Positions 1 through 64,000 of a stretch of 64,000 nucleotides of DNA are shown here, one piece after another (the first letter of the stretch is position 1; each line of letters starts with the position of its first letter). This stretch comes from Burkholderiales bacterium (GTDB taxonomy: Bacteria > Pseudomonadota > Gammaproteobacteria > Burkholderiales > Casimicrobiaceae). The position numbers and the translations under genes were made by a program. Below the pieces are notes generated by a model. It was not told the DNA's origin. It saw only the letters and a program-made list of their open reading frames with translations, and made no database searches. The DNA is taken from the NCBI GenBank assembly GCA_016790165.1, contig JAEUPL010000001.1:294077-358076 (forward strand), read 5' to 3'.

Positions 1-1
1 C

Positions 2-643
2 TTTCGCGACATCGCCACCATGGACCTGGGTGACGGCATTGTGTTCGACCTCGACTCCGTGAAGGCCGACGCCATTCGCGAGGACAACACCTACGGCGGC
101 ACCCGCATCACGATGGTGGCACGCATCGGTTCCGCACGCTGTGCCCTGCAGATCGACGTGGGCTTCGGTGATGCCGTCACGCCGGGGCCACAAACAGTGG
201 CTTACCCCACCTTGCTGGGCGACTTCCCGGCCCCTACGCTGCGGGTCTATCCGGTTTACACGGTGATCGCCGAGAAATACCAGGCCATGGTCATGCTGGG
301 GCAGGCGAACAGCCGCATGAAGGACTTCTTCGACCTGGCGGTCGTCGCACGGCGCACGGAACTGGACGGCGCCACGCTGGCGGCAGCCATTGCCGCCACC
401 TTTGCCCGACGCCAGACCGCCTTGCCCACCGAACGGCCCTTGGGACTGACCAAGCAGTTCAGCGAAGACGCCGCAAAGCTGCGCCAGTGGCGAGCCTTCC
501 TGAACAAGAACCGCATCGAAGCCGCGAGCCTGGGTGACACCGTGGCGTTGCTGGATGACCTGCTGTGGCCACCAACCCAGGTCGCCGCGGCCGGCAGTCA
601 GGCAACTGCTACTTGGCGCCCTGAAGCCATGCGCTGGGTCTAG
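2..643 (+). CDS. AbiEii/AbiGii-type nucleotidyltransferase toxin, 3' part
   Basis: The frame is open from the window edge, so the N-terminus lies outside and the first internal ATG (position 20) is probably not the start. The visible 213 residues resemble the C-terminal half of AbiEii/AbiGii-family nucleotidyltransferase toxins: a strand-rich stretch, then the family-typical segment with EKYQAMVMLG and SRMKDFFDLAVV, then an alpha-helical tail. In this family the toxin transfers nucleotides to RNA and is paired with an AbiEi-type antitoxin encoded just upstream, which would be off the left edge. The catalytic N-terminal motif cannot be seen here, so activity cannot be judged. The gene converges on the next one with a 12-bp gap. 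The family call is from recognition of the conserved C-terminal pattern, not a database search. Confidence 0.7.
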   Translation, partial: FRDIATMDLGDGIVFDLDSVKADAIREDNTYGGTRITMVARIGSARCALQIDVGFGDAVTPGPQTVAYPTLLGDFPAPTLRVYPVYTVIAEKYQAMVMLGQANSRMKDFFDLAVVARRTELDGATLAAAIAATFARRQTALPTERPLGLTKQFSEDAAKLRQWRAFLNKNRIEAASLGDTVALLDDLLWPPTQVAAAGSQATATWRPEAMRWV

Positions 644-655
644 GCGCCAAGCCGC

Positions 656-1927
656 TCATGCTCTCTCGGCAAACAGCCCGGCGAAATCGTCATGCCAAAA
701 GGGACTTTCTCGCTTCGGGAAAACGTACGCGGAGCCCCCACTGTCAGTCACGCCACCAGCAGCAGGCCGTAGTCCTCCTTTGCTGATGAACCCAACCCCA
801 ATGACATGGTCCCGGCCGTGGCTGGCCAGAAATTCACTAACCCGGACGCGAAGGGCCGTTGGTGGCTGATCGCCCGCTCCATCCTGCTGAGCCAGATCCA
901 TCAACGATGCCGCTTCCAGCCCGTCGAGCCCCGCCAGGAACATCCCGGCCCGTTGTCCAGAGAGTTGTCTCTTGGCCGCCCTCGACAAGGTGTCAAACGT
1001 GTAGGTCAGCAGCGAGTCATCCTGTGCGCTCTGAAGCACAAGGACGATTGCGCCCCCACTCTTCCGACCGACGATCAGAGCCTGCCTGTTTGTCGTACCA
1101 GTGATCGCGTCCACTCGGTCCCGTGAAATCACGGGATTCCCATCTCCACCAACCTCACCGAGCAGCGCGGGATCGAACTCATAAATTCGCAGATTCGCCC
1201 CCTCCAGCTGACAGTTGACGGCGCCGGACAGCACATGGCGAACCACTGACTCCGCCAACTTCCGGCGTTCCACAAATGTCCCTGGCATGCGTCCATCAAG
1301 GGTCAGCACAGCCGCGACACCTACTTTCAGCCCTTTCCCAAGGGCATCCAGCTTGGGCGCCACGAGTGCAGAGAAATCCAAGGCCTCACGCTTTGGAATT
1401 TTGCGCCCTTTGTCGTCGGAGATAGATTTGCATTCGACTTCAAGCCCTTGTGGTCCGAGAGCCGGGATCAAGAGATCCATCGTGCCGCCCCCAGTCACTT
1501 CGGGCCATTGAACTTCGAGACCACGCCGAAGGAAGTGAGTCGCGGCCGTCAGCTCCAGGCGCATCCCGCGCAAGTCATCCGGGTTCTTCAGCGCACCGTG
1601 AACACGGCGCACGAGCTGGGCGCGCTGAGGCCCGGCGGAGGATTCAGCAATCGACAGTACCTGAGCGGCAAAGGCCATGCACGGATACAGCGGGCTGATA
1701 TCCATCTGCTGCACGGGCAACCGGCCATACTTTTTGGTGAGTTCGGTCGCCGCCTGCAGGCCGAAAGCGAACTCATTTTCTTGAAGCAGGTGCTCCCTCA
1801 GCAGCTTGTTGCCTTTGATATCTATCTTGACAAGGTCAACCCGCTTCTTCCAGTGCTGCGCACCGATCAAGTCACTGAACCGCTCGAAAACTGACGGGAT
1901 GTCCCCGGTATATAGCTCGACCTGCAA
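656..1927 (-). CDS. PD-(D/E)XK nuclease-like hypothetical protein
   Basis: This 423-residue protein of unknown function starts at a TTG that follows a strong ribosome site (GGGAGGGGAG a few bases upstream). Around residues 120-170 it shows a plausible PD-(D/E)XK core: a helix with Glu125 (RLELTAATHFLRRG), Asp151 after a Gly-rich turn (GGGTMDLL), then a strand carrying Glu165-Cys-Lys167 (LEVECKS). That order and spacing fit the restriction-endonuclease fold. The remaining C-terminal 250 residues have no motif I recognise. It sits between a toxin remnant and a tyrosine recombinase at the end of an accessory island, which fits a role in defence or element maintenance. That role is inference. No methyltransferase partner is adjacent. 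Confidence 0.6.
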   Translation of the reverse strand: MQVELYTGDIPSVFERFSDLIGAQHWKKRVDLVKIDIKGNKLLREHLLQENEFAFGLQAATELTKKYGRLPVQQMDISPLYPCMAFAAQVLSIAESSAGPQRAQLVRRVHGALKNPDDLRGMRLELTAATHFLRRGLEVQWPEVTGGGTMDLLIPALGPQGLEVECKSISDDKGRKIPKREALDFSALVAPKLDALGKGLKVGVAAVLTLDGRMPGTFVERRKLAESVVRHVLSGAVNCQLEGANLRIYEFDPALLGEVGGDGNPVISRDRVDAITGTTNRQALIVGRKSGGAIVLVLQSAQDDSLLTYTFDTLSRAAKRQLSGQRAGMFLAGLDGLEAASLMDLAQQDGAGDQPPTALRVRVSEFLASHGRDHVIGVGFISKGGLRPAAGGVTDSGGSAYVFPKRESPFWHDDFAGLFAERA

Positions 1928-1970
1928 ACTCCCCTCCCTTCTTCGCAGGCCTACATTCTGCTAGTACCAG

Positions 1971-2963
1971 TCAAAGCAGCGACGGTATCTTTCGCTTTTC
2001 GACCGGCCGGATGTAGCGGGCCAGCACGGTATCGCTGCGGTGCCCAGTCTGCTCTCGGATGAGCCATGTGGGCAGCGATGCCATCGCCGCCGTGGTCACG
2101 TAGCCTGCGCGAAGGCTGTGGCCCGAGAACTCCTCCGGCTCACGCCCCATGGCCCTGGCCGCGCGCTTCACGATCAAGGCCACCGACTGCGCCGTGAGCG
2201 GGTCATCAGACACCACGCCGCCCTTGGTCACCGAGCGGAACAGCCAGCCGGTTTCGATGCCAGCCACCGCCAACCACGCCTTGAGGCTCTGAATGGGGCA
2301 CCGCTCGCCGCTGGCCTGCGGCAGAAACACCGAACGCCCCTTGCCAAACTGATCGGTCTTGGAAAACCGAAGCAGCACCTCGGCATGGGTCTCGTGGAAG
2401 GTCACGTCCTCCACCCGCAAGGCCACCAACTCAGCGCGGCGGAACGCACCCGCGAAACCGACCAGCAGCAAAGCCCTGTCTCGCGCTGCCTTGGTGGGGT
2501 GTGACTTCTGCTGGTCGAGCACGGCCAGCATCTCCAGCAGCACGTCGCGGGTGATTGGCTTCACCGCACGCTGGCGGGTGCCGTGCTGGCGACGGATGCC
2601 TTTCATGGTCGCCACGACCACATCGGCCCGCGTCGGCGACTTCAGCCCTTGGTCGCGGTGGGCCTGTGCGATGGACACGCAGCGCCGCTCCAGCGTCGCC
2701 ACTTTCATGGCCGGGGCTAACTTCGCCAAGTACTCCGCCACCATTGCCGGAGTTGCCGGTATGGCCCCGCCGTGCTGGATGAAATGGCGCACATCGCTGG
2801 CATAGGCCCGCTTGGTGGCTGTCGAGCTGGCAGAGGCGACATAGCCAGCCACGGAGCCGGTCGGCGGCTTCTCTGCCGTTTTGGCTGCGGTACTGGCGGC
2901 GGATTCTTCGCTCGACGCTGGCGATTTGGTGCCAGCCGATGCGTGCGGCTTTTTGGTGGTCAT
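1971..2963 (-). CDS. Tyrosine recombinase / site-specific integrase
   Basis: A 330-residue tyrosine recombinase that cuts and rejoins DNA at paired sites. The first 45 residues are a low-complexity Lys/Ala/Ser-rich tail. A core-binding domain follows (residues about 40-130, with the SAM-like pattern of XerC/D-type enzymes). The catalytic domain has Arg175 or 176 (FRRAEL), Lys202 (SKTDQFGKG), His282 and Arg285 (HSLRAG), His308 (GHRSD) and the nucleophile Tyr317 (ARYIRP), so the active site looks complete. It ends 43 bp from the start of the PD-(D/E)XK-like gene, which is on the same strand. It resembles plasmid- and ICE-borne recombinases rather than XerC/XerD. Whether it mobilises the whole island is unknown: it lies about 17 kb from the tRNA attachment-like scar at 20.2 kb. 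Confidence 0.88.
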   Translation of the reverse strand: MTTKKPHASAGTKSPASSEESAASTAAKTAEKPPTGSVAGYVASASSTATKRAYASDVRHFIQHGGAIPATPAMVAEYLAKLAPAMKVATLERRCVSIAQAHRDQGLKSPTRADVVVATMKGIRRQHGTRQRAVKPITRDVLLEMLAVLDQQKSHPTKAARDRALLLVGFAGAFRRAELVALRVEDVTFHETHAEVLLRFSKTDQFGKGRSVFLPQASGERCPIQSLKAWLAVAGIETGWLFRSVTKGGVVSDDPLTAQSVALIVKRAARAMGREPEEFSGHSLRAGYVTTAAMASLPTWLIREQTGHRSDTVLARYIRPVEKRKIPSLL

Positions 2964-3090
2964 TTTGGTAGTGATAAGTGCGTGCTATCGCTACGAACGC
3001 AGCGACAAAAAAGCCGTGCGGCGCGAACGCGGCACGGCGGAATGAACTGGCCGCAACTTTGCGCTGCGGCCTGCGGACGGTGATTTGGGG

Positions 3091-3453
3091 TTAGTAGCAG
3101 CTGGGCAGCAGCACCGTGGTGACCGACCGGTCCCACTCGGTGATGACCCACACGACCGCCGGGTCGCCTTCCTTGCCGATGTCGAACGAAGAGAAGATGC
3201 GCGACTCTCCGGACAAAACAGCCTGCCAGTTGGCATTGCGATCCTCCGCGCACATGGCGTCCCACTCGCACCGCTGGTGACGGCGCAGTAGGTCGAGGAC
3301 GCTCCCACCGCGCTTTTCAATCAAACGCAGCGCGGGTGGCGTGGCGACGACATCGCCCAACTCGAAGAGCACGGGCAGGTGGATGGCGATGGGCAGTGGA
3401 TCGTTGGGCGATGCAGGGCCTGCCTTGGGCGGCATGGCGGATTCTTGAGACAT
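3091..3453 (-). CDS. Hypothetical plasmid/ICE-type protein
   Basis: A 120-residue protein of unknown function. I chose the internal ATG at 3453 because AAGGAAAC lies about 7 bases upstream. The longer reading to 3516 would translate through a perfect hairpin. Residues from about 25 on are a compact domain with many acidic and Trp residues (HLPVLFELGDVV, RHQRCEWDAMCAED, VVWVITEWDRSVTTVLLPSCY). Similar small proteins are common beside integrases and mobilisation genes on integrative elements, and I recognise it only in that sense. There is no signal peptide or membrane segment. Confidence 0.6.
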   Translation of the reverse strand: MSQESAMPPKAGPASPNDPLPIAIHLPVLFELGDVVATPPALRLIEKRGGSVLDLLRRHQRCEWDAMCAEDRNANWQAVLSGESRIFSSFDIGKEGDPAVVWVITEWDRSVTTVLLPSCY

Positions 3454-3502
3454 GGGGTTTCCTTCAGATGGGGTTGCGCCAACCTGCCCGCCAGAAACGA
3501 CA

Positions 3503-3531
3503 AAGGGCTGAGACAAAACGTCTCAGCCCTT
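3503..3531 (-). terminator. Perfect 12-bp hairpin upstream of the 3453 gene
   Basis: A perfect inverted repeat, AAGGGCTGAGAC and GTCTCAGCCCTT, is separated by 5 bases. On the minus strand the stem is followed by TTTGTCGTTTC, which is moderately T-rich. It could therefore end transcription coming from the AbrB-like gene (3673-3912), or act as an attenuator in the leader of the 3091-3453 gene. Confidence 0.55.
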
Positions 3532-3672
3532 GGGGGTGACCGGCAGCGATCGGCAGATTTGCTTGCGCGGCGCGGCTGACCAGTTGAAGTCAGCCACCGC
3601 CGCGTCGTCACAGTAGCGCGGGGCGAAACCGGCCGCAATCTCGGTATGACTTCGCTTCAGACGAACCAGAAA

Positions 3673-3912
3673 TCACCACACATCCCAGCTGCCGTCATCA
3701 GACGACTTGGCCTCAGGGATGGGCGAGCTGCCATTCGGGACGGCGTAGCCCGGTGGGACCGCGCTCGGACGAGCCGCCCTCACCAGAATGTCGCCCGAAT
3801 CGAGCAGACGGATGTAGAGGTGGTCGCCGCATTGCAGACCGGCCCGCTCGGCAATATGGCTCGGCACTCGAACACCGAGCGAGTTACCCCATTTCGACAG
3901 CTTGCTTGGCAT
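3673..3912 (-). CDS. AbrB/MazE/SpoVT-family antitoxin-like DNA-binding protein
   Basis: A 79-residue protein whose first 45 residues match the swapped-hairpin AbrB/MazE fold (KLSKWGNSLGVRVPSHIAERAGLQCGDHLYI). Such proteins bind operators as dimers and usually neutralise a co-transcribed PIN or MazF toxin through their C-terminal tail. Here the tail is Pro/Ser-rich and ends in an acidic-aromatic patch. No toxin gene follows on the minus strand: the next gene downstream (3453) resembles no toxin family I know. It therefore looks orphaned, or the partner is unrecognised. Confidence 0.8.
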   Translation of the reverse strand: MPSKLSKWGNSLGVRVPSHIAERAGLQCGDHLYIRLLDSGDILVRAARPSAVPPGYAVPNGSSPIPEAKSSDDGSWDVW

Positions 3913-4051
3913 GGTGTTGCACTCACTTCATTGATACACATTGGCTATCGCAAATTGGCAGAAGGCGCCCTGGCCAACCATGCTTCTGTCTCTGTAGTGC
4001 TGTCTTGTAAAGGCTCCGGGCGGAATTTCCCGCATCTACCAGGAGCTATCT

Positions 4052-4294
4052 ATGAGCACCGCTCAATACATCGAACGGCGTTTCCGGGCCAACAAGGTCT
4101 ACATCACCGAAAAGCAGCGGATGGGCCACTACACCCGCTTTGACCTCTGGTGCGGCCTGATCGTCAACGTCTACGACACCGGCCGCGTCGTGGTCCAAGG
4201 CCGCATCCGCGCTTTCGACTACTACGACCCCTTGCCTCCGATCCGCAAGATCCTGCCTTTCGACACCGCCTGGCAGTTCACCCGAGCCAAGTAA
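4052..4294 (+). CDS. Hypothetical small protein
   Basis: An 80-residue protein with a good ribosome site (AGGAG, 7 bases before ATG). It is rich in aromatic and basic residues (IERRFRANKVYITEKQRMGHY, FDYYDPLPPIRKILPFDTAWQF) and is probably a small beta-rich globular protein. I do not recognise the family. It lies about 100 bp upstream of the restriction-like operon on the same strand and could be its first gene or an independent element gene. Confidence 0.6.
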   Translation: MSTAQYIERRFRANKVYITEKQRMGHYTRFDLWCGLIVNVYDTGRVVVQGRIRAFDYYDPLPPIRKILPFDTAWQFTRAK

Positions 4295-4398
4295 ATGCAC
4301 CACTGATGGATCATCGTGGCGGTCCACCGACCGCCACGGCACCCAATGCCCGCAAAACGCAGTACATTTGCAGGACAAGACCATTTGGGTGCACGACC

Positions 4399-4608
4399 AT
4401 GAAACGACTGAAGGATGAGACCTTGTCTATCCGCACTTCAGCAGACATCAAGCAGTTGCTGAAGCTGGCGGCGGCACGGGAACACCGATCCGTCGCGTCC
4501 ATGATCGAGGTGCTGGTTCTGGCCTACGCGCAAGAGCACGGCTTGGAAGCCGCGCCCGATGCGCCGGTCAACGCTGGGGAGCGGAAGAAGAAACATGGAA
4601 CTGATTGA
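4399..4608 (+). CDS. Small ribbon-helix-helix-like protein, first gene of the defence operon
   Basis: A 69-residue protein. The segment KDETLSIRTSADIKQLLKLAA followed by EHRSVASMIEVLVLAYAQEHG has the strand-helix-turn-helix pattern of ribbon-helix-helix (Arc/CopG-like) DNA-binding proteins. It ends in a basic tail. Its last 14 bases overlap the start of the helicase gene, which indicates translational coupling. A regulator at the head of a restriction-type operon would fit autoregulation (inference). Confidence 0.65.
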   Translation: MKRLKDETLSIRTSADIKQLLKLAAAREHRSVASMIEVLVLAYAQEHGLEAAPDAPVNAGERKKKHGTD

Positions 4609-7600
4609 CAACATCACCCGGTTGCTGGGTGACGACCTCAAGGCGACGCTAAAGCCTAAGTCACGGCTGAAGATCGCCGCTTCGTGCTTCTCGATGTACG
4701 CCTTCGAGGCCTTGAAGGCCGAGTTGGAGAAGATCGACGAACTCAGCTTCATCTTCACCTCCCCCACTTTCACGGCCAGCGAGGTCACCGACAAGATTCG
4801 CAAAGAGCGCAAGGAATTCCACATCCCCAAACTCGACCGCGAACGCAGCCTGTACGGCAGCGAATTCGAGATTCAGCTACGCAACAAGCTGACCCAACGC
4901 GCCATTGCCAAGGAATGCGCCGACTGGATGCGCCGCAAGGCGCGGTTCAAGAGCAACCGCACCAAGGCACCCATGCAGCCTTTCGCCGTGGTCCAGGCCA
5001 GCGGCGCAGACACCGCCTACATGCCGCTCCACGGCTTCACGGCTGTGGACCTCGGCTACCAGCAAGGCAACGCGGTGTCCAACCTCGTCAACAAGATGGA
5101 CGAGCCCGCCTTCGCCGCCACCTACCTCAGCTTGTTCGACCAGATTTGGAACGATCCCGAGAAGCTGGAGGACGTGACCACGCAAATTTGCGAACACATC
5201 GCCTCGGTGTACCAGGAGAACTCGCCCGAGAGCATCTACTTCCTGATGCTCTACAACATCTTCAACGAGTTTCTGGATGAGATCGACGAGGACGTGCTCC
5301 CCAACGACCGCACCGGCTACCAAGACACGCTGATCTGGAAGAAGCTCTTCAACTACCAGCGAGACGCAGCCACCGGCATCATCAACAAGCTGGAAACCTA
5401 CAGCGGCTGCATCCTGGCCGACAGCGTGGGCCTGGGCAAGACCTTCACGGCGCTGGCCGTGGTCAAGTACTACGAGCTGCGGAACAAGTCCGTCCTGGTG
5501 TTATGCCCCAAGAAGTTGGCCGACAACTGGCTCAACTACAACCGCAACCTCAAGACCAACATCTTCGCCAAGGACCGTTTCAACTACGACGTCCTTTGCC
5601 ACACAGACCTCAGCCGCACCAGCGGCGAATCCTTCGGCACGCCGCTGAACCGGATCAACTGGGGCAACTATGACCTCGTGGTCATCGACGAGTCCCACAA
5701 CTTCCGCAACAACGACGCCTACAAGGACAAGGAGACGCGCTACCAGAAGCTGATGAACAAAGTCATCAAGGAAGGCGTGAAGACCAAAGTGCTGATGCTG
5801 TCAGCCACCCCTGTCAACAACCGCTTTGCCGACCTGCGCAATCAGCTGGCGCTGGCCTACGAGGGTGACTCTGAAATCCTCAGCAAGAAGCTCAAGACGG
5901 GCAAGAGCGTCGAAGAAATCTTCCGTGGCGCGCAGACCGCGTTCAACAACTGGGCCAAGCTGCCCCCCGAGGAGCGCACCGCACGCGCCATCCTCGACTC
6001 GCTGGACTTCGACTTCTTCGAGCTACTGGACAGCGTGACCATTGCACGCTCGCGCAAACACATCCAGACCTTCTACGACACCAAGGACATCGGCCAATTC
6101 CCCGAGCGCCGCAAACCCTTGTCGTATCACAGCCCGCTGACCGCACGCACGGACGTGATGGGCTTCAACGACATCTTTGCCCAGCTGTCCTTGCTGAAGC
6201 TGTCGGTGTACGCACCGGTCAGCTACATCCTGCCCAGTCGCCTCAAGAAGTACGAAGAGGCTTACGACACCAAGGTCGGCGGCAAAGGCACCCTCAAGCA
6301 AGCCGACCGCGAGAAGAGCCTCCAGGCCCTGATGACGGTGAACTTGCTCAAGCGGTTGGAAAGCTCGGTCGAATCATTCCGGCTGACTTTGAGCGCCTTG
6401 CGCCGCAATCACCAAGGCACCCTGGCGAAGATTGCCACCTTCAACCAGTCGGGCGCGTCGGCCAGCGTGGGTGATCTGACCGAAGTTCTGGCGAACCTTG
6501 AAGGCGACGACGACGAACTTCCGATCCTCGACGATGAATCCGGCGAGATCGGTGGCAAGGTCAAGATCAGCCTCGGCGACATGGACCTGCCGTCGTGGGA
6601 GCGCGACCTGAAGGGCGACCTCGAACTCATCGACACGCTGCTGGCCTCGATGAACAAGATCACACCAGAGTGCGACGCCAAGCTCCAACACCTCAAGGCG
6701 CATGTGCTGGAGAAGATCGCTAACCCAATCAACCCTGGCAACAAGAAGGTGCTGATCTTCACCGCCTTTGCAGACACGGCCGACTACCTCTATGCCAACC
6801 TCGCCCCCGTGTTGCAAGAAGCCCATGGTCTGCACACCGCCAAAGTGACCGGCAAGGGCGCGCCGAAGTCCACGCTGAAGAAGGGCTACGACTTCCAGGA
6901 GTTGCTGACGCTGTTCTCCCCGCGCTCCAAGGAGAAAGCCGTTGTGCTACCAGGCGAGCCCGCCGAGGTCGATTTGCTGATCGGTACGGACTGCATCTCT
7001 GAAGGCCAAAACCTTCAGGACTGCGACTACCTCATCAACTACGACATCCATTGGAACCCCGTCCGCATCATCCAGCGGTTTGGCCGCGTGGACCGCATCG
7101 GTTCGCCCAACACCAGCATCCAGCTGGTCAATTACTGGCCCGACATCACCCTCGACGAGTACATCAATCTCAAGGACCGGGTGGAGAGCCGCATGATGAT
7201 TGCGGACGTGACCGCCACCGGCGACGACAACGTGCTGTCCGCGCAAGCCAACGACGTGTCGTACCGCAAGGAGCAGCTGCGCCGCCTGCAAGATGAAGTC
7301 ATCGAGCTGGAAGACCTGACGACCGGCGTATCCATCACCGACCTCGGCCTCAACGACTTCCGCATGGACTTGCTGAACTACGTCAAGGAGCATGGCGAGC
7401 TAGGCAACGTGCCCAACGGCATGCATGCCGTGGTGCCGGCAAAGCCCGCCATGGGCCTGTACCCCGGCGTCATCTTCACGCTGCGAAACCTCAACACGGG
7501 GGTCAACGTCAATCAGCACAACCGGCTGCACCCTTACTACCTCGTCTACATCGACCGAGCTGGCCATGTGGTGCACGACCACACCGAGGTCAAGCGCCTG

Positions 7601-7870
7601 CTGGACTTGGCTCGCACCTGCTGCAAGGGCCAAGACAAGCCGATCCCGCTGGCGACTCAGCTCTTCAACGAGGAGACAGCCGAAGGCCGACAGATGCAGG
7701 TGTACTCCGATCTTCTGGGTAAGGCGATTCGCTCCATGATCGAGGTGAAGGAAGAGAAGGATCTGGACAGCCTGTTCACCGGCGGCAAGACCACGGCACT
7801 GACCAACACCATCTCTGGCCTGGACGACTTCGAACTCATCACCTTCCTGGTGATCCAGGAGGCGGGATGA
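4595..7870 (+). CDS. SNF2/RapA-type helicase of a type III-like restriction cluster
   Basis: A 1091-residue superfamily 2 ATPase. I start it at 4595 (SD-like GGAAGAAGAAAC) rather than at the in-frame ATG 36 bases upstream. The N-terminal ~180 residues (KIAASCFSMYAFEALKAEL, LSFIFTSPTF) look like the PLD-like regions found in front of some SNF2 helicases, but I see no clear HxK motif. The helicase core has Walker A DSVGLGKT (about residue 275), motif II DESH (about 364), motif III SATPVN (about 402) and motif VI QRFGRVDRIG (about 826). The C-terminal 250 residues are unassigned. It overlaps the next gene by 4 bases (ATGA). In this setting it probably translocates on DNA as part of the restriction or defence complex (inference). 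Confidence 0.88.
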   Translation: MELIDNITRLLGDDLKATLKPKSRLKIAASCFSMYAFEALKAELEKIDELSFIFTSPTFTASEVTDKIRKERKEFHIPKLDRERSLYGSEFEIQLRNKLTQRAIAKECADWMRRKARFKSNRTKAPMQPFAVVQASGADTAYMPLHGFTAVDLGYQQGNAVSNLVNKMDEPAFAATYLSLFDQIWNDPEKLEDVTTQICEHIASVYQENSPESIYFLMLYNIFNEFLDEIDEDVLPNDRTGYQDTLIWKKLFNYQRDAATGIINKLETYSGCILADSVGLGKTFTALAVVKYYELRNKSVLVLCPKKLADNWLNYNRNLKTNIFAKDRFNYDVLCHTDLSRTSGESFGTPLNRINWGNYDLVVIDESHNFRNNDAYKDKETRYQKLMNKVIKEGVKTKVLMLSATPVNNRFADLRNQLALAYEGDSEILSKKLKTGKSVEEIFRGAQTAFNNWAKLPPEERTARAILDSLDFDFFELLDSVTIARSRKHIQTFYDTKDIGQFPERRKPLSYHSPLTARTDVMGFNDIFAQLSLLKLSVYAPVSYILPSRLKKYEEAYDTKVGGKGTLKQADREKSLQALMTVNLLKRLESSVESFRLTLSALRRNHQGTLAKIATFNQSGASASVGDLTEVLANLEGDDDELPILDDESGEIGGKVKISLGDMDLPSWERDLKGDLELIDTLLASMNKITPECDAKLQHLKAHVLEKIANPINPGNKKVLIFTAFADTADYLYANLAPVLQEAHGLHTAKVTGKGAPKSTLKKGYDFQELLTLFSPRSKEKAVVLPGEPAEVDLLIGTDCISEGQNLQDCDYLINYDIHWNPVRIIQRFGRVDRIGSPNTSIQLVNYWPDITLDEYINLKDRVESRMMIADVTATGDDNVLSAQANDVSYRKEQLRRLQDEVIELEDLTTGVSITDLGLNDFRMDLLNYVKEHGELGNVPNGMHAVVPAKPAMGLYPGVIFTLRNLNTGVNVNQHNRLHPYYLVYIDRAGHVVHDHTEVKRLLDLARTCCKGQDKPIPLATQLFNEETAEGRQMQVYSDLLGKAIRSMIEVKEEKDLDSLFTGGKTTALTNTISGLDDFELITFLVIQEAG

Positions 7871-8541
7871 GCGCCTTGTTCGCCTACCCCAAGCAAGCGG
7901 AGTTTGGCCGCGTACTGCCCAAGAACAAGATTTACGAGCACAGCGGCGCAAACACCCGCTTGAAAGACTTGTTCGTGGAGCAGGTGGATCAGATCGTCTG
8001 GCGCTACAAGCTGGCGCCAGAGACGATCAATCTGGCCGCCAAACCAGGCGTGCCGGAGATTCAAGTCTTCGCAATCCAGTTGAAAACCGCTGAGCTGCAC
8101 CACGACGTGCTCCGCTGCATCGACGGCGCAGTGCAATTCCCCATCATCTTTGAGCTGACTCAAGGCCAAGGAGCCGATGCCAGAACGCAGGTGATCGCCG
8201 CTTACAAGCGGCCCAGCGAAGCGGATGCTGCAAGCTGGGTTTGCTCCGAGTACTTCAAATCAGGATGGATGCCCGCCACCGCCGAGCGTGTGCCGCTGCC
8301 TCTCGCTCTCGATCTTGCTGGACTCTATGAGCAGGTGCTGCACCGACTTGTGCCGATAGCCCCGAGAACTCAAGAGCCTTTGCGCAACTTGATTGCGCGG
8401 ACAGAGGCAGTGATGACAAAGGCCAAAGAGGTGGCAAAGACCGAGGCCAGTCTTGCCAAAGAGAAGCAATTCAACCGCAAGGTAGAAATCAATTCCAACC
8501 TGCGCCAACTTAGAGCTGAACTTGAACAACTAAGCCGCTGA
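7867..8541 (+). CDS. DUF4391-family protein
   Basis: A 224-residue protein overlapping the helicase stop by 4 bases. The N-terminal two-thirds match the DUF4391 pattern I know from proteins encoded with SNF2 helicases and type III-like restriction genes (KNKIYEHSGANTRLKDLFVEQVDQIVWRYKL, IQVFAIQLKTAELHHDVLRCID, FPIIFEL). The last 60 residues form a charged helix, probably a coiled coil (KAKEVAKTEASLAKEKQFNRK, LRQLRAELEQLSR), suited to holding a complex together. The biochemical role is unknown. Confidence 0.8.
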   Translation: MSALFAYPKQAEFGRVLPKNKIYEHSGANTRLKDLFVEQVDQIVWRYKLAPETINLAAKPGVPEIQVFAIQLKTAELHHDVLRCIDGAVQFPIIFELTQGQGADARTQVIAAYKRPSEADAASWVCSEYFKSGWMPATAERVPLPLALDLAGLYEQVLHRLVPIAPRTQEPLRNLIARTEAVMTKAKEVAKTEASLAKEKQFNRKVEINSNLRQLRAELEQLSR

Positions 8542-8578
8542 AGCCTCTCGAAGGCAAAGCAGCGACTAGAGGAAATAT

Positions 8579-10603
8579 ATGGAAAAACTAAAAATGCATT
8601 CGACAAATCTGACCCAAGAAAACATCACCCGCATTCGTGATTTGTTTCCAGGCTGCGTGACCGAGGCCAGGGGTGAAGACGGCGAATTGAAGCTGATAGT
8701 GGACTTTGATCAGTTGCGCCAAGAACTCTCCGAGTCGCTGGTGGAGGGGCCTCAAGAACGCTATCACTTGAATTGGCCTGGCAAGCGGGAGGCATTACTA
8801 ACTGCGAATGCCCCAATCGCCAAGACGCTTCGGCCCCGCAGGAATGAAAGTGTGGACTTTGAGACCACGAAGAACCTGTTCATCGAGGGGGACAACCTCG
8901 ATTCGCTGAAACTCTTGCGGGAGACGTACCTGGGAAAGGTGAAGTTGATTTATATCGACCCGCCCTACAACACGGGTAATGACTTCATCTATGACGATGA
9001 CTTCTCGGTTTCAGCTGACGAGTTTCTAAAGCGATCCAATCAAAGGGATGAGTCTGGAAATCGCCTTGTGGCCAATACTGAGTCCAATGGTCGATTTCAT
9101 TCGGATTGGCTTTCAATGATGTATCCGCGACTGAAGCTGGCATCAAGTTTGCTGCGCGACGATGGCATTGCATTCATCCACATTGACGACAACGAAGTGG
9201 ATACGCTTGGGAAGTTGTGTTCAGAGGTGTTCGGCGAGGACAACTTTGTAAATATTATTACGGTCAAGACAAAGGTGGGAGGAGTTTCCGGAAGTTCGGA
9301 GGGGAAGAGCCTCAAGGACACCACGGAATTTATCTGGGCTTTTGCAAAGAACAAAGAGAGCTTGCAGCTGAATCCAGTCTACATAAAAACGAAGTTGTCT
9401 GATCGGATTCGTGCTTATGAGCAAGATGGGAAGAGTTGGAAGTACACCTCCATCATCACCAAGTTGGCAGACAAAGTTTTAATCAAGGAGGATGCCAACA
9501 AGGGTGCGCGCTTCTTCGGCTACAAGACCCTCGAAACAATGTCAATTCAAGCTTTTGCGAGAGCAAATAAGCTTGCAGAGGAAGATGTATATAACCAATA
9601 TGCGGACAAGATTTTCCGCACAACCAATGCCCAAAGTAGTGTCAGACAAACAGTCATCAAGGAGACAAGAAATACAGATTTCCCAATGTACGGATGTGAG
9701 TATTCACCGATAAAAGGACGTAACGAGGGAACAGTCATCGAGGTCCTATACAAAGCGGGATCCACGAGTGATCAAAGAAACATGGTCATGTTTCTTTCGG
9801 ATGTTGTTCAGAAGATTGATGGTGTCTATTACTACCTAGACAAGGTTGGGTCGCTTTGGGATGACATTGACTATAACAACCTCACCAAAGAAGGGAATAT
9901 CGAGTTCCCAAATGGGAAAAAGCCAATAAGACTTTTGCAGCGAATGATCGCACTGGCCTCTGCAGGTGATGATCTCATCCTCGACTTTTTTGCTGGAAGT
10001 GGAAGTACCGCGCACGCTGTTATGCAGCAGAACGCGGAAGATGGGGGTAATCGCCGCTTCATTCTGGTTCAGTTGCCAGAGAGTTGTGACCAAGAGGGGT
10101 TCTCCAAGATATCAGATATCAGCAAGGAGAGATTGCGGCGAGCAGGCAAGCAGGTTCTGGAGGGAAACTGCAGCGAGGGCTGGCGCAAGGATGTTGGTTT
10201 CCGTGCTGTGCAGGTCGATACGTCAAATATGTCTGACGTTTATTACTCGCCAGACCAGCATCAGATTGGCCAGATCGACCTGTTGGTAGACAACATCAAG
10301 GACGACCGCACGCCAGAAGACCTGCTGTTCCAAGTGATGCTCGATTGGGGCGTTGACCTTGCGCTGCCCATCGCCAAGCAGACCATCCAAGGCAAGGATG
10401 TTTTCCTTGTGGACGGCAATGCGCTGGTCGCCTGCTTCGATGGTCACGGCGGTGTCGATGAAGACTTCGTGAAAGAGCTGGCCAAGGTGCAGCCGCTGCG
10501 CGTGGTGTTCCGCGATGCTGGCTTCAAAGACAGCTCGGTCAAGATCAACGTGGAGCAAATCTTCAAGCTGCTGTCGCCTGCCACCGAAGTGAAGTGCATC
10601 TGA
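8579..10603 (+). CDS. Type III-like site-specific DNA methyltransferase (Mod)
   Basis: A 674-residue N6-adenine or N4-cytosine methyltransferase. Motif IV DPPYNTG (about residue 127) precedes motif I FFAGSGST (about residue 470), the beta-class order typical of type III Mod subunits and related enzymes. It has an AGAGGA ribosome site. Codons in the middle, roughly nucleotides 9220-9860, where the target-recognition domain should lie, are visibly AT-richer than the flanks, which suggests exchange of the recognition domain. It is 10 bp upstream of the Res gene. It is expected to protect self DNA and, with Res, to read the target site. Confidence 0.9.
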
Positions 10604-10613
10604 AGGGCTGGCG

Positions 10614-13600
10614 ATGAAACTCAAGTTCAAGACCCAAGCCTACCAGTCGGCGGCGGTGCAAGCCGTGGTGGACTGCTTCAAGGGCCAGCCACCCGCATCT
10701 GCGGAGGCCATCACCTATCGCATCGACCCCGGCCAAGCCAAGAAGGGCACGGAAGACTTGTTTTCCGACTCCGGCTTCAAGAACGCAGACCTGGCGCTGA
10801 CCGACCTTGCTTTGCTGGACAACATCCAGCAGGTGCAACGCGGCCAGAACCTTCCCGTGTCCGACGTGTTGGTGAAGAACAAGGTCGCCCGCGTCAACCT
10901 CGACGTGGAGATGGAAACGGGCACAGGCAAGACCTACTGCTACATCAAGACGATCTTCGAACTGAACCGCCGCTATGGCTGGAGCAAGTTCATCATCGTG
11001 GTGCCCAGCATCGCAATCCGTGAGGGCGTGGCCAAGTCGCTGGAGATCACCGCCGAGCACTTCTTAGAGACCTACCAAAAGAAGGCACGCTTCTTCATCT
11101 ACAACTCCAAGCAACTGCACCACCTGGAGAGCTTTTCTTCGGATGCGGGCATCAACGTCATGGTCATCAACGTGCAGGCCTTTGCCGCCCGTGGTGCCGA
11201 CAACCGCCGAATTTACGAGGTGCTGGACGACTTTCAGTCCCGCCGCCCGATTGACGTCATTAGCGCGAACCGGCCCATCCTGATCCTGGACGAGCCGCAG
11301 AAGATGGAAGGCGCGCAGACCTTGAAGTCCTTGGAGGAGTTCAAGGCCTTGATGGTGCTGCGCTACTCCGCCACGCACAAAACAACGCACAACAAGATTC
11401 ACCGCCTGGACGCGCTGGACGCCTACAACCAGAAGCTGGTGAAGAAGATCGCCGTGCGCGGCATTGCGGTGAAGGGGCTGGCGGGCACCGCCGGCTACCT
11501 GTACCTGCAATCGATCGAGATTTCGAGCAAGAAGCCGCCCGAGGCCCGTGTCGAGTTTGAGCAGAAGCTGGCAGGCGGCAACATCAAGCGCGTGGTCAAG
11601 AAGCTGTCCAAGGGCGACAACCTCTTCTCAGACGGCTTTTCTAACGGGCTGGACCAGTACCGCGACGGCTTCGTGGTGTCGGACATCAATGCCAACACCG
11701 ACACCCTTAGCTTCACCAACGGGCTGCAGTTGACGGTGGGCGATGCCACCGGCGACGTGACCGAGGCCGCACTGCGCCGCATCCAGATTCGCGAGGCGAT
11801 CAAGGCCCACTTCGACAAGGAGCAGGCCCTGTTCCAGCAAGGCGTGAAGGTCCTGACGCTGTACTTCATCGACGAGGTAGCCAAGTACCGCGACTACTCG
11901 CAGCCCGACGAGAAAGGGGAATACGCCCGTATCTTCGAAGAGGAATACAACCTGTACCTCAACGAGATGCTGGACCTGGACGAGACGGCTTACGTCAAGT
12001 ACCTCAAGGGCATCACCGCCGAGAAGACCCACAGCGGCTACTTCTCCATCGACAAGAAGACCAAGCGCGACGTTGACCCAGACATCGAGAAGCGAGGCGA
12101 AAACGCGGGCCTGTCCAACGACGTGGAGGCCTACGACCTCATCCTGAAGAACAAGGAGCGCCTGCTGTCACTGGACGAGCCGGTGCGCTTCATCTTCTCG
12201 CACTCGGCGCTGCGCGAAGGCTGGGACAACCCGAACGTGTTCGTCATCTGCGCGCTCAAGCACAGCGACAACACCATCTCCCGCCGCCAGGAAGTCGGCC
12301 GCGGCCTGCGCCTGTCCGTCAACCAGCAAGGCGACCGCATGGACCATCCAGCCATCGTCCATGAGGTGAACGTGCTCACCGTGGTGGCCAGCGAGAGCTA
12401 CAAGGACTTCGTTGCGGCGCTGCAGAAGGACATCAGCGACTCGCTGTCTGCCCGTCCGAAGGTGGCCGATGAAGCCTTCTTCACTGGCAAGGTGCTGAAG
12501 ACGGCCACCGGCGATGTGGAAGTCACCCCGCAGCTGGCCAAGCAGATCTACAAGTACTTGCTCAAGAACGACTACACCGACGATGCCGACCGCATCTCTG
12601 GTGCGTATCACGACGCCAAGAAGGCCGAGACATTGGCCGAGCTTCCGCCTGAACTGAAGCCCTATGCGGCCCAGGTCTACCAGCTGATCGACAGCGTGTT
12701 CAGTGCCAACCAGTTGCCCGAGATCGGCGACGACCGCCGCCCCAAGAAGAACCCGCTCAACGCCAACTTCGATAAGCAGGAGTTCAAAGCCCTGTGGAAC
12801 CGCATCAACCGCAAGGCGGCCTACAGCGTCAGCTTCGAAGAGGCCGAGCTGGTCCAGAAGGCCGTGGCCGTCCTGAACGACAAAAACGCGGGCCTTCGTG
12901 TGACCCCCTTGCAGTACACGATCCAACGCGGCGAGCAGGCCGAGGCCGTCACCTATGACGGCATCAAGTCCGGCGAAGCGTTCAAGCTCAAGGCCACGGA
13001 AACTGAGGTCAACCGCCTGTCGGTGCACTCGGCCGTCAAGTACGACCTGATCGGCAAGCTGGCCGAAGGCACGCAACTCACCCGCCGCACGATTGCTGAA
13101 ATCCTGAAGGGCATGAACGTCGCAGTCTTCGCGCAGTTCAAGACCAACCCAGAGAGCTTCATCGCCGAAGCCATCCGCCTGATTAACGAGCAGAAGGCCA
13201 CGGTCATCATCGAGCACTTGGCCTATGACCCGGTGGAAGACAAATTCGACCTCGATATCTTCACGGCCGGCCTGACCAAGCAGGACTTCAGCAAGGCCGG
13301 CGACAAGCTGCAACGCCACATCTACGACTACGTGCTGACCGACTCCAACATCGAGCGCGAGTTCGTAAAGGAGCTGGACACCAGCAACGAAGTGGTGGTC
13401 TACGCCAAGCTGCCACGCGGGTTCCTGATCCCCACGCCCGTGGGCGACTACAACCCCGACTGGGCCATCTCGTTCAAGGAAGGCGCGGTCAAGCACGTCT
13501 ACTTTGTGGCAGAGACCAAGGGCTCCATGTCCAGCATGGAGCTGCGTGAGATCGAGAAAACCAAGATCAAGTGCGCCCGCAAGTTCTTCGACGACATCAA

Positions 13601-13676
13601 CAAGAAGTTCGCCCCGGAGCAGGTCAAGTACGACGTGGTGGACAGCTTCGGCAAGTTGATGGAGTTGGTGAAGTAA
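10614..13676 (+). CDS. Type III-like restriction subunit (Res), DEAD-box helicase with nuclease domain
   Basis: A 1020-residue protein. Walker A METGTGKT lies near residue 100, the motif II equivalent DEPQ near 226, and motif III-like RYSATHKT near 249. The second RecA domain contains [20 protein letters not shown] and [11 protein letters not shown]. Near the C-terminus, NPDWAI (about 947) and FVAETKG (about 965) form the PD...ExK nuclease signature of type III Res subunits, so cleavage ability looks intact. It is expected to translocate or signal along DNA and cut when Mod-bound sites are unmodified. It lies 28 bp upstream of the SIR2-like gene on the same strand. Confidence 0.92.
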
Positions 13677-13704
13677 CTAGAACATCAGATTTCAGGGAGA
13701 AAGA

Positions 13705-15030
13705 ATGACAAAACACCTTCTGATCTTGGGCGCTGGCGTTGACCGAACGACCGGTATTGACTTTCCATTGGCCAACACCTTGTTGGCCGACGTGACTCGT
13801 TATCTCGATGGCCCCGGCAAGGACGTGGAGACGGCGCTGCGCGACATGCTCCCGGGACTGCGATTCAGCTTCAACAGCATGATCGCCCGTGCTGTCGACA
13901 AGATCGCAACCAGGGAGCCCCATGAACAGAAGGCCATGGTTCAGCGGGTACAGGACGCCATTGCGCATCTTGGCGCCGAACAAGACGGCATTCGCAAGCA
14001 CGGCGAACTCATCATCCGCTTGTTCAACAAGCTGGCCACTATCGCGCAGGAAAGCCAACTTGATGCCGACACCGAGGCCTTGATCCGCGAGGTGTTCCCA
14101 AAGGATGCCGATGAACTGATCGACAGCGACTCGATCCTCGACATTCACAAGCTCTCCCTGTCCGACACCTTCAAGACGGTGCTGAAGAGAACCTTGAAGT
14201 TGGGGCTCAGCTCCGAGCGCCATGAGGTTGCTGCTGCGCTGGGTGCAGACATGCTCAACATCGAAACGCTTCTGATCGAGAAGTTTTTGGGCTTCTACAA
14301 CGACAAGCCTGCCGACATCAAGAACTACCTGTACATCGCATGGGCGCTGTGGGCCTACCTCGTCGCAAAGCAGAAGGAGGTTCTGGAAGCGCATGCTGCA
14401 AGCCCGTTGCCCTTCTACGGCAAGGTGCCCGATGACCTCCGCGCGATCACGCTGAACTACACCGCCTTCCTGGAGCAGAGCCTCGGCGCCGCGAAAACCA
14501 TCTACTTCCATGGCGGGCTGAGCGATTACGTCCGCATGGATACACGCGACCTGCTTCCGGTTGATGACATCCTCAATTGCGACCCTGCGAAATTCATTCG
14601 AGAAGTCGTGACCCCGAACGTTGATGTCAGCGCCGATGACCTTCGACAGCAACGGCATGTGATTCCAGCCCTGGTGCCACCGCTTCGGTTGAAGCCGATT
14701 CTTTCCCACCGGTACATCGAGCTGTGGAGCCAAGCGTCAGATTGGGTCAAGCAGGCTGAACACGTCGTCGTCGTAGGATATTCGTTCAACAACGCAGATG
14801 AGCACTTCAACGACATCTTGCGATGCCACCCCGACCGCCGAATCGACATCGTGGTGCCGGAGGCAACGTCGACGCAGTTCGTTGCCCGGATGGAGAAGGT
14901 GTTTGGAACAGCTGCGAACCAGTACAACAAGATCAAGGTCAACGGCTTCGACGCACTGAAGGCGAAGAAGGTTAGATTGATTGCGGCGAAGGCTGGCGAC
15001 GTCAACCTTGCCGATCTGTTTGCAAGTTGA
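13705..15030 (+). CDS. SIR2-like domain protein, putative NAD-consuming defence effector
   Basis: A 441-residue protein with the hallmarks of the SIR2-like fold used by many defence systems: N-terminal LLILGAGVDRTTGIDFP (nucleotide-binding GAG at residues 9-11), TLNYT with the candidate catalytic Asn251, FHG with the candidate catalytic His269, and VVVVGYSFNNADEHF (354-368) at the C-terminal end of the Rossmann fold. Such domains in Thoeris, Avs, Dsr and prokaryotic Argonaute systems degrade NAD+. The insert of about 180 residues (60-240) is helical and unassigned. It has a good ribosome site (GGGAGAAAGA) and follows the Res gene by 28 bp, so it is probably the last gene of the operon. Functional coupling to the restriction genes is inference. 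Confidence 0.82.
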   Translation: MTKHLLILGAGVDRTTGIDFPLANTLLADVTRYLDGPGKDVETALRDMLPGLRFSFNSMIARAVDKIATREPHEQKAMVQRVQDAIAHLGAEQDGIRKHGELIIRLFNKLATIAQESQLDADTEALIREVFPKDADELIDSDSILDIHKLSLSDTFKTVLKRTLKLGLSSERHEVAAALGADMLNIETLLIEKFLGFYNDKPADIKNYLYIAWALWAYLVAKQKEVLEAHAASPLPFYGKVPDDLRAITLNYTAFLEQSLGAAKTIYFHGGLSDYVRMDTRDLLPVDDILNCDPAKFIREVVTPNVDVSADDLRQQRHVIPALVPPLRLKPILSHRYIELWSQASDWVKQAEHVVVVGYSFNNADEHFNDILRCHPDRRIDIVVPEATSTQFVARMEKVFGTAANQYNKIKVNGFDALKAKKVRLIAAKAGDVNLADLFAS

Positions 15031-15056
15031 TCGAGAAGTACCGCAGATCGACAAGC

Positions 15057-15866
15057 CTATCTGCCCAAGTCGCTGAGCACGTCTTCGATCACACCCTCGG
15101 GTATCCCTTGCACCACAATTGGTCCGGCCAGCGCCTCAAGCCTCCGCCGTAAGGCGTGATGTTGCGAGAAGCGCGCCAAGAGGGCTCGCATCATCGTGTC
15201 TCGGTACCGATCACCAGCTGGTTGACTTCGCCACGCCCGCGCCGAAGGCCACGGCCAATCTCGCGGGTGCGCCGTCCGCCAGTACTGCCCATCCAGAACA
15301 AATGGGTAAGCACTGGCCGGATGCAGCCAGCCGAACTCGTCGACCGGGGAATGGACGACGACGTGAGGAACCTCCGCTCGCGCGTTCTCCGGTGAGAACT
15401 CAATGGCACCGTCCAGGTCTGGCCGGTAACTGACGCTGCACCAACCCCGGTCCAGCAACCGAAGGCGCAAGAAGTAGTCCTTGCCGAGGCAACTCAGGTC
15501 AGCAAGCAAGAACACGGACTCCGCCTTTCCGAAGCGGCTGAGGCCTGACCACTGGTCGGGAGTCAGTGAGAGCCGGGGCTCGCATGCTGCGAAGAGCCCA
15601 TCAACATCCTTGGACGGCACCACGTCGAACCGGTAGCCCAACGTCAACGGCGCACCGCTGGACCGAACGCCAATGACCGTGCCAGTTTGGCAGCAGGCAA
15701 ACCGCAAGGGTGACCTGAACACCAGTGCGGAGTCCGCGAAGTGGATCGCCATGGCACCAGCCAGCAAGCTGTCGGCCACCACGCCAACCTTCTTGCCAGC
15801 CGCACGCCATGGCTGGATCAGGTCGATTCGCCTGATAGGCTGAATCAGCAACTGTTCCAGCAGCAT
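15057..15866 (-). CDS. Hypothetical protein, partner of the C39-like gene
   Basis: A 269-residue protein of unknown function. It has no signal peptide or convincing membrane segment, although the N-terminus contains short hydrophobic strands (VGVVADSLLAGAMAIHF). It is rich in Trp and Arg near residues 180-215 (EFGWLHPASAYPFVLDGQYWRT). It starts 6 bp after the stop of the C39-like gene on the same strand, with GGAGTGA upstream of ATG, so the two are co-transcribed. It converges on the SIR2-like gene with a 26-bp gap. I recognise no family. Confidence 0.65.
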   Translation of the reverse strand: MLLEQLLIQPIRRIDLIQPWRAAGKKVGVVADSLLAGAMAIHFADSALVFRSPLRFACCQTGTVIGVRSSGAPLTLGYRFDVVPSKDVDGLFAACEPRLSLTPDQWSGLSRFGKAESVFLLADLSCLGKDYFLRLRLLDRGWCSVSYRPDLDGAIEFSPENARAEVPHVVVHSPVDEFGWLHPASAYPFVLDGQYWRTAHPRDWPWPSARAWRSQPAGDRYRDTMMRALLARFSQHHALRRRLEALAGPIVVQGIPEGVIEDVLSDLGR

Positions 15867-15872
15867 GGGGGG

Positions 15873-16589
15873 TCACTCCGACGACTCGTTGCCTGTGCCG
15901 ATCTCGGTGGCGGGCATTTCGGAGGTACCAACGCCTGCGACATCGAGGGACGCCGGGTCTAAGGCCGGCGACACATCGCCGCCTTCAGCCGACCCAATCG
16001 GCGTGACCGGTGCCTTCTTCTTTGCGGCCGGTTTGGGCTTCCCGGCCGACGCCTTGACCACTGCCGTTTTTGGAGGCTTGGCCGTTGCCTCACCAGCCGT
16101 CTTCGCGTCAGGGCCCGCCGACTCGACCACTTCAGCCGCAGCCTTCTTGGTGCCCTTCTTGGGCGAGCCTGCTTGCTCAGCGAGAAGCACCGGCACGAAG
16201 GTGTCCAGCTTGATGCGATTCCAGTCCCGCCGCTCCTGCTGCTTGAGCCAGAAGCCGGGGTCGAGCACGCGCTCGTCGCCGTCCGGCAAACGCTCGAAGA
16301 CGACCAAGTGCGAATTGCCCGTGCTGGGCATCTTGCGCGTCTCCATGATCGCCAGCGAGGGCATGGCAGCCAGGCTCTTGAACGGTGCCTTCTTGCCATG
16401 GCCGATGCCGAAATGGGCCAGCAGCTTGAACAGATTCTCGTGGGTCGTCGTGTACGGGCCATCTTTCGGATAGCCCAGCTCCTTGATGGCGACCTTGCGC
16501 ACCGTTGCCAGGGACTGACCACTGACCATGGCGACGCAGGCCAAGCCGCAGTCCGTCAGCGTCTCTTGGGTTACCAGCTTCACAGCCAT
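15873..16589 (-). CDS. C39 peptidase-like protein with Lys/Ala/Pro-rich tail
   Basis: A 238-residue protein. The start at 16589 is fixed by AAGGAGAG upstream; the longer reading to 16679 lacks one. The N-terminal 120 residues resemble the C39 papain-like peptidase fold: TDCGLACVAMV holds the expected nucleophile Cys in the C39 context, HLVVFE the His, and VLDPG the Asp. C39 domains cleave double-glycine leader peptides in bacteriocin exporters; here no transporter domain is attached. The C-terminal half is low-complexity (KPKPAAKKKAPVTP and acidic Ser/Glu stretches) and probably disordered. The target is unknown. Sitting in a defence island suggests a processing or activating protease (inference). 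Confidence 0.68.
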   Translation of the reverse strand: MAVKLVTQETLTDCGLACVAMVSGQSLATVRKVAIKELGYPKDGPYTTTHENLFKLLAHFGIGHGKKAPFKSLAAMPSLAIMETRKMPSTGNSHLVVFERLPDGDERVLDPGFWLKQQERRDWNRIKLDTFVPVLLAEQAGSPKKGTKKAAAEVVESAGPDAKTAGEATAKPPKTAVVKASAGKPKPAAKKKAPVTPIGSAEGGDVSPALDPASLDVAGVGTSEMPATEIGTGNESSE

Positions 16590-16968
16590 TTCGTCTCTCC
16601 TTTGCCGATTCGGTTCATCTCTCGTTCCTTTCGAGGTTGAGCACGGCATGCAGCGGCGGGCCAGTGCTGCCAAGGGCACGGGCTGTCATGTGTGCGGTGG
16701 GGGATTTGCGGCAATGCCGCAGTGAGACGCGAGCGCAGCGGCCAGTCTGGTCGGTGACCGTTTTGGCTCGCGCTTTACCGTTTTAGCCGCCTGCGATCAG
16801 GAGTGGCAAGCGCCGTGTGACTTCGCCAGACGCGAGTTCTGGATGCCGGTCATCGTGGTCCTTCGCAAGGTCTCTCGCCCACAAAACGTGCGATTTGCAG
16901 ATCAACAAACTGCGCGCTTTTCGTTAACCGAAACCTACATTGGACCCATCGAAACGACGGAGCGATGA
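16590..16968. other. Intergenic region with operator-like repeats
   Basis: No gene seen. It separates divergent transcription units, the C39-like gene leftwards and the HTH gene rightwards. It holds a 7+1+7 inverted repeat (TGCGGCA A TGCCGCA, 16707-16721) and two direct copies of ACCGTTTTRGC (16757-16767 and 16777-16787). The last 60 bases are AT-richer and probably hold the HTH gene promoter. Confidence 0.5.
16757..16787. repeat. Pair of iteron-like direct repeats ACCGTTTTRGC
   Basis: Two 11-base copies differ at one base, and their starts are 20 bp apart (about two helical turns). They lie about 180 bp upstream of an excisionase-like HTH gene and about 580 bp upstream of a replication initiator gene, so binding by one of those proteins is possible. 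Two copies are too few to call an origin. Confidence 0.35.
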
Positions 16969-17190
16969 ATGAAGCAGATTGAGATCAACAACGAGTTGCT
17001 GACCGAGGCCCAGGCGGCAGCCTACTTGGGGCTGAAGAACCCCAAAACGCTGGCGGTCTGGCGATGCACCAAACGGTACCCGCTGACCTACGTGAAGTAC
17101 GGGCGCACGGTGCGATACCGCCGCAAGGACCTGGATGCCTTCATCGAATCAGGCGTGACCCGCGTTCAAGCGCCGGAGGTCAGCAAATGA
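16969..17190 (+). CDS. Excisionase/AlpA-like helix-turn-helix protein
   Basis: A 73-residue protein with the MerR-like HTH_17 pattern of AlpA/excisionase proteins: LLTEAQAAAYLGLKNPKTLAVWR forms the helix-turn-helix, and KYGRTVRYRRKDLDAFIES the wing and closing helix. A GGAGCGATGA ribosome site precedes ATG. These proteins bind short repeats near attachment sites or promoters and set integration/excision or replication of mobile elements. It is followed by a 140-bp AT-rich gap and then a replication protein gene, consistent with one element module. Confidence 0.85.
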   Translation: MKQIEINNELLTEAQAAAYLGLKNPKTLAVWRCTKRYPLTYVKYGRTVRYRRKDLDAFIESGVTRVQAPEVSK

Positions 17191-17247
17191 CGCCGTAGAC
17201 CTTGACCATTTTGCGCCGGGTCCTGGCGCGACCACACCGTGTAATAC

Positions 17248-17263
17248 ATGAATAGCTGTTCAT
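17248..17263. promoter_or_regulatory. Imperfect 16-bp palindrome upstream of the replication gene
   Basis: ATGAATAGCTGTTCAT pairs at 7 of 8 positions around a central AGCT. It sits in the AT-rich stretch about 100 bp upstream of the replication gene start, where an operator would be expected. The neighbouring HTH protein is the natural candidate ligand (inference). Confidence 0.35.
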
Positions 17264-17365
17264 ATTGGTTATGCAGATATGCCATGTATGACTTGATGAG
17301 ACATACCAGCTTATAGACCTACCACCACCAATATGGGTCTATGGCATGAAGGAAGTGAGATTGAG

Positions 17366-18403
17366 ATGTTGACTGAAAAAATGATTTTTGTGGATACCAC
17401 TGCCACGCAATTCAACCTGACGGAGTCTATGGACAGCGAGGCGTCGCAACCCAGCAATGCACGTTCGGGACCGCCCCGCGCCAGGCGCATGTCGGTTCCG
17501 GGCGACTTTGCCGATAAAGATCTGCACGCCCTTCACCTGCCCTCGAAGAATATCTTGATCGTGGAGGGCAGCGTCAACAACTACAAACAAGGCCATAACG
17601 TCTTCGGCTCGTGCAACGTGCCGGAGCAGGTGCTGAGTGCATTCAAGGCTACGCACTGCAAGTGGTGCTACGAATTCTCCGAACAGGAAAAGCGCCGAAT
17701 TGAAGCAGACGAAGGCATGACACTGAAGCGACTGGACGTTGGGGTGAATCTGGCCCTGCCGCCAGATACGCCGATCAGCCGCGTGCTGGTCGAACTGGCA
17801 CACAAGATGGTTGACGCGGGAATCGACACGTCCACCTATGGCTACGGCGAAACGGTCTACCGGAGCCAGCACTCGCAGAGTTCCTCGCACAAGTTCTATG
17901 ACAAGGCCAAGCAGTTGTACGACACGCGAGGCCTGCCGTCTAACTTGCCGAATCGGGACGCCATCATGGAGTTCGCCAAAACGGTGATTCGGTCCGAGAT
18001 CGTGCTCCGCTATCCAAAGATGAAAATCTTGGAGATGACCAAGCCCCGCGATTGGACCCTCGCCAAGCTGAAGGCCGAACTGGTCAGCGCCTTCGACAGG
18101 TTGCATCTCAGCGGGACAGTGCGTGCGGGTTTAAGCGCGCTGGACCTCCGCGACGTGAAGCACATGTACCGCACAACCTACCGCTGCTGGGAACACGGCG
18201 ACGATTTGCAGGTTCTGCTGGAACCCAAGGCCTACAAGCGTCAGGTGGCCTATTTCGAGTCCATCGGCTTCGACATCACGACTCCACCGCCCGTGAGCGG
18301 CGAGGAAATCCCGTTGGGCGACATCTTCACGCTGTCCAATGCGGTGGAACCGCCGCCCGAACTGTGGGGCGACGATGACGACGCGGAAGCCGTCGAATGC
18401 TGA
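17366..18403 (+). CDS. Phage/plasmid replication protein, gene II/X (G2P)-like
   Basis: A 345-residue protein resembling the replication initiators of filamentous phages and related plasmids. Supporting segments are IVEGSVNNYKQGHNVFGSCN, the charged helix after it, SSHKFYDKAKQLYDT (the conserved FYDK region), and RSEIVLRYPKMKILEM. Such proteins nick the double-stranded replicative form to begin rolling-circle replication. I chose the ATG at 17366 because AAGGAAGTGAG lies just upstream; an earlier in-frame ATG at 17333 exists. No coat or morphogenesis genes are nearby, so this is a replicon module of a mobile element rather than a complete phage. It converges on the next gene with a 51-bp gap. 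Confidence 0.78.
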   Translation: MLTEKMIFVDTTATQFNLTESMDSEASQPSNARSGPPRARRMSVPGDFADKDLHALHLPSKNILIVEGSVNNYKQGHNVFGSCNVPEQVLSAFKATHCKWCYEFSEQEKRRIEADEGMTLKRLDVGVNLALPPDTPISRVLVELAHKMVDAGIDTSTYGYGETVYRSQHSQSSSHKFYDKAKQLYDTRGLPSNLPNRDAIMEFAKTVIRSEIVLRYPKMKILEMTKPRDWTLAKLKAELVSAFDRLHLSGTVRAGLSALDLRDVKHMYRTTYRCWEHGDDLQVLLEPKAYKRQVAYFESIGFDITTPPPVSGEEIPLGDIFTLSNAVEPPPELWGDDDDAEAVEC

Positions 18404-18454
18404 CCAGGCTCGTGATGCGTCTATCGAGCGGCGTATCACCGCCCTGAAGCCCGG

Positions 18455-19630
18455 TCAATCTGCCTTCATCGCGAAGGCCATGGCGACGATCTGCCGGAAG
18501 GCGTCGTCGCTTTCTTCAATGTACTTCTCGCTGCGGGCCCGCCAATTCGGCACCATGGCGGACGAGCCAATGGCGGCTCCGATCAGGTCGATCAAGTCTG
18601 TGTTCTTGCGGCGCCGTTGGGCCGCCTTCCCCGCCGCACCCCCGGTCGGATGGTCAAGATGCCCGTAGTCAGCGTGGAATTGCCTGACGATCAGGTCGCG
18701 GTCCAGTCTCGGATTCAGCGTGCCTTGCGCTAATCGTGCTTCAGCGAGTGCGTCCCAGGTTCTGAGCCAAAACGGATGCAGTTCCACATGCTTGAGCAAG
18801 ACCCGGCCGACTTTCGCTGCCGCCCGAGGGGAGAAGTCGCCCGCGAAGTCTTCATCCCGAAGAACTGCCTTGCCCATCAACTTTCGGCCGGGGGCCGGCA
18901 ATGGATCAAGCGCACGCTGTGGGCGCTTTCTCGCAATGGCCTGAGCCTGCTCGAACTCTTGCCGAATTGACTCGACCTGCTGATCGAACGAGGAGTCCAG
19001 CCGGAGGCGAACCAGCACCTCGTTGGCGCGAAGGTAAGTGCTGATGTTTTGCGGGCGGTCTGCCGGTGCCTCGTTGGAGATGACCGAGACTGCCGCAGCG
19101 GGGGCACCGAACAAGCCGCTCTTGCGCAAGTGGTCGAAATGCGTGGCCGGGTTCGGCACGTAGGTGATCCCCCACAGGTCCATGACCCAGCGGTATCGGT
19201 TCATCACGAACCATGGCTGCCCCGCTTTCTCCTGCGCCGCGATATAGGAGCCGAAGGTCTCGTCCTGACCTGCAATGGGCGGTTCGCACTGGTGACCATG
19301 CAGCGGGCATGTTGCCCAGCCCGGAAAAGCCGGGGGGCTGTCGCTGGTGTAGTAATGCTTGGGACTCGACTTGAAAAAGCTGGGCGACTTGATGCCCAGC
19401 TGATCGAGTTTGCGATATTGCCTGCGGTAGCGCGGCATGCGCCGCAACAGTTCCCAGGCCAGACGCAGGTAGTCGTTGCGCGTGTAGCTGTCCAGTGGCT
19501 TGAGCGCCGGATACTGATCCTGCTTGCGCCAGTTGGCACCGGGTGCAAACAGCTCGTGCGACTCTTCGTCACCCGCCTCGAAGCGCAGCCACTTGGGGCG
19601 GTCTGCGGAGCTTGAAGGCGTGCGGGGCAT
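18455..19630 (-). CDS. DUF6499-like ICE-associated protein
   Basis: A 391-residue protein. Near residues 35-75 it carries a segment like the DUF6499 'transcriptional regulator' domain found on integrative conjugative elements (YTRNDYLRLAWELLRRMPRYRRQYRKL, then FPGWATCPLHG). The rest includes a second helical region (LRLDSSFDQQVESIRQEFEQAQAIA) and a basic C-terminal third. I start at the ATG at 19630. The longer reading begins inside the tRNA gene: its N-terminus MVVGSSPTRPT is a translated tRNA 3' half. The tRNA end is only 20 bp upstream and no clear ribosome site is visible, so expression may depend on read-through from the tRNA promoter. Function unknown. Confidence 0.6.
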   Translation of the reverse strand: MPRTPSSSADRPKWLRFEAGDEESHELFAPGANWRKQDQYPALKPLDSYTRNDYLRLAWELLRRMPRYRRQYRKLDQLGIKSPSFFKSSPKHYYTSDSPPAFPGWATCPLHGHQCEPPIAGQDETFGSYIAAQEKAGQPWFVMNRYRWVMDLWGITYVPNPATHFDHLRKSGLFGAPAAAVSVISNEAPADRPQNISTYLRANEVLVRLRLDSSFDQQVESIRQEFEQAQAIARKRPQRALDPLPAPGRKLMGKAVLRDEDFAGDFSPRAAAKVGRVLLKHVELHPFWLRTWDALAEARLAQGTLNPRLDRDLIVRQFHADYGHLDHPTGGAAGKAAQRRRKNTDLIDLIGAAIGSSAMVPNWRARSEKYIEESDDAFRQIVAMAFAMKAD

Positions 19631-19650
19631 GGGTCCAATTGTCTTATGAA

Positions 19651-19991
19651 TGGTAGGCCGTGTTGGACTTGAACCAACGACCAAAGGATTCAGGTTTGCA
19701 TGAGTTTCCTCATTCCCTGGACTATCTCACCACCCTCGCCGCGAATTGCTTCGCGCGTTAGGGTGCCGGGCGCTCTTGGGGTGCTTATCGGATTGGCTCC
19801 TCACACCCTAGTCTCTGCACCTTCTCGCCTACCGGTCCTTCGACCTGCCTTCGGCGAGCTTGGCTCAGGATTGCCGGGCCATTGACTGGCTGACGGTTTC
19901 CCTGAGTTCACCCGGTTTTTCCATTGCCGCTTTCACGGCAAGGTCACCATTTCGATGAGTCCTCTGCTCTAACCAACTGAGCTAACGGCCC
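19651..19991 (-). tRNA. tRNA-Ile(CAU), interrupted by a group I intron
   Basis: The 5' exon (19955-19991) begins GGGCCGTTAGCTCAGTTGG and ends with the anticodon CAT. The 3' exon (19651-19690) runs AATCCTTTGGTCGTTGG, TTCAAGT T-loop, then the acceptor strand and an encoded CCA. Together they give a 77-nt cloverleaf with a 9-nt D-loop and GTTGG/CCAAC T-stem. CAU with this body is the tRNA-Ile2 type, whose C34 is changed to lysidine by TilS so that it reads AUA. The acceptor stem pairs except for G1:U72, a wobble where C72 is usual. The gene lies at the junction of the accessory island and the rpoD side of the chromosome. Confidence 0.93.
19691..19954 (-). ncRNA. Group I intron (264 nt) in the tRNA-Ile(CAU) anticodon loop
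   Basis: It is inserted directly after the anticodon (after U36), the same place as the 205-nt Azoarcus tRNA-Ile group I intron. The last exon base is U and the last intron base is G, as group I splicing needs. Conserved core strings are present in order on the minus strand: CTCAGGGAAACC (19895-19906, P4 side), TCCTGAGCCAAGC (P6/P7 side), GGTGCAGAGACTAG (19808-19821) and GATAGTCCAGGG (19715-19726, P7 3' strand), then CAAACCTG before the 3' splice site. A GUGA near the 5' end can pair with the exon UCAU as the internal guide with a G.U at the splice site. There is no homing endonuclease ORF. The pattern fits subgroup IC3. Splicing is predicted, not shown. Confidence 0.92.
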
Positions 19992-20215
19992 ATTCATAAA
20001 ACAACTTCAACTCTCCGCGCTTTCAGCGCCCCAGAGGGACGCCGAAAAAAAACGCCATTTCTCCTTCAGTAGCAAGAACGTAGCAAGCGACCTGCCGCCA
20101 ACTTCCTCGGTAGCAATCCGGCGAAATCGCCAGAACGCTGTAAGTGCTTGATTTCAAAGCGTTGGAATCAAGCAACCAGTCCGAAAAAAGTGACGGTTAA
20201 TCGCTCTGGCCTCTT
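19992..20215. other. Attachment-site-like spacer between the two tRNA-Ile copies
   Basis: No gene seen. On the plus strand GTAGCAA occurs at 20069-20075, 20080-20086 and 20110-20116; the first two are spaced one helical turn apart, like arm-type integrase sites. A 9-bp inverted repeat (TGCTTGATT ... AATCAAGCA) spans 20145-20174. A GC-rich hairpin lies near 20017-20029. The stretch is unlike the flanking chromosome and reads as the end of a mobile element (inference). Confidence 0.5.
20069..20116. repeat. Three GTAGCAA repeats, possible integrase arm sites
   Basis: The identical heptamer occurs three times in 48 bp (starts 20069, 20080, 20110), with 11- and 30-bp spacing. It sits about 100 bp from the cut-off tRNA 5' half, where tyrosine integrases of tRNA-targeting elements normally have arm-binding sites. 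Confidence 0.4.
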
Positions 20216-20256
20216 GATTATGAGTCCTCTGCTCTGACCAACTGAGCTAACGGCCC
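20216..20256 (-). pseudogene. Orphan 5' half of a second tRNA-Ile(CAU) gene
   Basis: 41 bases match the tRNA from G1 through the anticodon CAT and the next four bases AATC, then diverge completely (AAGAGGCC instead of CTTTGGTC). It differs from the intron-containing copy at one base (C for T in the D-loop), and the upstream sequences of the two copies are unrelated. With no 3' half it cannot give a tRNA. The break falls in the anticodon arm, a classic tyrosine-recombinase target, so it is best read as an integration scar on the rpoD side. Confidence 0.85.
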
Positions 20257-20433
20257 ACTGCTGAAAGAATTATCGCATCGGTGCTAAGGGCTTCTCCGGT
20301 CGTCCCGCGCCTGATAGCCACGGCGTTCATGATTCGACGGGCTCACCGCGAACGGACGGCGCGAACGACGGGCAGATGACTGACGGGACCGAACGACGGA
20401 TGCTTAGAGCGTACCGACACGCAAAAAAATAAG

Positions 20434-20460
20434 AAACGGGCCCGAAGGCCCGTTTTATTT
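20434..20460 (-). terminator. Intrinsic terminator of rpoD
   Basis: AAACGGGCC CGAA GGCCCGTTT forms a 9-bp stem with a tetraloop, with T-rich sequence on both sides (TTTCTTATTTTTTT on the minus strand), 20 bp after the rpoD stop. Confidence 0.85.
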
Positions 20461-20479
20461 CGTCCGACACGAGAAGCGC

Positions 20480-23176
20480 TTACGCCTCGGTGACGAATCC
20501 CTTGAGTCGCTCAGCGCGGCTCGGGTGGCGCAGCTTGCGCAACGCCTTGGCTTCGATCTGGCGGATGCGTTCGCGGGTGACGTCGAACTGCTTGCCGACT
20601 TCTTCCAGCGTGTGGTCCGTGTTCATCTCGATACCAAAGCGCATGCGCAGCACTTTGGCTTCGCGTGGCGTGAGCGTGTCGAGCACTTCCTTGCACAGGT
20701 CACGCAGGCTGTCCTGCACAGCGGCGTCCACTGGCGTGAGCGTGTTGGTGTCTTCGATGAAGTCACCCAGGTGGCTGTCATCGTCGTCACCGATCGGCGT
20801 TTCCATGGAGATCGGCTCCTTGCTGATCTTCATGATGCGGCGGATCTTGTCCTCCGGAATTTCCATGCGCGCGGCGAGCGTCGGTGCGTCCGGCTCGATG
20901 CCCGTTTCCTGCAGGATTTGCCGCGAGATGCGGTTCATCTTGTTGATCGTCTCGATCATGTGCACGGGTATACGGATCGTGCGCGCCTGATCGGCGATCG
21001 AGCGGGTGATGGCCTGACGAATCCACCACGTGGCGTAGGTTGAGAACTTGTAGCCGCGACGGTATTCGAACTTGTCCACCGCCTTCATCAGGCCGATGTT
21101 GCCTTCCTGAATGAGGTCGAGGAATTGAAGTCCGCGGTTGGTGTACTTCTTGGCGATGGAGATTACGAGACGCAGGTTGGCCTCGGTCATTTCCTTCTTC
21201 GCCTTGCGCGACTTGGCTTCGCCAGAGGACATTTGCTTGTAGATGTCCTTGAAGTCCTGCAGCGGCAGGTTGACTTTCTTCTGCAGTTCAATCAGCGCTT
21301 CCTGGCGCTCAACCAGCGCCTGACGGTTCTTGGCAAAGGCGTCGCTGTGCGGCTTGGCGGCAGCGATCTCGCGGTCGACCCACTTGAGGTCCATCGACTT
21401 TTCCGGGAACAACTTCAGGAAGTAGTCGCGCGGCATGTGGCACTTGAGCACCATGAGCTCTTGCAGCTTGCGCTCGTGCCCGCGGATTTTCTCCACCTCA
21501 CCGCGCACTGAATCACAGAGTTGCTCGACGATCTTTGCGGCGAAGCGGATATCAGTCATCTCTTCGCTGATCTTCTTCTGCGCCTTGACGTAGCTCTCGT
21601 TCTTGTACTCACCCTTTTCAATGTGGGCGAGCAGCTTCGCGTGGTTCTTGCGAATGGTGGCGAACTTTTCGAGCGACATGGCCTTCAGCTTGGCGAGCTG
21701 TTCGGCCGAGATGGCGGCCGTGGCCTCCTCGTCTTCTTCCTCTTCTTCTTCGGCCTCTTCGTCTTCGTCACCGTCGTCGGCAGCAGCAGCGGGCGCCGGC
21801 TCCGGCGGTTCAAGTCCGGCCAGACCATCGACGATGTCGTCGACCACCGCTTCGTCCTTTTCGATCTTGTCGGCGAGCTCGAGGATCTGCGCAATGGTCA
21901 TCGGGCAAGCGGAAATTGCTTGCACCATGTGCTTCAGGCCGTCTTCAATGCGCTTGGCGATTTCGATTTCGCCTTCGCGTGTGAGCAGCTCCACCGTACC
22001 CATTTCGCGCATGTACATGCGGACCGGGTCGGTGGTGCGGCCAAATTCGCTGTCCAATTGCGAAATGGCCTGCTCGGCTTCCTCCGCCACATCGTCGTCA
22101 GCGACGGCCGACGCCGTTTCCGTAATGATCAACTCTTCGGCAGCGGGGGCTTCGTCGAACACCTGGATGCCCATGTCGTTGATCATCGCGACGACGCTTT
22201 CGATCGCTTCGGCGTCGACCAAATCGTCGGGGAGGTGGTCGTTAATCTCGGCGTAGGTCAAATACCCACGGTCTTTGCCGAGGGTGATCAGCGTTTTCAG
22301 GCGCAGGCGACGCGTTTCTGCATCAACGGTCTTGAATGGAGCGAGAGCATCCATGAGCGCTTGTTGCTTTTTCTCCAGCAACAACTGCTTGCGTGTCTTC
22401 GGCTTGCCGGTCAGCGGGTTGATCGCGACGGGCGCAGGTGTGGCGGCTGCCGCAGCCGCTTCGACAACGGGCTCCACTGCGTTTTTCGGTGGACGGCCCG
22501 GTTTTCCGGTCTTGACGGCGACCGGCGCCGGCGCGGCCGGCTGTGCCGCAGGTGCGACCGCTTTGGCCGGGGCCTTCACGGGTGGCTTCGCCGCAGCGGC
22601 GACCTTGGCCGGTGCTGCAGGCTTACCAGCTTTGCCCGCAATGGCGGCTTGTTTGCCGACGGTCGCCCCCTGGGTGGTTGGTGCCTTGATCGGGGTTGCC
22701 TTGGCCGACGTCTTGGCGACGATCTTGGCTGGAGTTTTTGCGGCGGGCGCCTTTGCGATGGCTTTTGCCACGACTTTCTTCGCGGCAGGTTTTGCGGCGG
22801 GCTTGGCGGTGGGCTTGGCGGTGGGCTTTGGCGCGACCTTGGCTTTTACCGCCGGCTTGGCCTTGCCGGTCTTCGCTTGCGGCTTGGTGACCTTGGCCGC
22901 TGCCTTTGCGGCAGGTTTAGCTTTGGTGGCGGGTTTGGCGCCCGGCTTTGCTTTGGCTTTGGCCGCGGTGGGGCGCGGGGCCGCTTTGGCCTTGCTCGCG
23001 GCCTTGCTCAAGGGCTTGGCCTTAGCCACACCTTTCGTCGACTTTTGCTTGGCAGCAGACTTGGGGGCTGCTTTGGGCGCCGCCTTGGATTTGGCGACGC
23101 CGGGTTTCGCGCCCGGCTTTCCGGCTTTCGGGGCTTTGGTGACTTTGCCGACGGGTTTTGATTTTGCTTTTGCCAT
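20480..23176 (-). CDS. rpoD: RNA polymerase sigma factor RpoD (sigma-70) with long basic N-terminal extension
   Basis: An 898-residue primary sigma factor; E. coli RpoD is 613. Region 1.1 begins near residue 275 ([23 protein letters not shown]). Region 2 has [25 protein letters not shown] and the -10-binding [20 protein letters not shown]. Region 3 has [11 protein letters not shown], and region 4 has [13 protein letters not shown] with [18 protein letters not shown], so the core is intact. An acidic low-complexity stretch ([18 protein letters not shown]) lies in the non-conserved region. The first 270 residues are almost only Lys, Ala and Pro, histone H1-like, with an AT-hook-like GKPGRPPKN near 225. 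The start at 23176 leaves out a weakly supported 19-residue upstream extension. Confidence 0.97.
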
Positions 23177-23764
23177 GCGTGATGAGTTCCATTTACGTGC
23201 GACCGGTGCCCCGGCGGGTTGCGCGCAGGGCACCGCGCGCGTGCGCGGTCAACAATATGCCGGGCGTACGGGCGCGCAAGCGCTCAGCAGGCCCTTGTCC
23301 CAAACTTGCGCAGTAGTGCAACGGCGGTGGCGAATCTTGCCGGGTGCCGGGCGGGCGCGCCCGTTGATAGGGCATCACAAGAAATGGGGGTAACCTTTAA
23401 TTTTACCAGCGACGTGCCGCTTATTTGTGCAACGGCGGCCGGCGACGATCCGCAATCGGGCGCCAAGGCGTGATCGGGCGCGTATGACATCGAAAAATGA
23501 CGCCGCGCGATCAGCTTTTTGCGTGTATCGACCTATCAGCAGTCAGCTAAGCGGGAAAATTGTAAAAGTCGACTTTAGTCATTTTATCGCCGCAAAGGCC
23601 TGTATACGGTTGTTGCGGTGCATAAGCTGTATCGTTTGGCGGCGTACCCGCCACTCGCGCCGCAATCCAGGCGCTTGGTCGCACTGCGGCTGCAACGCCG
23701 GGCCGAAACCACTAACGTTGCGCCACCAGATTACAAAGGGTGGGCGCTGGCCCGGTAGTGGTTG
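23177..23764. other. Divergent intergenic region between rpoD and the efflux operon
   Basis: 588 bp without a convincing gene. Antisense frames here continue the rpoD shadow. It must hold the rpoD promoter(s) and the promoter of the RND operon. A perfect 12-bp palindrome, AAAGTCGACTTT (23565-23576), lies in a local AT-rich patch and is a possible repressor site. The dnaG gene often found before rpoD is not here. Confidence 0.5.
23565..23576. promoter_or_regulatory. Perfect 12-bp palindrome AAAGTCGACTTT
   Basis: It lies about 190 bp upstream of the RND adaptor gene in an AT-rich stretch. It could be an operator for the pump. No TetR/MarR-type regulator is encoded nearby, so this is a weak call. 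Confidence 0.3.
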
Positions 23765-24952
23765 ATGAAAAAGTCTGTTTGGATCGCAGCGGGCACTGTC
23801 GTGCTGTTGGTAGCAGCCGGCGGGGGCTGGTGGGCAGCCAAGAACGGCGCACTGAAAGCGTCGTCGGCCAAGGCGGCGGAGGGCAAGGGCGCCGATCAAA
23901 AACCAGCCGACATCACCCTCATGCTCGCCGCCGCGGACGTGGCAGTGGCCGGCCCCGCGACGCTAACGCAATCGCTGGCCGTCGCTGGCACAGTGGACGC
24001 AGCGCGGCAGGCCATCGTACGCTCGCGGCATGCCGGCTTTTTGACGCAGGTGAGCAAGCGCGCAGGCGACGCGGTGCAGTCGCGCGAGCGTCTGGGCGTG
24101 GTCGACAGTGACGAACTGCGCCTGCGTATTGTCGAGCGCGAGTCGACCTTGAAGCAGACGCAGGCTGCGCTGACGGTGGCCGAATCGAGCCGCACGCAGC
24201 AGCGCTCGCTGGCGGATCGTGGCTTTATCTCGAAGGCCGCACTCGACAGCGCGGACAGTAACTACGTCGCCGCGCGCTCTGCGTTCGACGCCGCGAAAAC
24301 CAATCTGGATATTGCGCGCGCCGCGCTGGCCGAGACCGCGCTCATCGCCCCGCTCTCGGGCGTGATCGCCAAGCGCTCCGTCGAGCCGGGCGAGCGCGTC
24401 GGTGGCGAGATGGCCGTATTCACAATTCTCGATCCGACCTCGCTGGAGGTCGTGGTGCCGATTGCCGCCGAGCGCGTTGCCGAACTGAAAACGGGCCAGA
24501 AAGCAAGCTTTCAGCTCGACGCGGGCGGCAATGCGGTGGAGGGCACGCTGACGCGCATCATCCCCACCACTGGCAGCGCGGCGCGGACTGTGGAAACGCG
24601 GTTCGCCTTGCCGGCCGCGACGACCGTGCCGGCGGGCGCCTTTCTTTCCGGCCATCTGCGGTTGAGCCAGCGCACCGTGCCGATTGCCGTGCCGCGCATC
24701 GCCATGAAAACCGATGTCAATGGCAGCTACGTCTGGACGGTGCAGGACGGCAAGGCGACGCAGCGCCGCGTCAAATTCGCGCCCTCGGCGGGTGAGACCA
24801 ACGCGTTGGTGCCCGTGGCGGACGGACTGGCGGCGGGCAGCACCGTCCTGACGCTGCGCGGTACTGAGCCGGTGGAAGGCCAGAAGGTCGCACTGCCAGG
24901 CAGCACACCACCGGCTGCGCCAACCGCCAGCACCGTCAGCAACAGCAAGTAG
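23765..24952 (+). CDS. RND efflux periplasmic adaptor (membrane fusion protein)
   Basis: A 395-residue membrane fusion protein linking an inner-membrane RND pump to an outer-membrane channel. An N-terminal membrane anchor (residues about 4-25) is followed by the biotinyl-lipoyl-like half (VRSRHAGFLTQVSKRAGDAVQ), a coiled-coil hairpin (residues about 105-175), the second lipoyl half (LIAPLSGVIAKRSVEPGERV) and beta-barrel domains. The ATG at 23765 is preferred over the TTG just before it; the ribosome site is weak. The permease gene follows after 12 bp, so the two form an operon. The tolC-type channel gene lies 4.3 kb downstream and may serve this pump. Confidence 0.93.
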   Translation: MKKSVWIAAGTVVLLVAAGGGWWAAKNGALKASSAKAAEGKGADQKPADITLMLAAADVAVAGPATLTQSLAVAGTVDAARQAIVRSRHAGFLTQVSKRAGDAVQSRERLGVVDSDELRLRIVERESTLKQTQAALTVAESSRTQQRSLADRGFISKAALDSADSNYVAARSAFDAAKTNLDIARAALAETALIAPLSGVIAKRSVEPGERVGGEMAVFTILDPTSLEVVVPIAAERVAELKTGQKASFQLDAGGNAVEGTLTRIIPTTGSAARTVETRFALPAATTVPAGAFLSGHLRLSQRTVPIAVPRIAMKTDVNGSYVWTVQDGKATQRRVKFAPSAGETNALVPVADGLAAGSTVLTLRGTEPVEGQKVALPGSTPPAAPTASTVSNSK

Positions 24953-24964
24953 GCGGGACGCATC

Positions 24965-27900
24965 ATGTGGATGACTCGCGTTGCCATCAAGAACCCCGTG
25001 TTCTGCACGATGGTCATGCTCGCGCTGATGGTGATGGGCGCGGTGTCGTATTTCCGTCTGCCGATCGACGCGATGCCCGAGGTGAACCTGCCGTTTGCGT
25101 TTACCGTGGTGGCCTACCCCGGCGCCAGCCCGCAGGCGGTGGAAAACGACCTGACCAAACCCATTGAGAACGCGCTGAACTCGATCAACGGCGTGAAAAA
25201 GATTACGTCGCGCTCGCGGGAAGGTTCGTCGGTGGTCATCGTGGAATTCGCGATGGGTACCGAGATCAAGGTTGCGATGCAGGAGATGCGCGACAAGCTC
25301 GCGCAGATCCGACCGAGCTTCCCAAAGGAGGCCAAAGACCCGTTTGTTTCCCAGGCGAACCGCGACGATGATCGCGCCGTGGTGTCACTCGGCGTGACAT
25401 CGAAAACGCGAACGCTTCCGGACCTTTCGTATCTGGTGGAAGAGGTGATTCGTCGCCGCATGGAAAACGTGCCGGGCGTGGCGACGGTCAACATCAACGG
25501 CTCGTCCACGCGCGAAATCCAGATCGAACCCGACCCGGCGAAACTGCGCGCCCGGCGCATCGGTGTCGATCAAGTCCTCGCGGCGATCCGCAGCGACAAC
25601 ATCGACGCGCCGGTGGGCAACATCATCGTTGGGCAGAGTGACAAATCGGTGCGGGTGGATGCTCGCTTCAAGCAGGTCGCGGACTTCGCCAATCTGGTCG
25701 TCGCGCGGCGCGATGGGCTGCAAGTGCGGTTGGGTGACGTCGCGACCGTCATCGACGGCAACAAGGAACAAACGAGTTTTGCGCGTATCGACGGTTTGCG
25801 CGCGATCAGTCTGGACATGCTCAAGGTGCGCGGCAGCAATACCGTCGAAGTCGGGCAGGGCGTCAAGGCGGCGATCGACCGACTGAAGAAGGAGTTGCCA
25901 AAGGATGTTGAGCTGACGGTGTTGTCGGATCAGTCGAAGACGGTGAAAGCGAACGTCGACGGTGTGAAGCGCACGATCATCGAAGGCGGTGTACTGACCG
26001 TCATCATCGTATTCCTGTTTCTCGCGTCCTGGCGCAGTACGATCATCACGGCGCTCACGCTACCCATTTCGGTGGTGGCGACCTTTATTGCGCTCTACGC
26101 CTTCGGCTTCACACTCAACGCGCTGACCCTGATGGCGCTTTCGCTCTGTATCGGGCTGTTGATCGACGATGCGATTGTGGTGCGCGAGAACATCGTGCGT
26201 CACCTGGCGCTGGGCAAATCGCACCACGACGCGGCGCTGCAGGCGACCGAAGAAATTGGTCTGGCCGTGCTGGCGACCACGCTGGCGATTGTTGCGGTGT
26301 TCGCGCCGGTCGCGTTCATGGGCGGCATCATCGGGCTGTTCTTTTTCCAGTTTGGCGTGACTGTGGTCGTCGCCGTGATGATCTCGCTGTTCGTGAGTTT
26401 CACGCTGGACCCGATGTTGTCATCGGTGTGGGCCGATCCGGAGGGCAACCGCTTCCGGCGGCTGCCGTGGCTCGGCCGGTTTCTGGCGTGGTTCGATCAG
26501 CAGATGGCGGCCTTGCAGCATCGTTACGAAGGCGTGATCCGCTGGGCACTTGCCTATCGAAAAACGGTCCTCTTCGGTGCGCTTGGGCTATTCGTCGGCA
26601 GCATGTTCCTGTTCCCGCTGATTGGCACCGAGTTCGTACCCAAGGATGATCAGAGCGAGTTTGGCCTGCGTCTGGAAACGCCCGTCGGCTCGAGCCTCGA
26701 CTACACAACGGTCAAGGTAGCGCAGGCGGAGGCGGAACTCAGAAAAATTCCCGAAATCACCATGCTGTATAGCGGTGCGGGCGGTGGGCGTGGCAAGAAC
26801 ACCGGCTGGATCAACGTGGTGCTGAAGCCGCGCCACGATCGCAAGCGCAGCCAGAAAGACATCGAGGATGCGGCCCGTGATGCGGTGAAGGGTATCGCCA
26901 GCATGACGGTCTCCGTCGGTTGGAACAAGCCCGTGCAGGTGTCGTTCGTCGGCCCGGATGCGACCGTGCTCAAACAGCTGTCTGAGCAGTTCGTTGAACG
27001 GCTGGAAAAGATCAACGGTGTGGTGGATATTGAGAGCAGCGAAAAGGCAGCCGTACCGGCGCTGGTGATTCAGCCGAAGCGCGCGGAGTCGGCCGAATTC
27101 GGCATCACGCCGTCCGCCATCGGCACCATTTCGCGTGCACTGGTGGCTGGCGACGCGGTGGTGACCTGGTTGCCGCCGTCGGGCAACTCGGTGGATGTCT
27201 CCGTGCGCTTGCCAGCGGCGATACGCAACGACCCGGCGCAATTGCTGCAAATTCCGTTGGCCAATCCGCGGGCGCCCGAGGGTGACGCGCTGGCGCTGGA
27301 GCGGGTAGCCACGATCGCCGAGAGCTCCAATCCAAAAAGCATTGAACGGGCCTATCTGCAACGGCAAGTGACGATCAGCGCCAACGCCAAGGGGCGGCCA
27401 CCGGGCGACGTGGGCAGCGACGTCAACAAGCTGATCGAAGCGTTCTCGCTGCCGCCAGGCTACCGCTTCCAGCAGGATGGCGACAACCAGATCATGCGCG
27501 ACTCGTTCGGCTATGCCGTTGTGGCACTGGTACTGGCGGTCACCTTCATCTACTTTGTGCTGGGCTCGCAGTTCATGAGCTTTGTGCAGCCGATTGCGAT
27601 TATGGCCACGCTGCCCATGTCATTGATCGGCGTGATGCTGGCTTTGCTGGTGACGCGAACGACCTTCAACATGTTCGCCATGATTGCCTTCATCATGCTG
27701 ATGGGCCTCGTGGTGAAGAACGGCATTCTGCTGGTCGACTTCGCCAACCAGGCGCGGCGCGACGAGGGCAAATCCATCGTCGAAGCCCTCGTCGCGGCGG
27801 GACATATTCGCTTGCGACCGATCCTGATGACAACGGCTGCGATGGTGTTCGGCATGCTGCCCATGGCACTCGCGCTCGAGGAGGGTGGCGACGGGACGAT

Positions 27901-28072
27901 GGGCCGGTCGATTATCGGCGGCGTACTGAGTTCGACGGTGCTGACGCTGGTGGTCGTGCCGGTGATCTACGCCATGATCGAAGAATTCAAGGCGCGTCGG
28001 GACGCAAAGCGGGCGGCCAAGGCGCAGCCGGCGGCGTCAGCCGGTGCGATGGGCTCGCTACCAGCGGAATGA
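24965..28072 (+). CDS. RND efflux permease (AcrB/HAE1-like)
   Basis: A 1035-residue proton-driven inner-membrane pump of the resistance-nodulation-division family, close to the usual family length (about 1,030-1,050). It starts [21 protein letters not shown] (TM1), then has the porter domain ([20 protein letters not shown]), TM2-TM6 including [17 protein letters not shown] with the proton-relay Asp pair, a second porter domain, and TM7-12 ([26 protein letters not shown]). The operon with the adaptor is clear. Substrates cannot be read from sequence; the HAE1 type exports hydrophobic or amphiphilic drugs. Confidence 0.95.
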
Positions 28073-28247
28073 CGTCGACCGCACACCATTCGTCAGGTGC
28101 GCCCCACAGGGGTCGCGCACGGCTTGCGCCAGCGCAACAATCCGCTAAACTTTGATAAATGACCGCGAGTCAGTTAATGGGTCTGACCGCTAAAATGGCA
28201 AGTTCACAGAGAAAACTCGGGCGCCTTTTGCGGTGCAGCAATCAGTG

Positions 28248-28907
28248 ATGAACATCGAACAAGTCCGTTTCAATATGGTCGAGCAGCAGATCCGCACGTG
28301 GGACGTGCTGGACACCGACGTGCTCGATCTGTTGCACGTTATCAAACGCGAGCAGTTTGTCCCGGCACCGCAACGTGAATATGCGTTGATGGATGTCGAA
28401 ACGCCGCTGACGCCGATTTCCGCTACGGCACGGATGTGGACACCGAAGATGGAAGCGCGTGTCGTTCAGGACCTGGGCCTGAAAGGCGATGAGCATGTCC
28501 TCGAAGTCGGCACTGGTAGTGGCTATCTCACGGCGCTGCTCGCCGCGCGGGCAAACCGCGTAACGTCGGTTGAAATTGATCCGGCGCTCGCGAAATTTGC
28601 CACAGACAATCTCGCGGCAGCGGGCGTGACCAACGCCACCGTGATCACCGGGGACGGTGCGCACGGCTGGGGCGGCGCGGCACCGTACGACGTGATCGTG
28701 TTCACCGGTTCCATGGAAGTGTTGCCGAACGACGTGCTGGCACAACTGAAGTCCAGCGGCAAAGTATTCGCCGTGATCGGCAAGGCACCGGTCATGCAGG
28801 CCCAGCTGATAACGGTGACCGACGGCAAGCGCCAGGGGCGAACCCTGTTCGAGACGGTCGTCGCGCCGCTGTCCAACGCCGCCAAGGCGCCGGCGTTCGT
28901 GTTCTGA
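28248..28907 (+). CDS. pcm: Protein-L-isoaspartate O-methyltransferase family protein
   Basis: A 219-residue SAM-dependent methyltransferase. Motif I is HVLEVGTGSGYLTALLA, with TSVEIDPALAKFA as motif II. The family's acceptor-binding loop is changed: the residues before motif I read TPISATARMWTPKMEARV rather than the usual IGxGQTISQPYIVA. This betaproteobacterial clade sits in a pcm-rhodanese-tolC unit and may have a role other than repair of isoaspartyl residues. I start at ATG 28248 instead of the upstream GTG. The stop overlaps the ATG of the rhodanese gene (TGATG), so translation is coupled. Confidence 0.88.
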   Translation: MNIEQVRFNMVEQQIRTWDVLDTDVLDLLHVIKREQFVPAPQREYALMDVETPLTPISATARMWTPKMEARVVQDLGLKGDEHVLEVGTGSGYLTALLAARANRVTSVEIDPALAKFATDNLAAAGVTNATVITGDGAHGWGGAAPYDVIVFTGSMEVLPNDVLAQLKSSGKVFAVIGKAPVMQAQLITVTDGKRQGRTLFETVVAPLSNAAKAPAFVF

Positions 28908-29245
28908 TGGTTCAACAGATTGACGCGCCAACGCTCGCGGCGGCACGCGCAGACGCGCTGGCCGATGCCATTCTCCTCGACGTACGCGAAGCGTGGGAAT
29001 TCCAGACCGCGCGTATTGACGGGTCGGTCAATCTGCCAATGTCCACGCTCGGCGCCCGCGTTCGCGAGGTCATCGACATGCAGACCAGGCCGGATCAGGC
29101 CGTAGTCGTGATTTGTCATCATGGTGGTCGCAGCATGCAATGTGCCCACTTTTTGCAGCAACAAGGCGTCAGCCCGGTCATCAATCTGCATGGCGGCATC
29201 GATGCCTGGTCCCTGCAGGTCGATCCCGCCATTCCCCGGTACTGA
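28907..29245 (+). CDS. Rhodanese-like sulfurtransferase
   Basis: A 112-residue single rhodanese domain. It has the N-terminal AILLDVREAWEFQTARIDGSVNLPM signature split over two strands, and the active loop VVICHHGGRS with the catalytic Cys. The C-terminal NLHGGIDAWS is the usual CH2B-like end. It probably moves sulfane sulfur or acts in thiol redox chemistry in the cytoplasm. It starts one base inside the pcm stop and precedes tolC by 45 bp, an arrangement conserved in betaproteobacteria. Confidence 0.93.
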   Translation: MVQQIDAPTLAAARADALADAILLDVREAWEFQTARIDGSVNLPMSTLGARVREVIDMQTRPDQAVVVICHHGGRSMQCAHFLQQQGVSPVINLHGGIDAWSLQVDPAIPRY

Positions 29246-29290
29246 CGACGACTCGGGACGCCACCGTAGCCCTTTTTGATGGAGTATCGA

Positions 29291-30643
29291 ATGCACTTTC
29301 CTCGTGTTTTCTCCCGTTCGACGCTGAGCGCCGCGCTTTTTTTGGCAATCGCCGGGACGACCTTGGCGGCGCAAGGCGCTGATCTGCTCTCGCTCTATCG
29401 CGAAGCGGCGGGGCAAGATCCGGCGGTGGCCGCGGCGCGCGCGTCTCTGGTCGCGGCTCGGGAGCGTGTGACACAGGCGGAGGGGGCGAATGGTTTTGCC
29501 AGCGGCATCGCGGCGGGCGCGAACGCCAACTACTACGACTTGCATATCCGCAACGCACCGCGGGCGCAAACAGACCGTGCGTACCTGACCGCCAGTGTCC
29601 AGGCCTATGTGAACAAGCCACTGTACCGACCTGCGAACAATGCCGCTATCGAACAGGCGAACGTTGCCGTGAAGCTCTCGGAGCTGTCATTGAAGGCCGC
29701 CGAAATGGACGTTGCCAATCGCGTGGCACAAGCTTATTTCGACGTCTTGCTCGCGCAGGACAACGTGACGCTGGTGGGCGCCCAGAAAGCGGCCCTTACT
29801 GAGCAACTGGCACAGGCAAAACGAAATTTCGAAGTCGGTACCGCCACGATCGTGGACACCAACGAGGCCCAGTCGCGCTACGACCAGGTGCTGGCACAGG
29901 AAATCCTCACGCGAAATGAAGTTGAGCGGACGCGCTGGGCGCTGCGCAACGTCGTCGGGCGCTTCGAGGCGACGTTGAAGACGCTGAGAAACAACGCGCA
30001 GGTCGCACTGCCCACCCCTAGCAGCATGGAAGCCTGGGTGACCCGCGCCGAGAGTGAGGCCTATGCGGTGCAGATTGCCCAACAGACGCTCGCCGTATCC
30101 GAGTACGACATCAAACGGGCTCAGGCAGCCAAGAGCTGGACGCTGGATGCGACGGCGAACGTCAGCCATGCACAGGCCACGGGCAGCGTGACCAGTGGCA
30201 GTGGAACGTGGAGCTACTCCGGGCTCATTGGGGTGTCGTTCAATCTTCCGTTCGACACGACGGGCTCACTAAACGCCCGCATCCGTGAAACGCTGGCATT
30301 GGTGGAGAAGAACCGCAACGACCTCGAATCAGCGCGTCGAACGGCTGGCCTGAACGTGCGGCAGGCCTATCTGGGCGTCACCAGTGGGGTCGCGAGTGTC
30401 GCGGCGCAACAGCAGGCACTCAAGTCGGCCGAAACGCAGTTGGCCTCGACCAAGCTTGGCCTCGAGGTGGGGGTGCGTACCAATCTCGATGTGCTTAATG
30501 CGCAGCAGCAAGTAACTCAAGTGCAGCGCGACCTTGCGCAGGCGCGCTACAACACCTTGCTCAATGAGGTTCGCCTGAAAGCAGCGACCGGCATTTTGGG
30601 TGAGGATGATCTGCGCGCGACCAACGCCTACCTGAGCAACTAG
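29291..30643 (+). CDS. tolC: TolC-family outer membrane channel
   Basis: A 450-residue outer-membrane efflux channel. The ATG at 29291 has GGAG 8 bases upstream and gives a signal peptide (SALFLAIAGTTLAAQG) cleaved before ADLLSLYREA. Two repeated coiled-coil halves follow, typical of TolC (LYREAAGQDPAVAAARASL at the start, VRTNLDVLNAQQQVTQVQRDL in the second half). The trimer spans the outer membrane and the periplasm and serves type I secretion and RND pumps such as the one encoded just upstream. It is the last gene of the pcm-rhodanese-tolC unit. Confidence 0.95.
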   Translation: MHFPRVFSRSTLSAALFLAIAGTTLAAQGADLLSLYREAAGQDPAVAAARASLVAARERVTQAEGANGFASGIAAGANANYYDLHIRNAPRAQTDRAYLTASVQAYVNKPLYRPANNAAIEQANVAVKLSELSLKAAEMDVANRVAQAYFDVLLAQDNVTLVGAQKAALTEQLAQAKRNFEVGTATIVDTNEAQSRYDQVLAQEILTRNEVERTRWALRNVVGRFEATLKTLRNNAQVALPTPSSMEAWVTRAESEAYAVQIAQQTLAVSEYDIKRAQAAKSWTLDATANVSHAQATGSVTSGSGTWSYSGLIGVSFNLPFDTTGSLNARIRETLALVEKNRNDLESARRTAGLNVRQAYLGVTSGVASVAAQQQALKSAETQLASTKLGLEVGVRTNLDVLNAQQQVTQVQRDLAQARYNTLLNEVRLKAATGILGEDDLRATNAYLSN

Positions 30644-30770
30644 GACGCGGTCGCCCCGGCGAACCCGGCGACCCGGAGGCCCGGGCCGTGCGCCGTCGCG
30701 TGGCGCAGAAAACCAGTTTCAAAGTCGCTGCGTATCAACGGAGGTGTCAACACATCTGTCGGAGCGAGCG

Positions 30771-31214
30771 ATGGCCTGGTACAAGCGTCAACGGCGTTTT
30801 TTTGCGCCGGTCGTAGCGTGGTCGCTGACGGCCGGTTGTGCGCAGGGCGCCATGCCTGACGACCAAATGCTGGCGCCATACGGTGGCTACGATGGGCTCA
30901 GCCGGATCACGGCCACCTTTGTAGAGCGTGTGCAGAAGCATCCCCGCATCGGTCGTTTCTTTCAGGATGCGGACGGCGAGCGCCTGTCGGCGATGTTGAG
31001 CGACCAGTTCTGTGACCTGCTTGGCGCCGGCTGCAAGTATTCCGGCAAAAAAATGCTTGACGTGCACCGCGGGCTCAGCATCGGCACGGCAGACTTCAAC
31101 GCGTTGGTCGAAGCACTCCAGGAAGCGCTCGACGCAGCGGGCGTGCCCGTTGCACAACAAAATCGCCTGTTGGCACGCCTGGCACCCATGCATCGCGACG
31201 TGGTGCAGCGATGA
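30771..31214 (+). CDS. Exported truncated haemoglobin-like lipoprotein (group 1)
   Basis: A 147-residue protein beginning with a lipoprotein-type signal (basic start, hydrophobic stretch, lipobox SLTAGC with Cys23). The rest matches group 1 truncated haemoglobins: GGYDGLSRITATFVERVQKHPRIGRFF, then SDQFCDLLGAGCKYSGKKMLDVHRGL with the proximal His in DVHRGL. A membrane-anchored periplasmic globin is unusual; truncated globins normally stay in the cytoplasm. It overlaps the cupredoxin gene by 4 bases, so the pair are co-expressed, possibly in nitric-oxide or copper/haem chemistry in the periplasm (inference). Confidence 0.87.
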   Translation: MAWYKRQRRFFAPVVAWSLTAGCAQGAMPDDQMLAPYGGYDGLSRITATFVERVQKHPRIGRFFQDADGERLSAMLSDQFCDLLGAGCKYSGKKMLDVHRGLSIGTADFNALVEALQEALDAAGVPVAQQNRLLARLAPMHRDVVQR

Positions 31215-31885
31215 TGCCAGCCCTCAACGCAGCGGTCCTGCTGCTGGCCGTTCTGCTTCCGGTCACCTCCCAAGCCGCTGTCTTCATTGGCGTCGCCAGC
31301 GACCGCGACGGGCAGGTGCTTCCCAACGCCGTAGTGGCCTTGAAACCCATCGGACAACCGGCACCGCCGTCGGCACCGGCGACGATCACGGTGACGCAGG
31401 AAGGGCTCAGCTTCAAGCCCTACGTGTCTGTTGTGCGTAGCGGTTCCCGCGTAGTTTTTGCGAATCGCGACACGGTGGAGCACCACATCAAGTCGTTCAG
31501 CAGCATCAAGCCCTTCGAGATCGCTGTGCATCGCCCCGGTGACACGCCGCCCCCCATACAGTTCGACAAGGAAGGGGCCATCATCGCGTACTGCATCCTG
31601 CACGATTGGATGCGAGCCTATGTCTTTGTTGCAGACACGCCCTGGGCGGCGGTTGCGGGTGAAAGCGGTTTTGCGCGAATCGAAGGCGTGCCGCCCGGCG
31701 ACTACGAACTGCTCGCCTGGCATCCCGACCTCGGACAGTTCAAAGCGCCGTTGTCATCGCGGGTGATGGTCGGCGCGACGGGAACAACGCAGACCACGAT
31801 CCGCTTTGATTTCAAGCCGCGTCCGATTCGCCGTGCGCCAAAAACCGCCGACGGCAAGGTCGCCGCAGCGCATCTGCACCATTGA
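31211..31885 (+). CDS. Periplasmic cupredoxin-domain protein
   Basis: A 224-residue secreted protein with a signal peptide (VLLLAVLLPVTSQA). The cupredoxin domain shows the type 1 copper ligands: His91 or His92 (EHHIKSFS), then Cys128, His131 and Met134 in YCILHDWMRAYVFV. A carboxypeptidase-regulatory-like beta domain follows (ARIEGVPPGDYELLAWHP) and ends in a His-rich tail (AAAHLHH). Similar proteins are often labelled methylamine-utilisation-like. It probably carries electrons in the periplasm and overlaps the start of the globin partner's stop by 4 bases. Confidence 0.87.
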   Translation: MMPALNAAVLLLAVLLPVTSQAAVFIGVASDRDGQVLPNAVVALKPIGQPAPPSAPATITVTQEGLSFKPYVSVVRSGSRVVFANRDTVEHHIKSFSSIKPFEIAVHRPGDTPPPIQFDKEGAIIAYCILHDWMRAYVFVADTPWAAVAGESGFARIEGVPPGDYELLAWHPDLGQFKAPLSSRVMVGATGTTQTTIRFDFKPRPIRRAPKTADGKVAAAHLHH

Positions 31886-31906
31886 TTGCTGCGAACTACC
31901 GCCGTC

Positions 31907-32836
31907 CTATTTGGTCGGCGCATCCGCGCGCTTCACGGTGATGCCGCGCTTGGCTAGAGCGTCGAGCAGGTTGTTATCGCCGACGAGATGACCGATGCTG
32001 ATGACCACGAAGTGGCTGTCAGGCTGCTTCAAGTACGACTCAATGACCTCGGCCATGGCGGCGTGGCGGTCTTCAAATACGCGCCGGCGTGCAGCCTGCC
32101 CGAGTGCGGTGTCGCCAAACTCCTCACCGATCACCCGGCTCAGCGTGGCGCCGTCGCCGACCCGGTAGGCATCAATCATCTCGAACAGGCGCTTCTCCAT
32201 TTTGTTCGAACGCACCGTTTCGAGGAAGCGTGTCATGGCGGCTGCAGCCTCAGCGTTGGGTGCTGCCGCAAGCGACTCGCATTGCTTGCCGGCGCCGACG
32301 ACTTCGACCACCCGCTTCTTCGCCTGCTTTGCTTCGCGCACAAAAATCACGTCGAGCCCGCGGCTGAAGTCGACGCCAAGCTGCTGCAGCTCGGTGCCGA
32401 CCACAATCAGGTTGACGAACCAAAGTTTGCGCCCCTCGACGGCGTTCGGCGGCAGATTGGACGCGCGCAGATAACCCGTAAGCGCCGCGAAATCCTCCTG
32501 CGAAAGGACGCTGTCGATTCTCTCGGTCGTTGCGGCCAGTTTGCCGCAGACTTGCTGTGATGCTGGCAGTGTCATGTCCGTTTCGACTGCCAATACTTTG
32601 GCCGCTTCAAAGCGCTTGATCACGAACTCGGGCACGGGGTAGAAGTCGTTTTTTCCCACATGCAGTGAGCCGAACAACGCCAGCGCCTTGCCGTTTTTCG
32701 AGAGTTCCCAGAGGAACGGATTACTAAGCTCGGCACGCGCAGGTGGGGAAACGATCAACGCGCCCAGCACGTAAACCGCGGATAACCCGGACGCAAGCAA
32801 CCGCATTGCCAAGGGAAGAGAGTAAAGGCGTTTCAT
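31907..32836 (-). CDS. TraB/GumN-family protein
   Basis: A 309-residue protein of the TraB/GumN family (erythromycin-esterase/TIKI-like fold). It has a signal peptide or N-terminal anchor (LLASGLSAVYVLGALIV, PPARA). The GSLHVG motif near residue 50 is the first conserved box, and the C-terminal HFVVISIGHLVGDNNLLDAL the second, with metal-binding His and Glu candidates. Members may be secreted metalloproteases; the bacterial function is not settled. The chosen ATG at 32836 faces the ampG start only 17 bp away. Confidence 0.85.
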   Translation of the reverse strand: MKRLYSLPLAMRLLASGLSAVYVLGALIVSPPARAELSNPFLWELSKNGKALALFGSLHVGKNDFYPVPEFVIKRFEAAKVLAVETDMTLPASQQVCGKLAATTERIDSVLSQEDFAALTGYLRASNLPPNAVEGRKLWFVNLIVVGTELQQLGVDFSRGLDVIFVREAKQAKKRVVEVVGAGKQCESLAAAPNAEAAAAMTRFLETVRSNKMEKRLFEMIDAYRVGDGATLSRVIGEEFGDTALGQAARRRVFEDRHAAMAEVIESYLKQPDSHFVVISIGHLVGDNNLLDALAKRGITVKRADAPTK

Positions 32837-32853
32837 ATCGCGATAATAGCTGG

Positions 32854-34230
32854 ATGAAAACATCAGACCCGACATCGGCAGCCGAGGTTTCATCCGGCAC
32901 CTCCAGCGGTGAACGGAAAGCGGGTTGGCTGGCTGCTTTGGCGGTATACCGTCAGCCATCGTCCCTGCGCATGTTGGCACTCGGTTTCGCCGCGGGTTTG
33001 CCGTACCTCCTGATTTTCGGCACACTCAGTTTCTGGCTGCGCGAGGCCGGGGTGAATCTCTCCACGATCGGGTTCGTCAGCTGGGTGGGTGGGGTATTCG
33101 CATTCAAGTGGTGTTGGTCACCACTGGTAGATCGCATGCCGATTCCACTGCTCACCCGCTGGCTGGGGCGGCGGCGCAGCTGGTTGCTTCTGGCACAAGT
33201 GGGGGTGGTGATCGCACTCTGTGGCATCGCGCTGTCGGACCCCAAGACGTCGTTGTCTCAAACGATTGCGTTCGCCGTCATGCTTGCCTTTTGCGCGGCG
33301 ACGCAGGACATTGCGCTTGATGCGTTTCGCATCGAATCAGCCCGCCCTGACGAACAGTCGGCGCTTTCGGCGGCGTACCAGATCGGCTACCGGCTGGCGA
33401 TGATTTGGGCTGGCGCTGGCGCGCTGCTAATTGCGGCGCGCGCAGAAACGCCGAACCCGGCCCATTACGACCCGCTGGCATGGCGCACGGCGTACCTCGT
33501 GATGGCAGCGTCGATGCTGGTAGGTTGGCTGACGGTGCTGCTGTCGCGCGAACCTGCGCATGTACCTCTGGCTCCAGCCAGAGATTTGAGAAGCTGGCTC
33601 AGTGAAGCCGTTGTTTCTCCGTTTGCCGATTTTGTCCAGCGGTACCGTTGGCACGCTGCGCTGGTGCTGGCCCTGATTGCCACTTACCGCGTCAGCGACA
33701 TCGTGCTGGGCATCATGGCCTATCCGTTCTACAAGGACATGGGCTACAGCAAGGAAGAGGTTGCGGCAATTTCCAAGCTATATGGCGTGATCATGACGCT
33801 GGTGGGGGCGCTCTGCGGAGGCGTGCTATCCAAGAAGATTGGCTTGATGCGCACCTTGATGCTGGGTGCCGTGCTGTCCTCCGCGAGCAACCTGCTCTAT
33901 GCATGGCTGACAACGCGCGGGCACGACTTGACGGCGTTGACCGCCGTCATCTCGGTGGACAATCTGGCCTCTGGTATCGCGGCTACGGCGTTCATTGCGT
34001 ACATGTCATCGCTGACCAATATCAGCTACTCCGCCACGCAATACGCAATGTTGTCGTCAATGATGCTGTTGTTCCCGAAGTGGCTTGCCGGCTTCTCGGG
34101 CGTCGCCGTCGAGCGTGTCGGCTACGCGCACTTCTTCATCAGCACGGCCGTGATCGGCGTTCCGGTTTTGCTGTTGATCTGGCTTGCGTCACGCCAGCTT
34201 GCGCACCATGATCGTCCGCAGACAATGTAG
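32854..34230 (+). CDS. ampG: AmpG-like muropeptide MFS permease
   Basis: A 458-residue 12-TM major facilitator. It has the AmpG-type N-terminus (LGFAAGLPYLLIFGTLSFWLREAGV), WSPLVDRMPIP on the first cytoplasmic loop, and FCAATQDIALDAFRIE in TM5, the AmpG/acetyl-CoA transporter signature. It imports anhydro-muropeptides for cell-wall recycling and influences AmpR/AmpC signalling where those exist. The first 35 residues are Ser/Thr-rich and not membrane, so a later start is possible. It diverges from the TraB-like gene. Confidence 0.9.
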   Translation: MKTSDPTSAAEVSSGTSSGERKAGWLAALAVYRQPSSLRMLALGFAAGLPYLLIFGTLSFWLREAGVNLSTIGFVSWVGGVFAFKWCWSPLVDRMPIPLLTRWLGRRRSWLLLAQVGVVIALCGIALSDPKTSLSQTIAFAVMLAFCAATQDIALDAFRIESARPDEQSALSAAYQIGYRLAMIWAGAGALLIAARAETPNPAHYDPLAWRTAYLVMAASMLVGWLTVLLSREPAHVPLAPARDLRSWLSEAVVSPFADFVQRYRWHAALVLALIATYRVSDIVLGIMAYPFYKDMGYSKEEVAAISKLYGVIMTLVGALCGGVLSKKIGLMRTLMLGAVLSSASNLLYAWLTTRGHDLTALTAVISVDNLASGIAATAFIAYMSSLTNISYSATQYAMLSSMMLLFPKWLAGFSGVAVERVGYAHFFISTAVIGVPVLLLIWLASRQLAHHDRPQTM

Positions 34231-34243
34231 CGTCGGCGGACGC

Positions 34244-34900
34244 TTAGTCCTGCACTGAGCGCGGGGCGGCTGGTGCCACCTGCACGCTGTTGCCAATGGT
34301 CATGAACGTGCCGCCTGCGACGTAGTGAAGTGTGCGCAACGCGTCGGGCGTGTCGGCTTCGTAGCGCCAGTGTCCGTCAGCAAACACGCGCGCGTCGGCC
34401 CACGCCGCGGTCACCTGACCGATAAACAGGTCGTAACGTGATTCAGTGCTGGCCTCCGGAACGACGTCGCACTCCAGCCAGGCGACGCAACCCTCAATCA
34501 AGGGCAGGTCCACGTCTTTTCCGATGAACGTCTGCAAGCCGAACTGAGCGATCTTGTCGCGCGATTCCGCCGGCAGGTCGTGGGCGGACAGGCGACCGAC
34601 CGCGAGTGTCTCTGCAGCGATTGCGAGCGAGGGAACGCTGAGTGCGAACTTCCCCGATGCGGCGATCAGCTGGCGAGTCCATGTCGCACGGTCGAGCACG
34701 ACGGTCACCTGCGCCGGTTCGAAGTTGAGCGCCATATTCCAGGCCGCTGCCATCACATTGCGCGCTCCGTTGTGTGCGGCGCTGACCAACACCGTTGGCC
34801 CGTGATTGAGCAGTCGATAGGCTTTAGCCAACGGCACGGCGGTGATGAACTCGCCTGGCGATGACGCGATGTACAACGACGATTCTTGCGAGACAGTCAT
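34244..34900 (-). CDS. Flavin reductase-like FMN-binding protein
   Basis: A 218-residue protein of the flavin-reductase-like split-barrel family. HGPTVLVSAAHNGARNVMAAAWNMALNFEP, split over two strands, is the N-terminal FMN-binding region, and VTVVLDRATWTRQLIAASGKFALSVP continues the barrel. Relatives bind FMN and reduce flavins or act as NADH-FMN partners of monooxygenases. It converges on ampG (13-bp gap) and has no obvious monooxygenase neighbour, so its substrate partner is unknown. Confidence 0.87.
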   Translation of the reverse strand: MTVSQESSLYIASSPGEFITAVPLAKAYRLLNHGPTVLVSAAHNGARNVMAAAWNMALNFEPAQVTVVLDRATWTRQLIAASGKFALSVPSLAIAAETLAVGRLSAHDLPAESRDKIAQFGLQTFIGKDVDLPLIEGCVAWLECDVVPEASTESRYDLFIGQVTAAWADARVFADGHWRYEADTPDALRTLHYVAGGTFMTIGNSVQVAPAAPRSVQD

Positions 34901-34966
34901 GCATCAGAGTGTAAGGTTCCGGCCATTGGGGGCGCGTGCTTGTGCCTGCGCTGGCTCTCGACGTCG

Positions 34967-35599
34967 TTAGAACGGCGTCGAACAGACGAACTCGCGGCGA
35001 TCAGCATGCACCGGATGCGGGAACGCGATGACCCGTGCGTGCAGCATCAATCGCGGAGCAACTGCAACGTCCGGCGGCGCATAGAGGCTGTCGCCGATGA
35101 TCGCGTGTCCAAGCGACATGAAGTGCACCCGCAGCTGATGGCTTCGCCCGGTAATCGGGGTGAGCTCGACGCGCGTTGTTCGCTGGCTCAAATCGCGTTC
35201 CAGCACCCGGTAGAGCGTGGTCGAGGGTTTGCCAAGATCCACATCGACTTTCTGCCGGGGCCGATTGGGCCAATCGGTGATCAGGGGCAGATCGATGTGG
35301 CCTGCGTCGTCGGCAACCAGCCCGCTGACGATGGCCTCATAGCATTTGTCTACGACGCGCTGCTCGAAGGCGCGACTGAGCGCACGCTGTGCAGCCAGGC
35401 CACGCGCGAACACCATCAGCCCCGACGTTTCCATATCGAGGCGGTGCACGATCAGCGCGTCCGAAAACGCTTGCTGCACCCGCGCGCTCACGCAATCCTG
35501 TTTGTCGGGACCGCGACCGGGAACAGAGAGCAGGCCAGCGGGCTTGTTGACGATCACGAAAGAGGCGTCCTGATGAACGATGTCAATCGCGATGCTCAT
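34967..35599 (-). CDS. RluA-family pseudouridine synthase
   Basis: A 210-residue RNA pseudouridine synthase. HRLDMETSGLMVFA holds the catalytic Asp of the RluA/RsuA families, with VIVNKPAGLLSVPGRG before it and TGRSHQLRVHFMSLGH (motif III) after. No S4 domain is attached. The length fits the small RluA-type enzymes, which act on 23S rRNA or tRNA anticodon arms, but the exact target cannot be told from this. The start ATG at 35599 is preferred over the longer reading. Confidence 0.9.
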   Translation of the reverse strand: MSIAIDIVHQDASFVIVNKPAGLLSVPGRGPDKQDCVSARVQQAFSDALIVHRLDMETSGLMVFARGLAAQRALSRAFEQRVVDKCYEAIVSGLVADDAGHIDLPLITDWPNRPRQKVDVDLGKPSTTLYRVLERDLSQRTTRVELTPITGRSHQLRVHFMSLGHAIIGDSLYAPPDVAVAPRLMLHARVIAFPHPVHADRREFVCSTPF

Positions 35600-35633
35600 C
35601 CCCTCATTCCCGCCAACGCCGGGCCGACCGGGA

Positions 35634-36575
35634 CTACGAGCGAACTTCGCCCACGACCAGGTATTCGAGCAGTGCCTTCTGCGCATGCAGGCGGTTTTCG
35701 GCTTCGTCCCACACCACGCTCTGCGGCCCGTCGATCACGCCGGCGGTGACTTCCTCGCCGCGATGCGCCGGCAGGCAGTGCATGAACACGGCAGACCGGT
35801 CGGCCAGCGCCATCATTTCCTCGTCCACGCACCAGTCGGCGAAGGCCTTTTTGCGCGCTTCGGTTTCCGCCTCAAAGCCCATGCTCGTCCACACATCGGT
35901 GGTGACGAGATGGGCGCCGCGCGCCGCCTCCAGCGGGTCGGCAAACACGCGGACACTGCCGTCGGCGGACTTCAGCATCGACTCCGGGATCGCGTAGCCC
36001 GGCGGCGTTGACGCGTGCACGGTGAAGCCAAGGATCTTCGCGGCCTGCAGCCATGAATTCAGCATATTGTTGGCGTCGCCGACCCAGGTGACCGTCTTGC
36101 CCTTGATGTCGCCGCGTTGCTCGACATAAGTGAAAATGTCAGCCAGCACCTGGCAGGGATGATGGTCGTCTGTCAGACCGTTGATCACCGGCACCCGCGA
36201 GTACTCGGCGAAGCGTTCGACCACGCTTTGCTTGAAGGTACGAATCATAACGACGTCGACCATGCGGCTGACGACGCGGGCAAGGTCCTCAACAGGTTCA
36301 CCGCGCGAGATTTGAGACGCCTCACTGGTCAGAAAGATGGCCGACCCGCCCAGCTGGTTCATCCCCGCTTCGAAACTCACACGCGTGCGGGTCGAGTTCT
36401 TCTCGAACACCATCGCCAGCGTGCGGTCACGCAGCGGGTGATACAACTCGTAGCGCTTGAAGCGATCCTTGATGATGCGCGTGCGCTCGAAAAGATAGGC
36501 GTACTCCTCTGCCGAGAAATCGCTCATCTGCAAAAAATGACGCACGTTGGCGACCGGTGGGCTGCTCATGGGCAT
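35634..36575 (-). CDS. argF: Ornithine carbamoyltransferase
   Basis: A 313-residue enzyme that makes citrulline from ornithine and carbamoyl phosphate in arginine synthesis. The carbamoyl-phosphate loop STRTR is seen in FEKNSTRTRVSFE, HPCQ in TDDHHPCQVLADI, and the ornithine loop FMHCLPAHRGEEV near the C-terminus. Its substrate carbamoyl phosphate comes from CarAB, encoded 7-13 kb away in this window. It diverges from the DUF3579 gene. The argG gene that often follows in betaproteobacteria is not seen downstream. Confidence 0.97.
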   Translation of the reverse strand: MPMSSPPVANVRHFLQMSDFSAEEYAYLFERTRIIKDRFKRYELYHPLRDRTLAMVFEKNSTRTRVSFEAGMNQLGGSAIFLTSEASQISRGEPVEDLARVVSRMVDVVMIRTFKQSVVERFAEYSRVPVINGLTDDHHPCQVLADIFTYVEQRGDIKGKTVTWVGDANNMLNSWLQAAKILGFTVHASTPPGYAIPESMLKSADGSVRVFADPLEAARGAHLVTTDVWTSMGFEAETEARKKAFADWCVDEEMMALADRSAVFMHCLPAHRGEEVTAGVIDGPQSVVWDEAENRLHAQKALLEYLVVGEVRS

Positions 36576-36703
36576 AGTCGTTGCATCCGGAAGACCGGAG
36601 GCAATCCCTCCAAAAAAGCGAGTTTACCCGCGTTGCTAAAATGAAAATTCTCGCCGCACCGCCGTTGAAGCGTGCCGCGACGTCCCCAGACATTAGGCCC
36701 GCC

Positions 36704-37117
36704 ATGAGCACCAGCGCAGACAGCGCGCGCAGCAACCCGACGACCAGCCATGCGATGACGAGCGATCTCGTGATCCGGGGGATCACGCGCTCCGGTCAGC
36801 AGTTCCGTCCGAGCGACTGGTCTGATCGTCTGTGCGGCGTCATGTCCGCTTTCGGTGCCGACGAACAGTTGCGCTACAGCCCTTTGGTCACTCCGGCCTT
36901 GCGCGACGGCGTGCGCTCGGTGATCGTGCGGCGCGAACTGGCTGATCTGGAGCCACGGCTGTTCAAATTCTTCCTGAGCTTCGCGCTCGACAATGAACTT
37001 CAGATTACGTTCGACGCCGACGCTGTGGCGACCTTGTTGCCTGAAACCGTGCGTCGCATGTCTCAGGACACGCCGCCGCCGGCTCCGGCCGTGCCGCGTC
37101 CGGCCGAAGACTACTGA
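36704..37117 (+). CDS. DUF3579 family protein
   Basis: A 137-residue small protein. The C-terminal 90 residues match DUF3579 (IRGITRSGQQFRPSDWSDRLCGVMSAFG, RYSPLVTPALRDGVRSVIV). It has no known function and is typical of betaproteobacteria, where it sits between rpsT and argF, as here. The start is uncertain: in-frame ATGs occur at 36641, 36704 and further in. I chose 36704 since the conserved domain starts soon after. Confidence 0.8.
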   Translation: MSTSADSARSNPTTSHAMTSDLVIRGITRSGQQFRPSDWSDRLCGVMSAFGADEQLRYSPLVTPALRDGVRSVIVRRELADLEPRLFKFFLSFALDNELQITFDADAVATLLPETVRRMSQDTPPPAPAVPRPAEDY

Positions 37118-37217
37118 CGGCAGCAACCACCGACGTGCCGTGCCCGGCAAACCCAACGCTGCTATCCGCGATGGCAGTGTGTCGGGGTGGGTTGAGCGAA
37201 AAAGTGGATACAAAACA

Positions 37218-37245
37218 AAAAAGGCCCCGGAGGGCCTTTTTCTTG
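37218..37245 (-). terminator. Intrinsic terminator of rpsT
   Basis: AAAAAGGCCC CGGA GGGCCTTTTT forms a strong stem with A/T tracts on both sides, 22 bp after the rpsT stop. It can also end transcription from the DUF3579 side. Confidence 0.85.
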
Positions 37246-37267
37246 GGTGCTGAAATGAGGAAGCGGC

Positions 37268-37546
37268 TTACGCTGCTTTCTTTTCGCCCAGGCCCTTGAC
37301 GGCGCGAACCAATCGGCTCTTGACGCGCGAGGCGGTGTTCTTGTGCACGATCTTCTTGTCTGCGATACGATCAATCACAGATTGCGATTCCTGCATTTGC
37401 TTCATGGCGCCGGCTTGATCACCAGCGGCCACGGCTTTCTGGACTTTCTTCACCGCGGTACGCAGTTGCGTACGCAGCGCTGCGTTGTGAGCACGCTGCT
37501 TGTCGTTCTGACGGGCGCGCTTCTTGGCTTGTGCGGAGTTGGCCAT
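37268..37546 (-). CDS. rpsT: 30S ribosomal protein S20
   Basis: A 92-residue basic protein with the S20 start [21 protein letters not shown] and helical body ([14 protein letters not shown]). It binds 16S rRNA at the bottom of the 30S body. It is a single gene with its own terminator, divergent from murJ, as usual in betaproteobacteria. Confidence 0.98.
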
Positions 37547-37640
37547 GGATGTTTTGTAGTTAGGTAACGGTCGGTGAACCCGCTATTCTACGGGGAATTG
37601 TTGCATCGCGCAAGCTATGTAGCGGCGCACTACGCTTAAC

Positions 37641-39272
37641 GTGAATTTGTTCAAGGCCATTGTTGGCGTTTCCGCCCTGACCACGCTCTCCCGCATCGCC
37701 GGGCTGGCGCGCGAAATCGTCACCGCGAAAGTGTTCGGTGCGGGTGCTGCGAACGACGCGTTCGAGATCGCCTTTCAGCTGCCGAACATGATGCGGCGAT
37801 TGTTTGCTGAAGGCGCTTTCGCGCAGGCGTTTGTGCCACTCATTGCAGAGTACAAGGGGCTACGCGGCGAAGCGGCCACTCACCAACTGATCAATCGAGT
37901 GGCCACGCTGCAGCTCGTGGCGCTGCTCATCGTCACGCTGCTCGGCATCGCCGCTGCGCCGTGGTTGATCCCGCTTTTCGCCTCGGGCTTTGACAAGACA
38001 GCCGGGAAAACCGAGCTCGCCGCGCAACTCCTGCGCATCATGTTCCCTTACTTGATGTTCATCTCGTTGACCGCGCTGGCGGGCGGCGTGATGAATATCT
38101 GGAAGCAATTTGGCATCCCTGCGTTCACGCCAGTGCTGCTCAACGCCGCGATGATCGCCGCGTCGCTCTGGGGCGCGCCGCACTTCGCGCAGCCGATTCA
38201 TGCGCTGGCGTGGGGCGTCGTGCTCGGCGGTGTGCTGCAACTGGCGTTGCAGCTCTGGCCGCTCTACAAACTGGGCATGTTTCCGCGGCTGGACTTTCAC
38301 TTCCGCGACGAAGGCGTGCTCCGCATGCTCAAGACCATGGCGCCCGCCATCCTTGGCGTGTCGGTGGCGCAGGTCAGTTTGCTCATCAACACCAACTACT
38401 CGTCATGGTTTGGCGATGGCGCGGTGAGCTGGCTGAAGAAAGCCGACCGCCTGATGGAGCTGCCCACGGCCCTTCTGGGCGTGGCCATTGGTACGGTGAT
38501 CCTGCCCGCGCTGGGGGCGCTGCGCAACGAGAAAAACGTCAAGGGCTACGGTGAGTTGCTGGACTACGGCATGCGATTCGCCCTGCTGGCAACCTTACCG
38601 GCGATGGCGGTGATGGTGGTGCTGTCGGTCCCGATGATTGCGACGCTGTTCCAGCGTGGCGCGTTCAGCGCCGTCGACGCGCTGAGAACAGGCCCAGCCG
38701 TCGCCGCGTATGCGGTGGGGATTGTGGCGCTGGTGTGGATCAAGATTCTCGCGCCGGCGTTCTACGCCCAGCAGGATACGGCGACGCCGGTGAAGATTGC
38801 CGTTCGTGTGTTGCTGATCACGCAGCTGTTCAATCTGTTCTTTGTTTGGGTGGTGTTTGACCGCTACGCGTACGAGTACCGACACGCCGCGTTGGCACTG
38901 TCGACGAGTCTGGGCGCCGTACTCAACGCCTGGTGGCTGTATCGTGGCTTGCGCGCCCGGTCGCTCTATGCGCCGCAGCCGCGCTGGGGGCGTTATGCCC
39001 TGCATTTGACGGTGGCGACAGCATTTGCCACCGCGGTGATCCTGATTGCGTGCCCGGCCGCGAGCTGGTGGGTGCTGCAACCGGTACACGGCCCCGAAGT
39101 GCCCTGGGCCGCGGGCCTCCCCGTCGTCGAGCGCGTGGCCGGCGCGATCTCGTCGCACTGGTTCGAATTCCGCCGTATCAGCACGCTGGCGGCGCTGTTC
39201 GCGCTCGGTGGTTTCGCCTATCTTGGCGCGCTGCACTGCTTTGGCTACCGGCTGCGTGACGTGAAGCGCTGA
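37641..39272 (+). CDS. murJ: Lipid II flippase MurJ
   Basis: A 543-residue, 14-TM MOP-superfamily flippase that moves lipid II across the inner membrane. The start MNLFKAIVGVSALTTLSRIAG and the TM1-2 motif FGAGAANDAFEIAFQLPNMMRRLFAEGAF are typical, and the charged cavity residues (Arg18, Arg24 region) are present. The start is GTG at 37641 with no strong ribosome site. Length is slightly above the E. coli protein (511). The stop is followed after 6 bp by a 120-bp repeat. Confidence 0.96.
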   Translation: MNLFKAIVGVSALTTLSRIAGLAREIVTAKVFGAGAANDAFEIAFQLPNMMRRLFAEGAFAQAFVPLIAEYKGLRGEAATHQLINRVATLQLVALLIVTLLGIAAAPWLIPLFASGFDKTAGKTELAAQLLRIMFPYLMFISLTALAGGVMNIWKQFGIPAFTPVLLNAAMIAASLWGAPHFAQPIHALAWGVVLGGVLQLALQLWPLYKLGMFPRLDFHFRDEGVLRMLKTMAPAILGVSVAQVSLLINTNYSSWFGDGAVSWLKKADRLMELPTALLGVAIGTVILPALGALRNEKNVKGYGELLDYGMRFALLATLPAMAVMVVLSVPMIATLFQRGAFSAVDALRTGPAVAAYAVGIVALVWIKILAPAFYAQQDTATPVKIAVRVLLITQLFNLFFVWVVFDRYAYEYRHAALALSTSLGAVLNAWWLYRGLRARSLYAPQPRWGRYALHLTVATAFATAVILIACPAASWWVLQPVHGPEVPWAAGLPVVERVAGAISSHWFEFRRISTLAALFALGGFAYLGALHCFGYRLRDVKR

Positions 39273-39278
39273 ATCGCT

Positions 39279-39398
39279 ACAGCTTTTTGTAGCCAGCGAC
39301 AGCTGGTTGGCCCGTTTAGCCTCGTTTCTAGTCGAGTCGAGTTACAGGAAAAACAGGCTGAAATGACCGCATGCCGGTCGCTGGACTCGAAAAGCTGT
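39279..39398 (+). repeat. 120-bp intergenic repeat with terminal inverted repeats, copy A
   Basis: It begins ACAGCTTTTT and ends GAAAAGCTGT, inverted repeats of 9 of 10 bases. It contains an inner hairpin GACCG CATGC CGGTC (39365-39379). Copy B at 43177-43296 has exactly the same length and about 75 of 120 identical positions in an ungapped alignment; the last 10 bases are identical and the hairpin arms are kept while the loop differs. It starts 6 bp after the murJ stop and ends 10 bp before the fur stop, so it lies between convergent genes. Confidence 0.75.
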
Positions 39399-39408
39399 AT
39401 GGCTTGCG

Positions 39409-39852
39409 TTAGCGCAGCTTGCGCGCCGGCCGCCTCGGGGCGTCACTGGTGGGTGCCAGCGCGCGAATGTGCAGCACATGATCCACCAGCTCGAAGCCGT
39501 GGTCGCTCACGATTTTCGCGATGCGTTTCTCGATCTCCGCATCGTGGAACTCCACTACTTTGCCGGTGTTCACGCAGACGATGTGGTCGTGCTTGTCGCC
39601 CTCGTTCAGTTCAAAGATCGACTTGCCGCCTTCAAAATGGTGGCGCTTGAGCAGGCCGGCCTGCTCAAACTGCGTCAACACACGATAAATCGTGGCCAGC
39701 CCCACATCGAGGCCGTCGTCCATCAACAGGCGGTAAACGTCCTCAGCGGTCATGTGGCGCACCTTCGAGTTCTGGAACAAATCCAGCACCTTCATGCGGG
39801 GCAAGGTGGCTTTGAGTCCGGCGTCCTTGAGATCCTGTGCGCGAGCGGGCAT
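39409..39852 (-). CDS. fur: Ferric uptake regulator Fur
   Basis: A 147-residue metal-dependent repressor. The winged HTH contains KATLPRMKVLDLFQ, AEDVYRLLMDDG and GLATIYRVLTQFEQAGLL. The metal-binding hinge has HHFEGG and KHDHIVCVNTGKVVEF. The second Cys of the usual CxxC zinc site is Thr here (CVNTG), as in Pseudomonas-type Fur. The start at 39852 is chosen because the longer reading adds an unrelated N-terminus. It is divergent from bamE, the usual fur/bamE/dapB order. Confidence 0.96.
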   Translation of the reverse strand: MPARAQDLKDAGLKATLPRMKVLDLFQNSKVRHMTAEDVYRLLMDDGLDVGLATIYRVLTQFEQAGLLKRHHFEGGKSIFELNEGDKHDHIVCVNTGKVVEFHDAEIEKRIAKIVSDHGFELVDHVLHIRALAPTSDAPRRPARKLR

Positions 39853-40014
39853 GGCGACAATCCTGAATGGGCAATGCGGAGCAGCGTAAAAGCAGCGCGT
39901 CAGCCTGGCGAGGCGCAACGCGACGCCTGCCCCCAAGACCGCATGTTCGCGGGCTGAAGGGCTGCTTTCGGGCGGCTATCATAGCGGCTTGACTGATCGT
40001 AAAACTGCTTTCCT

Positions 40015-40446
40015 ATGCGCGCCCAGCCCACGCTGCTTACCCTGTTTGCCCTGCTCGTCACCATCGCGTTGACCGGTTGTGGCCTGGTCTACAAGATGGA
40101 GATCAATCAGGGCAACTATGTCACGCAAGCCATGGCGGAGCGGTTGAAGGAGGGCCAGACGCGGCAGCAGGTCAAGCTGATTCTCGGCACACCGGCCACC
40201 GAAAGCATCTTTCACAAGGATCGCTGGGACTACGCCTATTCGCTGGAGCGGCGTGGCAAGCCGGTCACCCGCCACACGTTGACGGTTGAGTTTGCCGACG
40301 ACAAGCTCAAGCGCTGGACGGTCGCTGATCTGCCGACCTCGCCCGTCGTCGACCGCGATCCGGCGTACGCCAATCTCGAGCGCGACAGGAAGCCCGACGA
40401 TGGCCCGGGCTGGTGGTCGCGTCTGACCGACTGGTGGCGCAAGTAG
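40015..40446 (+). CDS. bamE: Outer membrane assembly lipoprotein BamE
   Basis: A 143-residue lipoprotein of the BAM complex. The signal ends in the lipobox LTGC (Cys22). The SmpA/OmlA domain shows INQGNYVTQAMAERLKEGQTRQQVKLILGTP, split by the first strand, then the family-typical FHKDRWDYAYSLER. The C-terminal 30 residues are charged and Trp-rich. It is 17 bp upstream of dapB. Confidence 0.95.
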   Translation: MRAQPTLLTLFALLVTIALTGCGLVYKMEINQGNYVTQAMAERLKEGQTRQQVKLILGTPATESIFHKDRWDYAYSLERRGKPVTRHTLTVEFADDKLKRWTVADLPTSPVVDRDPAYANLERDRKPDDGPGWWSRLTDWWRK

Positions 40447-40463
40447 CGGTCACCCCCCCGACC

Positions 40464-41291
40464 ATGACCGCCCGCCTGATCGTCGCCGGTGCGTCCGGCA
40501 AGATGGGACGCATGCTGCTTGAAGCCTGCTCGAACGACGCCGAAACGGCGCTGGTCGGGGCACTCGATGCGGCGAAAAGTCCGGCCATTGGAGTGTCCGC
40601 CCGTGCCTTTGGCTGGACGCGGCCGGCCGCTGCGTCAAGCGATGAGGTGACCGTCACCGCCGAGCTCGGCACGCTGCCACGCGGCGCCGTGCTGATCGAT
40701 TTCACGCGCCCGGAAGCGACACTGGCTTACCTGGACGCTTGCGTTGCCAACGGCGTGGCGATGGTGATCGGCACCACCGGATTCGATGAGTCGGCCAAAG
40801 CGAAAATTGCCGCCGCCGCCACGACGATCCCGATTGTGTTCTCACCGAACTTTTCGGTGGGTGTGAATACCGTGTTCCGGTTGCTCGAGCTCGCGGCGAA
40901 GTCGCTACAACCGGGCTACGACGTGGAAATTCTGGAAATGCACCACCGCATGAAGGTCGACGCGCCCTCCGGCACGGCCATCAAGCTGGGCGAAGTCGTC
41001 GCCGAGGCACAAGGCACGCGCCTGGCTGACCGCGCGGTCTACACCCGCCAGGGGCACACCGGCGCGCGCACCGCCGGCGAGATCGGTTTCGCGACGCTGC
41101 GAGGCGGTGACGTGGTGGGCGACCACACGGTCGTCTTCGCCGGCATCGGTGAACGCATCGAAATCAGTCACAAGTCGTCCAGCCGTTCGAGTTACGCGGC
41201 GGGCGCGCTGCGCGCAGCCAAATTCCTGCACGGCAAGTCCGCAGGCCTGTTCGATATGTTCGACGTGCTGGGGTTGCGCGACGCGGCCTAA
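40464..41291 (+). CDS. dapB: 4-hydroxy-tetrahydrodipicolinate reductase
   Basis: A 275-residue enzyme of lysine and diaminopimelate synthesis that reduces hydroxy-tetrahydrodipicolinate with NAD(P)H. The Rossmann loop is VAGASGKMGRML. The DapB signature EILEMHHRMKVDAPSGTA holds the catalytic His pair and Lys. The ATG at 40464 is chosen over the longer reading, which runs into bamE. Confidence 0.97.
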   Translation: MTARLIVAGASGKMGRMLLEACSNDAETALVGALDAAKSPAIGVSARAFGWTRPAAASSDEVTVTAELGTLPRGAVLIDFTRPEATLAYLDACVANGVAMVIGTTGFDESAKAKIAAAATTIPIVFSPNFSVGVNTVFRLLELAAKSLQPGYDVEILEMHHRMKVDAPSGTAIKLGEVVAEAQGTRLADRAVYTRQGHTGARTAGEIGFATLRGGDVVGDHTVVFAGIGERIEISHKSSSRSSYAAGALRAAKFLHGKSAGLFDMFDVLGLRDAA

Positions 41292-41310
41292 TCGCTGCCG
41301 AGGCGGCCGC

Positions 41311-42672
41311 TCACTCGGCGGCCCGCGCCTGTGCGGGTGCAAACATCGCTTCCATCTCCTTGCGCACTTTGTACGCAGGCGCTGCGGTGTCGAGTGCTAC
41401 ATCGGCCCAGCAGAGCGACTGACCTTTTTTCACCGGTCGTAAGAGCTTGATGCCATGCGCCAGTCCGAGCGGTAGACCGCCCGTCGCGGCGGACTTTTCC
41501 GCGGGAAACAGTTTGCCCCACACGCAGTAACCGCCTTCGCCATCGAGTGTTTCGCCGACGGCCAGATCGCGCTTCGCGGTAGCCACCACGTCCGCGTTCC
41601 ACGCGTGCGCCACGCCGGTGGGCTCGCCGCGCAATGCCACGCTCGCGACACTCATTCCCACCTCGAGTCCGATCAGGTGCCAGCGCTTGTAGAGCGTGAA
41701 ATAGCGGCCAGTCGGGTCGGTGTGCGCGTTGTATTCCTCGAAGCAATGCTTGATGTACTCGGTTTCTGCTTCCACGGTGACCCAGACGCCCATGCGGATG
41801 TCGTAGGGAATCTTGCGGCCGTCCGCCTCAAGGGAAGAGATCACTTCCACCATGCCCTTCTTCTCAAGCACGCCGCCCTCGCTGCGTGGACGCGTGACGT
41901 ACGGGATGTCTTCCACGCTCGCCGGCGGGTAAAGCAGACCGTTGCTGGGGACCGCGAGGCCGGTGGCGTTGCTCACGGCCGTCGACTCGATGCTCGGTTT
42001 GCTGCCGTCGAGGAACGAATTGAACATCTTCGGGTTAAGTCCACCCCGCGTCGCCTGCTCGGGGGTCAGTCCGTAGTAGCCCCACACGGTTTCCGGCGTG
42101 CTTTCGCAGAAATGCGGCAGCCACTTGTGCCCGCGCCCGGCGGCGACGACCGGAAATCCGCAGGTCCGCGCCCAGTCCACCAGATCACAAATCATCGCTG
42201 GCTGGTCGCCAAACGCGAGCGAATAGATCACGCCGGCTTCGGCTGCCTTGCGCGCAAGCAGCGGTCCGCAAAAGGCATCGGCTTCGACGGTCACGTTGAC
42301 GACGTGTTTGCCATTTGCAAACGCGGCGAGGCAGTGCTCTACGGCGGCGTAGGGGTGGCCAGTGCATTCCACCACCACGTCGACGCGCGGATCGGTCGCC
42401 ACCGAGCGCCAGTCGTCGGTCAACCACGTACGCCGGCTGCTGATCGCGGCGTCGAAGGTGGGCGCATCGGCCATACCGGCGGGCCAGCCAACGCGCGCGA
42501 GATTGACGAGCGCCGCCTGTGGATTCAGGTCGGCAATCGCCACCAGATGGACGCCGGCGGTGCGCGGCACTTGCGACAGATACATGCTGCCGAACTTGCC
42601 AGCGCCGATCAGTGCGACGCGAATGGGTTGCCCCGCGGCTTCGCGGGCAAGGAGTTTCTTGTGCAGGATCAT
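41311..42672 (-). CDS. NAD(P)-dependent oxidoreductase with C-terminal SAF domain
   Basis: A 453-residue protein. The N-terminal Rossmann fold (IRVALIGAGKFGSMYLSQV) and VVVECTGHPYAAVEH resemble Gfo/Idh/MocA and homoserine-dehydrogenase-like enzymes. The C-terminal about 90 residues are SAF-like (AKRDLAVGETLDGEGGYCVWG, LLRPVKKGQSLCWADV). This architecture occurs in enzymes of sugar-acid or branched-sugar catabolism, but the substrate here is not evident. I use the ATG at 42672; the frame stays open upstream without conserved sequence. It converges on dapB with a 19-bp gap. Confidence 0.85.
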   Translation of the reverse strand: MILHKKLLAREAAGQPIRVALIGAGKFGSMYLSQVPRTAGVHLVAIADLNPQAALVNLARVGWPAGMADAPTFDAAISSRRTWLTDDWRSVATDPRVDVVVECTGHPYAAVEHCLAAFANGKHVVNVTVEADAFCGPLLARKAAEAGVIYSLAFGDQPAMICDLVDWARTCGFPVVAAGRGHKWLPHFCESTPETVWGYYGLTPEQATRGGLNPKMFNSFLDGSKPSIESTAVSNATGLAVPSNGLLYPPASVEDIPYVTRPRSEGGVLEKKGMVEVISSLEADGRKIPYDIRMGVWVTVEAETEYIKHCFEEYNAHTDPTGRYFTLYKRWHLIGLEVGMSVASVALRGEPTGVAHAWNADVVATAKRDLAVGETLDGEGGYCVWGKLFPAEKSAATGGLPLGLAHGIKLLRPVKKGQSLCWADVALDTAAPAYKVRKEMEAMFAPAQARAAE

Positions 42673-42858
42673 GCGGATGCTTTCGCTGGCGTTGCCAAGG
42701 TAGGGTTGTACCCGGCATTGAGCCGACGGCCAAACCATTGATTCAATCTGTCGGGATGGCGCTGACATTTCGCCCTCGCAGGTGCAGATACGTGAGCGCT
42801 GGCGCAACTCTTGCTGCATCGGCCGAACTCCGGGCGTTCGCCCACCCGAAAGCGCGTC

Positions 42859-43173
42859 ATGATCACTGAACTTTTTGCGACCGGCCTCCGCGCTCGCCTG
42901 CACGGCGACAACGAACGGCGCGCGGGCTACACGTCGGCTCCGGCGGGCACAACCGGCCGCACCGCGGCGAGCGGTGACGCAAATCGGCAGTTCACTGCTG
43001 CGGCCTGCCCAAAATGCGGCGACGCGTTTAACTGCGGCGCCAGCGCCGCCTCGTGCTGGTGTCAAAGCCTGCCGCCGCTCAATCTCGACAAACGCCCCGC
43101 CGACTGGCCCGACGACGCCTGCCTGTGCGGGCGATGTCTCGGCGCGGCGGTGGCAGAACAGATTGCGCGTTGA
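42859..43173 (+). CDS. Cysteine-rich CWC-family protein
   Basis: A 104-residue protein whose C-terminal half has the Cys-rich CWC signature: CPKCGDAFNCGASAASCWCQ followed by LPPL and a CLCGRCL pair, giving eight Cys that could bind zinc. The N-terminal half is variable and the start is uncertain (ATG 42859 or 42811). Function unknown. The stop is followed after 3 bp by the 120-bp repeat copy B. Confidence 0.72.
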   Translation: MITELFATGLRARLHGDNERRAGYTSAPAGTTGRTAASGDANRQFTAAACPKCGDAFNCGASAASCWCQSLPPLNLDKRPADWPDDACLCGRCLGAAVAEQIAR

Positions 43174-43176
43174 TCT

Positions 43177-43296
43177 ACGGCTTTTCGGATCAAGCCACTG
43201 ATTGGACGCCGATACAGGCCGATTTTTGACCAAGTCGACAAGTCAGAAATTAAGGCTGCAACGACCGTGGAGCGGTCGATGTAATCGAAAAGCTGT
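43177..43296 (+). repeat. 120-bp intergenic repeat with terminal inverted repeats, copy B
   Basis: It begins ACGGCTTTTC and ends GAAAAGCTGT, with an inner hairpin GACCG TGGAG CGGTC. It has the same length and orientation as copy A (39279-39398). It lies 3 bp after the CWC-protein stop. The remaining 213 bp to carA contain a 13-bp GGCGGAATCCGCC palindrome and a GATACAAT -10-like box but no gene. Confidence 0.75.
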
Positions 43297-43509
43297 TTCT
43301 GGGCGGAATCCGCCGTCGGATACAATTCCCACGCTCTAGATACCACGTTGCGCGCGCTGCATCCGTCAGCGCAGGTGGGGGTCGATACGTCGAGGTGGCG
43401 CGAAACCGCACATCGCCGGATCACACTCGCCGCCGCAGACTAGGGCTCAAACCACCATCGATCGCCGCTTCCCACGTTGCCGCGGCGGTCTACGCACGAG
43501 AGCCGCATC

Positions 43510-44646
43510 ATGACTTCTCTTATTTCTCCCAGCGTGCCGGCGATCCTGGCGCTGGCCGACGGCACGGTGTTCCACGGGCGCTCGATTGGCGCTGCCGGAC
43601 AGAGCACAGCCGAGGTGGTATTCAACACCTCCCTCACCGGCTATCAGGAAATTCTCACCGATCCGTCCTACGCCGGGCAATTCGTGACGCTGACCTATCC
43701 GCACATCGGCAACGTGGGCGTGAACGGCGAGGACGTGGAGTCGCGCAAGGTGTTCGCCGCTGGCCTCATCATTCGCGACCTGCCCGCGGTGGTGTCCAAC
43801 TTCCGTGCCGAGCAGCCCCTTGACGCTTACCTGCGGGATGCGGGTGTGGTGGGCATCGCCGACATTGATACCCGAGCGCTCACCCGCCTGCTGCGCGACA
43901 AGGGCGCGCAGAACGGCTGCATCATGGCGGGCGATATCGACGAAGCCAAAGCCATCGCCGCCGCAAAGGCCGCGCCCAGCATGGCCGGGCAGGACCTCGC
44001 CAAAGTGGTGAGCTGCACGGCGCCCTACGACTGGACGCAATCCACCTGGGCGCTCGGCAGCGGTTACGCCACGCGGGGTGAAGCGAAGTTTCACGTCGTC
44101 GCCTACGACTACGGAGTCAAGCACAACATCCTGCGCATGCTGGCCGAGCGCGGCTGCAAGCTCACCGTGGTGCCCGCGCAAACTCCCGCGAAAGACGTGC
44201 TGGCGATGAAGCCCAGCGGCGTGTTCCTCTCCAACGGCCCCGGCGACCCGGAGCCGTGTGACTATGCCATCGCCGCCATCAAGGAAATCGTTGCCAGCGG
44301 CACACCCACGTTCGGCATCTGCCTCGGGCATCAGCTGCTCACGCTGGCCAGCGGCGGCAAGACCATGAAAATGAAGACGGGCCACCACGGCGCCAACCAT
44401 CCGGTCAAGGATCTCGGCGACGGCCGCGTACTGATCACCAGCCAGAACCACGGCTTTTCCGGCGATCCGGCGAGTCTGCCCGGGAACGTGCGCGTCACGC
44501 ATGTGAGCCTGTTCGACGGCACGCTGCAGGGCATCGCCCGCACCGACAAGCCAGCGTTCAGTTTTCAGGGCCACCCGGAAGCGAGTCCGGGCCCGCATGA
44601 TGTGGCGTACCTGTTCGACCGTTTCATCGGCCTGATGGCGAAGTAG
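43510..44646 (+). CDS. carA: Carbamoyl-phosphate synthase small subunit
   Basis: A 378-residue glutamine amidotransferase subunit that supplies ammonia to CarB. The N-terminal CarA domain includes [19 protein letters not shown]. The GATase has the nucleophile Cys in [10 protein letters not shown], and the His and Glu in [11 protein letters not shown]. The start at 43510 gives [18 protein letters not shown]. It is followed after 2 bp by an ORF6N-like gene rather than directly by carB. Confidence 0.97.
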
Positions 44647-44648
44647 CC

Positions 44649-45206
44649 ATGGCGAGCCGAGGCAAACCGACGGCTGACGCGTTGCTTGCTGAGCGCGTTG
44701 CGCTGGTCAGTCGCGTCGAAGGCGGCATTTACCTTATTCGCGGACAACGGGTCATGTTGTCGACCGATCTCTCGGAAATTTACGGTGTCGAGGTACGCGC
44801 TCTAACGCAGGCGGTCGGTCGTAATCCGGATCGTTTCCCGGAGGACTTCGCTTTTGCCCTGACAAATCAAGAGTTTGCAATCTTGAAATCACAATCTGTG
44901 ATTTCAAGTTCGGGTTGGGGTGGCGCCCGCACGGCACCACTCGCATTCACCGAGCTGGGGGTCGCGATGCTGTCGAGCGTGTTGCGCAGCGAGCGCGCTG
45001 TCACCGCCAACGTCGAGATCATGCGCGCCTTTGTCCGCTTGCGTACGGCGCTGGCAGAGAACCGCGACCTGCAGCGCAAACTCGCGGCGCTTGAACGCAA
45101 GTATGACGATCAGTTCAAAGTGGTGTTCACAGCCATCCGCGAATTGATGTCGCCGAAGGATCCGCCAAAAAAACGGCAGATCGGTTTCATTCGGGACGAA
45201 CAATGA
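44649..45206 (+). CDS. ORF6N-domain protein
   Basis: A 185-residue protein. The ORF6N DNA-binding domain spans residues about 20-115 (YLIRGQRVMLSTDLSEIYGVEVRALTQAVGRN, RFPEDFAFALTNQEF, AFTELGVAMLSSVL). It is followed by a coiled coil (AENRDLQRKLAALERKYDDQF) and the family's basic tail with IGFIRDE. ORF6N/KilA-N-like proteins are common on phages and islands. It starts 2 bp after carA and overlaps the next gene by 4 bp, so it is built into the car transcription unit. Confidence 0.88.
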   Translation: MASRGKPTADALLAERVALVSRVEGGIYLIRGQRVMLSTDLSEIYGVEVRALTQAVGRNPDRFPEDFAFALTNQEFAILKSQSVISSSGWGGARTAPLAFTELGVAMLSSVLRSERAVTANVEIMRAFVRLRTALAENRDLQRKLAALERKYDDQFKVVFTAIRELMSPKDPPKKRQIGFIRDEQ

Positions 45207-45886
45207 GGACGCGGCGTCTGCTCTTGGTCCGCCACGGCGAAACCGACTGGAACGCCGAAGGCCGCATTCAGGGCATGCTCGATGTGCCGCTGAACGCGCT
45301 GGGTCTGGCGCAGGCGCGCGTGGCGGGTGACGAATTGGCGCGCACGGTCGATGTGGCAAGCGTCGTCTGCAGCGATCTCGTGCGCACGCGCGAGACCGCC
45401 AAACCGCTGATCGCGGCGACGGGTTTCGGGATTGCGTTCGACGCGCGGATTCGCGAGCGCCACTTCGGCGTGCTGCAAGGCCGCACCTATGCCGAGTGGC
45501 GCACCGAAGACGCGGCCGGAATGGCCCGCTACCACGCTGGCGACCCCGACTATGGCCCGGAAGGAGGCGAAACCGCGCGCGCATTTCTGGAGCGCTGCGT
45601 CAACGCCATCACCGACATGGTCACCGCCTGTGATGAAAAGACGCTGATTCTGGTCACGCACGGCGGCGTGGTGAGCTCGATGTACCGCCATTCGCAGGGG
45701 CTTGGTTTTCACAGCGAGCGCACCTGGAGCGTGCCGAACGCATCCATCAGCGAATGGCGCGTGGCATACCGCGACGACGCGCCGGTTTTCTACTGCGAGC
45801 GCATCGGCGACGAACGGCATTGGCTGCGCCAGGACGAACGACGAAAGACGAATGACGAAACTGTCGATGTCATTGGACAAGGGTAA
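45203..45886 (+). CDS. Histidine phosphatase family protein (GpmB-like)
   Basis: A 227-residue phosphoglycerate-mutase-like phosphatase. LLLVRHGETDWNAEGRIQG holds the phosphorylated His, ASVVCSDLVRTRETA the conserved Arg, and LILVTHGGVVSSMYRH the second His. The C-terminal 20 residues (DERRKTNDETVDVIG) are encoded by a heptamer repeat arm (45831-45859) and look like a repeat-derived tail. Substrate unknown. It lies in the carA-carB unit. Confidence 0.9.
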   Translation: MRTRRLLLVRHGETDWNAEGRIQGMLDVPLNALGLAQARVAGDELARTVDVASVVCSDLVRTRETAKPLIAATGFGIAFDARIRERHFGVLQGRTYAEWRTEDAAGMARYHAGDPDYGPEGGETARAFLERCVNAITDMVTACDEKTLILVTHGGVVSSMYRHSQGLGFHSERTWSVPNASISEWRVAYRDDAPVFYCERIGDERHWLRQDERRKTNDETVDVIGQG

Positions 45887-45958
45887 GTAACAGGGAAATT
45901 ACGACTGCCGATCGATGTAAGCCCCGCTTTGCGTCATTCGTCATTCGTCATTCGTCCT
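45831..45958. repeat. Inverted pair of GACGAAT heptamer arrays
   Basis: The left arm (45831-45859) and right arm (45930-45958) are inverted copies matching at 26 of 29 bases. Each is built from four tandem 7-mers close to GACGAAT. The left arm lies inside the phosphatase gene's 3' end and the right arm ends 15 bp before carB. They could form a large cruciform or an mRNA hairpin between the two genes. No transposase is near. Confidence 0.7.
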
Positions 45959-45973
45959 TGAACGAAGTCACAC

Positions 45974-48900
45974 ATGCCAAAACGCACAGACATTCAAAGC
46001 ATCCTCATCATTGGCGCCGGCCCGATCATCATTGGCCAGGCCTGCGAGTTCGATTACTCCGGCGCGCAGGCCTGCAAGGCGCTGCGTGAAGAGGGTTACA
46101 AGGTCATCCTGGTCAACAGCAACCCGGCAACCATCATGACCGACCCGGAGATGGCCGATGTCACCTACATCGAGCCAATCACGGCGGCCGTGGTTGAGCG
46201 CATCATCGCGAAGGAAAAGCCCGATGCGCTGTTGCCCACGATGGGCGGCCAGACGGCGCTCAATACGGCGATGGAGCTCTCGAAGAACGGCGCGCTCAAG
46301 CGCCACAACGTCGAACTGATCGGTGCCAACGAGCACGCCATCGAAAAGGCCGAGGATCGCCTCAAGTTCAAGGACGCAATGACCAAAATTGGTCTCGGCT
46401 CGGCGCGCTCGGCCATTGCACACACGCTGGATGAGGCGCTCGCAGCGCAGAAAACCGTGGGCTTCCCGGCCGTGATTCGTCCGAGCTTCACGCTCGGCGG
46501 CACCGGCGGCGGCATCGCCTACAACCACGAAGAATTCGTCACCATCTGCAAGAACGGGCTGGAGCTTTCGCCCACCAACGAGCTGCTGATCGAAGAATCG
46601 CTGCTCGGCTGGAAAGAGTTCGAGATGGAGGTGGTGCGCGACAGGAAGGACAACTGCATCATCATCTGTTCGATCGAAAACCTCGATCCGATGGGTGTGC
46701 ATACCGGGGACTCGATTACCGTCGCCCCGGCCCAGACGCTGACTGACAAGGAATACCAGATCATGCGCAACGCCAGCATCGCGGTGCTGCGCGAGATTGG
46801 CGTTGATACGGGCGGCTCCAACGTGCAATTCTCGATCAACCCGAAAGACGGGCGCATGATCGTGATCGAGATGAATCCGCGCGTGTCGCGCTCGTCAGCG
46901 CTGGCGTCAAAGGCCACTGGCTTCCCGATTGCCAAGGTTGCCGCCAAGCTCGCGGTGGGCTATACGCTCGACGAGCTGAAGAACGAAATTACCGGTGGTG
47001 CGACGCCGGCGTCGTTCGAGCCGAGCATCGATTACGTGGTCACCAAGGTGCCACGCTTCGCGTTCGAAAAATTCAAGGAAGCCGACCCGCACCTCACCAC
47101 GCAGATGAAGAGCGTCGGCGAAGTGATGGCGATTGGCCGCACCTTCCAGGAATCGCTGCAGAAGGCACTTCGCGGCCTCGAAGTGGGTGTGGATGGTTTC
47201 AACCTGAAATCGGTCGATGCCGACAAGATCAGCGAGCAATTGTCGAACCCGACGCCGGATCGCCTGTGGTACGTCGCCGATGCGTTCGGCGTCGGCATGA
47301 GCGTTGAAGAAGTGTTTGAGGACACCGCGATTGACCCGTGGTTCCTTACCCAGATCAAGGAAATCGTTGACCTTGAGCTCGCGATCGAGAAACGTTCGCT
47401 GGAATCGCTCAGCAAGGTTGAGCTGCGCCACCTCAAGCGCAAGGGCTTCTCGGATCGCCGTCTGGCTTACCTGCTGAAGACCACGCAGGATGCCGTCCGC
47501 GCAGTGCGTCATGCGCACGGCGTGCGCCCGGTCTACAAGCGCGTGGATACCTGTGCCGCCGAGTTCGCCACGAAGACGGCCTACATGTACTCGACCTACG
47601 AGGATGAGTGTGAGGCGCAGGCGACTGACAAAAAGAAGATTATGGTGCTCGGCGGCGGGCCGAACCGTATCGGGCAGGGCATCGAGTTTGATTACTGCTG
47701 CGTTCACGCCGCGATGGCAATGCGCGAAGACGGCTACGAGACCATCATGGTCAATTGCAATCCGGAGACAGTATCGACCGACTACGACACGTCGGATCGC
47801 CTCTACTTCGAACCGGTGACGCTCGAAGACGTGCTCGAAATCGTACACGTTGAAAAGCCGATCGGCGTGATCGTGCAGTACGGTGGCCAGACGCCGCTCA
47901 AATTGGCGCGCGACCTTGAACGCTGCGGTGTGCCGATTATCGGTACGACTCCGGACGCGATCGACGTTGCCGAAGACCGCGAGCGCTTCCAGAAACTCCT
48001 GCAGCAGATCGGGCTCAAGCAGCCGCCGAATCGTACCGCCCGCGACGAGGCAAGCGCGCTGCGGCTCGCTGACGAAATCGGCTACCCGCTGGTGGTGCGC
48101 CCGAGCTACGTGCTTGGCGGCCGCGCGATGGAGATCGTGCACGCGCCGGAGGACCTTGAGCGTTACATGCGCGAGGCGGTGAAGGTGTCGAACGATTCAC
48201 CGGTACTGCTGGACCGCTATCTGAACGACGCGATCGAAGTTGACGTCGACGCCCTCGCCGACGGCACTGACGTGGTGGTCGGCGGCATCATGGAACATAT
48301 CGAGCAGGCGGGCGTGCACTCGGGCGACTCGGCCTGTTCGTTGCCGCCTTACTCGCTGTCGAACGCGTTGCAGGATGAACTGCGCCGGCAGACGGTCGCC
48401 ATGGCAAAGGCGCTCAACGTGGTCGGACTGATGAACGTGCAGTTCGCCGTAAAGGAAGAAGGTGGTGAGGACGTCGTCTACGTGCTCGAAGTGAACCCCC
48501 GTGCCTCGCGCACCGTGCCGTTCGTGTCCAAGGCAACCGGGCGTCCGCTGGCGAAGATCGCAGCGCGCTGCATGGCCGGGCAGTCGCTCAAGTCGCAAGG
48601 CGTCGTTGGCGAAGCCCTGCCGCCGTACTTCTCAGTGAAAGAGGCGGTGTTCCCGTTCAACAAATTCCCCGGCGTTGACACCATCCTCGGTCCCGAGATG
48701 AAGTCGACCGGTGAAGTGATGGGCGTGGGCTACAGCTTTGCGGAGGCGTTCGAGAAATCGCAGCTGGCGGCGGGTACCCGCTTGCCGACATCGGGCAAAG
48801 TGTTCCTCTCGGTCAAGAACGGCGACAAACCCAAGGTCGCCGAGGTCGCGCGCATCCTGCACGAAGTGGGCTTCAAGCTGGTCGCCACCAAGGGGACCAG

Positions 48901-49198
48901 TGCGGCCATCGCCGCTGCCGGCGTTCCGGTGGAAACCGTGAAGAAAGTTCAGGAAGGCCGCCCGAATATTGTCGACACCATCAAGGATGGCCAGATCGCA
49001 CTGGTCATCAACACGGTGGAGGAAAAGCGCGGCGCCGTGGCTGACAGCTCCTACATTCGCCGCGCAGCGCTGCAGGCGCGGCTGCCGATCTACACCACCA
49101 TTGCCGGCGCCAAGGCAGCCGCGATGGGCATTCAGGACGGTCCGGAACTGACGCCCTATCCTTTGCAGACACTTCTCAAAGAAGTTGTAGTACAGTAA
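45974..49198 (+). CDS. carB: Carbamoyl-phosphate synthase large subunit
   Basis: A 1074-residue synthase making carbamoyl phosphate for pyrimidine and arginine synthesis. Two homologous ATP-grasp halves are seen: first [21 protein letters not shown] and [17 protein letters not shown], second [20 protein letters not shown] and [17 protein letters not shown]. The C-terminal MGS-like allosteric domain ([20 protein letters not shown]) binds effectors. Length equals E. coli CarB (1073). A terminator follows. Confidence 0.98.
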
Positions 49199-49218
49199 CC
49201 CCGTTAACGATCTTTTTG

Positions 49219-49253
49219 GCCCGCCGAGAGCGAAATCGGCGGGCTTTGTTTTT
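49219..49253 (+). terminator. Intrinsic terminator after carB
   Basis: GCCCGCCGA and TCGGCGGGC form a 9-bp stem with an 8-base loop, followed by TTTGTTTTT. It lies between carB and greA, so greA may have its own promoter or depend on read-through. Confidence 0.88.
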
Positions 49254-49265
49254 GGTAGAAGAAAG

Positions 49266-49742
49266 ATGTCACAGATCCCCATCACCAAGCGCGGCGCCGA
49301 ACTTCTCAAGGCTGAACTGCATCGTCTGAAGACGGTGGACCGCATCGAAACCTCGCACGCGATTGCCGAGGCGCGAGCGCAAGGGGACATCAGCGAAAAC
49401 GCGGAATACGAAGCCGCGAAGGAAAAGCAGTCCTTCATCGAAGGCCGCATCCTTGACATCGAAGGCAAGCTCGGCAACGCACAGATCATTGATCCCGCAA
49501 CGTTGAATGCAGAGGGCCGCGTGGTGTTTGGCGCGACGGTCGAGTACGAAGACCTCGAAAGCGAGAAAAAGTCGACGTACCAAATCGTCGGTGAAGACGA
49601 GGCTGACTTCAAGACCGGCAAAATTTCGGTGGGCTCGCCGCTCGCGCGTGCCCTCATCGGCAAGGTCGCCGGCGACGTGGTTGAGGTGCAGGCGCCGGGC
49701 GGCGCACGAGACGTGGAGATCGTCTCCGTCCGTTACGTGTAG
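49266..49742 (+). CDS. greA: Transcription elongation factor GreA
   Basis: A 158-residue factor that rescues backtracked RNA polymerase. The coiled-coil start [19 protein letters not shown] and [20 protein letters not shown] hold the acidic tip residues (Asp and Glu). The C-terminal FKBP-like domain includes [21 protein letters not shown]. It follows carB by 67 bp, as in many betaproteobacteria. Confidence 0.97.
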
Positions 49743-49926
49743 TCGCAGTCAGCTCGGGTGTCACTCCCCGCGCGCCAATGTTGCGCGTTGCGATAACTGC
49801 GACTGCGTGTGTGCATCCTTCAGGCTGCGTTCGCTCGTGAAATCAGGCGATCAGCGCCGTCGTGGGCCGTATGAATCCTTATGTTCTGCGGCTATGCTTC
49901 GCACATTGCCTGCAAGAGGAGCGCAT

Positions 49927-50433
49927 ATGCTATTTGCAATCACCCGCACAGTATCGTTCGCCGCCACCGCGGCGAGCGTGTCGGTGGCGCTGTTCTCTTC
50001 GGGAGCCGTCGGCGCACAGGCACCGCAGGCCTGCCCGTTTAGTCAAGACGCCCTCAAAGCCGCGTTCGGCGTCAATTTCGACGCCGGCAAAGCGCAACCG
50101 GCGATGGGTACGGGCTGTACCTACAAGGCCGTGAGCGCGCCCTTCACTGTCGGCGTGTACATCAATGTGTCCCTGCCAGAGGCGCAACGCAAAATGTTCC
50201 TTGCTGCGGGCACCAAGCATGAACTCGTTCCGGTGCCCGGCGACACCGACAATGCCGTGTGGGTGAGGCATCGCGGTGACGTGCCTGCGTTTGCGCAGGT
50301 GGCGTATGTACGGCGCGGCTTTGACGTGCGACTGCAAGTCACTGGTAGCGGTTTCGAGCCGGATGAGAAAGTGCGCGCGGCGAAAATTGAACGCCTCAAT
50401 CAGCAGTTGCTCAAGCTTTCGCGCGTGCCGTAG
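49927..50433 (+). CDS. Hypothetical secreted protein
   Basis: A 168-residue protein with a signal peptide ending VGAQA. AGAGGAG lies just before ATG. The mature part starts with PQACPFSQDALKAAFGV and has a second Cys (GTGCTYKAV), so one disulfide is likely. The short beta-rich middle (FTVGVYINVSLPEAQRK, VAYVRRGFDVRLQVTGS) suggests a compact periplasmic domain. I do not recognise the family. It is monocistronic between greA and an FKBP gene. Confidence 0.7.
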   Translation: MLFAITRTVSFAATAASVSVALFSSGAVGAQAPQACPFSQDALKAAFGVNFDAGKAQPAMGTGCTYKAVSAPFTVGVYINVSLPEAQRKMFLAAGTKHELVPVPGDTDNAVWVRHRGDVPAFAQVAYVRRGFDVRLQVTGSGFEPDEKVRAAKIERLNQQLLKLSRVP

Positions 50434-50522
50434 CCAGGCCCCCATCGCACGGGCTCCCATCGGTCACCCAGCGCCCCAGTGGGGTGGACACGCCGCGTGA
50501 GTGCGGCGAGGGGTTTGGCAGA

Positions 50523-50542
50523 CACGCACCCATGGGTGCGTG
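50523..50542. repeat. Perfect 20-bp palindrome
   Basis: CACGCACCCATGGGTGCGTG reads the same on both strands. It lies between the convergent secreted-protein and FKBP genes. There is no loop or T-run, so it is not a normal terminator, though it could help end both transcripts or bind a dimeric protein. Confidence 0.6.
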
Positions 50543-50564
50543 CCGGACGGCAGAGGCGGGGCAT

Positions 50565-50921
50565 CTATACCCCAAGCAACTCCACCTCAAACACCAGCGT
50601 CGCGTTCGGCGGAATGACACCACCGGCGCCGCGCGCGCCGTAGCCGAGTTCGGGCGGGATGACCAGCACGCGTGTGCCGCCGACTTTCATACCCTGCACG
50701 CCTTCATCCCAGCCTTTGATGACGTGGCCGGCGCCGAGCGGAAAGTCGAACGGGTCGTTGCGGTCCTTGCTGGAGTCAAACTTGGCGCCGCGATGGTCGG
50801 CCGCCGATTCGCTGTACAACCAGCCGGTGTAATGCACGGTCACGTGCGCGCCGCGCGTGGCTTCGGCGCCAGTGCCTGGGGTGGTGTCGTTGTATTGGAG
50901 GCCGGTGGCGGTGGTTTGCAT
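50565..50921 (-). CDS. FKBP-type peptidyl-prolyl isomerase
   Basis: A 118-residue single FKBP domain. [47 protein letters not shown] (split over the active-site loop) and [25 protein letters not shown] hold the proline-pocket residues. There is no signal peptide, so it is cytoplasmic. It speeds cis-trans proline isomerisation during folding. It is monocistronic. Confidence 0.95.
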
Positions 50922-51293
50922 CTAGGTGTCCCGTGCGGTTTGAAAGAGGCAGCGAGCGTAACAGGCTCGCGTCGCACCCGCCCGCCTCTTTAACGGGCTT
51001 CGACGTGGGCTGGAGACGGCTCGCCGCCGCCGGAGGACCCACTCGCCGCCCGCAGGTGGACTCACTCGTCGCCAGCACGCGGACTCAGTTGTCGCCATCA
51101 GGCGACGGCGCCACCCGGCGTGCCTATAATCCTTGGCACTGCCTTCCGGTCGTCACGACGGCTGGGCAGCGGCGCGGGATTTCGCGGGCCAAGTGCTGGA
51201 GGACGCCACCGGATGACTGGTGGTGTAGCAACCCCAAGTACGGAAGCCGTGCCGCGGGGACGTTACCACTCACTACAAGAGGAGTTTGACCAT
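50922..51293. other. Intergenic region upstream of the pyrophosphatase gene
   Basis: 372 bp without a convincing gene; frames through it are extensions of the hppA ORF lacking start signals. It has a 23-bp imperfect tandem repeat (51017-51108), a TATAAT -10-like box (51125-51130) and, between 51168 and 51240, a structured leader with CCACC/GGTGG and GGCGCGG/CGCGGG pairing potential. Confidence 0.5.
51017..51108. repeat. 23-bp imperfect tandem repeat, about four units
   Basis: The units follow roughly CACTCGCCGCCNGCAGGNGGACT. The best-matching copies are 51040-51062 and 51063-51085; flanking copies at 51017-51039 and 51086-51108 are more diverged. It lies just upstream of the hppA promoter-like box. 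Confidence 0.6.
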
Positions 51294-53816
51294 ATGTCAG
51301 CCACCACCTGGCTCGTCGTTTCGCTGATTTGCGGACTGGCGGCCGTTCTCTATGGCTTTGTATCCATCCAGTGGATCAATGGCCTCTCCGCGGGCAACGC
51401 CCGCATGCAGGAAATCGCCGGTGCGATTCAGGCTGGCGCCAAAGCCTACCTCTCGCGGCAATACCGGACGATCACGATCATTGGCGTGGTGCTCGCGATC
51501 GTGATTGCCTTCGCGCTGGGTTTTGATACCGCGCTGGGTTTCGCCGTTGGCGCCGTTCTTTCTGGCGCGGCTGGCTTTATCGGCATGAACGTGTCGGTAC
51601 GCGCGAACGTGCGCACCGCCGAGGCCGCGCGCGGCGGCATCAACCCGGCGCTGGCCGTGGCGTTCCGCGGCGGTGCGATCACCGGCATGCTGGTGGTTGG
51701 CCTGGGTCTGTTGGGTGTGGCTGGCTTTTACTGGTTCCTGATTCGCGGCGGTGGTGCACAGGATTCGCTGCACACGCTGATGGGGCCGTTGGTTGGTTTT
51801 GCCTTTGGCTCATCGCTGATTTCGATCTTTGCCCGTCTGGGCGGTGGCATCTTCACCAAAGGTGCTGACGTCGGCGCTGACCTCGTCGGCAAGGTCGAAG
51901 CGGGTATTCCCGAGGACGACCCGCGTAACCCCGCCGTGATCGCCGACAACGTGGGCGACAACGTGGGCGACTGCGCTGGCATGGCGGCGGACCTCTTCGA
52001 GACTTACGCCGTGACCATCATCGCCACGATGCTGCTCGGCGCGCTGCTGATGAAATCCAACGCCGCCGCCGCCGCTGTGTATCCGCTCGCCCTGGGCGGT
52101 GTGTCGATCATTGCCTCAATCATCGGCTGCTACTTCGTGAAATACAGCGGCAGCGGCAAGATCATGAATGCGCTGTACAAGGGCCTGATTGTGGCTGCGG
52201 TCCTGTCGTTGATCGCGTTCTACTTTGTGACGCAATCGATCTTCGCCGGTGTGGCCGGTGTGTCGGTCGGCGCGCTGTTCGGTGCGTGCGTCGTCGGCAT
52301 CGTGTTGACTGGCGCGCTGGTGTGGATCACCGAGTACTACACCGCGACCGAGTACGCCCCGGTGCGCCACGTTGCGCAGGCGTCCACCACCGGTCATGCC
52401 ACCAACATCATCGCCGGTATCGGCGTGTCGATGAAGTCCACCGGCTACCCGGTGATCGCGGTGTGTATCGCCATCCTCGCCGCGTACTGGCTGGCGGGTT
52501 TGTACGGCATCGCCGTGGCCGCGACCGCCATGCTGTCGATGGCCGGTATCGTGGTGGCACTCGACGCGTATGGCCCGATCACCGACAACGGTGGCGGTAT
52601 CGCCGAAATGGCCGAGCTGGGCCCGGAAGTGCGTAACGTCACCGATCCACTCGACGCGGTGGGCAACACCACGAAGGCCGTGACCAAGGGTTACGCGATC
52701 GGCTCAGCCGGTCTGGCAGCGCTCGTGCTGTTCGCCGACTACACTCACGGCCTGGAGAGCAAGGGCATCAGCACGATGTTCGATCTTTCCAACCACATGG
52801 TGATCGTTGGCCTCTTCATTGGCGGCCTGATTCCGTATCTCTTCGGTGCGATGGCCATGGAAGCGGTCGGTCGCGCAGCCGGTTCGGTGGTGGAAGAAGT
52901 GCGCCGCCAGTTCCGCGACATCAAGGGCATCATGGAAGGCAAGGCCAAGCCCGAGTACGGCCGTGCGGTTGACATGCTGACCACCGCCGCGATCAAGGAA
53001 ATGATCATCCCGTCGCTACTGCCGGTGGCGGTGCCAATTCTCGTCGGCCTGATCCTCGGTCCGGCGGCGCTCGGTGGTCTCCTGATGGGCACCATCATCA
53101 CGGGTCTGTTCGTTGCGATCTCGATGTGTACCGGTGGCGGGGCCTGGGATAACGCCAAGAAGTACATCGAAGACGGCAATCACGGCGGCAAGGGTTCGGA
53201 CGCGCACAAGGCGGCCGTGACTGGCGACACCGTGGGTGACCCGTACAAGGACACCGCCGGCCCCGCCGTCAACCCGCTGATCAAGATCATCAACATTGTG
53301 GCGCTGCTGATCGTGCCGCTCGTCGCATCGATTCATGGCGGCAAGGGTGCGCCCGCAGCGTCTGGGCACGGTGCTGCTCCAGCCGCCGCAGTGGTAGCTG
53401 CGCCTGCCGCGGCACCCGCGGCAGCGCCGGCGGCGACGACGGCCACCACGACCGACGTCGGTAGCTACACTGTCACCACCAAAGTCGATGGCGACAAGAG
53501 CACTGGCCTGATGAAGGTTTACTTCGCGAGCGGCTCGTCGGCCTTGCCTGCTGGCGCAGACAAGGGCGTGGCGGAAATGCTCGCCGCGTTCAAAGCCAAA
53601 GCGGGTGCCAAGCTCGCGCTGAGTGGCTATGTTGATCCGAGTGGCGACCCTGCGAAAAATGCCGAACTGGCCAAACAGCGCGCGTTCGCCGTTCGCGATG
53701 CATTCAAGGCAGCGGGCGTCGCGGAGGACAAGATTGAACTTAAGAAACCGGAAGACCTGACGGCGGGCGCGACCTCCGCAGCCGAAGGGCGTCGGGTCGA
53801 AGTCAGCCTGCAATAG
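51294..53816 (+). CDS. hppA: K+-independent membrane H+-pyrophosphatase fused to an OmpA-like domain
   Basis: An 840-residue protein. Residues 1 to about 680 are a membrane proton-pumping pyrophosphatase: PPi site [23 protein letters not shown] with DNVGDNVGD, and the C-terminal [21 protein letters not shown]. In [15 protein letters not shown] the Lys and Thr at the ion-specificity positions mark the K+-independent type. An Ala/Pro linker (about 680-735) leads to a C-terminal domain of 100 residues like OmpA ([58 protein letters not shown]). The ribosome site is AAGAGGAG. It turns PPi hydrolysis into proton-motive force at the inner membrane. Confidence 0.95.
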
Positions 53817-53831
53817 GACGACGCGTCAGCG

Positions 53832-53859
53832 AAAAAGCCGCCTTCGGGCGGCTTTTTTT
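53832..53859 (+). terminator. Intrinsic terminator of hppA
   Basis: AAAAAGCCGCC TTCG GGCGGCTTTTT plus further T's: an 11-bp stem with a UUCG tetraloop, 15 bp after the stop. The 200 bp between it and the senA stop hold no gene I can support. Confidence 0.92.
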
Positions 53860-54059
53860 GTTCGCGACGCCCGTCCCGCTCAGACGAAATCACGATGCAC
53901 AGTTGCTGCGGCACGACTTGAAACCGACCCGCTCGCGCTGCGGCAACGCCGACCCGCCCGCAGCAGGAAAACCAAATTCGATTCGACGCAAAAACTCACG
54001 AACCCGCATCCGCGTTTGCTGGCAGCCCTGTTTTCCTGCGACCGCATGAACTATCCGGG

Positions 54060-55265
54060 CTAGCGAGCGCAGGTGCGGAACCCGGCGAAAACATCCGTGC
54101 GCTCTGCGGTGAAGTAGTTTCGATAGCGAGCGTGGTGCAGCAGAGGTAGCGTTGCGGTCGCACCGCCGCGCAATACGCGGTGGCTACCGTCAAACCACGG
54201 CGCCGAGTACTCGCGGTAACGATCAGCTACGAAGCCGGGGTACGGCGCGAACGAGTTTGCCGTCCATTCCCACACCGCGTCACCCCACTGAATTGCGCCC
54301 AGGGCGGCTGCGTATTCCCATTCAAGCTCGGACGGCAGTCGGCGGCCCGCCCAGCCGCAGTACGCATCGGCGTCGACCGCGGAAACGTGCACCACCGGCG
54401 CCTCTGGATCGAGGGGAAGCCACTGGTCAAAGCTGCGCTGTTGCCAGTCGGCTTCACTGTGAGCGTGGCCGCGATGGCGGCGCCAGTGCCGGGGATGCGT
54501 CTTGCCGGTGCGAGCCTCGTACGCACCCGATGCCACAAAGGCGAAAAACTGTGCGTTGGTGAGTGGCGTTGCGTCAATGGTGAACGTCGCGACGGCCCTC
54601 GAGCGACAGTCTCTTTCGTTGTCGAAACTGAACCCCGGCCCGTCGTAGCCCATAAGGTGTTCACCGGCCGGGACGAGCACCTCACCACCAGGGCGCACGG
54701 CGGTTGCCGCCCGCACCCAGGCTGGGCGTGACCAGGCGAGAGCTTGCGCGCACCATGCGATCGCCTCGAGGTGCATTGCTTCGTGAAACAGCGCGAGGCG
54801 GAACGGATACAGCGCCGAGTCATCCTCACCGGCAAGCGTCAGCGCGTCAAGCACCGCGGCGTGCGCGTCGTCCATGTAGTCCCGAGCGCTTCTCCGCGTC
54901 AGTTGAGGCAGCCGCCAGCGCGCGTCATGCGCGATCAGGTTGGAGTTGAACATCGCGTCGGCGTCGGCCCAACAAGACGCAGTGTCGGCGACCGTAGCAC
55001 CCGCCACCGTGTTGTACGCACGACGTACGCACCACCACTCGGCGAACCAGGCCGCATGTGCACACTCCCAGAGCGGAGGATTGATGCCGCGCTGATAGGG
55101 CGGACACAGGCCGCGCTCAGGGAGCTGCTCAACGTAGCTGCGGCTGAACGCCCGAACGGCAGTGAGCGCTTCGCGCAGGCTGGCGTTGTCCAGATATCGC
55201 GCTGTCTGTCCGATCGTCAGCAGCGCACTGTGCGATAGTTGCCCAGTGAAGCCGAGTGTCGTCAT
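54060..55265 (-). CDS. senA: Selenoneine synthase SenA (EgtB-like)
   Basis: A 401-residue DinB/FGE-sulfatase two-domain enzyme like ergothioneine EgtB. Iron ligands: His70 in [17 protein letters not shown], and His161, His165 and Glu167 in FHEAMHLEA (HX3HXE). The C-terminal FGE-like domain has [51 protein letters not shown] and [11 protein letters not shown]. The SenA call rests on the adjacent senB and selD genes, since EgtB itself would pair with EgtD. In the known pathway SenA joins selenosugar and hercynine to a selenoxide on the way to selenoneine. The start ATG at 55265 overlaps the divergent senB start by 20 bp. Confidence 0.88.
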
Positions 55266-56208
55266 TGTTTCTCCTGCCAATGCCAGTGCCAACAACGGAA
55301 ACTGGCACACAGCGGCGCGCTGGGCACGATTTCTCTCCCGTGATTATGCGGTCAAAGTGGTCGAGCGATGGAATCGCAGCGATGCGCTGCCAGACGCTCT
55401 CGTGGCGCTGCACGCGCGCCGGTCGGCTGAATCAGCGCTGCAATTCCGCCGAATACGTGCTCACGGAGGGTTGCTGTTGGCCTTGACCGGCACCGATGTC
55501 TATCGCGACATCCACCATGATGAAGCCGCAAAGCAGTCGTTGACGCTCGCTGATCGCATTGTGGTGCTGCAGCCGCGTGCGCTCGATGAGCTGAGCCCAT
55601 CGGTCCGCAGCAAGGCGAACGCCGTCTTCCAGTCCGCGCCAACGCTGAAACCGGGTCGTCGCTCGACGCGACACTTCGACGTCGTACAGGCTGGACATCT
55701 GCGTCACGAGAAAGACCCGTTCACCCCGATTGCAGGGCTGCGGCACCTACCCGCTGCCAGCCGCATTCGTTTGACGCAGATTGGCAATGCGCTGGACACG
55801 CACCACGCCGACACGATGAAACGGGTGCTGCGCGACGAACCTCGTCTGCGCTGGCTGGGGGCGCTGGGCCACGCCGCAACGCGACAGCGCATCAAGCGCG
55901 CCCATTTGCTGGTGATTGCCAGTCGAATGGAAGGTGGCGCCAATGTCATCGTCGAGGCGGTCACGTCTGGTGTGCCCGTGATCGCAAGCGATATCAGCGG
56001 AAACGTCGGCATGTTGGGCGAACACTATCCGGCGTTGTTTCCGTTCGGCGATGCCGCCGCCTGTGCTGCGCTGATGCGGCGAGCGGAGGCGGACGCCCGC
56101 TACTACGAGCGCCTGCAGCGTGCTTGCCAGCAGCGGGCGAAGTACTTCGAACCCGATCGCGAGGCCGCCGGTATTCGAGGCTCAGTCGCTCGCGTGATGG
56201 CGCGGTGA
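55246..56208 (+). CDS. senB: Selenosugar synthase SenB (GT4-like glycosyltransferase)
   Basis: A 320-residue glycosyltransferase. The start GTG at 55246 gives [25 protein letters not shown], split over the GT4 nucleotide loop that is typical of SenB (the ANNGNWHTA box). The C-terminal half has [19 protein letters not shown] and [28 protein letters not shown]. SenB makes a Se-C bond between selenophosphate and UDP-GlcNAc-type sugar to give selenosugar. It diverges from senA with overlapping start codons and is followed by selD on the same strand. Confidence 0.86.
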
Positions 56209-56273
56209 GCGCGCAGGCATTGCCCGGCAGTTTGCGACAATATGTCCCGTTGCCCTGATTCCCGGAGAACCGC

Positions 56274-57335
56274 ATGAATGCCCCCGCCAGCAACATCGCC
56301 AGCGAGCCACGTCTCACTTCGCTTTCGCACGGCGGCGGCTGCGGCTGCAAGATCGCGCCGGGCGTGCTGTCGGAAATTCTCAAGAACAGTTCGGGGTTGT
56401 TGCCGAAGGAGCTGCTGGTGGGCATCGAGACGGCGGACGATGCGGCGGTGTACAAGCTCAACGACGAGCAGGCGCTGATCGCGACGACTGATTTCTTCAT
56501 GCCCATCGTCGACGATCCCTTCGAGTTTGGCCGCATCGCCGCGACCAATGCGATCAGCGATGTCTACGCGATGGGCGGCACGCCGATCATGGCGCTGGCG
56601 CTCGTCGGCATGCCGATCAATGTGCTCTCGGTCGAAACCATCGGCAAGATCATCCGGGGTGGCCAGAGCGTGGCGACTGCCGCCGGCATTCCGATTGCAG
56701 GCGGCCACACCATTGATTCGGTGGAAGCGATCTACGGCTTGGTGGTGATGGGCCTCGTGCACCCCGACAAGGTGAAAAAGAACGCTGACGCGAAGGCCGG
56801 CGACGTACTGATCCTCGGCAAACCGCTGGGTGTCGGCGTGCTGTCTGCTGCACTCAAGAAGGAGAAGCTTTCAGCCGAAGGCTACGCCGCGATGATCGCC
56901 AACACCACCAAGCTCAACAAGCCCGGTGCGGCACTCGCCAACTTGCCCGGCGTGCACGCCCTCACCGACGTTACCGGCTTCGGCCTCGCCGGTCACACGC
57001 TGGAAATCGCGCGCGGCGCCGGGCTCACGGCGGTTATCGAGTGGGCAAAAGTGCCGTTCATCAAAGATGTGAAAAACCTTGCCGCGCAGGGCTATGTCAC
57101 CGGTGCTTCCGGTCGCAACTGGGCCGGCTACGGCAAGGACGTCACGCTACCCGCAGACTTCGCGGATGTCGACCGCGCGTTGCTGACTGACCCACAAACC
57201 TCGGGTGGCCTGCTCGTGTCCTGCGACCCCGCGAGTGCCGGTGATGTGATTGCGCTGTTTAACCGCGAAGGGTTTGAGAGTGCGGCGGTGGTGGGGCGGA
57301 TGGAGGCGGGGGCGGGGGGGTTAGTTGTCTGCTAA
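56274..57335 (+). CDS. selD: Selenide, water dikinase
   Basis: A 353-residue ATP-dependent enzyme making selenophosphate. The active loop GGGCGCKIAP has Cys23 (the catalytic position; Sec in some species), Cys25 and Lys26. IETADDAAVYKL and ATTDFFMPIVDDPFEFGRIAATNA carry the metal and ATP ligands, and TDPQTSGGLLV is near the end. The ribosome site is CGGAGAA. Placed after senB, it supplies selenophosphate for selenoneine; no selA, selB or selU gene is in the window, so this may be its main duty here. Confidence 0.96.
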   Translation: MNAPASNIASEPRLTSLSHGGGCGCKIAPGVLSEILKNSSGLLPKELLVGIETADDAAVYKLNDEQALIATTDFFMPIVDDPFEFGRIAATNAISDVYAMGGTPIMALALVGMPINVLSVETIGKIIRGGQSVATAAGIPIAGGHTIDSVEAIYGLVVMGLVHPDKVKKNADAKAGDVLILGKPLGVGVLSAALKKEKLSAEGYAAMIANTTKLNKPGAALANLPGVHALTDVTGFGLAGHTLEIARGAGLTAVIEWAKVPFIKDVKNLAAQGYVTGASGRNWAGYGKDVTLPADFADVDRALLTDPQTSGGLLVSCDPASAGDVIALFNREGFESAAVVGRMEAGAGGLVVC

Positions 57336-57350
57336 CGAGACTCGATAGAC

Positions 57351-58103
57351 CTAATCCAACAAAGGCGTGAAATCACGAGTAGACATTGGTTGCTTGCCCG
57401 CCGGAGCACGCCCTGAATAGTCGATCAGAATGCGTTGATTCAACGGCGCGGCCTCATCGTTGATACGCGCGACGGTCGCCGCGAGCGCGGGTGCATTGGG
57501 TGCGCCCGTTACCAGGTCCTCGACCAGATACCGCGGCGCCCAGCCAATCATCTGGTAGTCAGATGTTGACAATGCGACAGCCAGTCCCGTCGCGGGGTTG
57601 TTGACCTCAATCATGATCTGCAACTTGTCGCCGACCTTGAGTTCAGCAGCGCGCTGGATCGCACGATCCCCCAAATAGCGCAAACCATGCAGGAAAAATC
57701 GTACACAGAAATTTCCTTCTGCATCGGTGCCGATTTTCGGAAACACTTCGAGGTCGTCAGTGACCCGTTCGCCACCCGATACTGAAAGGATGGTGATCGG
57801 ATCGGCGTCGCCGCGATCCAGATCAAGCCATCGAATGTAGTCGGCAAAATCCGTGCGCTTCGGTGACAACACGCGATTCTTGAACAGGGGAAACAGTTCA
57901 TCTGATTCGTAGGACTGCTTGAAATCAGGGAACGCGAGAAGCGGAGAAAATCCCAAGTCATCCCGCGCCTTTTCCGCGCCGTGCGTGTAGCGAAAACGAT
58001 AGTGACTGGCTTCAGTGTCGGCGTCAAGACGCCCAACGGGGAACCATGCGCGGCTGCGTACGGAATCTGCGGGCGCCTGCCAGGCGAGAAATAGGCTTTT
58101 CAT
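57351..58103 (-). CDS. HIRAN-domain protein, partner of the HipA-like kinase
   Basis: A 250-residue protein. The N-terminal 90 residues (LFLAWQAP, RAWFPVGRL, YRFRYTHGAEKA, FPDF...LFPLFKNR) look like the HipA N-terminal subdomain or a related fold. Residues about 125-210 have the HIRAN pattern (FCVRFFLHGLRYLGD, LKVGDKLQIMIEVNNPATGLAVAL, YQMIGWAPRYLVEDL); HIRAN domains bind DNA ends or single strands. It overlaps the kinase gene by 4 bp, so the two form a split HipA-like module. It is the last gene of the type I restriction operon. Confidence 0.72.
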   Translation of the reverse strand: MKSLFLAWQAPADSVRSRAWFPVGRLDADTEASHYRFRYTHGAEKARDDLGFSPLLAFPDFKQSYESDELFPLFKNRVLSPKRTDFADYIRWLDLDRGDADPITILSVSGGERVTDDLEVFPKIGTDAEGNFCVRFFLHGLRYLGDRAIQRAAELKVGDKLQIMIEVNNPATGLAVALSTSDYQMIGWAPRYLVEDLVTGAPNAPALAATVARINDEAAPLNQRILIDYSGRAPAGKQPMSTRDFTPLLD

Positions 58104-58999
58104 GGTGTTTCGAGCAGTAGTTTACGACTTGCGACCACGAATGAGAGCGCAAATTCCCGTCCGGGTTCGCTGATGCGTTCACCAGGAACCCGCCAAATGA
58201 TCTCGCGCACGGCATCGAGCGAAAGGTTTTCAATTCTGGACCTCCACGGGCCAAAAAACTCGGGATACCGGTTAGCGAGCATCGCCGCCAGCGCTATCGG
58301 GCTCATACCGGCCTTCGACGATCCGTTCTCAAAAATGCCACCCTTTCCCTTGTGGATGTAGCGCAGTAGCGTTCCGTCGCGGAGATGGCGAAGCCTGGCT
58401 TCATCGGTCAGCTCGCGACCCAATGACGATGCGTGATCAAACGTCGGTGCGAGTTGCGTATGCAGCGTTCTGAAGCCGTCTTCATCTCTCCGGAACGTGA
58501 GCACGGCGCCCCAGTTCTGGTGATGGCGATCGGTGTTGCCAACTAGCGCGTCGAACACCAGATAGCCGACCATGCGAATCGCTGCAGCACGGCGCTCCTT
58601 TTCGTCAGGGAACATCTTTTCGATCACCGCAACGATGTTGTCGAACGTGTGCTCTGCCTGTCCGCGCTGCTTGTCCTTGTCGTAGCCAGTGATAAACCCA
58701 CCCAGCAATTCGTTGCCATGCACCAGATCGCCAGGGTAATCGGTGAGAAACGAACGCACTGCGCAGCCGCGCTTGCCCGCCGCCACTGCGAGCTCGGCGC
58801 GATGGGTTGGCAGGCCCAGCAGGCGCGCGATCTCTGACGCCACCTTCTCCGACCAATCCTCGCCGGAATGTTCGCGTGCTTCCTTGAAAAGCCAGTTCTC
58901 CGCGTTCCACTTGAACCAGAATTTGGCTTTGCTCCCCAAATGCTCGACGTCGCTGCGCATGGCAGCCGCCACTTCGAGGATCTGGAATGGTTCACTCAT
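58100..58999 (-). CDS. HipA-like kinase-domain protein
   Basis: A 299-residue protein resembling the kinase part of HipA. NTDRHHQNWG (Asn155, Asp157, His159) matches the HipA catalytic loop, and PTFDHASSLG (Asp188) the metal-binding DxD-type motif. KAKFWFKWNAENWLFKEARE at the N-terminus fits the nucleotide-binding lobe. HipA toxins phosphorylate tRNA synthetases; the substrate of this group is unknown. There is no HipB-type antitoxin. It is 7 bp downstream of the hsdM-hsdS gene and overlaps the HIRAN gene, so it is part of the restriction operon. Confidence 0.8.
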   Translation of the reverse strand: MSEPFQILEVAAAMRSDVEHLGSKAKFWFKWNAENWLFKEAREHSGEDWSEKVASEIARLLGLPTHRAELAVAAGKRGCAVRSFLTDYPGDLVHGNELLGGFITGYDKDKQRGQAEHTFDNIVAVIEKMFPDEKERRAAAIRMVGYLVFDALVGNTDRHHQNWGAVLTFRRDEDGFRTLHTQLAPTFDHASSLGRELTDEARLRHLRDGTLLRYIHKGKGGIFENGSSKAGMSPIALAAMLANRYPEFFGPWRSRIENLSLDAVREIIWRVPGERISEPGREFALSFVVASRKLLLETP

Positions 59000-59006
59000 G
59001 ATTGCG

Positions 59007-61535
59007 TCAGGTAGCGGTAGCGCCGGTATCGCCCCACACGCGGGCCAGCGTGGCCTGGATTTTTTGCTCGAAGCGGGTGATCAGCTCGCGGTTGCCGTTG
59101 ACGAGCGCCTGCTCGGCTTCAATTTCGGCGACGATGGCTTGTTGGGTTGCGAGGGGTGGGACTGGAATACGAAACGCAAGTACATCGCTTTTCGTAATGT
59201 TCGGGTCTTTTCGCGTGCTATTGGCGACGCCCCGCCAGTAGTCCTTCGATGCATTGAGTATCGCGATCAGAAAGTATGGATTTACTCTTGGGCTTGGCAG
59301 CAATGCAGTCATTGCCTGATTACTCGCAGCCTCGATTTCAAGAATGCCCGTTCTACCGATTTGGTTGAATCCGCCGTACATCGCGATCAATACTGTTCCG
59401 ACGGGCAACACACTAAGGTGCGTATCAGCTATGGCCAGTGGCGTGACCTTCTCGTCTGTCTCAGTAACCGGTCCGTCTGTCAAATCGAGCGTCTTCACCC
59501 AAGGGATCGTGCCGTTCTCGAAGTACGCAGAATTGCTACGAGACGGCGTCGTTCCCGATTTGGTGTCGAAGATAGAGCCCAACGATTCAAGCGGCCAATC
59601 GGGGTGGATGGGGATATGGGGGCGGTAGTGGTCGAGGACGGCGCGAGCACCGTCGATGACTTTCTGGTAGCCCTCAATCTCCGCCACGATTTCCTTCTGT
59701 ACCTCCAGCGGTGGAAGTGGAATTTCGAGTTCAGCGAATTGTGCCCATCCAACCCGTGGGAGTTGCGCGCCTTTAAGTTGCGCCATGACCGCATCGTTGA
59801 ATCGTTGCGTTCGGAACAGGAACGCATAGAGTGCTGGATCGGCTTGCCACCCAAGCACCTTGATCACAAAAATGTCCGTAGAACAAATACCGCGCCGGTC
59901 TGCGAGCCACACCTTGTTCAAATTGGGACGCAACTTGCCATAAAGAATGTCGCCTGGCTCAAAGCAATTTTTCAGACTCTTGATCTCGGCGGGATTTTCC
60001 GTGGTGATTTTGCCGTCAAGTTTGCCGGTGCCTTGAGCGATGTTCTCAAGCCCGAGATATGTTGTGGTGCCGGTGAGCGTTTCAGGCAAGACCGTCAGTC
60101 CTGATTTTTCGAACACATCGCCAACGGACACAACCGGCCACACCGACGCCGAATCTGCGCCCGCCCGATACCGCTCCCCACTCAAATTGAACTCGCCATT
60201 CGCAGCGAGTTTCTCCTTCGCCACAATCAGCCCCTTCGTCAGCCACGTACCCTCACCCTGCCCTCTCCCGCTGGGAGAGGGTTCCATCGGCAGGCGCAGT
60301 CGCAGGCGGTGAAGGTAATCATCCAGCTCCATCTTCACCTGCGGCAAGTCGCTGCCCGCCACGGCGCGGCGCTGTGCACCTAGATCGTAGCCGTCGTTTT
60401 CGACCTTGAAGAAGGCGATGCTGTCGGCTTGCTTGGCAAGCGCTTTGTCGAGGATGAGGATGGAGGTTTTCACGCCCGAGTAGGGGTTGAAGCAACCGGC
60501 GGGCAGCGAGATCACGGCCACCAGCGACTGGCTCACGAGCATCTTGCGCAGCGCTTTGTACGCCGTCTGGCTTTGAAAGATGATGCCTTCGGGCACGATG
60601 ATGCCGGCGCGTCCGGTGGGTGTGAGGTGCTCGGCGATGTAGTCGACGAACAGCACTTCGGAGCGCTTGGCGTCGATGCCGAAACGCTTGTGCGGCTTGA
60701 TGCCACCCTTTGGCGACATGAACGGCGGGTTGGCGAGGATCACGTCGTAATGGTCGTTCCAGCGCTCGTCGCTGGTGAGCGTGTCGTACTCGTCCACACG
60801 CGGGCTCGGGAAGCCGTGCAGGTAAAGGTTCACCAGCGACAGGCGCACCATGTCGGGCGAGATGTCGTAGCCGACGATGTTTTCGACGAGCTTGTTGCGC
60901 TCTTTGGCGGTGAGCCGGTCGCCGGGGCGATCCTTTGCGTTCTGGCCGAGGATGTGCTTCCACGCCGAGATCAAAAAGCCCGCCGTGCCGCAGGCGGGGT
61001 CGAGCAGGTGCTCATGCTTTTGCGGGTTGACGACGCTGACGATGAAGTCGATCAGGTGGCGCGGCGTGCGGAACTGACCGGCATTGCCCTGGCTGCCGAG
61101 CACCGAGAGCAGGTATTCAAAGGCGTCGCCGAGCTTCTCGGAATGGTCATAGCGGAAGACGTCGATTTCCTTCAGGAAGCTGCGCAGCGTTTCCGGGTCG
61201 CGGTAGGGCAGATAGGCGTTCTTGAAGATGTCGCGGAACAGCGTGGGCAGATGCGTGTTCTGCGTCATCTGGCCGATGGCTTCGGCGTAAAGATTCAGCG
61301 TGTCCTGCCCGCCCATGTGTGGCGCGAGCAGCTTGGGCCAACCGAAGCGCTCGAAGCCATTGACGAAGAAGCTGCGCTTGCCGCCCAGCGCCTCGGCCTG
61401 CGCGTCCATGTCGTCCATGAACTTGTAGATGAGCGCAATGGTGATCTGTTCGACCTGCGACTTCGGGTCAGGCACTTTGCCCACCAGAATGTCGCGCAGG
61501 GAATCGATACGGCGCCGCGTGTCAGCGTCGAGCAT
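59007..61535 (-). CDS. Type I restriction-modification HsdM-HsdS fusion
   Basis: An 842-residue protein joining methyltransferase and specificity subunits. The HsdM part (1 to about 415) has the N-terminal HsdM helical domain, motif I LLDPACGTAGFL (Asp179) and motif IV ANPPF (269-272). A linker encoded by a palindromic repeat (PSPSGRGQGEG) follows. The HsdS part has two target-recognition domains (about 455-620 and 650-805), each followed by a long helix (EIPLPPLEVQKEIVAEIEGYQ and IPVPPLATQQAIVAEIEAEQ). It methylates adenine in a split DNA target. HsdR is upstream, 12 bp away. Confidence 0.92.
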   Translation of the reverse strand: MLDADTRRRIDSLRDILVGKVPDPKSQVEQITIALIYKFMDDMDAQAEALGGKRSFFVNGFERFGWPKLLAPHMGGQDTLNLYAEAIGQMTQNTHLPTLFRDIFKNAYLPYRDPETLRSFLKEIDVFRYDHSEKLGDAFEYLLSVLGSQGNAGQFRTPRHLIDFIVSVVNPQKHEHLLDPACGTAGFLISAWKHILGQNAKDRPGDRLTAKERNKLVENIVGYDISPDMVRLSLVNLYLHGFPSPRVDEYDTLTSDERWNDHYDVILANPPFMSPKGGIKPHKRFGIDAKRSEVLFVDYIAEHLTPTGRAGIIVPEGIIFQSQTAYKALRKMLVSQSLVAVISLPAGCFNPYSGVKTSILILDKALAKQADSIAFFKVENDGYDLGAQRRAVAGSDLPQVKMELDDYLHRLRLRLPMEPSPSGRGQGEGTWLTKGLIVAKEKLAANGEFNLSGERYRAGADSASVWPVVSVGDVFEKSGLTVLPETLTGTTTYLGLENIAQGTGKLDGKITTENPAEIKSLKNCFEPGDILYGKLRPNLNKVWLADRRGICSTDIFVIKVLGWQADPALYAFLFRTQRFNDAVMAQLKGAQLPRVGWAQFAELEIPLPPLEVQKEIVAEIEGYQKVIDGARAVLDHYRPHIPIHPDWPLESLGSIFDTKSGTTPSRSNSAYFENGTIPWVKTLDLTDGPVTETDEKVTPLAIADTHLSVLPVGTVLIAMYGGFNQIGRTGILEIEAASNQAMTALLPSPRVNPYFLIAILNASKDYWRGVANSTRKDPNITKSDVLAFRIPVPPLATQQAIVAEIEAEQALVNGNRELITRFEQKIQATLARVWGDTGATAT
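60261..60281. repeat. Palindromic CCCTCTCCC/GGGAGAGGG repeat inside hsdM-hsdS
   Basis: A perfect 9-bp stem with a 3-base loop. The surrounding codons read PSPSGRGQGEG, a peptide typically produced when this kind of dispersed GGGAGAGGG palindrome enters a gene in this frame. It lies exactly at the junction of the methyltransferase and specificity parts. Confidence 0.75.
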
Positions 61536-61547
61536 GGGTCAGGGTTC

Positions 61548-63864
61548 TCACATGAATTGGTTCAATGAGACGTAATCTTTTACGTACTCGGGGATTAGTT
61601 TTCGCCATTCGGCGGGCACGGCCATGAGGTCGTTGGTACCGAAGCTGCGATTGACATAAAGCTCGGCAAAACGGCCATCGTCAATGATGGCGCGCAGCTC
61701 GGCGTCCTGCGCGTAGGCTTTGAAGAAATATCGCATCGCGGTCAGCGCGGTGGCGTTCTCTGCGCCGTCGTTCTGCAGGCCAAGCGCTGCTTGATTGGCG
61801 AGCACGAACTGCTGGAACTCGTCGTCGAGCAGTTCGTCGGCTGACTTGAAATACGGAATCAGGCCGAAGATTTTCTGCAGGATTTCCTTGAGCGTGAGAC
61901 GACGGTCAACGCCCGCCGCATGGCGCAGTTTGTCGAGCGTGTAGAACTCGCTGGGTTTGTCAAAAAGCTGGCGGATCACGTAGTCAGACGCCTGCTCCCA
62001 GCGCTCGTCGGCAACGGCGGTTTTCAGCGTGTCGTCGGCTTTCACGGTTTGTTCGAAGCGGTTGAAGAACATGCGATCGATGCGCATGCCCTGCGGGCCG
62101 ATCTGCTGCTCGGCGGCGGCGCGCAGGGCGTCGGTGCCCGTGTGGTGGTAGCCCAGAGGCACCGGCGGCGGGGGAGGCGGCGGGTTCGGACCTTCACCGC
62201 CCGTGCCGCGCGCGGGAAGTTGCAGCACTTCGTCGTAGTTGAACTCGTGTTCGAAGAATTCGCAGTTGGCAAAGAAGTCGAAGAGCTTGAATCCGGTTTT
62301 GTCCGGTGCGGCGATCAGGGGCTTCATCGCTTCGTCGTGCAGCGCGTCCAGAAAACTGTGCTTGCGCGTGCCGCGCCCTTTGATCTGCACGAATTCCGAT
62401 GGCGAAAACACCGGCCGCATCAGCGCGAGGTTCAGGATGTCCGGGCAGTCGTAGCCGGTGGTCATCATGCCCACGGTCACACAGACGCGGGCCTTGCTGG
62501 TTTTGTAGCTATCTAGAAAGTTGGCTGAGCCGAGCAGGTTGTTGTTGGCGAAATTGATGGTGAACTGCTGCGCGCCCGGGACGGACGAGGTGACCTGGAC
62601 GGCGAAATCCGACTGGTACTTGCCGCGGAACAGCGCGTCGCCGAGTTCGTTGAGGATTTGTGTGAGCTTGGCGGCGTGGTTCTGGCTGACCGCGAAAACG
62701 AGACTCTTGCCAACCTCGCCGCTCACCGGGTCACGCAGCGCGTGCTGCAGGAAGGTTTCGCAGAAAACGTGATTGGTGGCGTCGGAAAAGAAGGACTTCT
62801 CGAAATCGGTGTGGACGAAGGATTGATCTTGAGCACCATTGCCGCCATCACCCGCTGGCACCGCAACCGCATAGCCGCGATCCGACAGCAATTGGGTGGT
62901 GACATCGGTGCGTGCATCGACGACGACCGGATTGACAAGGACGTCATCACGAACGCCATCAAGCAGCGAGTAACGAAAGGTGGGCTGGCCGCCTTCGCAG
63001 CCGAAGGTGCGATAGGTGTCCAGCAGCAGGCGGCGCTCCTGCTCGCGCGGGTCACGCGTGGTCGGCTGGCTGGCGTCGAAATTCCTGAGGTAGTCCTTCG
63101 GCGTAGCGGTGAGCCCGAGCTTGTAGCCGACGAAGTATTCGAACACGGCACGGGCGTTGCCGCCAATCGAGCGGTGCGCTTCGTCGGAGATCACCAGATC
63201 GAAGTCGGTGGGCGCGAACAGCCGCTGGTATTTGCCGTTGAACAGGAGCGATTGCACGGTGGTGACGACAATCTCGGCCTTGCGCCAGTCGTCGCGGCGT
63301 TCCTTGTAGATGACCGTGCTGTAGTCATTTTTGAGATAGGCATTGAAAGCTTTCCAGGCCTGATCCTCAAGCTCCAGCCGGTCCACCAGAAACAGCACCC
63401 GGCGGGCATTGCCAGTGCGCAGGAAGAGTTTGATGACGGCGGCAGACGTGAGTGTCTTGCCGGTACCCGTTGCCATCTCGAACAGAAAGCGCGTGCTGCC
63501 CTCAGCCACGGCATCCTGTAGTGCGTTCAGTGCACGCTTCTGGTAGTCGCGCAGGAAGCGCAGGTTGTTCTTTTTGACGAACGCCGGGCGTTCGGACGTG
63601 TTCTGCCAGCCCGCCTCGGATTCGTAGCCAGGCATCTGCGTGCGGGCGATGTAGTCGCGACCGACAATTTCAGTGGCGAGTTTGCGCGGGTCAGGCTGAA
63701 AGCGGCGGTAACTCTGGATGGAACCGGCCGTCGGGAACTGCGTGATGAGATACGGATTGCCGTGTTCTACGTCCCAGAAGTAATGCAGGTTGCCGTTGGA
63801 GAGGATGATGTAGCGGCAGTTCTGCTCACGGGCGTAGCGGCGGGCCTGCTCCTTGCCCACTAGC
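61548..63864 (-). pseudogene. hsdR: Type I restriction subunit HsdR, 5' end removed by an IS element
   Basis: The remaining 771 codons hold the helicase motor: Walker A FEMATGTGKT, DEAHRS, the second RecA domain with GMMTTGYDCPDILNLALM and IKGRGTRK, and the C-terminal domain (YFKSADELLDDEFQQFVLANQ). The reading frame runs on 56 bases into the IS to an accidental ATG at 63920. The first native residues are just LVGKEQARRYA, so the N-terminal PD-(D/E)XK nuclease (the ExK of VVEAKKT-type motifs normally just before GKEQA) is missing. DNA cleavage is therefore expected to be lost. The missing part may lie beyond the IS, outside the window. Confidence 0.87.
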
Positions 63865-64000
63865 TGTGATGTTTCAATAGGTTGTTCACCTGAAAGATTC
63901 TGGGAGACTGGAGTTAGCACGCTTCAGAACTCTCAGAGGAAATCAACCAGGTGAACAGCCATAAGAATGCCAGATTGACCGTGGAAGGACGCAAGTTGCT
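63865..64000 (+). mobile_element. IS481-family insertion sequence, left end
   Basis: It begins TGTGATGTTTCAATAGG directly after ACTAGC (63859-63864), which matches the NCTAGN target known for IS481. The transposase start lies 86 bases in. The other end is outside the window. It interrupts hsdR. Confidence 0.85.
63951..64000 (+). CDS. IS481-family transposase, N-terminal fragment
   Basis: The frame opens at GTG 63951 after GAGGAAATCAACCAG and reads NSHKNARLTVEGRKLL to the window edge. This matches the usual start of IS481-family transposases (HKNARLTPxGR). The helix-turn-helix and DDE catalytic residues lie outside the window. Confidence 0.82.
   Translation, partial: MNSHKNARLTVEGRKL

What the first reader, a model, noticed from the sequence alone, without database searches (positions are those of the whole stretch)
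19651..19991. tRNA-Ile(CAU) split by a 264-nt group I intron
The exons give a full cloverleaf, and the intron shows the group I core strings in order with U at the 5' and G at the 3' splice site. The site is the same as in the Azoarcus tRNA-Ile intron. Gene finders can miss this gene and report the essential AUA-reading tRNA as absent. The intron is about 60 nt longer than the Azoarcus one and has no endonuclease gene.
Basis: partly seen in the sequence, partly recalled or inferred. Interest (0 to 1): 0.85.

Follow-up and report, generated by a model that had tools for sequence, protein, structure and literature searches.

The report
Split tRNA replaced by intron-carrying copy
A piece of mobile DNA has cut the bacterium's own gene for a rare but essential tRNA in two and brought along a spare copy of that gene, which is itself interrupted by a probably self-removing intron exactly where the mobile DNA's target sequence would otherwise lie.

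Summary
In detail: on the minus strand, window 19991-19651, a tRNA-Ile(CAU) gene is split after U36 by a 264-nt group I intron (Rfam RF00028, 69.5 bits). This is not the resident gene. Two intronless halves of the resident gene flank a 22.7-kb element: nt 1-41 at window 20256-20216, beyond rpoD, and nt 33-77 at contig C18:291595-291551, outside the window. They overlap by 9 nt, CTCATAATC, and rebuild a perfect intronless tRNA; same-genus genomes G136 and G209 keep it intact after rpoD. A tyrosine integrase lies at the far end. So the element split the tRNA gene and supplied a replacement, whose intron sits inside the 9-nt core (CTCAT^AATC): its DNA lacks the intact target while its spliced RNA would be normal. 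The 5' remnant recurs in six of 44 checkable intron loci from other genomes. This element, G001 and G009 show both junctions with the same core; one from Elusimicrobia has another core. tRNA replacement on integration is known in phages, and intron protection was proposed for archaea; this bacterial group I combination appeared in none of my searches. Selection for shielding is inferred.

The parts
19955..19991 (-). 5' exon of the element-borne tRNA-Ile(CAU), ending in the anticodon CAU
19691..19954 (-). group I intron, 264 nt, inserted after U36, inside the 9-nt att core (CTCAT^AATC)
   Evidence: RF00028 69.5 bits; fold; boundaries
19651..19690 (-). 3' exon of the element-borne tRNA-Ile(CAU), ending in CCA
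20216..20256 (-). 5' half (nt 1-41) of the resident intronless tRNA-Ile(CAU); its last 9 nt, 20216-20224 (CTCATAATC), are the att core; junction of host and element
   Evidence: The matching 3' half (nt 33-77) is outside the window at C18:291551-291595
19992..20215 (-). 224-nt element end between the junction and the replacement tRNA, with three arm-like repeats TTGCTAC at 20069-20075, 20080-20086 and 20110-20116
   Evidence: the 5 copies in the 22.7-kb element all lie within 320 bp of its two ends; motif picked by eye
1..20224 (.). part of the 22.7-kb integrative element that lies in the window (whole: C18:291587-314300). Its P4-like tyrosine integrase is outside the window at C18:291798-293147
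18455..19633 (-). element gene next to the tRNA, match just above cut-off to PF20109 (transcriptional regulator-like domain); related genes in G001 and G007
   Evidence: 24.2 bits, cut-off 23.8; 40% in G001, 81% over 81 aa in G007
17333..18403 (+). Phage_CRI-type replication protein (PF05144)
1971..2963 (-). second tyrosine recombinase (330 aa); fragments of it in G002 and G007
20..643 (+). AbiEii, cut by the window edge (AbiEi is outside the window)
4559..7870 (+). HKD+Snf2-type helicase, defence cargo
8579..10603 (+). type III DNA methyltransferase
10614..13676 (+). type III restriction enzyme
20480..23233 (-). rpoD (host), upstream neighbour of the resident tRNA; the intact tRNA follows rpoD in relatives G136 and G209
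   Evidence: Sigma-70 regions 1.1 to 4

Best explanation
A 22.7-kb integrative element, using its own tyrosine integrase, recombined its attP with the anticodon loop of the chromosomal tRNA-Ile(CAU) gene over a 9-nt core, CTCATAATC. Because attP shares only this core, integration does not rebuild the gene: it leaves nt 1-41 at one end and nt 33-77 at the other (read from the sequence; my confidence in this part alone is about 0.92). The element carries a complete replacement tRNA-Ile(CAU) gene 224 nt inside the junction, in the same orientation; it is the only complete tRNA-Ile(CAU) found in this assembly, presumably the only AUA reader. That gene holds a group I intron after U36, so the precursor must self-splice (inferred from structure). 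The intron also interrupts the att core, so the replacement gene should not serve as an attB for the element's own integrase or for others that use this site; splicing restores the sequence in RNA only (inferred). When the att site decays, the intron gene becomes the permanent tRNA gene, which could explain the scattered distribution of tRNA-Ile introns without an endonuclease (inferred).
For: Host halves overlap by exactly 9 nt and rebuild a perfect 77-nt intronless tRNA. The rebuilt empty site aligns without a break to same-genus genomes: G049 over query 119-308, G174 and G299 over 221-427, tRNA at 225-301. The intact tRNA follows rpoD in G136 and G209. Integrase with PF00589 and an arm-binding domain beside the 3' half. 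The 5 TTGCTAC copies in the element all lie within 320 bp of its ends, 3 and 2, against shuffle means of 0.024 and 0.029 (largest 1 and 2 in 1000 each); a second element, G001, has the same 3 and 2. Related elements: G001 (integrase 67% identical, beside the 3' half), G007 (88%, a 119-aa fragment), G009 (37% over 146 aa, beside the 3' half), G002 (AbiE and recombinase fragment about 95%, no integrase seen). In G001 and G009 the host halves differ from the element's tRNA, so it is no local duplicate there. Element DNA of G002 and G007 is 87% identical over 1203 bp, host DNA 65-70% in the pieces beyond hrcA (67% over 2406 bp). The split tRNA lies beside rpoD here and beside hrcA in G002 and G007, so the tRNA is the target. 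In the window the element's tRNA differs from the host's by 1 nt of 77, outside the anticodon arm, so only the intron breaks the core. TilS, which tRNA-Ile2 needs, is present.
Against: No experiment on splicing, integration or survival. Introns and integrase crossovers both favour anticodon loops (recalled), so their coincidence is no proof of selection. The relatives were found through the intron, so I have no unbiased rate of intron against no intron among such elements. The one remnant search made without regard to introns found only this genome, 1 of 399. Most intron-bearing tRNA-Ile genes show no remnant: 38 of 44 and 23 of 23 others in a class sample. The TTGCTAC motif was chosen after seeing it; the G009 end pieces lack it, and G002 and G007 show 2 and 1 copies. 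The G001 and G009 ends lie on separate contigs, and the G009 5' half starts only at nt 8. A consensus scan found no promoter for the replacement gene.
Confidence: 0.6

Rival explanations
1. The element and the tRNA replacement are real, but the intron is incidental: the element picked up a tRNA-Ile(CAU) gene that already had this common intron, and shielding of the core was never selected.
For: tRNA-Ile introns without any remnant nearby occur in many gammaproteobacteria. Element-borne and resident introns are mixed in one betaproteobacterial clade. Phage-encoded tRNAs in tRNA-dependent lysogeny are described there without any intron (PMC10865867).
Against: Such introns are rare in this order, 4 of 399 genomes. 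The exons around the core equal the host target in the window and in G001, so an unshielded copy would be a full target next to attP.
Confidence: 0.34
2. The intron-bearing gene is the resident tRNA and the intronless halves are unrelated scars of duplications or of classical islands.
For: A further 3' half (nt 40-77) lies 90 nt beyond the first, and same-genus genomes G136 and G209 have such a scar 131 and 129 nt beyond their intact tRNA. Many genomes have the intron with no remnant nearby. In L029 the remnant equals the intron gene's own 5' exon, as a duplication would.
Against: Here the halves share an exact 9-nt core, match the relatives' empty site on both sides, and bracket an integrase and arm-like repeats; in G001 and G009 they differ from the intron gene.
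Confidence: 0.04
3. Assembly artefact in a draft genome.
For: The genome is in 41 contigs, 91.88% complete; in G001 and G009 the two ends lie on different contigs.
Against: Both junctions here lie on one 358-kb contig, and the same kind of 5' junction recurs in several separate assemblies.
Confidence: 0.02

Closest known systems
Group I intron of Azoarcus tRNA-Ile(CAU)
   Same: Small group I intron in the same tRNA (Azoarcus pre-tRNA-Ile crystal structures mentioned in PMC3984707, passages seen; exact site, length and lack of an endonuclease recalled).
   Different: Here the gene sits on an integrative element, beside the split resident gene. Whether the Azoarcus gene does was not checked.
tRNA-dependent lysogeny (Guerrero-Bustamante and Hatfull 2024, PMC10865867)
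   Same: Tyrosine integrase, attB in a tRNA gene, a core of about 10 bp that does not rebuild the tRNA, element-encoded tRNA of the same isotype, putative arm-type sites (abstract and sections 5, 6, 11 read).
   Different: [quoted passage not shown] Here an element with defence cargo and a nearly identical tRNA-Ile split by a ribozyme in the core. The word 'intron' occurs there once, in a reference title.
Randau-Soll hypothesis and the Caldiarchaeum tRNA-Thr model (PMC4390854, PMC3293823)
   Same: Idea that a tRNA intron blocks integration, and that an element can bring an intron-bearing tRNA (passages seen).
   Different: Archaeal introns cut by endonuclease, intron gained at position 24/25 by recombination between attP and attB. 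Here a bacterial group I intron in a separate replacement gene and within the mapped core.
Classical tRNA-targeted genomic islands (Islander, PMC4383910)
   Same: Tyrosine integrase and a tRNA target.
   Different: [quoted passage not shown] here neither junction does.

Membership tests
Group I intron (RF00028) | Covariance match above the gathering score | tested here: met
   69.5 bits against 50, positions 1-253 of 253
Group I intron (RF00028) | U-G wobble at the 5' splice site in P1, and terminal G | tested here: met
   Fold pairs U37 of the precursor with G45; intron ends ...CCTG
Group I intron (RF00028) | Self-splicing | not testable with these tools
   Needs RNA work
tRNA-dependent integration (as in tRNA-dependent lysogeny) | Short common core; target tRNA not rebuilt at either junction | tested here: met
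   9-nt core; halves nt 1-41 and 33-77
tRNA-dependent integration (as in tRNA-dependent lysogeny) | Element encodes a complete tRNA of the same isotype | tested here: met
   Spliced sequence is a tRNA with CAT anticodon, 76 of 77 nt equal to the host gene
tRNA-dependent integration (as in tRNA-dependent lysogeny) | Tyrosine integrase with arm-type sites flanking the core | tested here: inconclusive
   PF00589 and PF13356 met; TTGCTAC 3 and 2 at the two ends, motif picked by eye and binding not tested
tRNA-dependent integration (as in tRNA-dependent lysogeny) | Replacement tRNA required for survival after integration | not testable with these tools
   No other intact copy found in a 91.88% complete assembly
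tRNA-dependent lysogeny proper | The element is a temperate phage | tested here: inconclusive
   Only a Phage_CRI replication gene seen; 13 element proteins checked with Pfam or PADLOC or both, not all genes
Classical tRNA-targeted island | Target gene regenerated at one junction | tested here: not met
   Neither junction holds a complete tRNA
tRNA-Ile2 (lysidine tRNA) | CAU anticodon, and TilS in the genome | tested here: met
   that it is the Ile2 and not a Met tRNA rests on its sequence as I know it, since ARAGORN does not tell them apart

The most novel reading that the evidence does not exclude
A self-splicing intron serves a mobile element as a shield for its own target sequence: the element destroys an essential tRNA gene, supplies a replacement that is a target neither for itself nor for competitors because a ribozyme splits the att core in DNA, and by decaying in place leaves intron-bearing tRNA genes behind, so that such elements are the vehicle that spreads endonuclease-free tRNA introns between bacteria.
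Probability: 0.4. Interest if true: 0.88.

Novelty: new variant of a known kind. Interest (0 to 1): 0.76.

Why it matters
It joins three separate lines: tRNA replacement on integration (known in phages), the proposal that tRNA introns guard against integration (made for archaea), and the unexplained scatter of endonuclease-free tRNA introns in bacteria. All become testable in one small system: a 9-nt core, one integrase, one tRNA, one ribozyme. It also warns annotators that the only tRNA-Ile(CAU) can look absent, or be called tRNA-Gln.

Tried and rejected
Integrase relatives as an intron-independent sample: 7 of 399 genomes of the order matched at 1e-60, all but the own one at 41-46% identity; the loci held around those (3-4 kb each) showed no tRNA-Ile halves, so no control came of it. 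The viral-contig scan with the integrase matched 1 stretch, not confirmed by tblastn. The plasmid search gave only integrases below 60% identity.

5' remnants without regard to introns: 1 of 399 genomes, the own one (the pattern demands an exact core end and a GG stem). In viral contigs 9 stretches matched; four look like complete tRNAs by eye, and in the records of the five others no second CAU tRNA of this pattern was found. Uninformative, as records may be fragments.

Local duplication rejected for G001 (7 of 77 nt differ) and G009, where host halves and element tRNA differ; in the window, with 1 nt, sequence alone could not reject it. A second intron-borne integration as the source of the extra 3' half (C18:291424-291461) rejected: relatives without the element have such a half.

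G003 (recorded as Akkermansia; flank like Limnohabitans) was first taken for a full parallel. Its 3' half was not found in the stretches of its contig that I searched, about 54 kb, the contig end included; the 5' remnant shares only two nt beyond the splice site; and its recombinase is of the serine type (Resolvase and Recombinase domains). It is kept as incomplete.

Paper searches for the combination (also 44 and 82 on Azoarcus) found none among what they listed; the library holds open-licence papers only, and I read few of the listed ones. Papers seen in part: PMC10865867 (abstract, sections 5, 6 and 11, passages); PMC3984707, PMC11835236, PMC4390854, PMC3293823, PMC4033280 (passages).

Full report
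THE OBSERVATION. The gene lies on the minus strand: 5' exon 19991-19955, intron 19954-19691 (264 nt), 3' exon 19690-19651. Rfam's group I model matches from end to end at 69.5 bits, the only match to it in the genome at E 0.001. The precursor folds 4.84 standard deviations below shuffles, with P1 pairing UCAUC to GGUGA and a U-G pair at the splice site. The spliced 77-mer is called a tRNA with CAT anticodon. ARAGORN finds nothing in the window; with introns allowed it finds the 264-nt intron but calls a tRNA-Gln(CTG).

Searching the genome with an intronless tRNA gave, on the same contig, two intronless partial copies in order on the same strand: nt 1-41 at C18:314292-314332 (window 20216-20256) and nt 33-77 at C18:291551-291595. 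They overlap by CTCATAATC. Joined at that core they give a perfect 77-nt tRNA that differs from the intron-bearing copy at one position, nt 21. Between them lie 22.7 kb with a tyrosine integrase beside the 3' half, AbiE, a type III restriction system, an Snf2-type helicase, a second recombinase and a replication gene. The rebuilt empty site aligns without a break to same-genus genomes on the upstream side (G049) and on the downstream side (G174, G299), and in G136 and G209 an intact intronless tRNA follows rpoD. In G239, also of the genus, the tRNA after rpoD is intact but divergent, 73%. So the resident gene was split by an element, and the intron-bearing gene came with it.

THE ELEMENT'S ENDS. 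The 7-mer TTGCTAC, picked by eye, occurs 5 times in the element, each time within 320 bp of one of the two ends (3 at the tRNA end, 2 at the integrase end) and in one orientation; 1000 shuffles of each end piece average 0.024 and 0.029 copies, with at most 1 and 2. In G001, whose two ends are on different contigs, the counts are again 3 and 2 with the same spacing at the tRNA end; the G002 and G007 ends hold 2 and 1, the G009 pieces none. These look like integrase arm sites; binding is inferred.

RELATIVES. Of these 80 loci, 47 had a matching 3' exon more than 150 nt away and 44 had at least 300 nt of upstream sequence. In 6 of the 44 an intronless 5' half lies 197-520 nt upstream on the same strand, with scores 18-37; the other 38 score 11 or less, and 880 shuffled controls reach 12.5 at most. 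The six are L022 (G001), L023 (G002), L029 (G003), L045 (G006), L049 (G007) and L054 (G008). L071 (G009), too short for that test, ends in a 5' half as well. With both junctions in hand: G001 and G009 with the same 9-nt core as here, though on separate contigs and with the G009 5' half cut at nt 8; and G008 (recorded as Elusimicrobia), on one contig, with a core of 18-19 nt and a 3.0-kb insert holding a PIN-domain gene and no integrase that I could see. For G006 and G003 no 3' half was found in the stretches searched. The introns of the window, G002 and G007 are 95-98% identical. In G002 and G007 the split tRNA lies beside hrcA instead of rpoD, and their element DNA is more alike (87% over 1203 bp) than host DNA beyond hrcA (65-70%). 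In G002 the 5' remnant has decayed to 79%.

RESULTS AGAINST, OR LIMITING. In an even sample of the class, 24 of 369 genomes match the intron pattern; the 23 other than this one all have a matching 3' exon 232-280 nt on, and none has a clear remnant within 700 nt (best score 13.0, controls in that call up to 13.5). In the order sample 5 of 399 match, one without a 3' exon; of the other 4 only this genome's has the remnant. So most tRNA-Ile introns seen sit in genes without a remnant, and the link to elements is so far chiefly betaproteobacterial. The intron tree (52 sequences, midpoint-rooted) mixes element-borne and resident introns within one betaproteobacterial clade (support 0.84 for the clade), which fits spread by elements and later fixation, but also capture in the other direction. 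Pattern scans miss introns beginning with A. The relatives were found through the intron, so the share of split replacement genes is not known without bias.

HOW IT WORKS. Read from the sequence: split host gene, short core, complete replacement tRNA, intron inside the core of the replacement. Inferred: without the intron the replacement would be a full target 224 nt from the junction, in direct orientation, open to the element's own integrase, because its anticodon arm equals the host's. That core is used by others: 52 stretches of viral contigs hold a tRNA 3' half starting at CTCATAATCC and not preceded by A; of the sequences printed only one, L298, also shows a tRNA D-arm before it, so the rest look like prophage or phage att sites. 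A Polaromonas plasmid carries such a half. An intron there could thus block several integrases. Not shown: splicing, integration, excision, survival, expression; a consensus scan found no promoter.

COMPARISON. [quoted passage not shown] The protective idea is Randau and Soll's, seen through PMC4390854 and PMC4033280, with an archaeal model in PMC3293823. The intron is of the known tRNA group I kind. I found no report of the combination in the searches named under Tried and rejected. Hence a new variant of a known kind.

Noticed in passing
L399 1201-1500 (Klebsiella phage KP13-7) and viral contigs L225, L178, L192, L176, L231, L169: Phage tRNA(CAU) genes carry group I introns: 104.1 bits in KP13-7, where the gene is not annotated, and 6 of 12 viral loci scanned above the gathering score. 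A 2014 review (PMC3984707, passage) says all phage introns observed to date lie in protein genes.
   Followed up: partly
L279 (G424:C84) 8063-7731: tRNA-Ile split a few positions earlier in the anticodon loop by about 250 nt that hold group I-like strings (by eye), but only 15.4 bits to RF00028, E 0.18: perhaps a divergent intron at another site.
   Followed up: partly
C18:291424-291461, and L281, L282: A further 3' half of tRNA-Ile (nt 40-77) 90 nt downstream of the first, and 131 and 129 nt downstream of the intact tRNA in same-genus genomes: an older scar at the same site.
   Followed up: partly
L365 (Elusimicrobia NORP122) 4655-7732: Parallel 3.0-kb insertion: split tRNA, intron-bearing replacement, a PIN-domain protein (PF16289), no integrase seen.
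   Followed up: partly
L275 6045-7448 (G003): Large serine recombinase (PF00239, PF07508) near an intron-bearing tRNA-Ile with a possible 5' remnant; the same locus in Limnohabitans (upstream 400 nt 87% identical) has the intron tRNA without remnant.
   Followed up: partly
L398 2490-2540 (Polaromonas sp. JS666 plasmid 1): Plasmid carries a tRNA-Ile 3' half starting at CTCATAATCC, like a classical attP for this site.
   Followed up: no
window 13705-15030: 441-aa protein just after the type III system with only weak SIR2-like and AbiH-like hits (E 3e-4 and 9e-4) and no Pfam match: a possible unknown defence gene.
   Followed up: no
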